DNA of 47,228 nt, from positions 1 through 47,228 of the forward strand of contig JBFMHI010000008.1 of assembly GCA_040753085.1 (NCBI GenBank), read 5' to 3'. This DNA comes from a bacterium (GTDB lineage Bacteria; UBA9089; JASEGY01). Below the pieces are notes generated by a model. That model saw only the letters and a list, made by a program, of their open reading frames with translations. It was not told the origin of the DNA and ran no database searches. A program made the position numbers and the translations under genes. Below, one piece after another: positions 1 to 47,228 of this stretch (positions within the stretch are counted from its first letter, which is position 1; every line of letters starts with the position of its first letter).

Positions 1-57
1 GGCACGAAGACACGAAAATTTGTGTCTCTGTATCTCCGTGGTGAGGTGAACGGTTAC
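1..57. repeat. Partial copy of the GTAACCGTTCA-bounded repeat
   Basis: The window opens inside a dispersed repeat. Positions 47-57 read TGAACGGTTAC, the boundary word found exactly seven times in this window. It is preceded by the GTGTCTCTGTATCTCCGTGG type of interior also seen at 5230-5321, 31719-31878 and 44470-44523. The left part is probably cut off by the window edge. Confidence 0.75.
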
Positions 58-368
58 TATTTCAGGTAACTACTCAGGAAGATAAACTGAAGGCGATAGA
101 AGGGGGGAAATTGTTTCCGGGGGGGGGATATGTTGAAAAAAATAAACACTGCTTAAAAAAATAGACACGTCCGTATGAGATCAGTGAGGGCAGATAGTTG
201 CACTTATTTTACCCTCAAAAAATCAATTAAATGTTGTTTTTTTTGAACACGAGAGGGAAGGGGAAAATGAGGAAAAGAAGGGATAATTTAAAAATTTATC
301 ATCCGTAAGTTTTTGTAAATCAAGATATTGCAGTAGAGGGGTTAAGTTTTTGACCGGATTCTAATTAG
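58..368. other. Gene-free stretch, no recognisable content
   Basis: AT-rich non-coding sequence with a run of G around 118-127 and poly-A and poly-T tracts. I see no convincing ORF, hairpin or RNA gene. It ends at a sigma-54-like promoter. Confidence 0.5.
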
Positions 369-385
369 TTGGCATAAAATTTGCT
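369..385 (+). promoter_or_regulatory. Sigma-54-type (-24/-12) promoter
   Basis: TTGGCATAAAATTTGCT matches the sigma-54 consensus TGGCAC-N5-TTGCW. The invariant GG (371-372) and GC (383-384) are exactly 10 bases apart. The nearest gene on the strand starts 255 bases downstream at 640, with a repeat (523-628) in between, so the promoter may originally have served another gene. A second, better match lies at 11374-11390. Confidence 0.6.
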
Positions 386-522
386 ATACTAAAAAGAAAA
401 GGGGTTAGTGTCTCCTTAACCCAAGAAGGTATCTCACGATCACTGGCACCTAAGACTAATACAAACTACAGCTATCATCCTACCAGCGATTCCTGAAACG
501 AAAACACCAGTCATCTCGGAAA

Positions 523-628
523 GTAACCGTTCAGCACATGAGGCTGGATGCTCGATCCTCGATGCTGGTAAAGAATCCAGTATCCAGAATCGAGCATCGA
601 GTTTGTGCCTTAGTGGCTGAACGCCTAC
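523..628. repeat. GTAACCGTTCAG-bounded element with a nested ATCGAG heptamer palindrome
   Basis: The left boundary is GTAACCGTTCAG (523-534) and the right boundary the imperfect complement CTGAACGCCTAC (617-628). Between them lies a copy of the second repeat family (about 541-602): a CTCGATCCTCGATG arm, a CTGGTAAAGAATCCAG centre and an ATCGAGCATCGAG arm. The repeat ends 11 bases before the start codon of the next gene, so it forms that gene's leader. Confidence 0.7.
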
Positions 629-639
629 AATTTATTTAT

Positions 640-1029
640 ATGAAAGAGGCATTAAGATATCTGGATAATGCAAAGGAAATATTAAAGTCTATCCCAAGAG
701 AGAACAATACATATACAGACATCAAACCGGTTAGAGAGGTCTTTGGTGTTGCCTATCTTGCTATTCTTGAGGCAATAAACTGGTATCTTATAGAAAAGAA
801 GGGCTTTACAAAAAAGGAACTACCAAGATCAATAGATGCTTATAGGGATGCATTAAAGAAGCATCTATCAGTCCATGATGGGAAGTTAATGATAGAATTT
901 GAGAAGCTCTATGATGGCCTACATATAGCAGGTTATTATAGGGGGCTTATTTATGATACCCAGGCAGTTAAGGATTATCTGAAGGCAACAAAAGCCTTTA
1001 TTGAGAAGATAGGAGGAGGTATTTTTTAA
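640..1029 (+). CDS. Small HEPN-like / DUF5618-type protein
   Basis: 129-residue, all-helical, Lys/Glu-rich protein. It carries an alanine/leucine/glutamate helix with tyrosines near GVAYLAILEAINWYLIEKKG and a second helical pair, a layout typical of the DUF5618/HEPN-like superfamily of small accessory proteins. Recognition is by overall pattern; I do not see the Rx4-6H RNase motif, so catalytic activity is not claimed. An in-frame start exists at 538, but codons 538-639 translate the repeat, so I prefer the ATG at 640, where the helical domain begins. The gene is AT-rich and uses AGA/AGG and ATA codons freely, unlike the large secreted protein genes beside it. That suggests it arrived by transfer together with the repeat cap. 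Confidence 0.65.
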   Translation: MKEALRYLDNAKEILKSIPRENNTYTDIKPVREVFGVAYLAILEAINWYLIEKKGFTKKELPRSIDAYRDALKKHLSVHDGKLMIEFEKLYDGLHIAGYYRGLIYDTQAVKDYLKATKAFIEKIGGGIF

Positions 1030-1082
1030 ACCAATTGCTTTTTAGAATATAACTCTTAGAAGAAAGGAGGGGCTCTATCAAA

Positions 1083-1124
1083 ATGAAAACAAGAAGGGAA
1101 CCGTATTACGGTCGGGCGCCTTAG
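1083..1124 (+). CDS. Possible 13-residue leader peptide
   Basis: A strong Shine-Dalgarno sequence (AAAGGAGGGG, 1063-1072) stands 10 bases before an ATG. The frame MKTRREPYYGRAP then stops at 1122-1124. The following leader contains a short hairpin (GGGGTAAGAGAGAACCCC, about 1178-1195) before the RBS of the large secreted protein. It could be a leader peptide or a relic of a lost gene. The RBS is the only real support. Confidence 0.25.
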   Translation: MKTRREPYYGRAP

Positions 1125-1224
1125 GGGTAAGGTGGGGTAGTGACCCATTTCTGGAAGTGCGGAATGCAAGTTGGAAAGGGGGTAAGAGAGAACCCCTTAA
1201 CCTTAAAAAAAGAAGGAGGTTGTA

Positions 1225-4200
1225 ATGACCGATAAGCCAAAAAATTTTTTGATTTCAGCCGTAGCGTTAGCCTCAGTGCTGATATTAGTAGGCGTAGGTT
1301 TGGCCCAGGCGGATGTAAGTAATAAGATCATCTGGCAGCAAGATCAGAATCTGGTTCCTGATACTAACTGGGACCTCTATGCCATGACCAACAATGAGAG
1401 CGACTCAACCCAAAAGACCGACTCGGCTAATACCAATGAAATCCATCCTTCAGCGGCCTATGATGGGTCAAAGGTCGTTTATGCTAAGTGGGATGGGACA
1501 GAGTACGATATTTACTATAAGACGAACGGCGGGGCAGAGACTAAGATAATTGACAACGGTCAATACCCGGCCCTGGGACCCTGTGATCAGGTGGCTTTTT
1601 GTCGCAACTTGATGATCTATACCTGTGATCTATCTGGAGGTAACCTATCAGGTGCGAAGGGTGTCGCGGCTGGAAATAATCAATGGCCTTCCATCTCTCC
1701 GGACGGCACCTATATCATCTTTGGGACCGATGAAACCAATGACAATCTCAACTGGGAGATTTATTCCATGAACTTCGATGGGACTGGCCTGACCAACCTG
1801 ACGGTCAACGCGGCTAACGACATCGATCCAGCCTATAGTTTTGACGGCGCCCAGATTGTCTTTGCTTCCAACCGACTTGGTAACTATGATATCCACACGA
1901 TGCCTGCCGGTGGGAGCCCCACCCCCACTCAGGTCACTACCAACACTGCGGTGGACCAGTATCCTTTTTATTCGCCTGATGGGAGCAAGATAGTTTTCAC
2001 CTCTTACCGTGATGATAACAAGGGTGAAATCTACACCGTTCCCAGCGGTGGCGGCGCTGTAACGAGATTAACCACCAATAGTTACCATGATCGGTATCCC
2101 ACCTGGGGAGGCACGGCCAGTGCGCCTGCTGCGCCCACTAATCTTGGCTTAAGTGATGTCACCGACAACTCCATTAAACTCACCTGGACCGACAACTCCT
2201 GTAATGAGGATGGCTTTAAGGTGAAGAGGAGCACGGATAATGTAACCTTTAGCGATGTCCTGGATACCCCGGCTTTATCCGGAAAGAACAACGTAATAGA
2301 CTGGACGGATACGGGCGTGCTTAAGTGCACCCACTATTACTATTATGTCCAGGCTTGGAATGGGCAAGGCACGGCCAATTCCTCTACGGTGGATACCTCT
2401 ACGCTCGACACCGTCCCGGCCGCACCCACCGGTCTTACAGGCACTACCTCGTGTTGGACCTGTTCGGATACCACCATTAGCCTTAGTTGGACCGACAATG
2501 CCCCCACCGGTGGTTGTAATGATGAGGACAGCTTCTCGATTTGGGCCGCCATAAGTGGTAACCCCCTCACCATAATGGATACGGCTCCCCAACACGTAGG
2601 GACGGGAGCGGTTACTGATCAGTGTTTTGAGGGGTTAACTTTGGACACCTGGTATGACATCAGGGTGAGCGCTGATAATCAATATGGTTTCTCAGATCTG
2701 TCGGATACGATTACGATTCCGACCAAGCCGGCACCACCGTCTGGCTTTATGGCAAATGCCCCGGCGGCTGATAGTAATGGTTGGCGCCAGATCGATCTCA
2801 GTTGGTCTGACGTCTCGACGATCAACGATGGTTACTACATTCAGAGGTATATTGTCCAGGGGACGGCAGCTAATGACCCGGTGGAGACGTGTCCGTGTAG
2901 TACTTGCGATACGGCTACTCACTACGTCCCGGATGGCTCGGCCATCAAGCTGGTGGGTACGGCTGTTGACAGCTATCCTGATAGTATAGGTCTTTTGCCC
3001 AAGACCTGTTACTATTACCAGATAAGGGCTTATGTTGAGTATTACAACGGATCAGATACGACGGAAGCCACCTGCCATTGGGAGGATTCTAATTGCACCA
3101 ACACCACGGATACGAATCCACTACCACCGTCTGGGCTTTCACTCTCAGAGGTGGATACGGATTCCATCAAGATCAGTTGGACGGACAATTCCGGAACCTA
3201 CTACTACCAGCAGGAGGACAGCTTCACGGTTTACAGGACGGTTAATAACACCGGCGCCATTGAGGTGGCCGCTCAGGCCGGGAGTGGATCAACCGTAAGC
3301 ACGACTGATACAGGTTTAACACCGGGAACCCAATACTGCTATACCGTGAGCGCCTGGAATAGTATCAGCGAGGATACAGCTACGGCCACAGTCTGTGCTA
3401 CTACCTGCGAGACTGACCCGAATAAACCCACCGGCCTCAGCAAGAACGTTATCTCATCCAGCCAGATCGATCTGAGCTGGACCGACAACGCCGATAATGC
3501 GGACACGGATGAAATCTGGGCCAGCCAGGATGGAGGCGCATGGGCCAAACTGGGTGATACCACTTCTCTGGTTGCTGCCCTGCCCGCCACTAACACTTAC
3601 TCGGCGACAGGCCTGGTTGGAGGCAGTAACTACTGCTTTAAGATAACGGCAGTGGCCGACAATACAGGAGGGTGTAGTCCCACGCAACTTACTTCTGACT
3701 CGGATTCAGCATGTGCCAGCACCAACGTCTCCAATATTTGGGTTGACGGTCCGAGCAATAATGGCGCTTCTGAGTGCGGACACGATACTGATGGTATACA
3801 GGTACCCAGCCAGTTTAGTACTAGGGTGAAGCTGGATTACGTGAAGGATCTGAATACCATCCAGTTCGATGTCACCTATGACAACAGCGTGGTGGAAACC
3901 GTATCGGTAAGCCTGGGTAGTAAGTTCAGCGGAGCCTCCATGGTATATAACGATGTTCCGGGGACAGTGAGCGTTAATATCCATATACCGGGTGGTCCCC
4001 CACTTCCGAAGGTTGATTGCCCCACGGGATGTGATGTCATCACCTTAGTGCTTAAGACGGTGGCTGGCCTCGCGCCTGACACCTGGACCTTGCTGGATGT
4101 AATAAACACCCAGATGTCCGATAATACGGCCCACCCGATCACGGTGGTGAGCGAATGCGGTGACACGCTATATGTGCCGGTGGGGGCTGGTCCCCTACTG

Positions 4201-5061
4201 GGTGATGCCAACTGTGATGGTGATACCGACGTCACGGATGTAACCTATATGGAATACGCCCTCGTGGGTGACCCTGCCTATCCGGTCTGCAACGTCTTTA
4301 ACCTGGATACTACAGGGAATGGTGAGTTTAATGAGAATGACATCACCTGTCTGCAGAGGCTGCTGATTGGACTGGATTGCAGCGGCCTGCTGGCTCCGAC
4401 CCAGTTCCCCGAGGCAGCTACGGGAACGGTCAGAGAGGTGGCCTTTATGGTTGAAGGCATAGCCGACTTAGACGTGGCCTACCTGGATGTAAGCTATGGT
4501 AAAGGTATCCAGATCACGGGTATCACGGCTGGAGACCTGACCAAAGGCGCCACGCCGATCTTCAACCTCGAGGACGGCCGGGTACGGATGATCCTGAATA
4601 TGGCCGGTGTGAGCGGGGTAAGTGGCTCAGGTTCTATCTTCAAGGTCAGCTTTGTAGGCGAGGGAGAGTTCTCCATAGATCAGGTCGCCCTGGGCAGCGC
4701 TGAGGCCGATCTTATTTCGGCGGATGTGACCGCGCTGATCGCCGGCGAAGTGATCAAGGCTATTCCTACCAGGACGAAGCTCTACCAGAACTTCCCCAAT
4801 CCTCTCAATCCAGAGACCTTGATTCCTTTTGATCTGGCTACGGAGGCCCAGGTAACCATCAATATCTACAACCTGTCCGGCCAATTGATCAGGACCTTGG
4901 ATCTGGGCAAGCGGGAGGCCGGTTCTTATGTAGACAAGGATAAGGCCGCCTTCTGGAATGGAAGAGACAATGCCGGTGCGGAGGTATCCAGCGGCGTCTA
5001 TCTCTACCAGATCAAGGCGGGTGATTTCACCTCGACCAGGAAGATGATAGTCCTGAAGTAA
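1225..5061 (+). CDS. Secreted propeller-Fn3-cohesin-dockerin protein (copy 1)
   Basis: 1,278 residues. A Sec signal peptide (residues 1-29, cleavage after AQA) is followed by a TolB/PD40-type beta-propeller (about 32-297; blades with SPDGTYIIF, AFDGAQIVFAS-like and YSPDGSKIVF words). Five Fn3 domains follow (about 298-833; LTWTDNS and LSWTDN cores), then a cohesin-like domain (about 834-990) and a dockerin with two Ca-binding loops (GDANCDGDTDVTDV and NLDTTGNGEFNENDI, about 990-1052). A second cohesin-like domain (about 1055-1170) and a FlgD/type-A-like tail (about 1180-1278, ending in TSTRKMIVLK) complete it. Cysteine pairs are frequent in the Fn3 domains, fitting an extracellular protein. 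RBS GGAGG lies 5 bases before ATG. Expected role: surface adhesion or scaffolding; the ligand is unknown. It is a tandem paralogue of the next gene. Confidence 0.85.
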   Translation: MTDKPKNFLISAVALASVLILVGVGLAQADVSNKIIWQQDQNLVPDTNWDLYAMTNNESDSTQKTDSANTNEIHPSAAYDGSKVVYAKWDGTEYDIYYKTNGGAETKIIDNGQYPALGPCDQVAFCRNLMIYTCDLSGGNLSGAKGVAAGNNQWPSISPDGTYIIFGTDETNDNLNWEIYSMNFDGTGLTNLTVNAANDIDPAYSFDGAQIVFASNRLGNYDIHTMPAGGSPTPTQVTTNTAVDQYPFYSPDGSKIVFTSYRDDNKGEIYTVPSGGGAVTRLTTNSYHDRYPTWGGTASAPAAPTNLGLSDVTDNSIKLTWTDNSCNEDGFKVKRSTDNVTFSDVLDTPALSGKNNVIDWTDTGVLKCTHYYYYVQAWNGQGTANSSTVDTSTLDTVPAAPTGLTGTTSCWTCSDTTISLSWTDNAPTGGCNDEDSFSIWAAISGNPLTIMDTAPQHVGTGAVTDQCFEGLTLDTWYDIRVSADNQYGFSDLSDTITIPTKPAPPSGFMANAPAADSNGWRQIDLSWSDVSTINDGYYIQRYIVQGTAANDPVETCPCSTCDTATHYVPDGSAIKLVGTAVDSYPDSIGLLPKTCYYYQIRAYVEYYNGSDTTEATCHWEDSNCTNTTDTNPLPPSGLSLSEVDTDSIKISWTDNSGTYYYQQEDSFTVYRTVNNTGAIEVAAQAGSGSTVSTTDTGLTPGTQYCYTVSAWNSISEDTATATVCATTCETDPNKPTGLSKNVISSSQIDLSWTDNADNADTDEIWASQDGGAWAKLGDTTSLVAALPATNTYSATGLVGGSNYCFKITAVADNTGGCSPTQLTSDSDSACASTNVSNIWVDGPSNNGASECGHDTDGIQVPSQFSTRVKLDYVKDLNTIQFDVTYDNSVVETVSVSLGSKFSGASMVYNDVPGTVSVNIHIPGGPPLPKVDCPTGCDVITLVLKTVAGLAPDTWTLLDVINTQMSDNTAHPITVVSECGDTLYVPVGAGPLLGDANCDGDTDVTDVTYMEYALVGDPAYPVCNVFNLDTTGNGEFNENDITCLQRLLIGLDCSGLLAPTQFPEAATGTVREVAFMVEGIADLDVAYLDVSYGKGIQITGITAGDLTKGATPIFNLEDGRVRMILNMAGVSGVSGSGSIFKVSFVGEGEFSIDQVALGSAEADLISADVTALIAGEVIKAIPTRTKLYQNFPNPLNPETLIPFDLATEAQVTINIYNLSGQLIRTLDLGKREAGSYVDKDKAAFWNGRDNAGAEVSSGVYLYQIKAGDFTSTRKMIVLK

Positions 5062-5083
5062 TGGGGGACTGTCACTGTAGGAA

Positions 5084-5111
5084 GCTGGTGGTGGGTTTAT
5101 CCACCACCAGC
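5084..5111 (+). terminator. GC-rich hairpin after the first secreted-protein gene
   Basis: GCTGGTGGTGG pairs with CCACCACCAGC around a GTTTAT loop, 22 bases after the stop codon. It has no T-run and directly precedes the main terminator. The same hairpin follows the second paralogue. Confidence 0.5.
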
Positions 5112-5118
5112 ATCGATA

Positions 5119-5164
5119 AACCAAAGACCCCGGCGCTTCTCTTAGAAGACCGGGGTCTTTGGTT
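5119..5164 (+). terminator. Rho-independent terminator
   Basis: AACCAAAGACCCCGG (5119-5133) pairs perfectly with CCGGGGTCTTTGGTT (5150-5164), with a 16-base loop. The stem has A-rich and T-rich flanks, so it may act in both directions. A near-identical copy ends the second paralogue (9509-9546), so the terminator was included in the duplication. Confidence 0.85.
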
Positions 5165-5229
5165 GTAAGGGGTAGTGATCGTCTTTAGCGTGAGATTTTG
5201 CTTGTGCCATATCCCGAACTATAAGTAAT

Positions 5230-5321
5230 GTAATCGTTCACCACAGAGACACAGAGACAGGGAGAATGATTTTAGATTTTTCTCCGTATCTCTGTATCTC
5301 CGTGGTGAGGTGAACGGTTAC
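5230..5321. repeat. GTAACCGTTCA-bounded palindromic repeat, 92 bp
   Basis: The left end is GTAATCGTTCACC and the right end GGTGAACGGTTAC-like (5311-5321). The interiors are CACAGAGACACAGAGACA on the left and TCTCTGTATCTCCGTGG on the right, which are near complements. The whole unit can fold into one long hairpin. It lies in the 489-base gap between the two secreted-protein genes. Confidence 0.8.
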
Positions 5322-5345
5322 CAGATAATTTCTATCTTGACAAGG

Positions 5346-5377
5346 CTGTAGGGGCACGTTGCAACGTGCCCCTACAG
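5346..5377. repeat. Perfect 32-bp palindrome
   Basis: CTGTAGGGGCACGTTG is followed directly by its exact complement CAACGTGCCCCTACAG, giving a perfect 32-base inverted repeat with no loop. It resembles the GTAGGGGCA...TGCCCCTAC words scattered through many environmental genomes, and shares its outer GTAGGGGC with the palindrome at 5416. Confidence 0.85.
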
Positions 5378-5415
5378 TAAGGGCGATTAGCGAATCGTCC
5401 TTGCAAAAGGAGGAG

Positions 5416-5443
5416 GTAGGGGCGAATAATTATTCGCCCCTAC
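5416..5443. repeat. Perfect 28-bp palindrome
   Basis: GTAGGGGCGAATAA is followed directly by its exact complement TTATTCGCCCCTAC. It shares outer arms with the palindrome at 5346-5377 but has a different core. The rest of the gap up to the next start shows only the RBS at 5541-5545. Confidence 0.85.
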
Positions 5444-5550
5444 TAAAGAGACTTTACCCATAAATACTAACGTGACAAGGCACTATTGACCCCTAATCCA
5501 AAACCAATTTGAAAGGGGATGAGCGAGACTCTTACCCTCTGGAGGTTGTA

Positions 5551-8500
5551 ATGACCGATAAGCGAAAGAAGTTTTTGATTTCAGCCGTAGCGTTAGCCTT
5601 GGTGCTGATATTAGTAGGCCTAGGTTTGGCCCAGGCGGATGTAAGTAATAATATCATCTGGCAGCAAGATCAGAATCTGGTTCCTGATACTAACTGGAAC
5701 CTCTATACCATGACCAACAATGAGAGCGACTCAACCCAAAAGACCGACTCGGCTGATACCAATGAGGTCCATCCTTCGGCGGCCTATGATGGGTCAAAGG
5801 TCGTTTATGCTAAGTGGGATGGGATACAGTATGATGTTTACTATAAAACGAACGGCGGTCCAGAGACTAAGATAATTGACGACGGTCAATACCCGGCTTT
5901 GGGACCCTGTGGTCAAGTGGCTTTTTGCCGTCGTAAACTTACTGGGGGTGTCTGGTGGTGGGGGATCTATACCACTAATCTATCTGGAAGTGGCCCAGAT
6001 GGTCCGTATTATGTTTTCTGGGGTGCAAATCATCAATGGCCTTCCATCTCCCCGGACGGCAAGTATATCATCTTTGCGACCGATGAAGAGGGGGACAATG
6101 ATAACTGGGAGATTTACCAGATGGACTATGGAGGGGGTGGCGAGATTAACCTGACTAACAACTGGGCTAACGATATCGATCCGGCCTATAGTTTTGACGG
6201 CACCCAGATTGTCTTTGCTTCCAACCGAAGTAATCCTGATAACAGTAGTAACTATGATATCTACACCATGCCTGCCGGCGGGAGCGGCAGCCCCACTCAG
6301 GTCACTACCAACACTGCGGTGGACCAGTATCCTTTTTATTCTCCTGATGGGAGCAGGATAGTTTTCACCTCTTACCGTGATGATAATAAGGGTGAAATCT
6401 ACACCATTCCCAGCGGTGGCGGCGATCCCGTCAATGTAACAAGATTAACCAACAATAGTTACCATGATCGGTATCCCACCTGGGGAGGCACGGCCAGTGC
6501 GCCTGCTGCGCCTATTAATCTTACCTTAAGTAATGTCGCCTACGATTCCATTAAACTCACCTGGACCGACAACTCCTGTAATGAGGATGGCTTTAAGGTG
6601 AAGAGGAGCACGGATAACGTAACCTTTAACGATGTCTGGGATTTCCCGGCTGTATCCGGAAAGGGCACCCCCCTGGACTGGACGGATACGGGCGTGCTTA
6701 AGTGCACCCAGTATTACTATTATGTTCAGGCTTGGAATGGGGTAGGCACGGCCAATTCGTCTACGGTGGATACCTTTACGCTCGACACCGTCCCGGCCGC
6801 GCCCACCGGTCTGAAAGGCACCACCTCGTGTTGGACGTGCTCGGACACCACCATTAGCCTTAGCTGGACCGATAATGCCCCCACGGCTGGTTGTAGTGAT
6901 GAGGACAGCTTCTCGATCTGGGCCTCAATCAGCGGCGGCGCCCTCACCATAATAGATACGGCTCCCCAACACCCGGGGACCGGAGCGGTTACTAACCAGT
7001 GTTTTGATAACTTAGAGCCAGACACCCGGTATTCCATCAGGGTGAGCGCTGATAATCAATATGGTTCCTCAGATCTGTCGGATACGATTGTGATTCCTAC
7101 CAAGCCGGCACCACCGTCTGGCCTTATGGCAAATGCCCCGGCGGCTGATAGTAATGGTTGGCGCCAGATCGATCTCAGTTGGTCTGACGTCTCGACGATC
7201 AACGATGGTTACTACATTCAGAGGTATATTGTCCAGGGGACGGCCGCTAATGACCCGGTGGAGACCTGTCCGTGTACTTGCGAAAAGGCTAACTATGTCC
7301 CGGATGGCTCGGCCATCAAGCTGGTGGGTTCGGCTCTTACGGACTATCCTGATAGTATAGGTCTTCTTCCCAAGACCTGTTACTATTACCAGATAAGGGC
7401 TTATGTTGAGTATTACAACGGATCAGATACGACGGAAGCCACCTGCCATTGGGAGGATTCTAATTGCACCAACACCACGGATACGAATCCACTGCCACCG
7501 TCTGGGCTTTCACTCTCAGAGGTGGATACGGATTCCATCAAGATCAGTTGGACTGACAATTCCGGGACCTTCTACTACCAGCAGGAGGATAGCTTCACGG
7601 TTTACAGGACGGTTAATAACACCGGCACCATTGTGGTGGACGCTCATGCCGGAAGTGGATCAACCGTAGACACGACTGATACAGGTTTAACACCGGGAAC
7701 CCAATACTGCTATACCGTGAGCGCCTGGAATAGTATCAGCGAGGATACAGCTACGGCCACAGTCTGTGCTACTACCTGCGAGACTGACCCGAATAAACCC
7801 ACCGGCCTCAGCTTGCAGGTCAAGTCATTCAGTCAGATCGACCTGACCTGGACTGACAACGACGATAGTGCGGACACGGATGAAATCTGGGCCAGCCAGG
7901 ATGGAGGTGCCTGGGCCAAGCTGGGTGATACCATGCCGGTTGCCGCGGGCGCCACTAATACTTACTCGGCGACAGGTCTTGTCGGAGGTAGTAACTACTG
8001 CTTTAAGATAACGGCGGTGGCCGACAATACAGGAGGGTGTAGTCCCACGCAACTTACTTCTGACTCGGATTCAGCATGTGCCAGCACCAACGTCTCCAAT
8101 ATTTGGGTTGACGGTCCGAGCAATAATGGTCCTGAGGAGTGCGGGGGCGGTGAGGATGAGATACAGGTGCCCAGCCCGTTTATTAATACTACTAATACTA
8201 AGGTGAAGCTGGATTACGTGAAGGATCTGAATACGATCCAGTTCGATGTCACCTATGACACCATCGAGGTGGAAACCGTATCGGTAAGCCTGGGTAGTAA
8301 GTTCAGCGGAGCCACCGCGGTATATAACGATGTTGAGACACCGACAGGCCGGGCGCTGAAGGTTAATATCCATATACCGGGTGGTAGTCTCCCACTTCCA
8401 AAGGTTGATTGCCCCACGGGATGTGAGGTAATCACCTTAGAGGTTAAATTCGCGGGCGTCAGCCCCCCGTGGGGGGCATCTCTGGGAGTGGAAAACACCC

Positions 8501-9447
8501 AGATGTCCGATAATACTGCCCAACCGATCACTGTTGTAGGGGAATGCGGTGATTTTCTATATCTATGGGTATATAATCCCCGCCCGGGTGATGCCGACTG
8601 TGATGGTGATACCGAGGTTGCGGATGTAACCTATATGGAATATGCCCTCGTTGGCCACCCTGACTATCCGGTCTGCAACGTCTTTAACCTGGATACTACA
8701 GGTAATGGTGAGTTTAATGAGAGTGACATCACCTGTCTGCAGAGGCTGCTGATCGGACTGGATTGCAGCGGCCTGCTGGCTCCAATCCAGTTCCCAGAGA
8801 TAGCCACGGGAACGGTCAGAGAGGTGGCCTTTATGGTTAAAGGCATAGCCGACTTAGACGTGGCCTACCTGGATGTAAGCTATGCTAAAGGTATCCGGAT
8901 CACTGGTATCACGGCTGGAGACCTGACCGCAGGCGCCACGCCGATCTTCAACCTGGAGGACGGCCGGCTGCGGATGATCCTGAATATGGCCGGTGTGAGT
9001 GGGGTAAGTGGCTCAGGCTCTATCTTCAAGGTCGGCTTTGTAGGCGAGGGAGAGTTCTCCATTAATCAGGTCGCCCTGAGCAGTGCTGAGGCCACGCTTA
9101 TTGGGGCGGATGTGACCACGATAATAACCGGCCAAGTGAGCCGGGCTATTCCTACCAGGACGAGGCTTTACCAGAACTTCCCCAATCCTCTCAATCCAGA
9201 GACCTTGATTCCTTTTGATCTGGCTACGGAGGCCCAGGTAACCATCAATATCTACAACCTGTCCGGCCAATTGATCAGGAGCCTGGATCTGGGCAAGCTG
9301 GCGGTCGGTTCTTATGTAGACAAGGAGAAGGCCGCCTTCTGGAATGGAAGAGACAATGCCGGGGTGGAGGTATCCGGCGGCGTCTATCTCTACCAGATCA
9401 AGGCCGGTGATTTCACCTCGACCAGGAAGATGATAGTCCTGAAGTAA
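5551..9447 (+). CDS. Secreted propeller-Fn3-cohesin-dockerin protein (copy 2)
   Basis: 1,298 residues from the ATG at 5551, chosen because the same MTDK start, RBS (GGAGG, 5 bases upstream) and signal peptide occur in copy 1; an in-frame upstream start at 5509 adds 14 unconserved residues. Domain order equals copy 1: signal peptide, PD40 beta-propeller (to about 320), five Fn3, cohesin-like, dockerin (GDADCDGDTEVADV and NLDTTGNGEFNESDI), cohesin-like, FlgD-like tail. Identity is high in the Fn3 and tail regions, while the propeller (extra loop near KLTGGVWWWGIYTT) and first cohesin carry insertions and substitutions. Selection or recombination may therefore act unevenly. Both copies are presumably exported and anchored or released through the C-terminal domain. 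The ligand is unknown. Confidence 0.85.
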   Translation: MTDKRKKFLISAVALALVLILVGLGLAQADVSNNIIWQQDQNLVPDTNWNLYTMTNNESDSTQKTDSADTNEVHPSAAYDGSKVVYAKWDGIQYDVYYKTNGGPETKIIDDGQYPALGPCGQVAFCRRKLTGGVWWWGIYTTNLSGSGPDGPYYVFWGANHQWPSISPDGKYIIFATDEEGDNDNWEIYQMDYGGGGEINLTNNWANDIDPAYSFDGTQIVFASNRSNPDNSSNYDIYTMPAGGSGSPTQVTTNTAVDQYPFYSPDGSRIVFTSYRDDNKGEIYTIPSGGGDPVNVTRLTNNSYHDRYPTWGGTASAPAAPINLTLSNVAYDSIKLTWTDNSCNEDGFKVKRSTDNVTFNDVWDFPAVSGKGTPLDWTDTGVLKCTQYYYYVQAWNGVGTANSSTVDTFTLDTVPAAPTGLKGTTSCWTCSDTTISLSWTDNAPTAGCSDEDSFSIWASISGGALTIIDTAPQHPGTGAVTNQCFDNLEPDTRYSIRVSADNQYGSSDLSDTIVIPTKPAPPSGLMANAPAADSNGWRQIDLSWSDVSTINDGYYIQRYIVQGTAANDPVETCPCTCEKANYVPDGSAIKLVGSALTDYPDSIGLLPKTCYYYQIRAYVEYYNGSDTTEATCHWEDSNCTNTTDTNPLPPSGLSLSEVDTDSIKISWTDNSGTFYYQQEDSFTVYRTVNNTGTIVVDAHAGSGSTVDTTDTGLTPGTQYCYTVSAWNSISEDTATATVCATTCETDPNKPTGLSLQVKSFSQIDLTWTDNDDSADTDEIWASQDGGAWAKLGDTMPVAAGATNTYSATGLVGGSNYCFKITAVADNTGGCSPTQLTSDSDSACASTNVSNIWVDGPSNNGPEECGGGEDEIQVPSPFINTTNTKVKLDYVKDLNTIQFDVTYDTIEVETVSVSLGSKFSGATAVYNDVETPTGRALKVNIHIPGGSLPLPKVDCPTGCEVITLEVKFAGVSPPWGASLGVENTQMSDNTAQPITVVGECGDFLYLWVYNPRPGDADCDGDTEVADVTYMEYALVGHPDYPVCNVFNLDTTGNGEFNESDITCLQRLLIGLDCSGLLAPIQFPEIATGTVREVAFMVKGIADLDVAYLDVSYAKGIRITGITAGDLTAGATPIFNLEDGRLRMILNMAGVSGVSGSGSIFKVGFVGEGEFSINQVALSSAEATLIGADVTTIITGQVSRAIPTRTRLYQNFPNPLNPETLIPFDLATEAQVTINIYNLSGQLIRSLDLGKLAVGSYVDKEKAAFWNGRDNAGVEVSGGVYLYQIKAGDFTSTRKMIVLK

Positions 9448-9508
9448 TGAGGGACTGTCACTGTAGGAAGCTGGTGGTGGGTTTATCCACCACCAGCATC
9501 GATAAACC

Positions 9509-9546
9509 AAAGACCCCGGCGCTTCTCTTAGAAGACCGGGGTCTTT
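9509..9546 (+). terminator. Rho-independent terminator
   Basis: AAAGACCCCGG (9509-9519) pairs with CCGGGGTCTTT (9536-9546) and runs into TTTT. It is the duplicated copy of the terminator at 5119-5164, with the GGTGGTGG...CCACCACC hairpin again just upstream. Confidence 0.85.
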
Positions 9547-9587
9547 TGCTGTAAGGGGCAGTGATCGTCTTTAGGGTGAGATTTTGC

Positions 9588-9616
9588 TTGACATCTCCCC
9601 AACTATTTATTATAAT
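9588..9616 (+). promoter_or_regulatory. Perfect sigma-70 consensus promoter
   Basis: TTGACA (9588-9593), a 17-base spacer, then TATAAT (9611-9616), placed 73 bases before the ATPase start. The homologous stretch after copy 1 (about 5185-5230) shares the flanking GAGATTTTGCTTG but has lost the -35 and -10 words. The duplication therefore reached this far before diverging. Confidence 0.85.
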
Positions 9617-9689
9617 AAGTAATCAATATTAGCTTACCATTTAGTAAGCACTATTAAAGGTAAACAAAAGATGCTTACGGGAGAGGATA

Positions 9690-10817
9690 ATGACGCAGCT
9701 TCCATTCCCTACAGGGGTTCCAGTCACGGGAGAAGACTTAATAGGTCGAGAAAAGGATGTGGCGGATATTTGTGATCTGGTAAAATTAGGGCAGAGTGTA
9801 ATTCTTATTGCCCCTCGGAGATTTGGAAAAAGTTCTGTTTTACTGGAAGTCCTTCGGCGTTTGAAAGGGGCGGGTGTTTTGGTGGGGTTAGTGGATTTGT
9901 TTGATGTCTTATCTAAGAAGGAACTGGCTGAGAAGATTGTTGATTCAACCCTTGAAAATGTTAGGATTAAGCATTTTATTCGTCAGTTAAAGGAGGATGT
10001 AGTTAATGCCCTGAAGCAGATTGAAATAAAGCAGACCATTTCTGAGTTTGAATATACCATAGCTTTTTCAAATATGCAGAGAGACGAGAATGAGCTTCTG
10101 GAGAGTAGTCTGGACTTTCCTGAGGAATTTGCGGTCAAAAAAGGCAGACGGCTCGTCTTTGCTTATGATGAATTTTCCGATTTAGTCAAGTTAAACGGAG
10201 AATCCCTGTTAAAAAAGATGAGGGCTAAGTTTCAGAGGCACAAGAATGTTTCCTATATCTTTTCCGGGAGTCAGGAGAGTTTGATGAATGAACTCTTTTT
10301 GGGTAAGAGCAGCGCTTTTTTTCGATTTGGCAGGATATTTCGTCTAAAAGAGATACCTTTGGGGGCCTTTGCCAGATATATAGGTGACACATTTTCTAAA
10401 TTAAAGATTAGAGTCCAGGATGAGTTGATTGACAAGATATTAGGCCTGACAGGGTGTCATCCTTTCTACACTCAACTTTTATGTCAAACTATCTACCTGG
10501 CGGTTAAGGGAGAGAAAGCTAAGGTGGATGAGGCGGATATAAAAGAATGTCATTACCGGGTAATCTTAGGCGAGAAGGCTTACTTTGAGGACCTTTGGAA
10601 TAGATTGAGGGAAAGAAAATATGCCCTTTTAGTGTTAAAAAGTGTGGCCTTAGAAGAGGCGTCTCCTTATAAATTGGGACTTAATAAACAAACTGTTTAT
10701 CGAGCCTTAACAAATTTAGAACGTCGGGGTTACATTTATCGGGGGGAAAACGGTAACTATCGAATGGTGGATCCTTTCTTTCGAGATTATCTTAGATTTC
10801 GCCGGCAGGAGCAGTAG
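9690..10817 (+). CDS. AAA-family ATPase with C-terminal winged helix (archaeal-ATPase type)
   Basis: 375 residues. The N-terminus GREKDVADI and the P-loop variant APRRFGKSS (41-49), then a Walker B-like stretch ([10 protein letters not shown], about 154-163) and a sensor-like FSGSQESLM, match the PF01637-type STAND/AAA ATPases widespread in archaea and candidate-phylum bacteria. The region between P-loop and Walker B is helical. The C-terminal 80 residues form a winged helix ([18 protein letters not shown]), ending in [11 protein letters not shown]. Cytosolic. Family members are often orphan genes whose partner is unknown; some sit on mobile elements. A monocistronic unit is likely: perfect sigma-70 promoter upstream, hairpin just downstream. 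The start ATG follows a GGGAGAGGAT RBS. Confidence 0.8.
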
Positions 10818-10831
10818 GGGCGAAGGTGATA

Positions 10832-10858
10832 GCCAATAGGGCATTCTTCCCTATTGGC
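10832..10858 (+). terminator. Hairpin downstream of the ATPase gene
   Basis: GCCAATAGGG pairs perfectly with CCCTATTGGC around a 7-base loop, 14 bases after the stop. The downstream T-run is poor (CTCTTT), so termination is plausible but not certain. CCTATTGGCTATTGGC is itself a 7-8 base repeat like others in this window. Confidence 0.45.
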
Positions 10859-10874
10859 TATTGGCTCTTTAACC

Positions 10875-11000
10875 CAAAAGGACCAAAAGGACTAAAAGGA
10901 CCAAAAGGACTAAAAGGACTAAAAGGACTAAAAGGACTAAAAGGACCAAAAGGACCAAAAGGACTAAAAGGACCAAAAGGACTAAAAGGACCAAAGGGAC
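10875..11000 (+). repeat. 9-bp tandem repeat (AAAGGACYA), about 14 copies
   Basis: Consecutive units of AAAGGACCA or AAAGGACTA. One frame (10826-11026) reads as Lys-Gly-Pro/Leu triplets, i.e. collagen-like G-x-K, with no RBS or conserved ends. I read it as a minisatellite, not a gene. The gap 10818-11548 also holds the hairpin at 11262, a sigma-54 site and a duplicated leader; 11041-11261 shows only a stray AAGGAGGG-ATG-like word. Confidence 0.75.
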
Positions 11001-11261
11001 TATTGCCTATTGCCTTTGTGTCTTAGAGCCTTACTGGCTGAATAGTTACAAATAAAAAAGGAGGGAGATGAATGCGGTCGAAGGCTAAGCTTCATCTGGA
11101 TGAGGGAGTTTGAGATAGGGAATAGATAGAATAAGAGACAAGAACTCTTACAATCATTGGTGTTTATTTACAGGTGGTATAATCTCCACTTTGATAAATA
11201 GTTGACGAAATATTTCCCTCCCCAAGTTAACTGAATTTTACATATCCCTGAAAGATAAAAG

Positions 11262-11347
11262 CAGGTAAATAGGCTGAAGGCTGAAGGCTTTTAGGAATAA
11301 ATGCGGAGAACAGATGATTAGCCTTCAGTCTTCAGCCTATTTGCCTG
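11262..11347. repeat. Palindromic element with 7-bp period (GGCTGAA)
   Basis: The left arm, AATAGGCTGAAGGCTGAAGG plus CT (11268-11289), pairs with the right arm at 11320-11341 at 21 of 22 positions. The stem extends outward with CAGGTAAATAGG / CCTATTTGCCTG at 11 of 12 positions. Inside the arm the word GGCTGAA recurs every 7 bases. Related words appear at 25141-25178. Confidence 0.75.
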
Positions 11348-11373
11348 AATAGTTACAAAAAATTTATAGATAG

Positions 11374-11390
11374 TTGGCACAAAAATTGCT
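11374..11390 (+). promoter_or_regulatory. Sigma-54-type promoter before the giant secreted protein
   Basis: TTGGCACAAAAATTGCT fits TGGCAC-N5-TTGCT exactly, with GG (11376-11377) and GC (11388-11389) 10 bases apart. It lies about 160 bases before the giant gene's ATG, with the duplicated heptamer leader between. No enhancer-binding regulator gene is in this window. Confidence 0.7.
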
Positions 11391-11401
11391 GTATCAATAA
11401 G

Positions 11402-11558
11402 AGGCAGGGAGTATCGAGCATCGAGGATCGAGCATCGAGCTCCGAATTAGAAGGGGAGGCTGATTAATGAAGATTAAGGCAGGGAGTATCGAGCGTCGAG
11501 GATCGAGCATCGAGCATCGAGCTCCGAATTAGAAGGGGAGGCTGATTAATGAAGATTA
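11402..11558 (+). repeat. Tandemly duplicated leader: heptamer repeat + RBS + start
   Basis: Copy 1 (11402-11476) and copy 2 (11477-11558) each contain AGGCAGGGAGT, an ATCGAGN array, TCCGAATTAGAAGGGGAGG and ATGAAGATTA. They differ by one 7-bp unit (four units against five) plus one base. The copy-1 ATG (11467) opens a 21-codon frame ending at TAG 11530-11532, out of frame with the true gene. The copy-2 ATG (11549) starts the 3,540-residue protein. Confidence 0.85.
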
Positions 11559-14500
11559 GAAAACCGACGATAATAGCTACCTTATTCTTAACTTTAGGGG
11601 TCATTTTTGGTTTAGGGATAGGCGATGCCGAGGCAGGCGTCAATGTCACCTTTAACCCCTCCCGCACGGCTCTCTCACCAGGAGAGACCTTCTGGGTCAC
11701 CGTGGATGTGGATCAGGTTGACAGCCCTATGTCCAGTGTCCATCTTAATGCCGTGGAGTTTGATGCCACCCGTCTTGAGGTCAAGGCTTACGAGGTGGGA
11801 GATCTGATGACCAGACCAGGGACCTATGTAGGCGGTTATGTTGACAATGAGCCAAATTGGCAGGGGAAAGGCTACGCTAACCTTCTTGTCCGTGAGTCGG
11901 GAACTTCTCCGGTGGGCGTCACCGGGTCCGGCTCGGTGGTCAAGGTAAAGTTTCAGGTAAGATCTGGGGTTAGCGGAACCGCCAAGATAGGTCTGACGGC
12001 AGAGCCTCAGAACCCTCTTGTTTCCTACAGGATTTTTCTAAAGGAGGTCTCTGGTAAAGAAATACCGGTCGATTCTATAACGCCTACTACGGTTCAGATT
12101 ATGGGCCCACCTTCGCCGCCAACCAATCTGACGGCCACCACCGTGTCGAGCAGCCAGATCAGACTAAACTGGACAGACTCCTCGGATAATGAGGACGTCT
12201 TTGTTATTGAAAGGAAAGCTCCCGGGGCGTCATCCTATAGTGAAGTGACTACTGTCTCTGCTAATACGGAAGAATGGTTTGATACGGGTTTAGCTCCCAA
12301 CATTCAATATTGTTACCGGGTAAAGGCCCGTAATGCGGTGGGTGATTCAAATGCCTCCAACGAGTCATGTGCCACCACCCAGGACGTGGCCCCCTCCAAC
12401 CCTACCGGGCTGACGGCTACCTCTAAATCAACCAGTCGAATCGATCTGGCCTGGAATGATCTTGCTAATGAGGCGGGCTATGCCATTCAGGCCAGAACAG
12501 CCACAACTTCCTTTGCCGACATAGATACTGTTTCGGCCAACACCACTTCTTACTCTCATACCGGCCTTTCTACCAATACTACTTACTATTACCAGATACG
12601 GGCCTTTAATGCTATTGGTGTTTCCGGGTATTCCTCGACCGCGGAGGCCACCACTTACGATAATCCGCCCACCGCACCAACCGGCCTGGTTCTTTCCGGT
12701 GTTACGGCTAACAAGATAGATTTCAACTGGACGGATAATTCAAATAATGAAGCCGGCTTTGAGATCGAAAGAAAGACAGAGACCCAACCCTCTTACAGTT
12801 TGATAGATACGGTGGGCGCTGGAGTAACCAACTTCAGCAACACCGGCCTTGATCCTAATACCCATTATTACTACAGGGTCAGGGCCTGGAGTGTGAATAT
12901 CGCCGGAGATAAGAATTGGTCCCCTTATTCCAATGCGGCTGATACCACCACCCTAGATATCCCACCTAATGCCCCCAGCGGATTGAGGGCCACCCCTAAT
13001 TCAAGCAGCCAGATCACCCTTGATTGGACCGATAACTCGAATAATGAAACCGGTTTTAAGATCGAACGCCGAACAGCCGCTACCTCCTTTACGGAAATAG
13101 GCGCTTCTTCAGCTAATGTGAATCAATTTATTGATACAGGTCTTTCTCCAAATACAATTTACTACTATCAGGTCAGGGCCTATAACAACGCTGGGAATTC
13201 AGGTTATTCTAATACGGCCTTGGCTACGACTAACGATGTCCCACCTGCCCCACCCGGCAACCTCCAGGCGGCGGCTATTTCAGACAGTCGAATTGATCTT
13301 TTTTGGGCAGACAACTCCGGTAATGAGGATGGCTTTATTATTGAGAGGGGTTCGGCTGAGGGCGGTCCTTTTTCTAAGGTTGGCGAGGTAGATACGGGAA
13401 CAACTACTTACAGCAATACGGGGCTTACTCCCAGAACCACTTATTACTACCGGGTAAAAGCCTATAATGGCCTCGGCCACTCGGCTCCCTCGAATGTGGC
13501 CAACGCCACGACTAATGACACCTTTCCCGCGGCCCCGTCCAATCTTAGCCTTTCTGATACTGGCATTTACTCCCTCAGGCTTAATTGGTCGGACAATGCT
13601 AATAATGAGACCGGTTTCCGGATCGAGAGAAAGACGGCCGGGGGTGCCTATATTCCAGTAGCCGAGATACCGGCGGCCAATACTACCACTTATCTTGATA
13701 CGGGCCTTAATCCGGAGACAACTTATACCTACCGGGTCAGGGCCTATAATGGGGCGGGCAACTCGGGTTATTCCAACGAGGCCTCAGGGACTACCCTTCC
13801 CTCTCACTACACCCTTACGGTCAGCTCTATTTATGGAAGTCCGGCGCCGGGTGTAGGCCCTCATTCTTATGCTTCAGGGGCCTCAGTCACGGCTTCGGTT
13901 AGTTCGCCAGTTATTAATGGCACCACCCGCTATGTCTGCACCGGTTGGACCGGCACAGGTTCAGTCCCGGCCAGCGGAGGTGGCACCACCGTTACTTTCA
14001 ATATTACCCAGACTTCGACTATTGCCTGGCAGTGGCGGGTTGAATACCAGCTCCTCACCGCCGTAAACAACCCTGAGTGGGGAGAGATATCACCAACCTC
14101 TGGAGGGTGGTATGAAGCCGACACCCAGGTCACTATCACCGCTACCCCAAAGACAGGCTATACTTTTTCGGGTTGGGCTGGCCACCTTTCTGGTTCGACC
14201 AATCCTGCTTCTCTGACTATGAACGGTCCCAAGTCAGTCGCCGCCAATTTCACCTCAGGCGGAGGCCCAACCGGTCAATGCGGGCTGACGGTCGTTTCTA
14301 TCTATGGGAGCCCTTCGCCTGGTGTGGGAACTCATTCGTATGACAGTGGCACTTTTCTCACTGCCTCGGTTACCTCACCAGTAAGTGGCGGAGCCGGGAT
14401 TCAATATGTCTGCACCGGCTGGACCGGAACCGGTTCTGTCCCGGCCAGCGGCGCTGACACAAGTGTTTTCTTTAACCTCACTCAAGATTCTACCATCACC

Positions 14501-17500
14501 TGGAACTGGAAGACAGAGTACTATTTGACCACCTCAGTTAATCCGTCAGGGGCCGGAGGTGTCACTCCCTCTTCTGGTTGGTATAAGGCGGGGGAGACGG
14601 TTAACTTGGCGGCTGTGCCTGAGGGATGCTTTACCTTCTTGGGGTGGACGGGCGACCTCTCCGGCCCAACCAATCCAAGCCCTCTGAGTATGAACGGCCC
14701 CAGGTCAGTCGCCGCCAACTTTAGCGGCCGCATGTGTCACGGGGCTGACGATAACTGTGATGATCAGATAGATAACTGGGAGCTGTTAGACCATATTGAC
14801 CGGTGGGCGAATAACCAGGTGGATAATTGGGACTTACTTGATGCCATTGATATCTGGACCAGAGGGAGTGGGGCTTGTTCGGCCCCTGCCTCTGTTCCTG
14901 CCTTCTCTCCACCGCTTTTTAGAAGTCCTCCAAGGGCTTCATCGAACCCTCAGGTTACCGTTATCAGAACCCTGGATTGTTCCTCTGAGACCGCCATAGG
15001 GGGAGAGCTGGCCGTGGATGTTGATGAGTCTAACAAACCTAAGGGGATCATCATCGAGGAGTATATCCCGGTTAACTGGACTCTAATTTCTTCCAACCCT
15101 GACCCTGATGTCTTTAACCCCGCCACTGGCAAAGTGAGCTGGGTTTTCTATGGTTCCGGAATAACTGATCGGACTATCACTTACCAGGTTCAGGTAGGAA
15201 GTGGCAGCAAGGGCTTCAGGGGGCAGGTGTTTTACAATGACCCGACCGGGACCCCAATAACCAGGGATATCGAGGGAGATACCTCCTGCGAAGAAGAAGT
15301 TACCCTGACCGTTGTTTCTCCCTACGACAGCCCCTCGCCTGCAGCCGGAGTCCATTCTTATTCCCCGGGGACATCGGTGACCGCTTCGGTGACCTCTCCC
15401 GTAAGCGGCCCGGCCGGCACCCGTTATGTCTGTATGGGTTGGATAGGCACTGGCTCAGTGCCGAGCAGTGGCAGTAATACCAGCCTCACTTTTACCATTA
15501 ATCAGGATTCCACTCTAACCTGGAACTGGAAGACAGAATACTATCTGACCACCTCGGTTAGTCCAGCCGGGGGAGGGACCATTAGCCCTTCCTCAGGCTG
15601 GTATGAAAGTGGTCAATCGGTGGCCCTAACGGCTGTGCCGGCGAGCGGCTATCATTTTTCCGGCTGGAGCGGTGATCTCTCCGGGATGACTAATCCGACT
15701 AGTCTAATTATGTCCGGTCCTAAATCAGTTACCGCTAACTTTAACCGTCCGCCGGTGGCTAATGCCGGTTCGGATCAAACGGTTGGTCTTGGGAGCCTGG
15801 TTGTTTTAGATGGTTCCTTAAGCAGTGATCCGGATGGTAATCCCCTCACCTATCAATGGACCCAAACCGCTGGACCAGCAGTTACCCTTTCTAATCCCAC
15901 TGCTCAGAAGCCAACCTTTACCCCATTAACACCCGACCGCTACCATTTTCGATTAGTCGTCAATGACGGTCAACTGGACAGCAATCCGGATGAGGTAATT
16001 ATCACGGTAACGGCCTGTGTCAACCAGTATGCCCTTACGGTATCTTCCGCTTATGACAGCCCGTCTCCTTCCACAGGGACACATTGTTACCCTCCGGGGA
16101 CACCGATTACCGCTTCAGTAACCTCGCCGGTCAGCGACGGGACTGGTGTTCGCTATGTCTGCACCGGCTGGACCGGAACCGGTTCTGTCCCGGTCAGCGG
16201 CCCCGGAACAAGCATCGATTTTACTATCACTCAAGATTCAACCATCACATGGCATTGGAAAACTGAATATCAGCTAACTACTTCAGTTAACCCTGGCGGG
16301 GCCGGGACCATATCCCCGGCCGCCGGCTGGTATGAAGAGGGAATAATTTTAGCGGTCAAGGCCATTCCCTCTACCGGCTATGCCTTTACCGCCTGGAGCG
16401 GCGATCTTTCCGGATCAAACAGTTCTACTTCTTTGACCATGAATCTTCCGAAAACCATCACGGCCAACTTTCAACTAGTGCAGCTTATGGTGGTCAGCCT
16501 TAATGCCCCGGCTGAGGTTATTTACGACAGCGCTTTCACAGCCGCCGTAAATATAAATCAGATAAGCTCCCTTGATCACGGGAATATCCAGCTTGACTTT
16601 GACTCTAATCTTTTTAAACTTCTCTCCTTAGATAAGGGGAGTTTGATCTCGGGGGCCAGTTCAATCAGCAGCCTGTCAGGCGCCTGGTTTTTCTTTGATC
16701 TGCCTGAGGGCCCTGGGGTAAGCGGAGCCGGAACCTTGATGGAGGCAAAGTTCAAGGCCATTGGACCGCCCTCCTCGGTAGGTAAGATTGATATCTCGGA
16801 CATCTCGCTGGGAGATGCGGCCGGTCAGGAGATAGTAGTAAACTCTGTGGTGGGGACGGAGGTGAAGATAAAGATTATTGATGATAAGCCTGCTCCGCCG
16901 ACTAACCTTAAGGGGGAGGTCATTTCCCTGACCAGGATCGATCTGAGCTGGTCGGATAATTCAACTAATGAAGCCGGCTTTGAGATTGAACAAAAAAAAG
17001 GCACAGGCGGATATAGCTGGCTGGCCACTATCTCCGCTGGGGTTACTTTCTATTCTGATCAGCCTTTGTCTCCGGAGACTACTTACTGTTATCGGGTGAG
17101 GGCTTATAACAACCATGGCTATTCAGACTGGTCAAATGAGAGGTGTGCCACTACCACCGAGATGCCTCCGCCAAAACCGACCAATCTCAAGGCGGCGGCT
17201 GTTTCGCCTAACCAGATTGATCTGACCTGGAATGAAAATTCGGCTAATAACGAGCGGGGGTTCAAGGTAGAACGGAGTCTTACGGGCGGTGGGGCGGGAT
17301 TTTCTCAAATTGGTGAGGTGTCGGCCAATGTGACCGTCTATCAGGACCAGGGGCTTAATCCCAAGACCACCTATTTTTATCGGGTCAAGGCCTGGAACAA
17401 TCAAGGCGATTCGCCTTATTCCAGTGAGGCCTCAGCCACTACCCTTAGAGAAACCGGGCTCAAGATTAATGCCCCTGAGACTGTAGTTACTCAGGCCAGC

Positions 17501-20500
17501 TTTAAGGCCGTGGTAGAAGTGACGGCGGTTGATGATCTGAGTCTGGTCAGCTTCCGGATGAGCTTTGACCCAACTGTCCTTCGGCTTATTTCCACGGAGG
17601 CGGGGGATTTGATATCTTCCCTCAATCCAACTATCAGTTCTACTAATGCCTCAGGCAAAAGCACCCTCTGGATCAATATCCCCGGCGGGGTAAGCGGCTC
17701 TGGAGGATTGGTCAAGTTCGGTTTTGAGGCCATAGGGGCCGTCGGAGACTCAAGCCGGATCGAACTGGATAGCCTAATGTTAGTAGATAAGGCGGGTAGT
17801 AATATTCAGGTTGATTCGGTCCGGCCGGTCCAGGTGACCATAACCGGCAGCCCACCGCCTTCACCCACTAATTTGAGCGTAACTAGATTTGGGCAGAATA
17901 GTATCACCCTCGCCTGGCAGGACAACGCCTATAATGAAACAGGCTTTATTCTCGAAAGAAAAACCTCTCCTTATGCGGTGATAGCTATTCTCCCCGCTAA
18001 CATCACTACTTATACCGATAGGGGTCTTTCTCCCGGTACTCTTTACTATTATCGGGTCAAGGCCTACAATGATTTTGGTGAATCCGGTTATTCCAATGAA
18101 GTTACACCTACCTGCTGCCCTTCTTTACCTGTTCCCCCAACCCATCTTACGGCGGCGATTATATCCAGCCGCCAGGTGGAGCTGGGGTGGTGGGACAATT
18201 CTGATAACGAAGCTGGTTTTAAGATCGAAAGAAGCCTAGCCACCAGTGGACTATATTCTGAGATAGCCGCTGTTCCCACCAACGTCAAAAGTTACATAGA
18301 TACGGGCGTATCACCCTGTATCTCTTATTCTTACCGGGTCAAGGCTTACAACGAGGCTGGTGATTCTGATTATTCTAATGAGACCACTATTACCGCTCAG
18401 GGGAGTCCTGAATCTCCCTTAGGGCTGACAGGAGAGGCGGTCTCATTTACCCAGGTAAATCTTTCCTGGCCGGATTCAGATAATGAGGCCGGATATAAGA
18501 TTGAAAGAAGCCAAAAGGGAACCAGCTTTACTCAGATAGGCATAGTGGACGCTAATGTCACTTCTTACAGCGACAGCGGACTTAACCCAGAGGTGGCTTA
18601 TTGCTACCGAGTTAGGGCCTATAATGAATGCGGAGAATCAAACTATACTAATGAAGTGTGTCTCACCACGGGCGTGATGGTCAAAGTCGTAGCTCCAGCC
18701 ACTGTTTCCTATGGAACTACCTTTGAAGCCTCAATAGAGGTCAGCCATGTGACCAGCCTGGATATTCTCCGGTTTAAATTGGAATTTAACCCCTCTGTCC
18801 TCCAGGTGGTTCCTCCGGTAAACAAAGGAACGTTAACCTCTCCGGTAGTGGAACCTATGGCTAACATTCAAAATGGAGAGGGGTGGCTGATGGCCATCAT
18901 TAATCTGCCCGGAACGGCGGGCGTAAGCGGAGAAGGTTCAGTGGCCATAATAGAATTTAAAGCGATAGGGACTAATGGAGCCGTAAGTGAGCTTCAATTA
19001 CCGGAATTTAATATGGGAGATAGTCTCACCAATCCAATCCCTATTGGGGAAATCATTCCAGCCCGGGTGGAGGTAATAGGCGGGCCACCTCAGTCCCCTT
19101 ACAATCTAAAGGCCACCGCCATATCAGAAACTGGAATTGAGCTTGCCTGGCAGAGCCGCCCTGGAGATAAGCTCGGTTTTATTATTGAAAAGAGAAAGTT
19201 AGGTGAGACCTTCGGTGAACTAACCCGGCTGCCGGCTAATGTGACGACTTATACTGACTCCAACCTTGAATCTGAAACGACTTACTGCTATCAAGTCAAG
19301 GCCTACAATAACTATGGTGAGTCTGGTCTGTCCAATGAGGCCTGTGCTATTACGCCGGGACCGTTGGCGCCGCCGGATAATCTCTCGGCCGCGGCTGAAT
19401 CAAGTAGTCAGATCAGGCTCAATTGGATGGATAATTCTACTAATGAGACCGGATTTAAGATCGAAAGGCGAAAAAAGGGCAGTAATATCTGGAATCAAAT
19501 AGGCGCTACTCCGGCTAATGCCACGACCTATTTAGACAGCGGTCTGGAATCAGAGACCACTTATTACTACCAGGTCAGGGCTTATGAGGGGGCCAGGCAT
19601 TCGGGGTATTCCAATGAGGCCTCGGCCACCACGCCTGGTTCTCTGCCGGCGGCGCCGGACAATTTGCGGGGACAGGAAGTGCTTCATAACCAGATAAAGA
19701 TAACCTGGCGGGATAATTCGACTAATGAAACAGGTTTTAAGATTGAGAAGAGAACAGGGGCGGCCGGGTCATTTGACCAAATAGATACTGTCTTTGCCGG
19801 GGTGACTGTTTATCAGGATACTGATGTTAATCCGGAGACTTCATATTACTATCGGGTCAGGGCCTACAATCAAGGGGGGGATTCGGCCTATTCCAATATA
19901 GTTTCTCTTCAGACCCCGCCGTCACCTCCAGTGCCGCCCAGTGACCTTACGGCAAACGCTGTTTCCAGCAGCCGGATAGATCTTTTCTGGCAGGATAATT
20001 CCCTGAATGAAGACGGCTTTAAGATCGAACGACGTCTTGACCTGCCCGATAACTGGGTTCAGATCAAAAAGGTGGGGGCGGAGGTAAATCAATATCACGA
20101 TATTGAGGTAAGCCATTCTACAACTTATTACTATCGAGTGAGGGCCTCCAGTGATAAAACAGGCGATTCCGAATATTCCAACATAGCTTCGGTTGCCACG
20201 TCTCCTTTGCCAGAAATCTCCCCGGTCAAGTTGGCCTTTGCCTCGGATAGAACAGGGGATTATGAAGTCTACCTGATGGATGATAATGGGGGGGCAGTGA
20301 CTCAACTGACTGATGCACCCGAGGCCCAGGATTGGCAGCCGGCCATCTCTCCCGATGGAACTAAAGTGGTCTTTGTTTCCGATCGAGAAGGTAGTTATGA
20401 TATCTACTTGATGGGGGCGGGAGGGACCAGCTTGACAAGATTAACCAGTGATCCGGCTGAGGATATTGAGCCTGCCTTTTCGCCTGATGGAACTCAGATA

Positions 20501-22171
20501 GTCTTCAGCTCCAATCGGGATGGTGATTATGAGATCTATTGGCTGAAGGTGAACGATCCAGAGCCGCCGACCCAGTTGACCCAAAATACAGCCCAGGATC
20601 ATTCGCCTGCCTTTTCCCCTGATGGCACTCAGATTCTCTTTGTCTCTGATCAGGATGGCAACAACGAGATCTATACTATGGATGTGAATGGCTATGGGGT
20701 TTCCCCCTTAACCTCCACTAACTATCCGGTGGATAACTCTCAGCCGTGTTTTTCCCCGGATGGCGCCAGGATCGCCTTTAGCTCTAACCAAAACGGGAAT
20801 GACGAAATCTATGTAATAGATAGTAACGGCGAAAATCTGGAAAATATAACCAACCGTTCATCGGCTGATATGGATGCCGCCTTTTCGCCCAACGGAAATC
20901 TGATTGCCTTCACCTCTGATCGTGACGGCCACCAGGAGATATATCTTATCAATATCGCCCAGGGGGGAGAGCCGAAGAATCTGACTAACCACTCGGCCAG
21001 GGATATTCACCCATCTTTTGGCCTGGCTGGTTTACCTATGGCTCCGGCAAATCTCTCCCTCCGGAAGGTAGAGGATAGCCAGGTTGAACTCCAGTGGCAG
21101 GATAGATCCATTGATGAGCAAGAGTTTGTCATCGAAAGAAGGATCGAGGGCGGGTCTTACTCTCAGAGAGCGGCGGTCGGTCCTGGGATTACCACTTACC
21201 TGGATTCTGTTACTCCAAAGATCGACTACTGTTATCAGGTTAGGGCCAAAAATGAATACGGCGCCTCAGAGCCATCCAATGAGGTCTGCCTTTCTGACTG
21301 CTGTTTGGCTCCGAATCCACCGGCCGGTCTTTCAGCCGAGGTTGTATCAGACCGCCGGATTAAGTTGACCTGGACTGATAATTCTGATAATGAGAGCCAC
21401 TTTAAGATTGAGCGAAGTAGAAACGGAAACGATTACTACACGCTGTCCGTGGTGGGCGCTAATGAGACTACTTACAATGATTCGGATTTTGACCCGGGGT
21501 CTGACTACTATTACCAGGTCAGGGCGGTAAATGCTCAGGGAGAATCCGATCCGTCAAACGAAGCCTTGGCTAAGGTCGCTCTCCCGCCTCCCACCAATCT
21601 CACGGGGAAGCGTTTATCAGACCGTCAGGTTAAACTAACCTGGCAGGATAACTCGGAAGATCCTGAAGAAGACGGTTTTTCCATTGAAAGAAAGACTGAG
21701 GGGGGGAGGTATGCTGAGTTGGCTGCGGTAGGCCGGGATGAGACCACTTATCAGGACACCGGCCTGGAGGCGGAGAAAGCTTATTATTATCGGGTCAGGG
21801 CTTACGATAATTTGGGCAGGAGGTCAAAACATTCTAACGAGGTTAAGGTGCCACTTTTCTCAGAGGCGTTGCCAGTATCAAATGGTCTTATGGTTTATCC
21901 CAATCCTTTTTTTTATAGGGAACATAACCAGCTTACCTTTGAAGGCGATATTTCAGTCGGCGGTAAGATTTGGATTTATACGCCGGCGGGTGAATTAGCT
22001 CAAACCCTCTCTATTGATACCTTAGAAGATAACAATGCCAATGGGCAAAAGGTGTTTACCTGGATTAATCCAACTAATGAACAAGGCGAGAGACTGGCCA
22101 GCGGCATTTACATTTACCTCCTCAAAGGTCCAAAGGGTAAGGCCATAGGCAAATTGGCAGTCGTGCATTAA
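11549..22171 (+). CDS. Giant secreted multi-Fn3/cohesin protein, 3,540 residues
   Basis: Signal peptide 1-29 (cut near AEAG), then cohesin 1 (31-185) and six Fn3 domains (186-750). Four copies of a paired module follow (about 750-908, 911-1062, 1250-1400, 1491-1645), each a YVCTGWTGTGSVP half and an InlB-B-like half (GWSGDLSG...ANF). A dockerin-like duplicated Asp-rich stretch (about 1064-1104) and a PKD/REJ-like domain (1400-1489) are interspersed. Next come cohesin 2 (1645-1775), two Fn3, cohesin 3 (1967-2099), three Fn3, cohesin 4 (2375-2509) and four Fn3. A six-bladed PD40 propeller (2892-3160; SDRxGxYEIYLM blades), three Fn3 and a FlgD-like tail (3442-3540) end it. I count 18 Fn3. An extended surface fibre or scaffold is the natural inference; no catalytic domain is seen. 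The 11549 ATG is chosen because the signal peptide follows it in frame and GGGGAGG precedes it by 8 bases. Confidence 0.88.
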   Translation: MKIRKPTIIATLFLTLGVIFGLGIGDAEAGVNVTFNPSRTALSPGETFWVTVDVDQVDSPMSSVHLNAVEFDATRLEVKAYEVGDLMTRPGTYVGGYVDNEPNWQGKGYANLLVRESGTSPVGVTGSGSVVKVKFQVRSGVSGTAKIGLTAEPQNPLVSYRIFLKEVSGKEIPVDSITPTTVQIMGPPSPPTNLTATTVSSSQIRLNWTDSSDNEDVFVIERKAPGASSYSEVTTVSANTEEWFDTGLAPNIQYCYRVKARNAVGDSNASNESCATTQDVAPSNPTGLTATSKSTSRIDLAWNDLANEAGYAIQARTATTSFADIDTVSANTTSYSHTGLSTNTTYYYQIRAFNAIGVSGYSSTAEATTYDNPPTAPTGLVLSGVTANKIDFNWTDNSNNEAGFEIERKTETQPSYSLIDTVGAGVTNFSNTGLDPNTHYYYRVRAWSVNIAGDKNWSPYSNAADTTTLDIPPNAPSGLRATPNSSSQITLDWTDNSNNETGFKIERRTAATSFTEIGASSANVNQFIDTGLSPNTIYYYQVRAYNNAGNSGYSNTALATTNDVPPAPPGNLQAAAISDSRIDLFWADNSGNEDGFIIERGSAEGGPFSKVGEVDTGTTTYSNTGLTPRTTYYYRVKAYNGLGHSAPSNVANATTNDTFPAAPSNLSLSDTGIYSLRLNWSDNANNETGFRIERKTAGGAYIPVAEIPAANTTTYLDTGLNPETTYTYRVRAYNGAGNSGYSNEASGTTLPSHYTLTVSSIYGSPAPGVGPHSYASGASVTASVSSPVINGTTRYVCTGWTGTGSVPASGGGTTVTFNITQTSTIAWQWRVEYQLLTAVNNPEWGEISPTSGGWYEADTQVTITATPKTGYTFSGWAGHLSGSTNPASLTMNGPKSVAANFTSGGGPTGQCGLTVVSIYGSPSPGVGTHSYDSGTFLTASVTSPVSGGAGIQYVCTGWTGTGSVPASGADTSVFFNLTQDSTITWNWKTEYYLTTSVNPSGAGGVTPSSGWYKAGETVNLAAVPEGCFTFLGWTGDLSGPTNPSPLSMNGPRSVAANFSGRMCHGADDNCDDQIDNWELLDHIDRWANNQVDNWDLLDAIDIWTRGSGACSAPASVPAFSPPLFRSPPRASSNPQVTVIRTLDCSSETAIGGELAVDVDESNKPKGIIIEEYIPVNWTLISSNPDPDVFNPATGKVSWVFYGSGITDRTITYQVQVGSGSKGFRGQVFYNDPTGTPITRDIEGDTSCEEEVTLTVVSPYDSPSPAAGVHSYSPGTSVTASVTSPVSGPAGTRYVCMGWIGTGSVPSSGSNTSLTFTINQDSTLTWNWKTEYYLTTSVSPAGGGTISPSSGWYESGQSVALTAVPASGYHFSGWSGDLSGMTNPTSLIMSGPKSVTANFNRPPVANAGSDQTVGLGSLVVLDGSLSSDPDGNPLTYQWTQTAGPAVTLSNPTAQKPTFTPLTPDRYHFRLVVNDGQLDSNPDEVIITVTACVNQYALTVSSAYDSPSPSTGTHCYPPGTPITASVTSPVSDGTGVRYVCTGWTGTGSVPVSGPGTSIDFTITQDSTITWHWKTEYQLTTSVNPGGAGTISPAAGWYEEGIILAVKAIPSTGYAFTAWSGDLSGSNSSTSLTMNLPKTITANFQLVQLMVVSLNAPAEVIYDSAFTAAVNINQISSLDHGNIQLDFDSNLFKLLSLDKGSLISGASSISSLSGAWFFFDLPEGPGVSGAGTLMEAKFKAIGPPSSVGKIDISDISLGDAAGQEIVVNSVVGTEVKIKIIDDKPAPPTNLKGEVISLTRIDLSWSDNSTNEAGFEIEQKKGTGGYSWLATISAGVTFYSDQPLSPETTYCYRVRAYNNHGYSDWSNERCATTTEMPPPKPTNLKAAAVSPNQIDLTWNENSANNERGFKVERSLTGGGAGFSQIGEVSANVTVYQDQGLNPKTTYFYRVKAWNNQGDSPYSSEASATTLRETGLKINAPETVVTQASFKAVVEVTAVDDLSLVSFRMSFDPTVLRLISTEAGDLISSLNPTISSTNASGKSTLWINIPGGVSGSGGLVKFGFEAIGAVGDSSRIELDSLMLVDKAGSNIQVDSVRPVQVTITGSPPPSPTNLSVTRFGQNSITLAWQDNAYNETGFILERKTSPYAVIAILPANITTYTDRGLSPGTLYYYRVKAYNDFGESGYSNEVTPTCCPSLPVPPTHLTAAIISSRQVELGWWDNSDNEAGFKIERSLATSGLYSEIAAVPTNVKSYIDTGVSPCISYSYRVKAYNEAGDSDYSNETTITAQGSPESPLGLTGEAVSFTQVNLSWPDSDNEAGYKIERSQKGTSFTQIGIVDANVTSYSDSGLNPEVAYCYRVRAYNECGESNYTNEVCLTTGVMVKVVAPATVSYGTTFEASIEVSHVTSLDILRFKLEFNPSVLQVVPPVNKGTLTSPVVEPMANIQNGEGWLMAIINLPGTAGVSGEGSVAIIEFKAIGTNGAVSELQLPEFNMGDSLTNPIPIGEIIPARVEVIGGPPQSPYNLKATAISETGIELAWQSRPGDKLGFIIEKRKLGETFGELTRLPANVTTYTDSNLESETTYCYQVKAYNNYGESGLSNEACAITPGPLAPPDNLSAAAESSSQIRLNWMDNSTNETGFKIERRKKGSNIWNQIGATPANATTYLDSGLESETTYYYQVRAYEGARHSGYSNEASATTPGSLPAAPDNLRGQEVLHNQIKITWRDNSTNETGFKIEKRTGAAGSFDQIDTVFAGVTVYQDTDVNPETSYYYRVRAYNQGGDSAYSNIVSLQTPPSPPVPPSDLTANAVSSSRIDLFWQDNSLNEDGFKIERRLDLPDNWVQIKKVGAEVNQYHDIEVSHSTTYYYRVRASSDKTGDSEYSNIASVATSPLPEISPVKLAFASDRTGDYEVYLMDDNGGAVTQLTDAPEAQDWQPAISPDGTKVVFVSDREGSYDIYLMGAGGTSLTRLTSDPAEDIEPAFSPDGTQIVFSSNRDGDYEIYWLKVNDPEPPTQLTQNTAQDHSPAFSPDGTQILFVSDQDGNNEIYTMDVNGYGVSPLTSTNYPVDNSQPCFSPDGARIAFSSNQNGNDEIYVIDSNGENLENITNRSSADMDAAFSPNGNLIAFTSDRDGHQEIYLINIAQGGEPKNLTNHSARDIHPSFGLAGLPMAPANLSLRKVEDSQVELQWQDRSIDEQEFVIERRIEGGSYSQRAAVGPGITTYLDSVTPKIDYCYQVRAKNEYGASEPSNEVCLSDCCLAPNPPAGLSAEVVSDRRIKLTWTDNSDNESHFKIERSRNGNDYYTLSVVGANETTYNDSDFDPGSDYYYQVRAVNAQGESDPSNEALAKVALPPPTNLTGKRLSDRQVKLTWQDNSEDPEEDGFSIERKTEGGRYAELAAVGRDETTYQDTGLEAEKAYYYRVRAYDNLGRRSKHSNEVKVPLFSEALPVSNGLMVYPNPFFYREHNQLTFEGDISVGGKIWIYTPAGELAQTLSIDTLEDNNANGQKVFTWINPTNEQGERLASGIYIYLLKGPKGKAIGKLAVVH

Positions 22172-22215
22172 TCTCCCCCTGATCAATTAACTTACCGCTT
22201 TTTTGACTTTTATCC

Positions 22216-22244
22216 TTGACAAAGCTGAGTTAAGGTGGTAGACT
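22216..22244 (+). promoter_or_regulatory. Sigma-70-like promoter
   Basis: TTGACA (22216-22221), 17-base spacer, TAGACT (22239-22244). It lies just before a 35-codon ORF (22256). The next clear gene has its own promoter at 22563. Confidence 0.5.
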
Positions 22245-22255
22245 TAAAACATGTA

Positions 22256-22363
22256 ATGAAAGCGATGGCTATTTTGGTTTCCAGTTTATTTTTGTGGCCA
22301 CCCCCTGCTTTGGGCTTATCGTTACCCACAAATTGGGTAAAAGGATGGGGTAAACAAGGATAA
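22256..22363 (+). CDS. Possible truncated secreted peptide (35 codons)
   Basis: The frame starts MKAMAILVSSLFLWPPPALG, which looks like a signal peptide, and stops after 15 more residues where a CCACGAAGGACACGAAG repeat word begins. It follows a promoter-like site by 11 bases. No clear RBS. It may be the remnant of a secreted-protein gene cut by a repeat, or chance. The rest of the gap 22364-22562 holds only the hairpin at 22460. Confidence 0.25.
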   Translation: MKAMAILVSSLFLWPPPALGLSLPTNWVKGWGKQG

Positions 22364-22459
22364 ACCACGAAGGACACGAAGTAAAACTAAAGAGGGGATT
22401 AAAAGTGCAAGTTTTTTCCTGCGCCTTGTGGGGGCTTGACTTGATGGAATACTATTATT

Positions 22460-22479
22460 CCGTAGATTGAAATCTACGG
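22460..22479. repeat. Short palindrome CCGTAGATT..AATCTACGG
   Basis: 9-base perfect arms around GA, followed by the weaker hairpin AGCCCTGCGGGCT (about 22492-22504). A common type of intergenic palindrome. Function unknown. Confidence 0.6.
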
Positions 22480-22562
22480 CTAAGATACTGTAGCCCTGCG
22501 GGCTTTCATAATGTTTTATTTTAAAATAATGTATTTGATAACCGCACAGGTCGAAAACTTTA

Positions 22563-22591
22563 TTGACTTTAACTATTTAAAATGATACAAT
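22563..22591 (+). promoter_or_regulatory. Sigma-70 promoter of the coiled-coil nuclease-like gene
   Basis: TTGACT (22563-22568), 17 bases, TACAAT (22586-22591), 19 bases before the ATG, with an AGGGAG RBS between. A single-gene transcription unit is likely. Confidence 0.7.
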
Positions 22592-22610
22592 TTTAAAGGG
22601 AGATAAAAGT

Positions 22611-23567
22611 ATGGCTATTTCATTGATAAAGGAAGAACAAGAGCATATTATCAGAGTATTGCCCATATTATTAAAGAAGGATGAGCAATTTAAAACCTCG
22701 CTCTATTCCATCCTAAGTGAGACCTTTGTTAAAAAGGATGACTTTTCTGAGCTTAAGGATATTGTAAGAGAGATTGGAATAAAGGTTTCTGAACTTGCAG
22801 AGGCACAGAAAAGAACAGAACTAAGGGTTAAGGAATTAGCCGAGGCCCAGAAAAGAACAGAAGTAAGGGTTGAGGAATTAGCCGAGGCCCAGAAAAGAAC
22901 AGAACTAAGGGTTAAGGAATTAGCCGAGGCCCAGAAAAGAACAGAAGTAAGGATTGAGGAATTAGCCGAGGCCCAGAAAAGAACAGAAGTAAGGGTTGAG
23001 GAATTAGCCGAGGCCCAGAAAAGAACAGAAGTAAGGGTTGAGGAACTAGCCCAAGCCCAAAAGAGAACAGAGGAAGAATTAAAGGCCCTCAGTAAAGAGG
23101 TAAAAGCCCTTACAGAAGATGTAAAAGCCCTTACCAAGTCCCATGAAGATCTCACTATATCCCATAAAGACCTTGCCAAGAAGGTAGGTGGTCTTGACCA
23201 TACTGTTGGTTTTAGGCTTGAAGATGAATCCTTTAAGGCACTACCAGGTCTCCTTAAAAGGGATATGGGCTTGGAGATTATAGGAAGGCTTAAGAGAGAC
23301 TATATTGAGATAAAGAAGGGGAGATATATAGAGGTGAACATCTTTGGAAAAGGAAAACTGAATGGTAAGGAATACATTATTATAGGCGAAGCAAAGTCCC
23401 AGCTTAAAAGAAGGGATGTTGATGATTTTATAAAACATGGAGAAATGGTAAAGAAATATGTAACTCAGGAACAGATAAGGCTCCTTGTAACCTATCAAGC
23501 CCATCCAAGTGTTCAGGATTATGTTAAAAAAGAAGGAATATCTCTATATTTTTCATATGAATTTTAA
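22611..23567 (+). CDS. Coiled-coil protein with PD-(D/E)XK-like C-terminal domain (DUF3782 type), paralogue 1
   Basis: 318 residues. Conserved N-terminus ([13 protein letters not shown]...ILLKKDEQF) and an [10 protein letters not shown] segment. Then seven 14-residue repeats [11 protein letters not shown](R/E)V/E (about 61-158), encoded by 42-bp DNA repeats (22791-23084), which make a long coiled coil. The C-terminal domain (about 200-318) has the nuclease-superfamily look: YIEVNIFG, then [10 protein letters not shown], where Glu and the E-x-K pair could be the metal-binding and catalytic residues. Such proteins are often carried in many copies in cyanobacteria and candidate phyla; databases sometimes give them a misleading poxvirus-fusion-protein name. 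A DNA-acting role is inferred, not shown. AT-rich, AGA/AGG-rich composition unlike its neighbours. A paralogue lies at 27105-27893. Confidence 0.75.
22791..23084 (+). repeat. 42-bp coding tandem repeat, seven copies
   Basis: Units of GAATTAGCCGAGGCCCAGAA plus 22 bases, near-identical at DNA level, each coding 14 residues (two coiled-coil heptads). The sequence alternates TELRVK and TEVRVE versions. High DNA identity implies recent expansion or a copy-number-variable locus. Confidence 0.9.
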
Positions 23568-23591
23568 ATAAGGAAAAAATTGGCAGAAGTC

Positions 23592-23620
23592 TTGACTTCT
23601 TTAGTTTAGAGAGGTATTAC
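23592..23620 (+). promoter_or_regulatory. Sigma-70 promoter before the PorV-like gene
   Basis: TTGACT (23592-23597), 17 bases, TATTAC (23615-23620), 60 bases before the ATG at 23681. The RBS AAGGGGG lies about 12 bases upstream of the start. Confidence 0.55.
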
Positions 23621-23680
23621 GGATAGAGGGTTTGAATTCATAATCCGAAGTCCGAAATCAAATAAGGGGGATATTTGTAA

Positions 23681-24610
23681 ATGAAGGCCACTGGATTTTT
23701 GAAGGGAGGCATAATTCTCTTAATTACCTTAACTCTTGGGGCGGCGACAGGATGGACGAGTAGTTATGAGAAGGCCGGAACGGCTGGGGCTGTCTTTCTC
23801 AAGAACAGTTTGGGCGTGAGGACAGCCGGCTTGGGCGAGGCATATTGTGGAGTCCCGACTAATCTTGAAACCATTTACCTTAATCCGGCTGGACTGGCCG
23901 GCTTGAACCAGCCGGAATTCGGAGGGGCAATTTATGAGCGTTTCGTAGGCATAAAGCAAGGCTCATTAGCCCTGGCCATTCCCTGGAACCAAAGGACCCT
24001 TGGCTTGGCGGTTATTTACTCTAATTCAGGGGATATAGATGGACGTGATGCCCAGGCAAATCCCACAGGCAGTTTTAATGGAATAGATTATGCCTTTTCG
24101 GCTTCCTTGGCCGGAGGAATGATGAGCCGCCTTTCTTACGGGGTAAGTTTGAAACTAATCAATCTAAAGATCAAGGATGATGCGGCTAATTTAGGATACG
24201 TCCTTGATGTAGGCGGGCTATATCAGACTAACTTAGCCGGTCTTTCCCTGGGCTTTGCCCTTCAAAATCTGGGTAATAAGATAAAGTTTTATGAGGAAGG
24301 GGATGATCTTCCGATGAGCTTCCGGATAGGGGTGGCCTATAATCAGGAGGCTCTGACCCTGGTTTCTGATGTGGCTAAGGTTAAAGATAGTGCCATCTCC
24401 TTAGGATTAGGGGGAGAATATCGGTTCAAAGAGATGCTTGCGGTTCGAGGCGGTTATCACTTAGAGGATGGCCGAGACAATGAGGGATTAAGTTTTGGTC
24501 TGGGTGCCAACTTGGCCCAAGAGACCTATCAAGTTCAATTTGATTACGCTTATATCCCTTACGAGAACCTGGATGACATTCATCGCCTCTCGGCCAAGAT
24601 AAGATTTTAA
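23681..24610 (+). CDS. PorV/PorQ-family outer-membrane beta-barrel protein
   Basis: 309 residues. A signal peptide (about 1-24) leads into the family hallmark GAVFLKNSLGVRTAGLGEAY and YLNPAGLAGL, followed by alternating amphipathic strands, the usual look of UPF0164/PorV-PorQ barrels related to FadL. The final residue is Phe (KIRF), fitting the outer-membrane barrel C-terminal signal. In Bacteroidota, PorV is the shuttle of the type IX system and carries proteins with type-A C-terminal domains. Here the window also encodes three proteins with similar C-terminal domains, which makes a functional link possible but unproven. Own promoter; the MITE (24651-24778) separates it from thioredoxin. Confidence 0.82.
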   Translation: MKATGFLKGGIILLITLTLGAATGWTSSYEKAGTAGAVFLKNSLGVRTAGLGEAYCGVPTNLETIYLNPAGLAGLNQPEFGGAIYERFVGIKQGSLALAIPWNQRTLGLAVIYSNSGDIDGRDAQANPTGSFNGIDYAFSASLAGGMMSRLSYGVSLKLINLKIKDDAANLGYVLDVGGLYQTNLAGLSLGFALQNLGNKIKFYEEGDDLPMSFRIGVAYNQEALTLVSDVAKVKDSAISLGLGGEYRFKEMLAVRGGYHLEDGRDNEGLSFGLGANLAQETYQVQFDYAYIPYENLDDIHRLSAKIRF

Positions 24611-24650
24611 GGTAATATTCAACCAATAGCCGTAACTACTCAGCCACTAA

Positions 24651-24778
24651 GAGCCTATCTCAAAACCTGGGCGCGATGAAAGCCGATAGAAGAGGCAGCT
24701 ACAATTGCCGATGGATAGATGCGCGCCAGTAGTCGCTTCCCTAACGGCCGCGGCTCATATCGGTTTTGGGATAGGCTC
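24651..24778. mobile_element. 128-bp MITE with TAA target duplication
   Basis: Terminal inverted repeats GAGCCTATCTCAAAACC (24651-24667) and GGTTTTGGGATAGGCTC (24762-24778) match at 16 of 17 positions. TAA occurs directly on each side (24648-24650, 24779-24781). The size, ends and TNA target suggest mobilisation by an IS5-group transposase, none of which is in the window. It separates the PorV-like gene from thioredoxin. Confidence 0.85.
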
Positions 24779-24810
24779 TAATCACTAAAAAGAAAGGAGT
24801 ATTTACCCGA

Positions 24811-25140
24811 ATGGGCGGAGAAGCTATTATCGAGGTTACTGACCGCGATTTTGATCAAGAGGTGTTGCAATCTTCTGAATTAGTGCTGGTTGATTTTTGG
24901 GCACCCTGGTGTGGCCCCTGTCGCATGATGACTCCGGTTATTGAACAGATAGCGGCCCAGTATTCAGACCGAATGAAGGTAGGCAAACTGCTTACTGATA
25001 AAAATCAAGCTACCGCCGTAAAATACGGGGTGATGAGTATCCCTACCCTTATTTTCTTCAAGGACGGTAAGGAGGTTGATCGAAGTATCGGGGTTGTCTC
25101 TGCACAAGAACTTAAGGAAAGGATCGAAAAGCTGCTTTAG
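24811..25140 (+). CDS. trxA: Thioredoxin
   Basis: 109 residues, the normal size for cytosolic thioredoxin. The redox site is WCGPCR (about residues 31-36) in FWAPWCGPCRMM, and the cis-proline is in SIPTLIFFKDG. Reduces protein disulfides using electrons from thioredoxin reductase. The usual VDVDEN strand is replaced by KLLTDKNQ, a mild departure before an otherwise standard fold. AAAGGAG RBS about 12 bases upstream of the ATG. Convergent with tsaD; only 12 bases separate the two stop codons, and that spacer belongs to a GGCTGAAG-type repeat. Confidence 0.93.
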   Translation: MGGEAIIEVTDRDFDQEVLQSSELVLVDFWAPWCGPCRMMTPVIEQIAAQYSDRMKVGKLLTDKNQATAVKYGVMSIPTLIFFKDGKEVDRSIGVVSAQELKERIEKLL

Positions 25141-25178
25141 CCTTCTCAGCCTTCAACCTTCGGTCTTCAGCCTAAGAT
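25141..25178. repeat. GGCTGAAG-type repeat invading the tsaD 3' end
   Basis: CCTTCTCAGCCTTCAACC followed by TTCGGTCTTCAGCC on the plus strand has the 7-base GGCTGAA periodicity of the element at 11262-11347 when read on the minus strand. It supplies the last codons (RLKTEG-stop) of tsaD and the spacer to the thioredoxin gene. Confidence 0.6.
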
Positions 25179-26181
25179 TGGCCACGGCATTCAGGTCTAA
25201 CGAGGCGAATTTACCCTGGATATATTTGTAATACGCCACTCCGGCGATCATAGCGGCATTATCAGTGCAGAGGCTGGGGGAAGGGAAGTAGACCTTCATC
25301 CCTCCTTGGGATACTTCGCGGGCCATACTTTCCCTCAAGGCCGTATTAGCCGCTACCCCGCCGGCCAGAATGATAGTCTTAACTTCTTTGAATCGAGCGG
25401 CCTTGATAGTATTTTTTACCAGAACTGAGACGGCTACCCGTTGAAAGCTGGCGGCCATGTCTTTCGGCTCTGTTTCTGGTGCCTTTTTAAGATGATAAAT
25501 AACGGCTGTCTTGAGACCACTAAAGCTAAAGTCAAAGGGATGTTCATCCTTGAAAATAGTCCTGGGCAAAGAGATAGCTTTAGGGTCTCCTTGGTCGGCT
25601 AACTTATTGATAATTGGCCCCCCGGGATAAGGCAAACCCATCACTTTGGCGACCTTATCGAAGGCCTCCCCAGCCGCATCATCTCTGGTCTGTCCTAAAA
25701 GCTCATACCGGCCGTGTCCAGTGATATAAATAAGTTCGGTATGCCCCCCTGAAACGATGAGACCTACCGCCGGAAATTCAATATCCGGATGTTCCAGGTG
25801 AGGGGCATAGAGATGCCCTTCCAGGTGATTGATGCCAATAAGAGGGATTTGTTGGGTAAAGCTAATGGCCTTGGCGGTGGCGATTCCCACCAGAAGGGAG
25901 CCGAGCAATCCTGGCCCATAAGTGACGGCCACCGCATCAAGTTGGTCAAAATCAAGGCCCGCCTGGCTTAAGGCTAATTCAATAATGGAATTTATGGCCT
26001 CCAGATGATGCCTGGAGGCCAATTCAGGCACTACTCCGCCAAATTCCTGGTGAATATCGATCTGAGAAGAGATGCAGTCAGAGAGGATTTCCTTCCCATC
26101 AGCTACCACCGCGGCCGCGGTTTCGTCACAGGAGGTTTCAATGCCTAAAATAATTAGCCTTGGGCCAGAAGCCCTTCCCAA
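25153..26181 (-). CDS. tsaD: tRNA N6-adenosine threonylcarbamoyltransferase TsaD
   Basis: 342 residues (E. coli 337). Transfers the threonylcarbamoyl group to A37 of ANN-decoding tRNAs, with TsaB/TsaE partners that are not in this window. ASKHA fold: GIETSCDETAAAVV at the start, the metal-binding NHLEGHL motif (HxxxH), SGGHTEL, and GGVAANTALRE near the end. The start overlaps the end of porB by 28 bases, so it is probably translated from the por transcript. An alternative start nearer LGIETSCDE would need a non-ATG codon. The C-terminus ends with repeat-derived residues after the conserved DLNAVANLRL. Essential gene in most bacteria. Confidence 0.95.
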   Translation of the reverse strand: MGRASGPRLIILGIETSCDETAAAVVADGKEILSDCISSQIDIHQEFGGVVPELASRHHLEAINSIIELALSQAGLDFDQLDAVAVTYGPGLLGSLLVGIATAKAISFTQQIPLIGINHLEGHLYAPHLEHPDIEFPAVGLIVSGGHTELIYITGHGRYELLGQTRDDAAGEAFDKVAKVMGLPYPGGPIINKLADQGDPKAISLPRTIFKDEHPFDFSFSGLKTAVIYHLKKAPETEPKDMAASFQRVAVSVLVKNTIKAARFKEVKTIILAGGVAANTALRESMAREVSQGGMKVYFPSPSLCTDNAAMIAGVAYYKYIQGKFASLDLNAVANLRLKTEG

Positions 26182-27083
26182 TCCCGATCAACCCTTTCCT
26201 GGAGTTCGGCCATAAATTCTTCGCGGTTAGGCGACTTAAAGAGATGGGCGAACCTTGTCTGGAGCTTTAGCCACTCCACTAAAGGTTTCTTTTCTTTAGG
26301 ACGATAATTCACCTTCCATTTTCCATCCTCGACCTCGTAAAGGGGCCAGAAGCAAGTATCGACAGCTAATTGGCCTATTTCCAGGGTCAGCTCCGGTTTA
26401 TATCCCCAGCCGGTGGGACAGGGTGAGAACACATTAATGAAGCTTGGTCCATCAGTGGCTAAGGCCTTTTCAACTTTATTGGTCAGATCCTTCCAATTGC
26501 CGGCTATGGTCTGGGCGACATAAGGGATGCGATGAGCCACCATACAAGCGGTTAGATCCTTACGATGTTGTTGCTTGCCAAGAATTACCTTGCCCGCCGG
26601 GGCAGTGGTGGTATGGGCCCCTTTAGGGGTGGCTGAAGATCGCTGGATGCCGGTATTCATATAGGCCTCATTATCCAGACAGAGATAGAGCATCCGATGT
26701 CCCCGTTCGGCTGCCCCAGAAAGGGACTGAAATCCTATGTCATAAGTCCCGCCATCACCACCCATAGCGATGAATTTCACCTCTTTATCGTATTTACCCT
26801 GTTTCTTCAGAGCCCGGTAGGCTGCCTCGATGCCACTCACGGTGGCGGCTGAGTTCTCAAAGGCGGAATGAATAAAAGGCACCCGCCAGGCCGTGTAAGG
26901 GAAGATAGTAGTAGTTACTTCCAGACACCCGGTGACACAACCGACTACGACCGGCTCTTTAGCCGCCAATAATGTCTGGCGAATGATGATCGGATGGGCG
27001 CATCCCAGACAGGAGCGGTGCCCTCCGCTAAGAAGTTCTCCTTTTTCTTCGGCTCTTGCCGCTAATTCCTTTAACGTGGCCAT
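26154..27083 (-). CDS. porB: Pyruvate (2-oxoacid):ferredoxin oxidoreductase, beta subunit
   Basis: 309 residues. Carries the thiamine diphosphate site (GGDGGTYDIG, then LDNEAYMNTGIQRS) and the cysteines for the proximal 4Fe-4S cluster (SCLGCAHP near residue 26, GCVTGC near 51). With PorA, PorD and PorG it converts pyruvate and CoA to acetyl-CoA, CO2 and reduced ferredoxin in the cytosol. TPKGAHTTTAPAGK is also typical of PorB. The paralogous substrate 2-ketoisovalerate cannot be excluded from sequence alone. Next upstream on the transcript is an inserted coiled-coil nuclease-like gene; downstream, tsaD overlaps it. Confidence 0.92.
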   Translation of the reverse strand: MATLKELAARAEEKGELLSGGHRSCLGCAHPIIIRQTLLAAKEPVVVGCVTGCLEVTTTIFPYTAWRVPFIHSAFENSAATVSGIEAAYRALKKQGKYDKEVKFIAMGGDGGTYDIGFQSLSGAAERGHRMLYLCLDNEAYMNTGIQRSSATPKGAHTTTAPAGKVILGKQQHRKDLTACMVAHRIPYVAQTIAGNWKDLTNKVEKALATDGPSFINVFSPCPTGWGYKPELTLEIGQLAVDTCFWPLYEVEDGKWKVNYRPKEKKPLVEWLKLQTRFAHLFKSPNREEFMAELQERVDRDWEGLLAQG

Positions 27084-27104
27084 TTCTTACCCCTTTCGTT
27101 GGCA

Positions 27105-27893
27105 TTACCTAAAATCATAGGAATAATAAAGGGTAATACCTTTTTTCTTTGCATATTCCTCAACATCAGGCTGTTGTATCATATAGGTTATTAAGAGGGG
27201 AAATACCTCTTTATAATTTAGCCTTTCAATCTTCTTTTTTATAAAATCATCAACATCTTTCTTTGAAAGTTGACTCTTTCCTTCGCCGATTATTGTAATC
27301 TTCTTTCCATTTTTTGTTGCCTCACCAATAATGTTTATTTCAATATATCTTCCATCTTTGCCTTCTACCCATCTTCTTTTTAGCCTATCTTTTATGTTAA
27401 TTCCAAAGTCTCTTTTAAGTAGTCCTGGCAGGGCAACAAATGCTTCATCCTCAAGCCTAAAGCCAACTGTATGGGAAAGATTACCTACATACTCTCTAAG
27501 ATTTTCATGAGATTTTGTAAGAGCTCTTACATCTTCCGAGAGGGCTTTTACTTCTTCGCTGAGGGCTTTTAATCCGGCCTCTGTTTTTTTCTGGGCTTTG
27601 CTGAGGGACTTTACTTCCTCGCTGAGGGCCTTTAATCCCTCCTCTGTTTTTTTCTGGGCTTTGCTGAGGGCTTTTACCTCTTCCGAGAGGGCTTTTAATC
27701 CCTCCTCTGTTCTTTTCTGTGCTTCAGCAAGCTCCTTTACAATACCCTTAAGTTCAGAGAAGTCATCCTTTTTAACAAATGTCTCAGAGAAGATGGTATA
27801 AACAGACCTCCTGAATTGTTCATCCCTTTTTAGCAATATTGGAAGGACTTCAAGGATATGCTTTTCTTCCTTTTTTATCAATGAAATAGCCAT
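27105..27893 (-). CDS. Coiled-coil protein with PD-(D/E)XK-like domain (DUF3782 type), paralogue 2
   Basis: 262 residues. Same N-terminus as the gene at 22611 (MAISLIKKEEKHI...[19 protein letters not shown]). The coiled coil here is built of 21-residue units (ALSEEVKALSKAQKKTEEGL) repeated about three times. The C-terminal domain has YIEINIIGE, then IIGEGKSQLSKKDVDDF: the E-x-K of paralogue 1 is G-E-G-K here, so catalysis is uncertain. It lies between porA and porB, interrupting the por operon in the same direction. A consensus promoter ends 7 bases before its ATG and there is no RBS, so it may give a leaderless mRNA. AT-rich composition and lack of a por-related role point to insertion. Confidence 0.75.
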   Translation of the reverse strand: MAISLIKKEEKHILEVLPILLKRDEQFRRSVYTIFSETFVKKDDFSELKGIVKELAEAQKRTEEGLKALSEEVKALSKAQKKTEEGLKALSEEVKSLSKAQKKTEAGLKALSEEVKALSEDVRALTKSHENLREYVGNLSHTVGFRLEDEAFVALPGLLKRDFGINIKDRLKRRWVEGKDGRYIEINIIGEATKNGKKITIIGEGKSQLSKKDVDDFIKKKIERLNYKEVFPLLITYMIQQPDVEEYAKKKGITLYYSYDFR

Positions 27894-27899
27894 CGTTTT

Positions 27900-27928
27900 A
27901 TTTTATCCTACAAATCTTATATTGTCAA
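27900..27928 (-). promoter_or_regulatory. Strong sigma-70 promoter inside the por operon, leaderless layout
   Basis: On the minus strand: TTGACA (27928-27923), 17 bases, TAAAAT (27905-27900). The A of the ATG is at 27893, 7 bases past the -10, which is where transcription would begin. No Shine-Dalgarno sequence fits between. It would also drive porB and tsaD. The rest of 27929-28100 shows nothing I can name. Confidence 0.7.
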
Positions 27929-28100
27929 GCAAAATTTTCTGAAACTTGACTGCGCATTATCCACCGGATAACTACCCTCCTCTTTTACAAAATTACCACC
28001 AATGGATAGGCTTCTGTATTGGTTAAACTTGACCACCACCCCTGGTTCAATGCTTTAATGTTGAGGGGTAGATGATCCCCCTGACAGGTGTTCTGTCATC

Positions 28101-29279
28101 TTATTCTCTAACCCCCAGGTAGTTGACCATCCGCTCGGTCTTCCCGGTTTCAGCAATTCTTTCCAGATCAGTAAAGACGCTCTGGATTTGAGCCAGGTCA
28201 ATGTTTCTCCCACCCAGTCCGTAGACATAGTTAACTATCCTGGGCCGCCTATCGAGGTCATACAGGGTCGATCGGACTTCGTTGAAGACCGGGCCACCCA
28301 TGCCGGCCAGGCCGTCAGAGCGGTCAAGGACAGCCAGCGCTTTCACCGAAGAGAGGGCCTTGATAATCTCTTCAAAAGGGAAGGGCCTAAATACCCGCAG
28401 CTTAAGCAGGCCTACCGGGTGGCCTTTCTCTCTCAGTTCATCGATGACTACCTTAGCTGTCCCGGCCGTAGAGCCTAAGACAAGAATAGCCACCTCCGCA
28501 TCAGAAAGGCGATATTCTTCTATGGCGGCGTATTTTCTGCCAAACCTTTCTCCAAACTGATGCTGAACCTGAGAGATAATGCCTTTGGCTTCGACCATAG
28601 CCTCTATCTGGGCCCGCTTGTGTTCAAAGTAGTAATCAGTAAAATCTATGGCCCCTATGGTAAAAGGATGGTCCACCTCTAAGAGCGAGTAAGCAGGTTT
28701 GTATTCGCCGATAAAATCAGTTACTTCCTCATCGGGGATCATCTCCATTGACTCCATCCCATGGCTGATGATAAAGCCATCAGTAGTCACCATGGCGGGC
28801 AGTTTGGCCTCCTCAGCCATAACTACTGCCTGAATGATATTATCATAAGCCTCCTGGACATTCTCGGAAAATATCTGAATCCAGCCGGCATCCCTGGCCC
28901 CCATAGTATCTGAGTGATCACAGTGGATATTGATCGGAGACGACAATGTCCGGTTTACTTCAGCCAGAATAATAGGCAGCCTTAGTCCGGCGGCGATGTA
29001 AAGCATCTCCCACATCAGGGCCAGTCCCTGAGAGGCCGTCGAGGTCATCACCCTGGCCCCGGCCGCCGCCGCTCCAATACAGGCGCTCAGGGCCGAATGC
29101 TCACTTTCGGTGGCCACAAATTCAGTCTTGACTACACCATCAGCCACAAACTGGGCAAATATCTGAACGATCTCTGTGGCCGGAGTAATCGGATAGGCCG
29201 CCACCACATCTGGCCTAATCTGCCTCATCGCCTCAGCCATCGCCTCATTTCCTGTTTTAGCCACAAACTTCTTTCCCAT
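28101..29279 (-). CDS. porA: Pyruvate (2-oxoacid):ferredoxin oxidoreductase, alpha subunit
   Basis: 392 residues, normal for the four-subunit enzyme. Starts with KTGNEAMAEAMRQI and the substrate-side motif YPITPATEIVQ; ESEHSALSA and TASQGLALMWE follow, all standard for the PorA pyrimidine-binding half. LGRRNIDLAQ-like GLGGRNIDL near the C-terminus is also typical. Forms the catalytic core with PorB. RBS AAAGGAGTGAAGT directly before the ATG. It starts 15 bases after the DUF1640-type gene. On the downstream side, 207 bases and an inserted gene separate it from porB, whereas porA and porB are normally adjacent. Confidence 0.93.
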   Translation of the reverse strand: MGKKFVAKTGNEAMAEAMRQIRPDVVAAYPITPATEIVQIFAQFVADGVVKTEFVATESEHSALSACIGAAAAGARVMTSTASQGLALMWEMLYIAAGLRLPIILAEVNRTLSSPINIHCDHSDTMGARDAGWIQIFSENVQEAYDNIIQAVVMAEEAKLPAMVTTDGFIISHGMESMEMIPDEEVTDFIGEYKPAYSLLEVDHPFTIGAIDFTDYYFEHKRAQIEAMVEAKGIISQVQHQFGERFGRKYAAIEEYRLSDAEVAILVLGSTAGTAKVVIDELREKGHPVGLLKLRVFRPFPFEEIIKALSSVKALAVLDRSDGLAGMGGPVFNEVRSTLYDLDRRPRIVNYVYGLGGRNIDLAQIQSVFTDLERIAETGKTERMVNYLGVRE

Positions 29280-29294
29280 ACTTCACTCCTTTCT

Positions 29295-29639
29295 TTACTT
29301 GGGAAGTATCCCCAGAGGTTGCCCTAATAGGTCTAAGATTTTGGGGTTAGTAAAGATAATCAACCCTGCTATACCATACAGATAGAACTGCATCTGCGAT
29401 TTGAAGGCAAGAAATTCTTTCTCCAGCCTGATGGCATCTTTTTTTACCTCAGCAATCTCTCTATGCAGCTCTTCTCTTACCTCAGTGATGTCTTCCTTAG
29501 TAGCCACCCCTTTGGAGATCTCTTCCCGCACCAGATGCACACTTTGCTCCTCAATGAAATGGAGCAAAGACTTAGACTCTTGTTCGCCAATTCTCGGTTT
29601 CAACAGATCGTAAACATCGACGGCGTTGGCTGTTAACAT
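29295..29639 (-). CDS. DUF1640-type coiled-coil protein with C-terminal membrane segment
   Basis: 114 residues from the ATG at 29639, which has a GAGGAGG RBS 5 bases upstream; an in-frame start at 29729 would add 30 residues translated from the ATCGAG repeat. Pattern: MLTANAVDVYDLLK, LHFIEEQ, EISKGVATKEDI, a Glu/Lys coiled coil of about 40 residues, then one hydrophobic segment (FYLYGIAGLIIFTN). This matches the DUF1640/CCDC90-like small proteins common in anaerobic candidate phyla; no function is established for the bacterial ones. It splits the por genes between porD and porA and has the heptamer repeat immediately upstream, so it is likely a cassette insertion rather than a por component. 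Confidence 0.7.
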   Translation of the reverse strand: MLTANAVDVYDLLKPRIGEQESKSLLHFIEEQSVHLVREEISKGVATKEDITEVREELHREIAEVKKDAIRLEKEFLAFKSQMQFYLYGIAGLIIFTNPKILDLLGQPLGILPK

Positions 29640-29663
29640 GCTGGCCTCCTCTCTTCTGTATTC

Positions 29664-29766
29664 GGATGCTCGATGCTCGATGCTGGCAAAGGATCGAGGA
29701 TCGAGCATCGAGCATCGAGAATCGAGCATCGAGCGTCGAGGATCGAGGATCGAGTATCCAGAATCG
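29664..29766. repeat. ATCGAG heptamer palindromic element
   Basis: Starts GGATGCTCGATGCTCGATG, centre GCTGGCAAAGGATC, then consecutive 7-base units ATCGAGG/ATCGAGC/ATCGAGA up to TATCCAGAATCG. Its right flank GTTTGGTTGC...CCAGACTATG is shared with the copy before 40200. It separates porD from the DUF1640-type gene and ends 24 bases from that gene's ATG. Confidence 0.85.
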
Positions 29767-29794
29767 TTTGGTTGCGGCCTTGCCAGACTATGCT

Positions 29795-30097
29795 CTAAGA
29801 GGCTTCAGCCTCGTCGATCATACTAATAGCGCCTATTTTGGGCGGGCAGATTCGAGCGCAAATACCGCAGCCCTTACAATAACCGTAATCAATCCCAATC
29901 ATCTTCTTATCCTTAATCAGGATAGAAGAATCCGGACAGTAGACCCAACAGAAGAGACAATCTTTGCATTTCTCTTTATCCCAGACCGGTCTCCGACTTC
30001 GCCAGTCACCGGTCTTATACTCTTCAGCCGTTCCTCCCTCCGGGATAAGACCGGCCATAGGCAACTCTCTCCAGGTAGCCTCGTGTTTGATCTTCAT
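29795..30097 (-). CDS. porD: Pyruvate:ferredoxin oxidoreductase, delta subunit (2x 4Fe-4S)
   Basis: 100 residues. Two 4Fe-4S motifs, CKDCLFCWVYCP and CKGCGICARICPP, in the usual PorD frame (TGDWRSRRPVWDKEKCKDC). Carries electrons from the PorB cluster to ferredoxin. Its start follows the porG stop directly (TAA-ATG), with the GAAAGGAGACC RBS inside the porG end, so translation is coupled. The stop is followed by the heptamer repeat and the DUF1640-type gene. Confidence 0.93.
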   Translation of the reverse strand: MKIKHEATWRELPMAGLIPEGGTAEEYKTGDWRSRRPVWDKEKCKDCLFCWVYCPDSSILIKDKKMIGIDYGYCKGCGICARICPPKIGAISMIDEAEAS

Positions 30098-30694
30098 TTA
30101 GGTCTCCTTTCTTAATTCTTCTCCTTTAACTTCCTGGTAGGCCCGTTCGATAGCCCTGAGGTTTCCTTCAATAATTTCAGGCCGGGAGGCAAATTTCTTA
30201 GAAAGCTTGGCCCTAGTATCGTTGATCATCCTGTCAAAGTTCAATAAACCGCTCGCTTTAACGACCGCCCCTAACATAGGGGTATTGGGTATATCCCGGC
30301 CAATGGATTCCAGCGCAATAGAAGAGGCATCAACCGTGAATATCCTTTTTCCTGAAAGACCGATTTTTTTTCTCATCGCCTCTGGTGAAAGTGGGGTATT
30401 AACCAGCAGGATCCCATTTTCAGGCAACCCCTTAGTTATATCTACCGTATCAATTAAACTGGGGTCAAGAACAATAACGACGACCGGTGAAGTAACATTG
30501 CAATGGAGAGTGATGGGCTTATCACTCAGCCGATTGAAGGACTGCACCGGAGCACCCATTCGTTCCGGTCCGTATTCAGGGAATGCCTGGACAAATTTCC
30601 CCTCCCCCATAGCCGCATCGGCAAAAAGTAGGGCGGCTGTCTTGGCCCCCTGGCCACCGCGTCCATGCCAACGAATCTCGGTTAAATCTTGCAT
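30098..30694 (-). CDS. porG: Pyruvate:ferredoxin oxidoreductase, gamma subunit
   Basis: 198 residues. Hallmark EIRWHGRGGQGAKTAA at the start, FPEYGPERMGAPV and FNRLSDKPI in the middle. PorG is the CoA-binding domain of the four-subunit enzyme. RBS AAAGGAGG lies about 5 bases before the ATG. The gap to ispA (61 bases) contains a GTCAGAAGTCAGG / TTCTGCCTTCTG palindromic repeat. First por gene of the operon. Confidence 0.93.
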   Translation of the reverse strand: MQDLTEIRWHGRGGQGAKTAALLFADAAMGEGKFVQAFPEYGPERMGAPVQSFNRLSDKPITLHCNVTSPVVVIVLDPSLIDTVDITKGLPENGILLVNTPLSPEAMRKKIGLSGKRIFTVDASSIALESIGRDIPNTPMLGAVVKASGLLNFDRMINDTRAKLSKKFASRPEIIEGNLRAIERAYQEVKGEELRKET

Positions 30695-30702
30695 CTTTGC
30701 CT

Positions 30703-30750
30703 CCTTTTTTATCAGAGGTCAGAAGTCAGGTAGTATCTGTCTTCTGCCTT
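30703..30750. repeat. CAGAAG-type palindromic repeat
   Basis: GGTCAGAAGTCAGG on the left and CTGTCTTCTGCCTTCTG on the right form an imperfect inverted repeat with about 7-8 base internal period, between ispA and porG. Confidence 0.5.
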
Positions 30751-30755
30751 CTGGG

Positions 30756-31646
30756 TTAATAGCTTCTCTCACTTATAAATCGAGCCATCTCTCTTAATGG
30801 ATCCGCCTTTGAATCAAATCCCTTCAAGAAAGAAACGGCCTCTTCCACCAGGTTTCTGGCCCGCTCCCTGGATTCACTAAGGCCGTAAACAGAGGGGTAA
30901 GTCAGTTTTTTAGCGGCCAAATCACTCCCTTTGGGCTTACCCATCTTAGCTTCATCTCCATCCAGATCAAGGATGTCGTCAACAATTTGAAAGGCAAGGC
31001 CGATACGTTCACCATACTGGGTTAAAGAATTCAGCTCATCTTCGCTGCTTTCAGCCAGGATAGCCCCGCTCCTTAGAGAAGCACAGATAAGACTTCCGGT
31101 TTTATGGGTATGGATATATTGTAACGTCGGGGGATCTGGATCCTTGCCGGCACATTCCAAATCAACTACCTGCCCACCAATCATACCAAAGGTGCCGGCA
31201 CTGGAGCCTACTTCGTTTATAACCTGCAATACCGATTCTGATCTTATCCCTGGTTCCTCAGCGTTTTTAGCGATAAGCCAAAAGGCCAGAGTTAAGAGGG
31301 CATCACCCGCCAGGATAGCGATGGCTTCCCCAAATTTTTTATGGGAACTTGGTTCCCCCCGTCTATAGTCGTCATTATCCAGGGCCGGCAGATCATCGTG
31401 TATCAGTGAATAAGTATGGATAAGTTCGATAGCGCAGGCCGCCGGTAAGACCCTTTCACCCTCTTTACCTACTGCTTCAGCCGCGGCTATAACCAATATG
31501 GATCTGAGTCTTTTACCCCCACTCAAGACGCTGTAGCGCATAGCCTCATGAATAAGAGGCGGATATTCACCTTCGCCCGGCAGATATCGCTCCAAAGCCA
31601 ACTCTATTAGTCTTCTCTTCTCTGAGAAGTAGTCTCCATATTTCAT
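30756..31646 (-). CDS. ispA: Polyprenyl (farnesyl/geranylgeranyl) diphosphate synthase
   Basis: 296 residues. First Asp-rich motif HDDLPALDNDD, second Asp-rich motif FQIVDDILDLDGD, and the isopentenyl diphosphate-binding GGKRLRS: a class of trans-prenyl synthases making C15-C20 chains for quinones, undecaprenyl lipids or carotenoids. Length and motifs match IspA/GGPP synthase. The exact chain length cannot be fixed by reading. It heads the transcription unit, with a promoter 8 bases before the ATG (31655-31683). Linkage of an isoprenoid gene with por genes is not a standard pathway link. Confidence 0.9.
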   Translation of the reverse strand: MKYGDYFSEKRRLIELALERYLPGEGEYPPLIHEAMRYSVLSGGKRLRSILVIAAAEAVGKEGERVLPAACAIELIHTYSLIHDDLPALDNDDYRRGEPSSHKKFGEAIAILAGDALLTLAFWLIAKNAEEPGIRSESVLQVINEVGSSAGTFGMIGGQVVDLECAGKDPDPPTLQYIHTHKTGSLICASLRSGAILAESSEDELNSLTQYGERIGLAFQIVDDILDLDGDEAKMGKPKGSDLAAKKLTYPSVYGLSESRERARNLVEEAVSFLKGFDSKADPLREMARFISERSY

Positions 31647-31654
31647 AGATATAT

Positions 31655-31683
31655 AGTGTAACAGCTACCACATCTTTTGTCAA
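31655..31683 (-). promoter_or_regulatory. Sigma-70 promoter of the ispA-por-tsaD unit
   Basis: On the minus strand TTGACA (31683-31678), 17 bases, TACACT (31660-31655). The -10 ends 8 bases before the ATG, so this transcript too would have almost no leader. Confidence 0.65.
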
Positions 31684-31718
31684 GAATTTTCGTTGTTGTT
31701 ACGGAAATATCATTTATG

Positions 31719-31878
31719 GTAACCGTTCACCTCACCACGGAGACACAGAGACACTGAGAAAAATCTAAAGGATAAGTCTCTTAATTCCGTCCTTCAAAAC
31801 AGGCTTAATGCATTTATATTCAAGGGGAAGAGGTCTTTGTCGTCTCCGTGTCTCTGTGTCTCTGTGGTAAACGATTAC
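31719..31878. repeat. GTAACCGTTCA-bounded palindromic repeat, 160 bp
   Basis: Left end GTAACCGTTCACCTCACC with CGGAGACACAGAGACAC; right end GTCTCCGTGTCTCTGTGTCT and TAAACGATTAC (31868-31878). The arms are near complements and the middle (about 31765-31840) is unrelated AT-rich sequence. Ends 11 bases before the likely start of the zinc-ribbon gene at 31890. Confidence 0.8.
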
Positions 31879-31889
31879 AAAATTACCTC

Positions 31890-32237
31890 TTGGGAAAAGA
31901 AGTAGGAAGACAGAAGAGGTGTCTCTATTGTGGTAGATACTTCAGGCCTGATTATCGTGTAGGAAAGAGGCGGAAGGCATGTAAGAACAAAGCCTGTCAA
32001 GCCAGACGTAAGAAGGAGAGCCAGAAGAGATGGCTAAAGACAAACCCTGGATATTTCGAAGGGCGGTATGAGTATGTAAAGGAGTGGCGTAAGGCACATC
32101 CTGATTATCAGCGAAGGTGGAGGGCACAACGGAGGGCAAAAAGGTGTGAGATACAAGACGAGATAACCCCTTCAAAGCCAGTAATTGCAATACGTCTGGT
32201 GATACCGGCCAAACTTTTAAAAAAAGCAACTCGCTAA
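31890..32237 (+). CDS. Small zinc-ribbon, Arg/Lys-rich conserved protein
   Basis: About 115 residues from TTG 31890; a GTG at 31848 is in frame but its codons lie in the repeat. A Zn-ribbon (RCLYCGRYF, then KACKNKACQ, i.e. CxxC...CxxxxC) leads to a basic helical stretch with KRWLKTNPGYFEGRYEYVKEWR and a RRWRAQRRAKRCEIQDEI segment, ending in LVIPAKLLK. From memory, similar small proteins lie next to transposase or recombinase genes in Deltaproteobacteria and candidate phyla. I cannot confirm that here and no transposase is adjacent. Probably a remnant of a mobile element. Convergent with the NIL-ferredoxin gene. Confidence 0.55.
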   Translation: MGKEVGRQKRCLYCGRYFRPDYRVGKRRKACKNKACQARRKKESQKRWLKTNPGYFEGRYEYVKEWRKAHPDYQRRWRAQRRAKRCEIQDEITPSKPVIAIRLVIPAKLLKKATR

Positions 32238-32274
32238 TATTGACCGTGAACCGTGGACCACTGACGGCTCTCTA

Positions 32275-32682
32275 CTAAAAGGTGCTTTCTATTACCCGAT
32301 AAGGGCAGGCTGGGATACAGTGTTCGCAGAGGAGGCATTTGTCACGATCAAAGACTACTTCCCACGTAGTCCGATTCAAGAAGAGTGCCCCGGAAGGGCA
32401 GACAGCCGTACATGCCCCGCAATGGGTGCAATCCTCTTCTCTCAACTTAATATCCTGGGCCATAGATTCGACTTCTACGCCGCTCTCTTTAAGGTATTTT
32501 AATCCTTGATTTATTTCTTCCTTAGAGCCGGTGAGTTCCATCACTAACCGGCCAACTTCTTTAGGCATAACCTGAGCCCGGAGGATATTCATTACCAGAT
32601 CGTAATCCTTAGAAAGCCGATAAATAATCGGCCGCTCTACCTGATCTTTGGGGAAGGTCAAAACAATTCGTCTTTTAGCCAT
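32275..32682 (-). CDS. NIL-domain ferredoxin (homocysteine biosynthesis partner)
   Basis: 135 residues. The N-terminal NIL domain (about 1-75; FPKDQVERPIIYRLSKDYD, MELTGSKEEINQGLKYL) is followed by two 4Fe-4S motifs, CTHCGACTAVCP and CLLCEHCIPACP. This is the two-domain protein paired with the COG1900 protein in methanogens, where the pair makes homocysteine from aspartate semialdehyde and a sulfide source. It starts 2 bases after the partner gene's stop, so they are co-translated. The ferredoxin part presumably delivers electrons for the reductive step. Confidence 0.88.
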   Translation of the reverse strand: MAKRRIVLTFPKDQVERPIIYRLSKDYDLVMNILRAQVMPKEVGRLVMELTGSKEEINQGLKYLKESGVEVESMAQDIKLREEDCTHCGACTAVCPSGALFLNRTTWEVVFDRDKCLLCEHCIPACPYRVIESTF

Positions 32683-32684
32683 TT

Positions 32685-33842
32685 TTACTCCTCCTTAACC
32701 TCAAGAGGCTTAAAGGTTGTCTCCAAAGGGAGCCTCCTGACCGGTTCAGTCAGCAGGAATTTTCCGGAGGCAATCCATTCCTTCAATGTTTGGGCTATTT
32801 CTCTTGCCTTGCGATAGCTGGATAGGGGGGCGGCGGGTACTTTTTTCCCCTCGATCTCGATTTGTCCACTTTTAAGCTGGGCATAGCTAAACCGGCCAAT
32901 GGCCGGTCTACTGCGGCTGGGAACACTGTAATCAAGCACAGAGGTGTAGATATCGGCATCAGCCACAGAGACATAGAAGGCCATTTCTTCGTCTAAAACA
33001 GGGATGGGTATCCCTATCCCCACGGCCAGGCTGACTCCATACCGGGTAAAGGTTGCCCCGCGCAGGTAATTACGGTTCATCCCCTTAATATCCCCTATCA
33101 AGGCCAGGGTTCCGGCCGGACCAAGGGGGATACCATTATCCGCCCTTTCCCGAATCGGATTGTGTTGGGTTCCTTCCCAGGCTACATATCCTTCTCCTCC
33201 ACCCAGGAAAATCCGGGTGCCCACGCCAATGGTTCGGTAGCAAGGGTCGTTAAGAAGCGGACTCAGTTGACCGGCGCTGCAGTAAGTTACATTGCCAAAG
33301 CGGGGGAGAAGGATACCCATATAGGTATGAAGTATCTTGTCTGATGAATTAGTGGCGGCCGCATAGTTTTGGTAGGCATTTCTGGGATTGAAGAGAACCG
33401 CCTGATTGATCGAGTTCAGGTCGATAAAGGTCGTAATCTCTTTCCTGGGATAGCAGTCAGTAGCGTATGCCGTAGCGTGAAGTTTAATTCGCTTGCCGGC
33501 CACCAAATCCTCAATAAGGTGGCCTCCACCATAATCAAATCCCCTAACCGTGCTTATCTCACTCGCCCCGACATAAGCATCCACCGCCGCCAGACCGGCA
33601 TAGGCCGGGACATCATTAAGCCAGACCTTACTCATCTTGATAGGCGGTTCAGAGTGACCGAAGTTCAGTATCAGGCCAGAGGAACACATCGGGGCAAAGG
33701 TGCCGGTCGTAACTACATCTACCTTTTTAGCCACTTCGTCTGTTCCCTTCTCTTTGGCCAGATCAATAACCTCCTCAGCCGTGAGCACCACGGCCTCACC
33801 CTTCTTAATTCGCTGGTTAATCTCTTGGTAGGTCTTACTCAT
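32685..33842 (-). CDS. Homocysteine biosynthesis protein (COG1900/DUF39 family)
   Basis: 385 residues. TTGTFAPMCSSGLILNFGH contains Cys53, and ATAYATDCYPRKE contains Cys130. These match the two cysteines reported as essential, persulfide-carrying residues in the Methanosarcina homologue. The family enables homocysteine synthesis from aspartate semialdehyde with sulfur from sulfide, bypassing homoserine activation. GDIKGMNRNYLRGA and GGGEGYVAWEGTQHNP are further family words. A GGGAGGGAGAA RBS directly precedes the ATG. It lies 45 bases after the M48 protease gene and 2 bases before the NIL-ferredoxin gene. It suggests methionine synthesis linked to sulfide in an anaerobe. Confidence 0.88.
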   Translation of the reverse strand: MSKTYQEINQRIKKGEAVVLTAEEVIDLAKEKGTDEVAKKVDVVTTGTFAPMCSSGLILNFGHSEPPIKMSKVWLNDVPAYAGLAAVDAYVGASEISTVRGFDYGGGHLIEDLVAGKRIKLHATAYATDCYPRKEITTFIDLNSINQAVLFNPRNAYQNYAAATNSSDKILHTYMGILLPRFGNVTYCSAGQLSPLLNDPCYRTIGVGTRIFLGGGEGYVAWEGTQHNPIRERADNGIPLGPAGTLALIGDIKGMNRNYLRGATFTRYGVSLAVGIGIPIPVLDEEMAFYVSVADADIYTSVLDYSVPSRSRPAIGRFSYAQLKSGQIEIEGKKVPAAPLSSYRKAREIAQTLKEWIASGKFLLTEPVRRLPLETTFKPLEVKEE

Positions 33843-33887
33843 TTCTCCCTCCCTATCGAATGGCGGATTTGATAGTTAGGCAAAAAG

Positions 33888-35195
33888 TCAAATATACCCC
33901 CACTCTACTAACCGCTGGTAAGCATACTTGGCCTTTTCTCCCTTGTCAGTCAGTTTCAAGACCTTCTGGTAGTAATCAGCCGCTGTCCGCCGGTCGCCTT
34001 TTTCTTCATAGTTTCTTCCCAGATAAAAAACCACGGTAAGATTGTCCGGGACTAAACGGTCAGCTACCTTTAACTCCTCGATAGAAGCATTAAACTTTTC
34101 CGTTTCATGATAGACCAGCCCACCCAACAGTCTGGTGAGAAATAAATCAGGGTAAAGCGAAAGCGAGTGTTTAAGCGTAGCCAGGGCATCATCATAGCGC
34201 TGCTGTCCCAAATAGGCCGCCGCCAAAGTAGTATGAATAAGGGCCTCTTTTGGGGCCAATTTGGCTGCCGCCTCCAATTCTACGGCGGCCTCATCAAATT
34301 TTTCTTTGTTGGCCAGTTCATTTCCTTTATCATAATGCTCATAAGCCTTAGATAGAGAATTTAGGTGGGCGGTCTTATTCTTAAACCCTTCCTGTTTGAA
34401 GGGCAATCCCTTATGCTGAGGAGGGATACTGGCTTTCGCTGCTTCTACCCTCTCTGAAGGCAGCGGATGGCTGCTGAACATCGTCTCCAGCTTTGACGGC
34501 TCTTTTTTACTGAGACTTTGAAGTATCTCCATCGTCTGCACCATGCCTTCCGGATTGTAACCGGCCTGGATCAGATACTCCATCCCATATTTATCCGCCT
34601 CTCTTTCTTGATTCCGGCTATATTTAAGAAAGATCAGATTAGCGGCCAAGGCCCCGGCTGTGGCATAGTATTCCCGGTACTTGACATTCTTGGCCTCCAA
34701 ATAATACTGTCCCAGGGAAAGGAGTAAATTAGCGGCCACACTTCGGGTGTAACCCTGAGCCGTATGCATGGCCGCCACATGGGTTATTTCATGACCTAAA
34801 ACTGCGGCCAGTTGGGCCTCATTTTCCATGCGAGATAAAAGCCCTCTGGTAATACTGATCTTACCCCCGGGCAAGGCATAGGCATTGACGATGGAGCTGT
34901 TGACCACATTGAATTCATAATCCAAGTTAGGCCGGTGGCTTAGCTGAGCGAGCGTCTGACCTACCCTGTTTACATATTCCTGGAGATTATCATCTTGAAA
35001 GAGACCGTAAGATGCCTGGGTATAAATAGGGTAGTATTGTTTTCCTATGGCTCTTTCCTGGCTTTCAGACATAATAATAAATTGTTTCTTTCCGGTAACA
35101 GGGTTGATGGCGCAGCCAACTAAAAAAGCCAACAGAGCGGCCAGCCAACTCAGCCGGATGTAATGATAACGCCTTTGAACGGAAGCGGCAGGCAT
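33888..35195 (-). CDS. M48 metalloprotease lipoprotein with TPR repeats (BepA/YfgC type)
   Basis: 435 residues. Lipoprotein signal with the lipobox LVGC (Cys28). The M48 domain follows: zinc motif HEITH (in VLGHEITHVAAMH), third ligand in QEREADKYGMEYL, SSHPLPSERV closing the domain. The C-terminal part, about 280-430, is TPR-like (AKLAPKEALIHTTLAAAYLG, ADYYQKVLKL). Predicted periplasmic quality-control protease for outer-membrane proteins, fitting the barrel and large exported proteins in this window. AGGAGG RBS before the ATG; own promoter at 35241-35269. Co-transcribed with the homocysteine genes, without an obvious metabolic link. Confidence 0.9.
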   Translation of the reverse strand: MPAASVQRRYHYIRLSWLAALLAFLVGCAINPVTGKKQFIIMSESQERAIGKQYYPIYTQASYGLFQDDNLQEYVNRVGQTLAQLSHRPNLDYEFNVVNSSIVNAYALPGGKISITRGLLSRMENEAQLAAVLGHEITHVAAMHTAQGYTRSVAANLLLSLGQYYLEAKNVKYREYYATAGALAANLIFLKYSRNQEREADKYGMEYLIQAGYNPEGMVQTMEILQSLSKKEPSKLETMFSSHPLPSERVEAAKASIPPQHKGLPFKQEGFKNKTAHLNSLSKAYEHYDKGNELANKEKFDEAAVELEAAAKLAPKEALIHTTLAAAYLGQQRYDDALATLKHSLSLYPDLFLTRLLGGLVYHETEKFNASIEELKVADRLVPDNLTVVFYLGRNYEEKGDRRTAADYYQKVLKLTDKGEKAKYAYQRLVEWGYI

Positions 35196-35240
35196 ATTAT
35201 TAACCTCCTGGGCTAACTGAGGTATGACGATTATGGTAAA

Positions 35241-35269
35241 ATAATAGCATAGAATACCTATTAATGCAA
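35241..35269 (-). promoter_or_regulatory. Sigma-70-like promoter of the M48 operon
   Basis: On the minus strand TTGCAT (35269-35264), 17 bases, TATTAT (35246-35241), about 46 bases before the ATG. Confidence 0.55.
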
Positions 35270-35279
35270 CTATATTTTG

Positions 35280-35443
35280 TCAGGCCTTGATCATTGTTTC
35301 GGCCAGTCGGGATAGAGTCCACTCTGCCCATACCATACCGTCCACAGAGTCCACCGTCCACAAAAGGTAGCTCGCCGGCTATTCACCGTCGACCGTCTTA
35401 GAGTGGCCGAAACGATGACCATTACCGAATAACCACGCCTGAC
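35280..35443. repeat. 164-bp imperfect inverted-repeat element
   Basis: Outer ends GTCAGGC (35280-35286) and GCCTGAC (35437-35443). Inside, TCATTGTTTCGGCCA (35291-35305) faces TGGCCGAAACGATGA (35404-35418) with 14 of 15 positions complementary. The interior carries GTCCACAGAGTCCACCGTCC words. It fills the gap between proS and the M48 gene. Perhaps a MITE-like relic; no target duplication was recognised. Confidence 0.6.
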
Positions 35444-35452
35444 CACCGCTTT

Positions 35453-37180
35453 TCAGTAAGGCGAAACCCTGGGTTCAAGGGTTGAGATAAGTCTTTTTAT
35501 TTCATTGATTAAGTCTTCAAGGGGCACAAACCGTTTTTCCCGGCTCCGGCGGATGGATATTTCGATTCGGCCGGTCTGTTCGGTCTGGCTGCCAATAACG
35601 ATCTGAAGGGGGATGCCGATTAATTCAGAATCGGTGAACTTTCGGCCAGGCCTTTCCTCCCGGTCATCAATTAGGACCTCTATTCCTTCCCTTTGAAGCA
35701 TCTGGTAAATCTTTAAGCTCATGTCCCATTGGGCTTCATCTTGCACATTTATCGGCAGAACAAGCACCTGGTAAGGAGCAATGGACATCGGCCAGATGAT
35801 GCCGGCTTCATCATGGCTTGTCTCAATAACCGCCCCGATTATTCGGCTTACCCCAATACCAAAGGTATCCATAATAAACGGCTTCTCCTGTCCATCTTCA
35901 TCAATAAAAACAGCCCGCATGGCCTGACTGTATTTGGTGCCCAGCTTGAAGACGTGTCCGACTTCTATCCCTCGACGTATCTCCAGACGGCCGGAACATC
36001 GCGGACAGCGGTCATTTTCCTGAACCACTTTAATATCGGCCCAGAGGTCGATCCGGAAGTCACGATCGTAGTTGGCTCCGGTATAATGGGCATCCGCCTT
36101 GTTGCCGCCCACCACTAAATTGGCCTGGCCTTTGATGGAATGGTCGGCTATGATCTTGATCCCGGTAAGACCGATCGGGCCGGCAAACCCTACCGGAGCG
36201 CTGGTTACAGAAGAAATGGTTTCCGGATCAGCCAATTCCAGGTCTGTTTTTTGGCATACCTTAGCCAGCTTGGTCTGGTTAAGTTCCTGATGCCCTAAGA
36301 TCAAGGCCGCCACCACCTGGTCTCCGGCTTTGTAAATAAGGGTCTTAACTAACTGCTCTGGTTTAACTCTTAGAAATTGACTCACCTCATCCACCCGCTT
36401 CATTCCCGGGGTATCGACCAGGGTGAGTTCGGTCAGATTACCTCGTAGAACTTCTTTGGGCTGCCCACACTCGGCTCTTTCCAGATTAGCCGCGTAATCA
36501 CAGCCGTGGCATAAGGCCATCAGGTCCTCGCCGGCCTCCGCCGGGACCATAAATTCGTGGGAGACACTACCGCCAATCAAACCGCTTTCCGCCTCTACCG
36601 CCCTGAAGCTAAGTCCGCACCGGGAGAATATCCTGCCGTAGGCCTTATAGAGTAAATCGTAAGTCTTATTGGCCCTCTCCTCATCCCCATCAAAACTGTA
36701 GCCATCCTTCATCTGAAATTCCCTGGCCCGCATAAGCCCGAACCTGGGCCGAATCTCATCCCTGAACTTGGTCTGAATCTGGTAGAGTAGGAGGGGAAGC
36801 TGCCGGTAAGACCTAACCTCACTCCGAACCAGGTCAGTGATGATCTCCTCATGGGTAGGGCCGAGGCCGAAATCCCTGCCCCGGCGGTCACAGAGTTTAA
36901 ACATATCAGGACCATAAGCCGTCCATCGGCCCGTTTCTTCCCAAAGTTCCTTCGGATGCAGGGCTGGCAAAAGCACTTGCTGTCCGCCAATGGCATCCAT
37001 TTCTTCTTCCACTATCCTGGATACCTTGGTCAAGACCCGATACCCCAGGGGCAGATATGAATATATCCCCGAAGCCAAACGTCGAATAAGCCCAGCCCTA
37101 AGCATCAGCTTATGGCTGATAAGCTCTGCCTCATGGGGCTCCTCAAATAGGGTAGGCAAAAATAATCCGGACATCTTCAT
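35453..37180 (-). CDS. proS: Prolyl-tRNA synthetase, bacterial type with editing domain
   Basis: 575 residues (E. coli 572). Charges tRNA-Pro. Class II motifs: motif 2 around FRDEIRPRFGLMRAREFQMKD (about 137-157) and motif 3 GIGVSRIIGAVIE (about 443-455). The YbaK-like editing insertion sits in between (about 225-385; VKTLIYKAGDQVVAALILGHQELNQ); the anticodon-binding domain is at the C-terminus (about 465-575; DDREERPGRKFTDSELIGIP). Start ATG has GGAGG about 10 bases upstream. The first two Met codons (1 and 3) are both possible. Downstream of the glycosyltransferase gene on the same strand, with 230 bases between. Confidence 0.95.
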   Translation of the reverse strand: MKMSGLFLPTLFEEPHEAELISHKLMLRAGLIRRLASGIYSYLPLGYRVLTKVSRIVEEEMDAIGGQQVLLPALHPKELWEETGRWTAYGPDMFKLCDRRGRDFGLGPTHEEIITDLVRSEVRSYRQLPLLLYQIQTKFRDEIRPRFGLMRAREFQMKDGYSFDGDEERANKTYDLLYKAYGRIFSRCGLSFRAVEAESGLIGGSVSHEFMVPAEAGEDLMALCHGCDYAANLERAECGQPKEVLRGNLTELTLVDTPGMKRVDEVSQFLRVKPEQLVKTLIYKAGDQVVAALILGHQELNQTKLAKVCQKTDLELADPETISSVTSAPVGFAGPIGLTGIKIIADHSIKGQANLVVGGNKADAHYTGANYDRDFRIDLWADIKVVQENDRCPRCSGRLEIRRGIEVGHVFKLGTKYSQAMRAVFIDEDGQEKPFIMDTFGIGVSRIIGAVIETSHDEAGIIWPMSIAPYQVLVLPINVQDEAQWDMSLKIYQMLQREGIEVLIDDREERPGRKFTDSELIGIPLQIVIGSQTEQTGRIEISIRRSREKRFVPLEDLINEIKRLISTLEPRVSPY

Positions 37181-37410
37181 CAGAAAATAACCTCCTTTTC
37201 TTATTACCGATTGCAGGTTTCAGATTTGATGGTTAGGCAAAAAGGTCTCTGGGGCTTTTGTTCCCTTGGGACTTTTTACCGGATCATCAGGATATGAGCC
37301 GTTTAAAATTGGAGTAATGCTCTAGTGCTTGTCTTTATGCCAAAGGGTTAAATAATTACCCAAATAAGCAATCATAAGGGTTACCCCATTAAAGCAAGCT
37401 TGCCAAGGCG

Positions 37411-38478
37411 CTACGCGGTATCTTTAATTACCTGCTGGCAGGCCGCCCAGACCTGATCAACTTCTAACTCCTTAAGACATCTGTTATCTTCGCATCCGGA
37501 AGCCCCACAGGGAGAACAGTCCATTTCTTTACGGACAATATAGCTATACCTTCCCAAGGGCTGCCAGAGGGCAGGATTAGCTGGGCCAAAGATGGTCAGA
37601 ATAGGTATATTCAAGGCGGCCGTAATATGGCTCGGCCCAGTATCGTGGCCAATATAAAGTCTGAGATAGGTTACCACTACCGCAAACTGGTTCATAGAAC
37701 CCTTGCCCGCTAAATTGACCGGTTTTATCTTCATCAACCGGCTTATCTTCTCAGCCGCCATCACCTCATCTGCCCGGGAATCATCTTCTTCAGCGGTCCG
37801 GATATATCTGGAACCAAAGAGTATAATCCTGGCCCCGTAAGTCTCTACCAACCGGTCAGCCAGTTCGGCAAATTTCTCAGGGGCCCATCGGCGATTAACC
37901 ACCCCGCATCCAGGATGGATGCCGATCAGGGTTTCATCCGGGCGAAAGTTCAGCTTCATAAAGGCCGCCACATCTTTTTTATCTTGCTCGGGCGGCCAGA
38001 CAGGAGGGGGGAAGGCCGCAGGTATACCTATCTCCAGAAGAGAGAGAAACTTCAGGTACTGGTAAATAATATGCTCGTGAGAATTTTTTTCGATCAGGTC
38101 CGTATAAAAACGGTCGGCCGGACCTCCGCCTTTGAAAGACATCCTTCGTCGCGCCCGGCAGGCGATAGTGATCAGGGTGCTCAGAGGCGGACAACCGAAA
38201 TCAAGAAGCAGATCGTAGCGCTCCTTGAGATTAATAATCTTGGCAAAGCCTGTGCCTACGTCAGAGGCGTGCTGAAGGCATTGCTCCCTCATTTCCTCTG
38301 GCACAAGCAGCTCGTCTATATAGGGACAATTAACCGCCAAATCTTTAGTTACCAGCCAATTTAACAGGGTAATATGGGCCTCTGGATAGCGTTCCCTTAC
38401 GGCCTTTAAAACCGGGGTATAGTAAACAAAATCCCCCATTCCATTTAGCCCATTTATGAGTATCCTTTCATAATCCAT
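37411..38478 (-). CDS. Glycosyltransferase family 9 (heptosyltransferase-like)
   Basis: 355 residues from the ATG at 38478, which starts the conserved MDYERILINGLNGMGDF; a TTG at 38514 would add 12 residues. GT-B fold: NGMGDFVYYTPVLKAVRERYP at the N-terminus, the GIHPGCGVVNRRWAPEKFAEL central motif and the nucleotide-sugar site GHDTGPSHITAAL...TIFGPANP. The Cys-rich tail (DCSPCGASGC..NRC) is common in this family. Predicted to add a heptose or related sugar to lipopolysaccharide core on the inner face of the membrane. The acceptor is unknown. Promoter at 38658-38686. Confidence 0.87.
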   Translation of the reverse strand: MDYERILINGLNGMGDFVYYTPVLKAVRERYPEAHITLLNWLVTKDLAVNCPYIDELLVPEEMREQCLQHASDVGTGFAKIINLKERYDLLLDFGCPPLSTLITIACRARRRMSFKGGGPADRFYTDLIEKNSHEHIIYQYLKFLSLLEIGIPAAFPPPVWPPEQDKKDVAAFMKLNFRPDETLIGIHPGCGVVNRRWAPEKFAELADRLVETYGARIILFGSRYIRTAEEDDSRADEVMAAEKISRLMKIKPVNLAGKGSMNQFAVVVTYLRLYIGHDTGPSHITAALNIPILTIFGPANPALWQPLGRYSYIVRKEMDCSPCGASGCEDNRCLKELEVDQVWAACQQVIKDTA

Positions 38479-38657
38479 TTTTCTTGAGGTTAAAGATGCA
38501 AGGCCATACCGCAAAAGTCACCCCGACAACTTATCTTTGGTGATGGGTAGTCTGGTTTATTTTGAAGTGTTTTGTAAACTGATAGAAAACTGATAGAAAT
38601 TTGTTTTTAGGGTGTTTTAGACTGTTTATCCTATCCGTTCTTTTATCTTATGAGAAG

Positions 38658-38686
38658 ATTTTAACAGAAATTTTATCTTATGTCAA
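38658..38686 (-). promoter_or_regulatory. Sigma-70 promoter of the glycosyltransferase gene
   Basis: On the minus strand TTGACA (38686-38681), 17 bases, TAAAAT (38663-38658), some 180 bases before the start. The leader 38479-38657 shows no recognised riboswitch. Confidence 0.65.
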
Positions 38687-38736
38687 CAAAAATTTCGGTT
38701 GATGTTACTATATCAAAATGCAAAACTTAATTACTA

Positions 38737-38882
38737 CTATACTTTTGCACTTTTTGTCATTCCTGCGCAAGCAGGAATCCAGAAGTCTTGATATTACTGG
38801 ATTCCCGCTTTTGCGGGAATGACGAGAGGTTATTGTAAAATATTTGTATTTCAAGTAGTTACAAAAAAGTGCGAAAGTATAG
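38737..38882. mobile_element. 146-bp MITE, copy A
   Basis: Terminal inverted repeats CTATACTTTTGCACTTTTT and AAAAAGTGCGAAAGTATAG. The interior contains two hairpins, ATTCCTGCGCAAGCAGGAAT and ATTCCCGCTTTTGCGGGAAT, linked by CCAGAAGTCTTGATATTACT. TTACTA flanks both sides directly (38731-38736 and 38883-38888), a likely target duplication. Copy B, of identical length, lies inverted at 44302-44447. Confidence 0.9.
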
Positions 38883-38892
38883 TTACTATTAA

Positions 38893-38978
38893 GTGTTCAG
38901 CCACAAAGACACTAAGACACAAAGATTAAAGAATTATTTCTTATTCATGTCTTCGTGCCTTGGTGGCTGAACGGTTAC
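38893..38978. repeat. GTAACCGTTCA-family repeat
   Basis: The left end is degenerate (GTGTTCAGCCACAAAGACAC) and the right end complete (CTTGGTGGCTGAACGGTTAC). The arms are near-complementary through the GACACTAAGACAC / GTCTTCGTGCCTTGG words. It lies directly inside the MITE A end. Between 38979 and 39272 I see only a weak AAGGAGTTGG word and AT-rich DNA. Confidence 0.7.
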
Positions 38979-39272
38979 AATTACTAAATGAAAATGAAAT
39001 ATTTTTGAAAATATAGTTGTAGGGCTGTGGGTATGTGAGCAACCCCGAAGGAGTTGGTCAAGTGCTCGAGGCTTGAGCGAGGATCATTCTGAGTGGTGGA
39101 TGGTTACTATTATTTTAACGAATGTCAAGAATTTTAGCCCCATTTCTTGACTATGTTCCCCAGAAAATTTATGGGAAATGATAAAGGGGCGATTAGTCTG
39201 CACCGTTTCTGGTCTTTGGGAACAATGGTGGGTGAGAGCCAGTCAGGCCAATCGCTTGATCAAATAATTTTC

Positions 39273-39301
39273 TTGACTTATCCGTCTTTCTATGATATAT
39301 A
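39273..39301 (+). promoter_or_regulatory. Sigma-70 promoter of the KaiC/V4R island
   Basis: TTGACT (39273-39278), 17-base spacer, TATATA (39296-39301), 59 bases before the first KaiC-family gene. No other promoter of similar quality was noticed up to the MNT gene, consistent with one transcript for the module. Confidence 0.65.
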
Positions 39302-39360
39302 ACGAAGGAGGGCAACTACATAGGGGTTGTTAATCAGATCGCTGTTTGGAGGTTAGGTCT

Positions 39361-40077
39361 ATGAAAAATCAACAAAAGGTAAGTTTTCTCCCCTTGGCCA
39401 ATATCCTGAGTGAAGAGCTTTCTTTTGGCACCAATTGGTTGGTTAGGGGGGATCAAGGGGCAGGTAAAACTACCTTTGCCTTTCAGTTTCTCTCTCAAGG
39501 TCTAAGGAAAAGGGAATCAGCCCTTTTTGTGGCGGCTGATGAGCCGGTAGACCGGGTGAGAAGCAATCTGACCAATCTTGGGTTTGGGACGTTAGCTTAT
39601 GAGCGAAGCAAAAAAATTGTTTTTATTGATGCCTGCTCTATAGATAGTAAAGAAGAATACTTTGTGACTGACCTGTCTGATCCGGAAGAGCTTATTTACA
39701 CCTTAAATCAGGCTATATTAAAGCTGGAAAAACCCGTCAGGGTAGTCATTGATTCCCTCAGCTCCCTGGCGGTCCATTACTTACCTCAAGACTTTGTAAG
39801 TATGGTCCATGAGAAAAATCGTCGTATGCGGACCGAGGGGATCGTGCTTATGGATCTCTATTTAGCCCATACCCTGGAATCAAAGGAAAGATATTCCCTA
39901 ACCAATGCCTATGATTTAAGTGTAGACCTTTATTTGGCTGAAGAAAAGGGAGGAGTGCCGAAAAAATACCTCCGATTACTAAAAGTTCGAGGCTGCTCTT
40001 ACGACCCCCGGCCTTTTCCCTATACCGTTATAGCTAAGCAGGGGATTGTGGTTAATAAGGCCTATTATCAGGAGTGA
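39361..40077 (+). CDS. Single-domain KaiC/RadA-family ATPase
   Basis: 238 residues from the ATG at 39361, with GGAGG 8 bases upstream; the TTG at 39346 is part of that RBS region. One RecA-like domain: Walker A GDQGAGKTT (about 30-38), FVAADEPVDRVRSNL after strand 2, where KaiC has its catalytic Glu pair (here Asp-Glu), Walker B VRVVIDSLSSLAV and the YSLTNAYDLSVDLYL stretch. These KaiC-like signalling ATPases are widespread in archaea and anaerobes, often as partners of sensor proteins; most have no known role in clocks. First gene of the island, followed by a heptamer repeat, a small unknown gene, a two-domain KaiC and the V4R-PAS protein. KaiA and KaiB are absent. Confidence 0.85.
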   Translation: MKNQQKVSFLPLANILSEELSFGTNWLVRGDQGAGKTTFAFQFLSQGLRKRESALFVAADEPVDRVRSNLTNLGFGTLAYERSKKIVFIDACSIDSKEEYFVTDLSDPEELIYTLNQAILKLEKPVRVVIDSLSSLAVHYLPQDFVSMVHEKNRRMRTEGIVLMDLYLAHTLESKERYSLTNAYDLSVDLYLAEEKGGVPKKYLRLLKVRGCSYDPRPFPYTVIAKQGIVVNKAYYQE

Positions 40078-40085
40078 AAATCACT

Positions 40086-40173
40086 GGATGCTCGATCCTC
40101 GATGCTGGATCTTGGATCCTTTACCAGCCTCCAACCTCGAGCCTCGAGCCTCGAGTATCGAGCATCGAGGATT
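40086..40173. repeat. ATCGAG heptamer palindromic element
   Basis: Arms GGATGCTCGATCCTCGATG and CGAGTATCGAGCATCGAGG flank a CTTGGATCCTTTACCAG centre. Shares the GTTTGGTTGC...CCAGATTATG right flank with the copy at 29664. It adds an in-frame 42-codon extension (GTG at 40074) to the next gene, whose real start is 40200. Confidence 0.8.
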
Positions 40174-40199
40174 GTTTGGTTGCAACGGGAGACCAGATT

Positions 40200-40565
40200 A
40201 TGTCATCTACCTTAGAAAGAGAAAGTCTGATTAAGATATATCAAGATTTGATTAATCGTATTTGGTCAAGTTCATCCAGGATGATAGGTGTAATGACTAA
40301 TAATGCCTTGATGGAAGCGGCTATTTATGATACAGAAGGGAAACATCCTTTTATCGGCCGGATAGAGCTTTCGAATGACGGAATAGGTATAGAAAAGCTG
40401 TTAGAGAACTGCTCGGATCTCACTATTACCCAGATCAAAGAGGGTTTTGAGGATTTTCTGGCCCAACTTTTTGGTATCTTTGCCTCTATGACCGGAGATG
40501 TGATCATTCAACAATGGAAACCAAAGGTAGAAGAGGTAAGAGAGAAAGCGAGGCACATAGGCTAA
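40200..40565 (+). CDS. Small unknown protein of the KaiC/V4R module
   Basis: 121 residues. Not recognised. N-terminal helix (LERESLIKIYQDLINRIWSSSS), a mixed segment MIGVMTNNALMEAAIYDTEGKHPFIG-like (about 25-52), then helices ending in WKPKVEEVREKARHI. No signal peptide, cysteine motif or nucleotide site. The size and layout would suit a small adaptor or effector-binding protein. ATG at 40200 is preferred: GGGAG lies about 9 bases upstream, and the region before it is repeat. It sits between the two KaiC-family genes on the same strand, so a role with them is likely, but no activity can be named. Confidence 0.6.
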   Translation: MSSTLERESLIKIYQDLINRIWSSSSRMIGVMTNNALMEAAIYDTEGKHPFIGRIELSNDGIGIEKLLENCSDLTITQIKEGFEDFLAQLFGIFASMTGDVIIQQWKPKVEEVREKARHIG

Positions 40566-40567
40566 AT

Positions 40568-40657
40568 CAGAACCCAAAGCCCAGAACACAGATTGCAGAA
40601 TACATCGTAAGATTTGCTTTCATTTGTGTTCTGTGTTCTGTATTCTGTAATCTGTTT
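40568..40657. repeat. TTCTGTN-type palindromic repeat
   Basis: Left: AGAACCCAAAGCCCAGAACACAG-type words (first 20 bases from 40569). Right: TGTGTTCTGTGTTCTGTATT then CTGTAATCTG, with TTCTG recurring every 7 bases. Imperfect inverted arms. Related words recur inside dinG at 46081. Confidence 0.65.
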
Positions 40658-40675
40658 TAAGGGAGGCGAAACTGA

Positions 40676-42055
40676 ATGGATAGAATCAAGACGGGGATAG
40701 ATAACCTAGACCTTATCTTTGGAGGGGGAGTGCCGCTTTATTCGGTCAATGTTATAGCTGGAACGCCGGGGACGGGCAAGACCATCCTTCTTCAACAGAT
40801 GATGTTTCACAATGCTACCCCGGAAACCAAAGGACTGTATATTACTACTCTCTCAGAACCCACTGTCAAGGTAGTGAGATATCAACAGCAGTTTAAATTT
40901 TTCGCCCCTGAAAAAGTGGGTAAATCCGTTTTCTTTACTGATATTGGAATGACCATCAGAAACGAAGGATTACCTAAGACCATTGAGGTCATTGTCAATT
41001 TCATCAAAGAGATTCGGCCGACTTTTGTAGTTATTGACAGTTTTAAGGCCATTCATGATCTGGCCCCTTCCACTCACGGTTTAAGGGAATTTGTCTACGA
41101 CCTGGCGGTCAAGATGGCCGTTTGGAAATGCACCACTTTCCTGATAGGAGAATATACCCATCAAGATTTGGAAAAGGAGCCGGAATTTGCCGTAGCGGAT
41201 GGGATTATCCATCTTGAAAATGTGAGTGATAGTGAGCAGCCGATGCGATATTTGAAGATAGTCAAAATGAGGGGAAGTAATTTTCTCCCCGGTCAGCATT
41301 CTTATGTAATTAGTGAAGAAGGAATAGAGATCTTCCCCAGACAAATATCCATGCCTGAGACCACGGAAAGAGGTAAAGAGGTGCTTAAGACAGGCATGTC
41401 TGGTGTAGATAAGCTGCTGGGGGGAGGAATCCCTTCTCAAACCGTCTTCCTTTTAGCCGGGACGGCCGGCACAGGGAAAACCACTTTTTCTCTAAAGTAT
41501 CTTTACAATGGGGTCACTAAATACGATGAGCCAGGCATCCTCTTCCTGTATGAAGAATCCGTGGAACAAATTATAGATATAGCCCGGGGATATGGTTGGG
41601 ATTTTGTCCCCTTAATAAAAGAGGGTAAGATTAAGATCGTCTATTCATCTATTTCTGATCTTAATCTTGATGAGCATCTTCTGAAGATCAAAAAGATAGT
41701 GACTGAGACAGGGGCCAAACGGGTGGTGATTGATTCCCTCCCGTCCCTTCTCCACCAGGTTAGTGAACGGCCGTATCTCATTACGGAGAAGACGTCCCAG
41801 TTAACCAGTCTCCTGAAAGGACTTGGGACTACCTCTGTTTTTATTAGCCGGACCCCGATGGGGACAAGTCAGGTGAGTAAATTTGGGGTGGAAGAATCGC
41901 TGGTTGACGGAATTATTATACTAAGGATAATTGAGGATAAATCGAAAAGGAAACGGAGTATAGAGGTCTATAAGCTCCGTAATGCCAAACATGTGCTGGG
42001 TGAACACAGAATGATCATCAGTAACGAAGGTCTTGAGGTCTTCTATACCGGGTAG
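40676..42055 (+). CDS. Two-domain KaiC-family ATPase
   Basis: 459 residues (cyanobacterial KaiC 519). Two RecA-like domains: Walker A1 GTPGTGKTI (about 29-37), with YITTLSEP where the catalytic Glu pair normally lies; Walker A2 GTAGTGKTT (about 262-270), followed by LFLYEESVEQI, which keeps the Glu-Glu pair. Walker B regions are FVVIDSFKAIHDL and RVVIDSLPSLLHQ. The second half looks more active than the first; the C-terminal autophosphorylation segment of KaiC is too short here to recognise. GGGAGG RBS before the ATG. 20 bases separate it from the V4R-PAS gene, so coupled expression is likely. Probably a hexameric ATP-driven switch in this module. Confidence 0.87.
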   Translation: MDRIKTGIDNLDLIFGGGVPLYSVNVIAGTPGTGKTILLQQMMFHNATPETKGLYITTLSEPTVKVVRYQQQFKFFAPEKVGKSVFFTDIGMTIRNEGLPKTIEVIVNFIKEIRPTFVVIDSFKAIHDLAPSTHGLREFVYDLAVKMAVWKCTTFLIGEYTHQDLEKEPEFAVADGIIHLENVSDSEQPMRYLKIVKMRGSNFLPGQHSYVISEEGIEIFPRQISMPETTERGKEVLKTGMSGVDKLLGGGIPSQTVFLLAGTAGTGKTTFSLKYLYNGVTKYDEPGILFLYEESVEQIIDIARGYGWDFVPLIKEGKIKIVYSSISDLNLDEHLLKIKKIVTETGAKRVVIDSLPSLLHQVSERPYLITEKTSQLTSLLKGLGTTSVFISRTPMGTSQVSKFGVEESLVDGIIILRIIEDKSKRKRSIEVYKLRNAKHVLGEHRMIISNEGLEVFYTG

Positions 42056-42075
42056 GTAATAGGGAGGTGAAAGTG

Positions 42076-43221
42076 ATGGATAAGCAAAAAGAGAAAAAGA
42101 CAATGAACATAGTCATAGTCGGAGCCGGAAGAGGTGAAAAAACCAGCGTTATTGGCGGAGCCCAACTCATAGAGTTACTTAAAGATGAGCCATATATACA
42201 TATCCTGGGGGTTGCTGATCTGGATGAAAATGCCCCAGGAATAGAATTGGCCCGAAGGCTCAATATCCCGACCTCCACGGATTTCTATGATTTTCTGAAC
42301 CTTCCTAACTTGAATGTCGTATTTAATGCCACCGGGCTTTTCGAAGTAGAACAAAATCTTTTTAAAGCCAAGCCGGCAGGTATAGAGATCATGGGTGGCT
42401 GGAGCACAAAGTTGATGGAAGACCTGCTCAAGGAAAGGGAAGATAAATTATCTTTAGTTCCGAGACAGTTTCTGGGTGACATCTTAAGAGATTTTGCCTC
42501 CGAGGTCAACCTGTCAGAAATAGCTATGGTCAAAGCCGGCGAGAGATTTGCCGAGCGGGTAGATGGTGATTTAAAGGATTATTTAACTATCTTTAAAAGC
42601 CAGGGGCTGGGTGAACTTAATTTGCTTAAGGTAGACCGGAAAAATTTTGAACTTATCTTTACCGGTTCCGGTTTGATCGAGAGTTATAACGAAAGCAAGT
42701 ATCCTCAGGATAATTTCACCCGAGGATATCTGGCCCGGGCCGTATCCAGGGTCAGCCGGGCCCCTATGGGTTGTGAAGAGATGGAATGTCAGGCCCGGGG
42801 AGATGAGCTTTGCCGATTTGTGGTTTATCCCACCCAACCGATAGACTCTCTGAATTTGACCCGGGGGACGGGTGAGAAAAAGGTTTCGGTGGAGACCATT
42901 CTTGACTGTATCCCCGATGGTATATTTACCACTAATAAATGGATGATTATCACCAGTTTTAATAAAGCAGCCGAGAGAATAACCGGCATACCGGCCGAAG
43001 AAGCTATTGGTATGCCCTGCCGGAAGATATTTAAAAGCGAGCTGTGCGGAACCTTGCAATGTGAGTTGAAACGGGCTATTGAGAACCAGGAGGATGTGAT
43101 CGATGAGTCGACCACGATGGAGGTAAAGGGTATACGGGTGCCTATTACTTCCAGCACTTCTCTGCTTCGGGATGAAACCGGCAAGGTGGTCGGGGGAGTA
43201 AAGACTTTCCGGAAAAGGTAA
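42076..43221 (+). CDS. Rossmann-V4R-PAS sensor protein, no output domain
   Basis: 381 residues from ATG 42076, with AGGGAGGTG 7 bases upstream; the GTG at 42067 is in that RBS. Three parts: (1) a Rossmann-like domain, NIVIVGAGRGEK and LGVADLDENAPG, about 10-130, resembling NAD(P)-binding N-termini of oxidoreductases; (2) a V4R domain, about 138-252, with GSGLIESY, GYLARAVSRVSRAP and the Cys set MGCEEMECQARGDELCRF; (3) a PAS domain, about 268-380, ILDCIPDGIFTTN, FNKAAERITG, and the Cys-bearing MPCRKIFKSELCGTLQCELK seen in redox- or metal-type PAS domains. No kinase, cyclase or DNA-binding domain follows, so the signal must pass to a partner, most plausibly the KaiC-family ATPases. No transmembrane segments: cytosolic sensing is implied. 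Confidence 0.85.
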   Translation: MDKQKEKKTMNIVIVGAGRGEKTSVIGGAQLIELLKDEPYIHILGVADLDENAPGIELARRLNIPTSTDFYDFLNLPNLNVVFNATGLFEVEQNLFKAKPAGIEIMGGWSTKLMEDLLKEREDKLSLVPRQFLGDILRDFASEVNLSEIAMVKAGERFAERVDGDLKDYLTIFKSQGLGELNLLKVDRKNFELIFTGSGLIESYNESKYPQDNFTRGYLARAVSRVSRAPMGCEEMECQARGDELCRFVVYPTQPIDSLNLTRGTGEKKVSVETILDCIPDGIFTTNKWMIITSFNKAAERITGIPAEEAIGMPCRKIFKSELCGTLQCELKRAIENQEDVIDESTTMEVKGIRVPITSSTSLLRDETGKVVGGVKTFRKR

Positions 43222-43222
43222 G

Positions 43223-43332
43223 GTAAGCGTTCAGGTATCAACAGTCAGGTAAGGCCGGGAAAATCAGGGTGGTAGAGAATATTGGAATGATGCTCGAGGC
43301 TGGTAAAGGATCCAGTACACCTATCGAGCATC
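43223..43332. repeat. Degenerate repeat pair: GTAAGCGTTCA word plus ATCGAG palindrome
   Basis: GTAAGCGTTCA at 43223-43233 is one mismatch from the boundary word. Then 43289-43332 shows GATGCTCGAGG, CTGGTAAAGGATCCAG and CTATCGAGCATC, a shortened heptamer element. The MNT gene starts 22 bases further on. Confidence 0.65.
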
Positions 43333-43353
43333 TTGAGAAGGGAGATATTATCT

Positions 43354-43638
43354 ATGCGCCTGAAAGAAAAAGAGAAACAGGTTATCATTCAAGCTGTTAG
43401 ATCCATAGACCCCGAAGCCCAGGTTTACCTCTTTGGATCACGAGTCGATGAAAGTCGTAAGGGAGGGGACATAGACCTTTTGGTTTTCTCTAGTAGAATG
43501 ACATATGGTGACAAGCTCAAGATTAAGAAAAATATTTTTGCCCTCCTTGGGGAGCAGAAAATTGATCTTCTTGTGAGTCAGGATGCAGGCAACCCCTTTG
43601 TCCGAACGGCATTAGAACAAGGAGTTCGACTGGTATGA
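43354..43638 (+). CDS. mntA: MNT-type nucleotidyltransferase antitoxin
   Basis: 94 residues from the ATG at 43354, with an AAGGGAG RBS about 9 bases upstream; TTG 43333 is less likely. Motif GSRVDESRKGGDID (28-41): GS, 9 residues, D-x-D, the catalytic site of minimal nucleotidyltransferases. Families of this kind AMPylate the tyrosine in the partner HEPN toxin's Rx4HxY motif, which is present in the next gene. Overlaps that gene by 4 bases (ATGA), so the two are coupled. An antitoxin role is expected from the family, not shown. Confidence 0.85.
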   Translation: MRLKEKEKQVIIQAVRSIDPEAQVYLFGSRVDESRKGGDIDLLVFSSRMTYGDKLKIKKNIFALLGEQKIDLLVSQDAGNPFVRTALEQGVRLV

Positions 43639-44087
43639 AAAATATGGAGGATAATCTCAAACAAGAACTACGTGATTTAGAAAAGGCGAGGGATATCCTG
43701 CACTATTCATATGAAAAATGTCGGGCGATAGAATTGATAGAGGGACTCTCTTACGAGGAACAGGATAACTTTGAAGCTTTGACCAGCAGATTTGCCAGGC
43801 TCAGTGATATTATTATCCAAAAAGTTTTCAGATTGTTGGATATTTTAGATCTTGAAGATAAGGGAACTATCCGAGATAGGATAAATAGAGCCGAAAAAAA
43901 GGGGATTATTCATAATGCTGATGATTTTATTGAAATTCGTATATTACGCAATGAAATAGCTCACGAATATAAATCAGAGACCATTTATGCGATATTTGAG
44001 AAGGTGTTAGAATACACGCCAAAACTTCTGGAATGTGTGGATGCGATAGAAATTTATGCACAAAAATATCTTAAAGATACAGCGTAA
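43635..44087 (+). CDS. hepT: HEPN-family RNase toxin
   Basis: 150 residues, all helical. The Rx4HxY motif is complete: Arg105-N-E-I-A-His110-E-Tyr112. His and Arg form the RNase site, and the Tyr is the residue AMPylated by MNT partners in characterised systems. Longer than the compact HepT (about 130-140) but of the same fold. It follows its antitoxin (ATGA overlap), the reverse of the better-known toxin-first order. A terminator lies 43 bases after the stop. Located at the right end of the MITE-bracketed island, where it may stabilise the segment. Confidence 0.83.
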   Translation: MKNMEDNLKQELRDLEKARDILHYSYEKCRAIELIEGLSYEEQDNFEALTSRFARLSDIIIQKVFRLLDILDLEDKGTIRDRINRAEKKGIIHNADDFIEIRILRNEIAHEYKSETIYAIFEKVLEYTPKLLECVDAIEIYAQKYLKDTA

Positions 44088-44129
44088 TTGTTTAGCGATC
44101 AACTGTCTAGAGCGTGGCAGTAAACTGGG

Positions 44130-44174
44130 AAAACAACCTCCTGCCGGTTTGAAACCTGCGGGAGGTTGTTTTGT
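44130..44174 (+). terminator. Rho-independent terminator after the HEPN gene
   Basis: AAAACAACCTCCTGC pairs with GCGGGAGGTTGTTTT around a CGGTTTGAAACCT loop, and the 3' arm ends in a T-run. Closes the island's transcript. Confidence 0.85.
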
Positions 44175-44208
44175 CCTTACTGATATGCTATACAGCTAAG
44201 TAAATAGA

Positions 44209-44325
44209 ATGAAGAAAATAGATCTCCGGGAAAGAATTGTTGTAGTTGCCGTTTTGCCGGCTGTATTTTTGGGATTATCCATTATATTTGTTATTAACTA
44301 TCTATACTTTTGCACTTTTTTGTAA
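44209..44325 (+). pseudogene. 5' fragment of a membrane-protein gene truncated by MITE B
   Basis: ATG at 44209 opens MKKIDLRERIVVVAVLPAVF, a basic start followed by one hydrophobic helix (to about residue 31, INY). This is the typical N-terminus of a membrane-anchored sensor kinase or methyl-accepting protein. At 44302 the frame runs into the MITE, reads YLYFCTFL and stops at 44323-44325. No continuation is visible on the far side of the MITE. So the rest of the gene was lost when, or after, the element inserted. Confidence 0.6.
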
Positions 44326-44447
44326 CTACTTGAAATACAAATACCTTGTAATAACCTCTCGTCATTCCCGCCAAAGCGGGAATCCAGTAATATCAAGGCT
44401 TCTGGATTCCTGCTTGCGCAGGAATGACAAAAAGTGCGAAAGTATAG
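44302..44447. mobile_element. 146-bp MITE, copy B (inverted relative to copy A)
   Basis: Same 146 bases as copy A but in reverse orientation: CTATACTTTTGCACTTTTTT, then the TTGTAACTACTTGAAATACA side first, CCCGCCAAAGCGGG and CCTGCTTGCGCAGG hairpins, and AAAAAGTGCGAAAGTATAG. Flanks AACTAT / AAGTAT differ by one base, a possible decayed 6-bp target duplication. The two copies bracket 5.4 kb holding the island. Confidence 0.88.
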
Positions 44448-44469
44448 AAGTATAGTTAAGTGCTTTTTT

Positions 44470-44523
44470 CTAAAATCATTCTCCGTGTCTCTGTGTCTCT
44501 GTGTCTCTGTGGTGAACGATTAC
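44470..44523. repeat. Half copy of the GTAACCGTTCA-family repeat
   Basis: AATCATTCTCCGTGTCTCTG, further GTCTCTGT units of 8 bases, then GTGGTGAACGATTAC (44509-44523). The left arm is missing. The stretch to the dinG start holds only short CTGGTATTTACCAG-type inverted words. Confidence 0.7.
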
Positions 44524-44627
44524 AAAATAGGGCAACCCTCGGTAGACGGGTGTCTAGTCGTCTGGTGAGTGGCCGCCTGGTATTTACCAGACTACCAGAA
44601 TTCCGAAAGAGATAGAGCTGTTCTGCC

Positions 44628-46787
44628 ATGAAAGAAATCGAGAAGACCTTTGGTCCGGAAGGGCTGATCGCTTCTAAGCTGGCAGGATATGAAACCAGGC
44701 CGGGGCAGATCAAGATGGCCTCTGCTGTCTGGCAGACGGTTGAAACTGAAGGCACCTTGATTGTGGAGGCCGGAACAGGGACAGGTAAGAGTTTGGCTTA
44801 TCTTGTCCCTTTTATTTTCTGGGCGGTCAGAAATAAAAAGAGGGTGGTGATATCCACCTTTACCAAGGCCCTGCAGCAGCAGTTGATCGATAGCGATCTC
44901 CCCTTTCTGGCTGAAACCCTGTCTAAGGAGTTATCTTTCTGCTGGGCCTTGTGCCTGGGCGGGCAAAATTACCTCTGCCTGCGTCGGCTGGAGCAAACCC
45001 GGCAGCTTGGAATGTTTGAGAGCCAGGAGGAGGAGATAACTCATATCCTGGACTGGCGCAAAAAAACAGAGACCGGGCTGCGGGTTGAGCTTGAGTTTGA
45101 GGTCTCGCCCGATGTCTGGTCCCAGATCTGTCGGGAAAGCGACCTCTGCCTGAGTGGGAAATGCGCCTACGGGAAGGACTGTTTTTATCAACGAGCCAGG
45201 TTTACCCAATATCGGGCTCAAATCTTAGTGGTCAATCATCACCTCTACTTTGCCCACCTGGCTTCAGGGGAGCAGGTTCTGCCTGAATTCAGCGGACTTG
45301 TCTTTGATGAGGCCCATACCATAGAAGACGTGGCCACTGATTTCTTGGGGCTGGAAGTCTCCAATTCGGGTGTGAAATATGTGCTGGATAATATCCATAA
45401 TCCCAGGACAGAAAAAGGACTGCTCCGCCGGCTTAAGAATCTAACCTCAAAAGAGTTTTCAAGGTTGGATGCCTTGAGGACTGAGACTCAGACAGCCTCT
45501 GAGGCCTTCTTTTCCAACCTGGCGGATCAATTTGGAAGAGAAAGCAGATCGCTAAGGCTGAGAAAGCCTAACTTAATCTCTAATATTCTTTATGAACCTT
45601 TAGCGGGGCTGGCTTCCGGCCTTCGTGAGATGATAAAAAAGGCGGATAGCCAGGAGGAAGAGATAGAGATAATGGCTGCTTCTCAGCGATGTGCGACCGT
45701 CAACCATTCATTAAAACACATCCTGGAACAGGACCTGGCTGATCATGTCTACTGGCTGGAGATTCAACGCCGGCTGAGATTCACCCGCTTTACCCTCAAG
45801 GCTTCTCCTCTCAATGTCGGAGAAGAGTTAAAAGAGCGGGTTTTTTCAGTCATAAAACCGGCTGTGCTTACTTCAGCCACCCTGACCACAGCCGGTCGCT
45901 TCGATTACATCCGAGACCGACTGGGACTTGACTCCTGTAAAGAACTGGTGGTCTCTTCTCCCTTTGATTACGAAAAGCAGGTCATCCTCTACCTGCCCCA
46001 GGGAATGCCTGATCCAAAAGAAGGCAGCGCCTATCTTGATTCATTAACCGAATGTCTTAAGACACTGCTGCCTCTAACTTCAGAACACAGAGTTCAGAAC
46101 ATAGAGCCCAGAGCCCAGAAGAAAATCCGCCTTCCGCATTCTGAAGTCTGCCATCCCGGGTACCCACGAAGTGGGTGCGCCATCCGCCAGGGAAAAGGGG
46201 GGACTTTTATCCTCTTTACCAGCTTTGCGGCCCTTAATCAGGTCTACCAGAAGCTAAAGGACAGCCTTACTGACAGGGATGTCTTTAAGCAAGGGGAGTT
46301 ACCCACTGCACGGATAATTGAGAAATTCAAGGAGGGGAGGCATTCGATTCTCTTTGGCACCAATACCTTCTGGCAGGGGGTGGATGTTCCGGGAGAGGAT
46401 CTGATCTCGGTAATTATCACCAAGTTACCTTTTGCAGTTCCTGACGAACCAATAACTCAAGCCAGAACCGAGTATCTGACCGCAAAAGGTAAGAATCCCT
46501 TCTGGGACTATCAGGTGCCCCAGGCGGTTATTTTGTTGCGACAGGGATTCGGCAGGCTGATCCGCACCCAAAAAGACCGGGGGCTGGTAACTATCTGTGA
46601 CCCCCGGATCCGGACCAAAAGCTACGGCCGGATTTTTCTTGATTCCCTGCCTCGATGCCGGGTAACCTCGGATCTGGAAGAGGTCAAGAGATTCTTGGAT
46701 CTTCTTACAGAAAGGACAGAAAGGACACCAAATATCTTTGGGGGTAACCGTTCAGGTATAGCTGCACGGATTAGCACGGATAAATAA
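44628..46787 (+). CDS. dinG: DinG/XPD-type Fe-S helicase with an in-frame repeat insertion
   Basis: 719 residues. Superfamily 2 helicase of the Rad3/XPD group, 5'-3' polarity expected, acting on forked or R-loop DNA. Motif I EAGTGTGKS (about 47-55); Fe-S cluster cysteines in QNYLCLRR and SDLCLSGKCAYGKDC; DEAH box (about 227-230); VLTSATLT; FWQGVDVPGEDL; motif VI QGFGRLIRT. No N-terminal exonuclease domain, unlike the Firmicutes form. Residues about 485-521 (46081-46191) are translated repeat DNA that separates LKTLLPL from GGTFILFTSF, which are normally close together. The C-terminal residues (GNRSGIAARISTDK) lie in another repeat that supplies the stop codon. No good RBS is seen before the ATG. 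Confidence 0.88.
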   Translation: MKEIEKTFGPEGLIASKLAGYETRPGQIKMASAVWQTVETEGTLIVEAGTGTGKSLAYLVPFIFWAVRNKKRVVISTFTKALQQQLIDSDLPFLAETLSKELSFCWALCLGGQNYLCLRRLEQTRQLGMFESQEEEITHILDWRKKTETGLRVELEFEVSPDVWSQICRESDLCLSGKCAYGKDCFYQRARFTQYRAQILVVNHHLYFAHLASGEQVLPEFSGLVFDEAHTIEDVATDFLGLEVSNSGVKYVLDNIHNPRTEKGLLRRLKNLTSKEFSRLDALRTETQTASEAFFSNLADQFGRESRSLRLRKPNLISNILYEPLAGLASGLREMIKKADSQEEEIEIMAASQRCATVNHSLKHILEQDLADHVYWLEIQRRLRFTRFTLKASPLNVGEELKERVFSVIKPAVLTSATLTTAGRFDYIRDRLGLDSCKELVVSSPFDYEKQVILYLPQGMPDPKEGSAYLDSLTECLKTLLPLTSEHRVQNIEPRAQKKIRLPHSEVCHPGYPRSGCAIRQGKGGTFILFTSFAALNQVYQKLKDSLTDRDVFKQGELPTARIIEKFKEGRHSILFGTNTFWQGVDVPGEDLISVIITKLPFAVPDEPITQARTEYLTAKGKNPFWDYQVPQAVILLRQGFGRLIRTQKDRGLVTICDPRIRTKSYGRIFLDSLPRCRVTSDLEEVKRFLDLLTERTERTPNIFGGNRSGIAARISTDK
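46081..46191 (+). repeat. Repeat insertion inside dinG, 111 bp, in frame
   Basis: Begins CAGAACACAGAGTTCAGAAC, continues with AGAGCCCAGAGCCCAGAAG, and contains a CATCCCGGGTACCCACGAAG / GTGGGTGCGCC hairpin (TACCCAC-GAA-GTGGGT). The first part belongs to the TTCTG-type family at 40568. Length divisible by three leaves the helicase frame open. Confidence 0.75.
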
Positions 46788-46953
46788 CACAGGACAGAAG
46801 GCGGAAGTGTAAGGGACAGGGCTTGTCCATGTCCGTTCCGTAGACGGACAACCACAAGGGTTGTCCCTACAGCCTAAGGACAGACCCGAATCACGGACAC
46901 GGCTCACGGATTTTCCGTGTTTCATCTGTGTGCATCTGTGGCTGAACGGTTAC
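46744..46953. repeat. GTAACCGTTCAG-bounded element, 210 bp
   Basis: Exact 12-base inverted ends GTAACCGTTCAG (46744-46755) and CTGAACGGTTAC (46942-46953). The interior has GCACGGATTAGCACGG-type words near the left, a GTCCGTAGACGGAC-like palindromic stretch (about 46828-46870) and TCCGTGTTTCATCTGTGTGC on the right. It includes the dinG stop codon at 46785-46787. Confidence 0.8.
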
Positions 46954-46968
46954 CTTTGGGGAAGGTCA

Positions 46969-47102
46969 GTAATCGGTGATCGGTGATCGGTGATCGATAA
47001 TCGGTGATCGGTGATCGGTGATCGATAATCGGTGATCGGTAATCGGTGATCGATAATCGGTGATCGGTAATCGGTGATCGGTAATCGATGATCGGTAATC
47101 GG
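46969..47102. repeat. Heptamer tandem array ATCGGTN, about 19 units
   Basis: Uninterrupted 7-base units ATCGGTG, ATCGGTA and ATCGATA. Related in form to the ATCGAGN units of the palindromic elements elsewhere. The minus-strand ORF over it translates to ITDYRSP-type repeats and is not a gene. From 47103 to the window end I see nothing recognisable. Confidence 0.9.
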
Positions 47103-47228
47103 GGCATCGTTTCAAAATGCTGAAATAGCAGCTTTACACTTTTAGCAATTTTAGGCAACGTGTGCAGCAAACATAAACAGCCTTTTCCCGCTCTGAAAGC
47201 CAGTTTGGGACTTTTTTGTGTTCCGGTT

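What the first reader, a model, noticed from the sequence alone, without database searches (positions are those of the whole stretch)
11549..22171. 3,540-residue secreted protein mixing four cohesins, about 18 Fn3, a propeller and a FlgD-like tail
No enzyme domain, yet all the parts of a scaffold. Four copies of a paired module (a YVCTGWTGTGSVP half plus an InlB-B-like half) look like a lineage-specific unit, and the first half is not a fold I can name. Single-gene energy cost is large, and a sigma-54 site suggests controlled expression.
Basis: partly seen in the sequence, partly recalled or inferred. Interest (0 to 1): 0.6.

Follow-up and report, generated by a model that had tools for sequence, protein, structure and literature searches.

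The report
Giant surface protein with export partner
This gene encodes a giant, enzyme-free bacterial surface protein built like a beaded fibre; its tail marks it for type IX secretion, and the genome seems to pair it, like several other giants, with its own outer-membrane carrier gene, an arrangement that I found described for one class of such proteins but not for this one.

Summary
The 3,540-aa ORF has a signal peptide, 4 cohesins, 18 Fn3 domains, 4 paired modules, one PKD domain, about 6 PD40 blades and a FlgD-like tail. No enzyme domain was found. An exact sigma-54 site lies upstream. It is not an isolated oddity or a broken gene. A congeneric genome has an intact ortholog (73% identity, same domain order, dN/dS about 0.27). 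The genome also holds a paralog with PKD repeats in place of the paired modules. The paired module is not lineage-specific: it occurs in Omnitrophota, Verrucomicrobia, Lentisphaerae, Bathyarchaeota and others. Its second half is PF18998. Its unnamed first half is a divergent homolog of the second half. AlphaFold models the pair confidently (pLDDT 97.6), with no significant PDB match. The tail is a type IX secretion type-A CTD by HMM and by fold (best PDB hit PorZ), and the genome encodes a SprA homolog. The new point is that PorV-family genes (16 loci) recurrently lie just downstream of such giants: 9/16 here and 17/30 across the phylum, with none downstream or on the opposite strand. Tail and PorV distances correlate. 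I read this as T9SS cargo with dedicated PorV-type carriers. Whether the cohesins dock anything is untested.

The parts
11375..11390 (+). sigma-54 (-24/-12) consensus site TGGCACAAAAATTGCT, 158 nt before the start codon
   Evidence: only exact match in window; 10 exact in genome vs 3 for control; not found before the ortholog
11549..22171 (+). 3,540-aa giant surface protein gene
   Evidence: open frame; intact 3,570-aa ortholog, 73% identity, dN 0.17 / dS 0.62
11549..11635 (+). Sec-type signal peptide, residues about 1-29 (MKIRKPTIIATLFLTLGVIFGLGIGDAEA)
   Evidence: read from the sequence; no predictor was run
11681..12106 (+). cohesin 1, residues 45-186
   Evidence: PF00963 over cut-off; self-profile
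12110..13783 (+). Fn3 1-6, residues 188-745
   Evidence: PF00041
13805..14254 (+). paired module 1 (half A 753-834 + half B 836-902)
   Evidence: half B = PF18998
14276..14725 (+). paired module 2 (910-991 + 994-1059)
14735..14869 (+). EF-hand-like, dockerin-like stretch, residues about 1063-1107 (DDNCDDQIDNWELL...NNQVDNWDLL)
   Evidence: read from the sequence; conserved in the ortholog; no Pfam hit at E<=1
15299..15742 (+). paired module 3 (1251-1331 + 1334-1398); segment modelled by AlphaFold2
   Evidence: pLDDT 97.6, pTM 0.85
15764..16009 (+). PKD domain, residues 1406-1487
   Evidence: PF22352/PF18911
16025..16471 (+). paired module 4 (1493-1575 + 1577-1641)
16526..16870 (+). cohesin 2, residues 1660-1774
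   Evidence: self-profile; this copy is not in the Pfam genome list
16889..17431 (+). Fn3 7-8
17492..17848 (+). cohesin 3, residues 1982-2100
17855..18655 (+). Fn3 9-11
18713..19081 (+). cohesin 4, residues 2389-2511
19088..20188 (+). Fn3 12-15
20210..20947 (+). six-blade PD40/TolB-like beta-propeller, residues 2888-3133
   Evidence: PF07676; 6 blades; 6 here and 7 in the ortholog with the genome-wide profile
21035..21841 (+). Fn3 16-18
21887..22168 (+). T9SS type-A C-terminal sorting domain (FlgD-like Ig fold), residues 3447-3540
   Evidence: TIGR04183 29.4 bits vs cut-off 23; AF2 pLDDT 92.8, 7 strands; best PDB match PorZ 5m11, E 2.6e-5, TM 0.70
23681..24610 (+). PorV/PorQ-family outer-membrane protein, proposed dedicated carrier of the giant
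   Evidence: NF033709 154 bits vs cut-off 90; directly downstream of the ortholog too
1225..5061 (+). 1,278-aa neighbour: propeller-Fn3-cohesin-dockerin-cohesin-T9SS tail
5509..9447 (+). 1,312-aa neighbour, same plan, near-duplicate of the previous one

Best explanation
The gene encodes a giant, enzyme-free, extended surface protein that leaves the cell by a type IX secretion system. Sec export by the signal peptide, passage through the genome's SprA homolog and capture of the C-terminal type-A CTD by a PorV-family barrel would put it on the outer surface. Its carrier is most likely the PorV/PorQ-family protein encoded just downstream. This is one case of a phylum-wide arrangement in which giant cargo and PorV-family carrier genes lie side by side. 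On the surface the chain of Fn3, InlB-B-like and PKD modules would act as a stalk, with four cohesins and a propeller as binding or packing modules, serving adhesion or display. Shown: domain content, conservation, tail identity, presence of a SprA homolog, gene pairing, and tail/PorV distance correlation. Inferred: actual secretion, cognate binding, and the adhesion or display role.
For: The tail matches T9SS type-A by HMM and by fold (PorZ), with the seven-strand Ig-like architecture described for CTDs (PMC11285876). A SprA homolog is present (174.9 bits, E 1.6e-51). PorV_fam hits lie at 16 places; 9 have a T9SS-tail ORF within 1.7 kb upstream on the same strand, and no nearest tail is elsewhere. 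In relatives it is 17 of 30 upstream against 0 downstream and 0 opposite, in about equal lengths searched. By tail class, 9 of 14 class-2 tails have a PorV neighbour against 0 of 21 class-1 tails. Tail and PorV distances correlate within the genome (Mantel r 0.69, p 0.00025, n=9; p 0.0009-0.03 on leaving out outliers). Giant plus PorV is kept in the congener. Purifying selection acts over the whole gene. Type-B CTD/PorP-SprF cognate pairs with the same gene order are experimentally known (PMC12618676).
Against: The GldM and C25/PorU models gave no hit; their controls were uninformative, so T9SS completeness is not shown. SprA scores below the curated cut-off (174.9 against 200). The C20 paralog and four other class-2 tails have no PorV neighbour, and several PorV genes have no tail upstream. 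The congener lacks the sigma-54 site. An unrelated coiled-coil gene separates giant and PorV here. Tail classes were defined by me after seeing the data.
Confidence: 0.62

Rival explanations
1. Cellulosome-like scaffoldin: the four cohesins capture dockerin-bearing hydrolases and surface proteins made by the same cell, the two dockerin-bearing neighbours among them, to form a cell-bound multi-protein complex.
For: The genome has about 20 dockerins and 21 cohesins. At least one dockerin protein carries GDSL lipase and GH20 domains. The giant has cohesins and no Pfam dockerin. A 3,755-aa cohesin protein with a CTD was proposed as a scaffoldin in Cloacimonadota (PMC8542988).
Against: Every dockerin mapped here lies in a protein that also has a cohesin and its own T9SS tail, mostly in one cohesin-dockerin-tail cassette, so a docking scaffold is not needed for display. 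No carbohydrate-binding module was found. Most dockerin proteins scanned show no enzyme domain. No binding was tested.
Confidence: 0.22
2. Plain giant adhesin with structural cohesins: the cohesin folds are only beta-sandwich spacers, like Fn3 and PKD, and the protein binds other cells, minerals or polymers through the propeller or the InlB-like modules. (This can be true together with the best explanation; it concerns what the exposed part does.)
For: In the paralog a 17-PKD block replaces the middle, as if modules were interchangeable spacers, while the rest is kept. Cohesins alternate with Fn3 blocks. The weak fold neighbours of the paired module include Gram-positive surface adhesins and pilins (not significant).
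Against: The cohesins keep their positions in ortholog and paralog, and dockerin-like partners exist in the genome.
Confidence: 0.4
3. The PorV neighbour is incidental: it is an outer-membrane channel working on its own, and all tails share one common carrier.
For: In Bacteroidota all type-A CTDs use a single PorV (PMC12618676). Several PorV_fam genes here stand alone. PF19572 (PorV) is only weakly matched.
Against: The association is strongly one-sided and phylum-wide, confined to one tail class, and shows distance correlation.
Confidence: 0.15

Closest known systems
T9SS type-B CTD adhesins with cognate PorP/SprF carriers (e.g. SprB-SprF of Flavobacterium johnsoniae; PMC12618676, PMC9143113)
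   Same: Very large adhesin-like cargo; outer-membrane carrier gene directly downstream; many carrier paralogs per genome; cargo-specific carriers.
   Different: Here the tail is type A by HMM and fold and the neighbour is PorV/PorQ-family, not PorP/SprF. In F. johnsoniae all type-A CTDs use one PorV.
Ca. Stygibacter 3,755-aa scaffoldin-like protein (Cloacimonadota; PMC8542988)
   Same: Giant non-catalytic protein with several cohesins and a T9SS-type CTD, in a genome with dockerin proteins.
   Different: That protein has CBM2/CBM3 modules; this one has Fn3, InlB-B-like modules, PKD and a propeller, and here the dockerins sit beside cohesins in the same proteins.
PF18998 Flg_new_2 (divergent InlB B-repeat)
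   Same: Half B of each pair is a clear member; half A has the same strand order and is detectably homologous.
   Different: Half A has no Pfam or NCBIfam family match; it has a longer C-x-G-W-x-G-T-G-S-V-P loop and W-x-W in place of the final N-F.
Clostridial cellulosomal scaffoldins
   Same: Several cohesins on one non-catalytic chain.
   Different: No CBM, no C-terminal dockerin hit, Gram-negative T9SS tail, and Fn3/propeller/InlB-like modules between cohesins.

Membership tests
T9SS type-A CTD cargo | C-terminal TIGR04183 domain | tested here: met
   29.4 bits vs cut-off 23 when scanned alone; all 36 aligned tails match at E<=0.01. Only 17.9 bits within the full protein.
T9SS type-A CTD cargo | Seven-strand Ig-like CTD fold | tested here: met
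   AF2 pLDDT 92.8, 7 strands; best PDB hit PorZ 5m11, E 2.6e-5.
T9SS type-A CTD cargo | SprA translocon in the genome | tested here: met
   TIGR04189 174.9 bits, E 1.6e-51, below the curated cut-off of 200.
T9SS type-A CTD cargo | Motor and PorU sortase present | tested here: inconclusive
   GldM and Peptidase_C25 had no hit; the controls did not show that the models would work in this phylum.
T9SS type-A CTD cargo | Secretion depends on CTD and SprA | not testable with these tools
   Needs an experiment.
PorV/PorQ family (neighbour gene) | NF033709 over cut-off | tested here: met
   154 bits vs 90.
Cellulosomal scaffoldin | Several cohesins on a non-catalytic chain | tested here: met
Cellulosomal scaffoldin | Carbohydrate-binding module | tested here: not met
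   No CBM family in the Pfam or NCBIfam scans.
Cellulosomal scaffoldin | Cohesins bind dockerins of cognate enzymes | not testable with these tools
   No binding test possible.
Dockerin (residues about 1063-1107) | Match to PF00404 | tested here: not met
   No hit at E<=1 (protein 8); one full EF-hand-like loop by eye.
PF18998 InlB B-repeat-like (half B) | Pfam gathering score | tested here: met
   Four copies, 47-73 bits vs 23.6.
PF18998 InlB B-repeat-like (half A) | Pfam gathering score | tested here: not met
   No hit. Distant homology by hhalign P 8.6e-7; one bridging repeat at 19.5 bits.
Sigma-54-dependent promoter | -24/-12 element present and conserved upstream | tested here: inconclusive
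   Exact in this species, not found in the congener; RpoN and activator not searched.

The most novel reading that the evidence does not exclude
In this phylum, type-A-tail T9SS giants are sorted by private PorV-family carriers encoded beside them, with 7-33 PorV-family hits per genome in all but one genome. This would be a third sorting logic next to 'one PorV for all type A' and 'PorP/SprF per type B', with a second tail class (cohesin-dockerin cassette tails) served by a common carrier.
Probability: 0.5. Interest if true: 0.68.

Novelty: new variant of a known kind. Interest (0 to 1): 0.5.

Why it matters
If right, type-A CTD recognition is not always a single shared PorV step: cargo and carrier can diversify in pairs, so CTD-PorV specificity could be read from sequence covariation in an uncultured phylum. 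It would also place giant cohesin proteins, often called cellulosome scaffoldins, among T9SS surface fibres, and supply a new model (half A) for an unannotated module spread over many phyla.

Tried and rejected
(1) Half A as an unknown lineage-specific domain: rejected by its spread and homology to half B. The first profile comparison, with four close copies, was not convincing (Prob 1.1) and became clear only with diverse sequences. (2) A named PDB fold for the pair: Foldseek gave nothing at E<=0.001, and sequence searches of the PDB gave only noise, mostly antibody-like chains. (3) Hidden enzyme domain: the CbhB, TolB, DPPIV and purple-phosphatase hits are Fn3 or propeller matches, far below equivalog cut-offs or not catalytic. 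(4) Broken gene: rejected. (5) Sigma-54 as a conserved shared control of the giants: exact sites precede this gene and the C22 giant, but not the ortholog or most giants. (7) Naming the phylum: the congener is recorded only as 'bacterium isolate Yes70-08'; a guess at its source paper did not name it.
Full report
OBSERVATION. The frame 11549-22171 is open and encodes 3,540 aa with a good ribosome site (GAAGGGGAGG) and a Sec-like N-terminus. Iterated profiles made from the protein alone give 18 Fn3, 4 cohesins, 4 half A, 4 half B and 6 PD40 blades. Pfam agrees and adds one PKD domain. No catalytic domain appears.

PAIRED MODULE. Half A has no convincing Pfam match (two chance-level hits at E>0.05 in one copy, none in the other three) and none in NCBIfam. 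Half B is PF18998. A scan of 84,980 genomes found 51 loci with half A, in Omnitrophota, Verrucomicrobia, Lentisphaerae, Kiritimatiellota, Sumerlaeota, Planctomycetota, Zixibacteria and archaea. In these, 58 of 128 half A copies are followed at once by a half B-like repeat (loci were selected by half A, so this describes the neighbourhood and is not a frequency in nature). With about 50 diverse pairs, half A and half B align over their whole length (hhalign P 8.6e-7), and a bridging repeat in another genome matches both half A (74 bits) and PF18998 (E 9.5e-4, below cut-off). AlphaFold2 gives pLDDT 97.6 and pTM 0.85, with the same strand order in both halves and one long strand (75-92) running through the junction, which suggests a stiff two-lobed rod. 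Foldseek finds no PDB match at E<=0.001; the weak neighbours include Gram-positive surface proteins. So the pair is common and widespread, half of it unnamed, and its fold has no close solved relative.

CONSERVATION. A genome of the same genus (G001; its contig has the same length, 20,070 bp, as JASEGY010000018.1, 'bacterium isolate Yes70-08') has an intact 3,570-aa ortholog with identical domain order, 73% identity over 3,519 positions, dN 0.17 and dS 0.62. The window's genome also holds a 3,641-aa paralog on contig C20, 45% identical over the last 1,440 residues, with the same cohesin/Fn3/propeller/tail frame but 17 PKD domains in the middle; it too has an ortholog in G001. The middle block thus looks exchangeable and the frame conserved.

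TAIL AND EXPORT. Scanned alone, the tail exceeds the TIGR04183 cut-off (29.4 against 23), and all 36 aligned tails match that family at E<=0.01. Its model has the seven strands of T9SS CTDs (PMC11285876) and its best PDB match is PorZ (E 2.6e-5, TM 0.70). The genome has a 2,494-aa SprA homolog (174.9 bits), about 50 FlgD-like tails and PorV-family genes at 16 places. GldM and C25 models found nothing, with uninformative controls, so a complete T9SS is not demonstrated.

CARGO-PORV PAIRING. In the window a PorV-family gene (23681-24610) lies 1.5 kb behind the giant; in the congener it follows directly. Across the genome 9 of 16 PorV places have a tail-bearing ORF within 1.7 kb upstream on the same strand; two further PorV genes sit at contig ends with almost no upstream sequence to judge. 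With about 51 tails among an assumed 2,700 genes, chance would give this with probability near 3e-12 (a rough binomial, gene number assumed). In 30 PorV loci from the 19 genomes of the phylum, 17 have a tail upstream, none downstream, none on the other strand, over about equal lengths searched; one of the 30 loci is from the window's own genome. Two tail classes can be told apart by their ends: '...YLYQLxxGxxxSTRKMIVLK' (class 1, behind a cohesin-dockerin cassette in most) and '...YIYxIxxxxGxxxGKLAVIR' (class 2, to which this giant belongs). PorV neighbours occur with 9 of 14 class-2 and 0 of 21 class-1 tails (Fisher 3e-5; classes defined post hoc). Tail and PorV distances among the nine pairs correlate (r 0.69, p 0.00025; weaker but still p 0.03 without three outliers). 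Known type-B CTD adhesins of Flavobacterium have cognate PorP/SprF carriers encoded directly downstream, whereas all type-A CTDs there use one PorV (PMC12618676). The arrangement here would be the type-A, PorV-family counterpart. In the papers I could search I found no description of it; most subscription papers were not searchable.

COHESINS. The genome has 21 cohesin and 21 dockerin matches. The dockerins mapped lie behind a cohesin in the same protein, mostly directly, and ahead of a class-1 tail, which argues that many cohesin-dockerin contacts may be internal or chain-forming instead of enzyme docking. One such protein has GDSL lipase and GH20 domains. The giant has cohesins only, so it could in principle receive those dockerins. 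I leave this open; nothing here tests binding.

REGULATION. The sigma-54 site is exact and rare, but was not found before the ortholog. It also precedes the C22 giant, another PorV-linked one, and a tail protein on C202. Controlled expression is plausible in this species, not established.

VERDICT. A real, conserved giant surface protein of a known general kind, whose unusual feature is less its size than its likely dedicated PorV-type export partner, an arrangement repeated across a poorly known phylum.

Noticed in passing
L054:1356-8837 (-) (G000:C69): The 2,494-aa SprA homolog has a PorG-like stretch near its N-terminus (residues 176-247, NF052316 43.9 bits): a possible natural PorG-SprA fusion.
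   Followed up: no
window 22611-23567 and 27105-27893: Two related coiled-coil genes; the first separates giant from PorV here but is absent from that place in the congener (L124), so it is probably a mobile or recently inserted gene.
   Followed up: partly
window 11409-11558: A tandem 82-nt duplication of the leader copies the ribosome site and start codon; the upstream copy (ATG at 11467) opens a 21-codon ORF ending at 11532, just before the giant's own ribosome site. The congener has a single copy.
   Followed up: partly
window 10876-11000: Array of a 9-nt unit AAAAGGACY between genes.
   Followed up: no
G000 genome, e.g. L057, L058, L062-L065: About 18 large proteins end in the same cohesin-dockerin-spacer-T9SS tail arrangement, with no mapped dockerin apart from a cohesin in the same protein.
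   Followed up: partly
L070:3660-9500 (-) (G000:C12): A PorV-linked protein with about seven tail-like (T9SS CTD-like) domains in one chain.
   Followed up: no
L060/L061 (G000:C16): A 7,175-aa open frame with a T9SS-like tail.
   Followed up: no
window 1225-5061 and 5509-9447: Two near-duplicate neighbours of the giant with propeller, Fn3, cohesin, dockerin-like and class-1 T9SS tail.
   Followed up: partly
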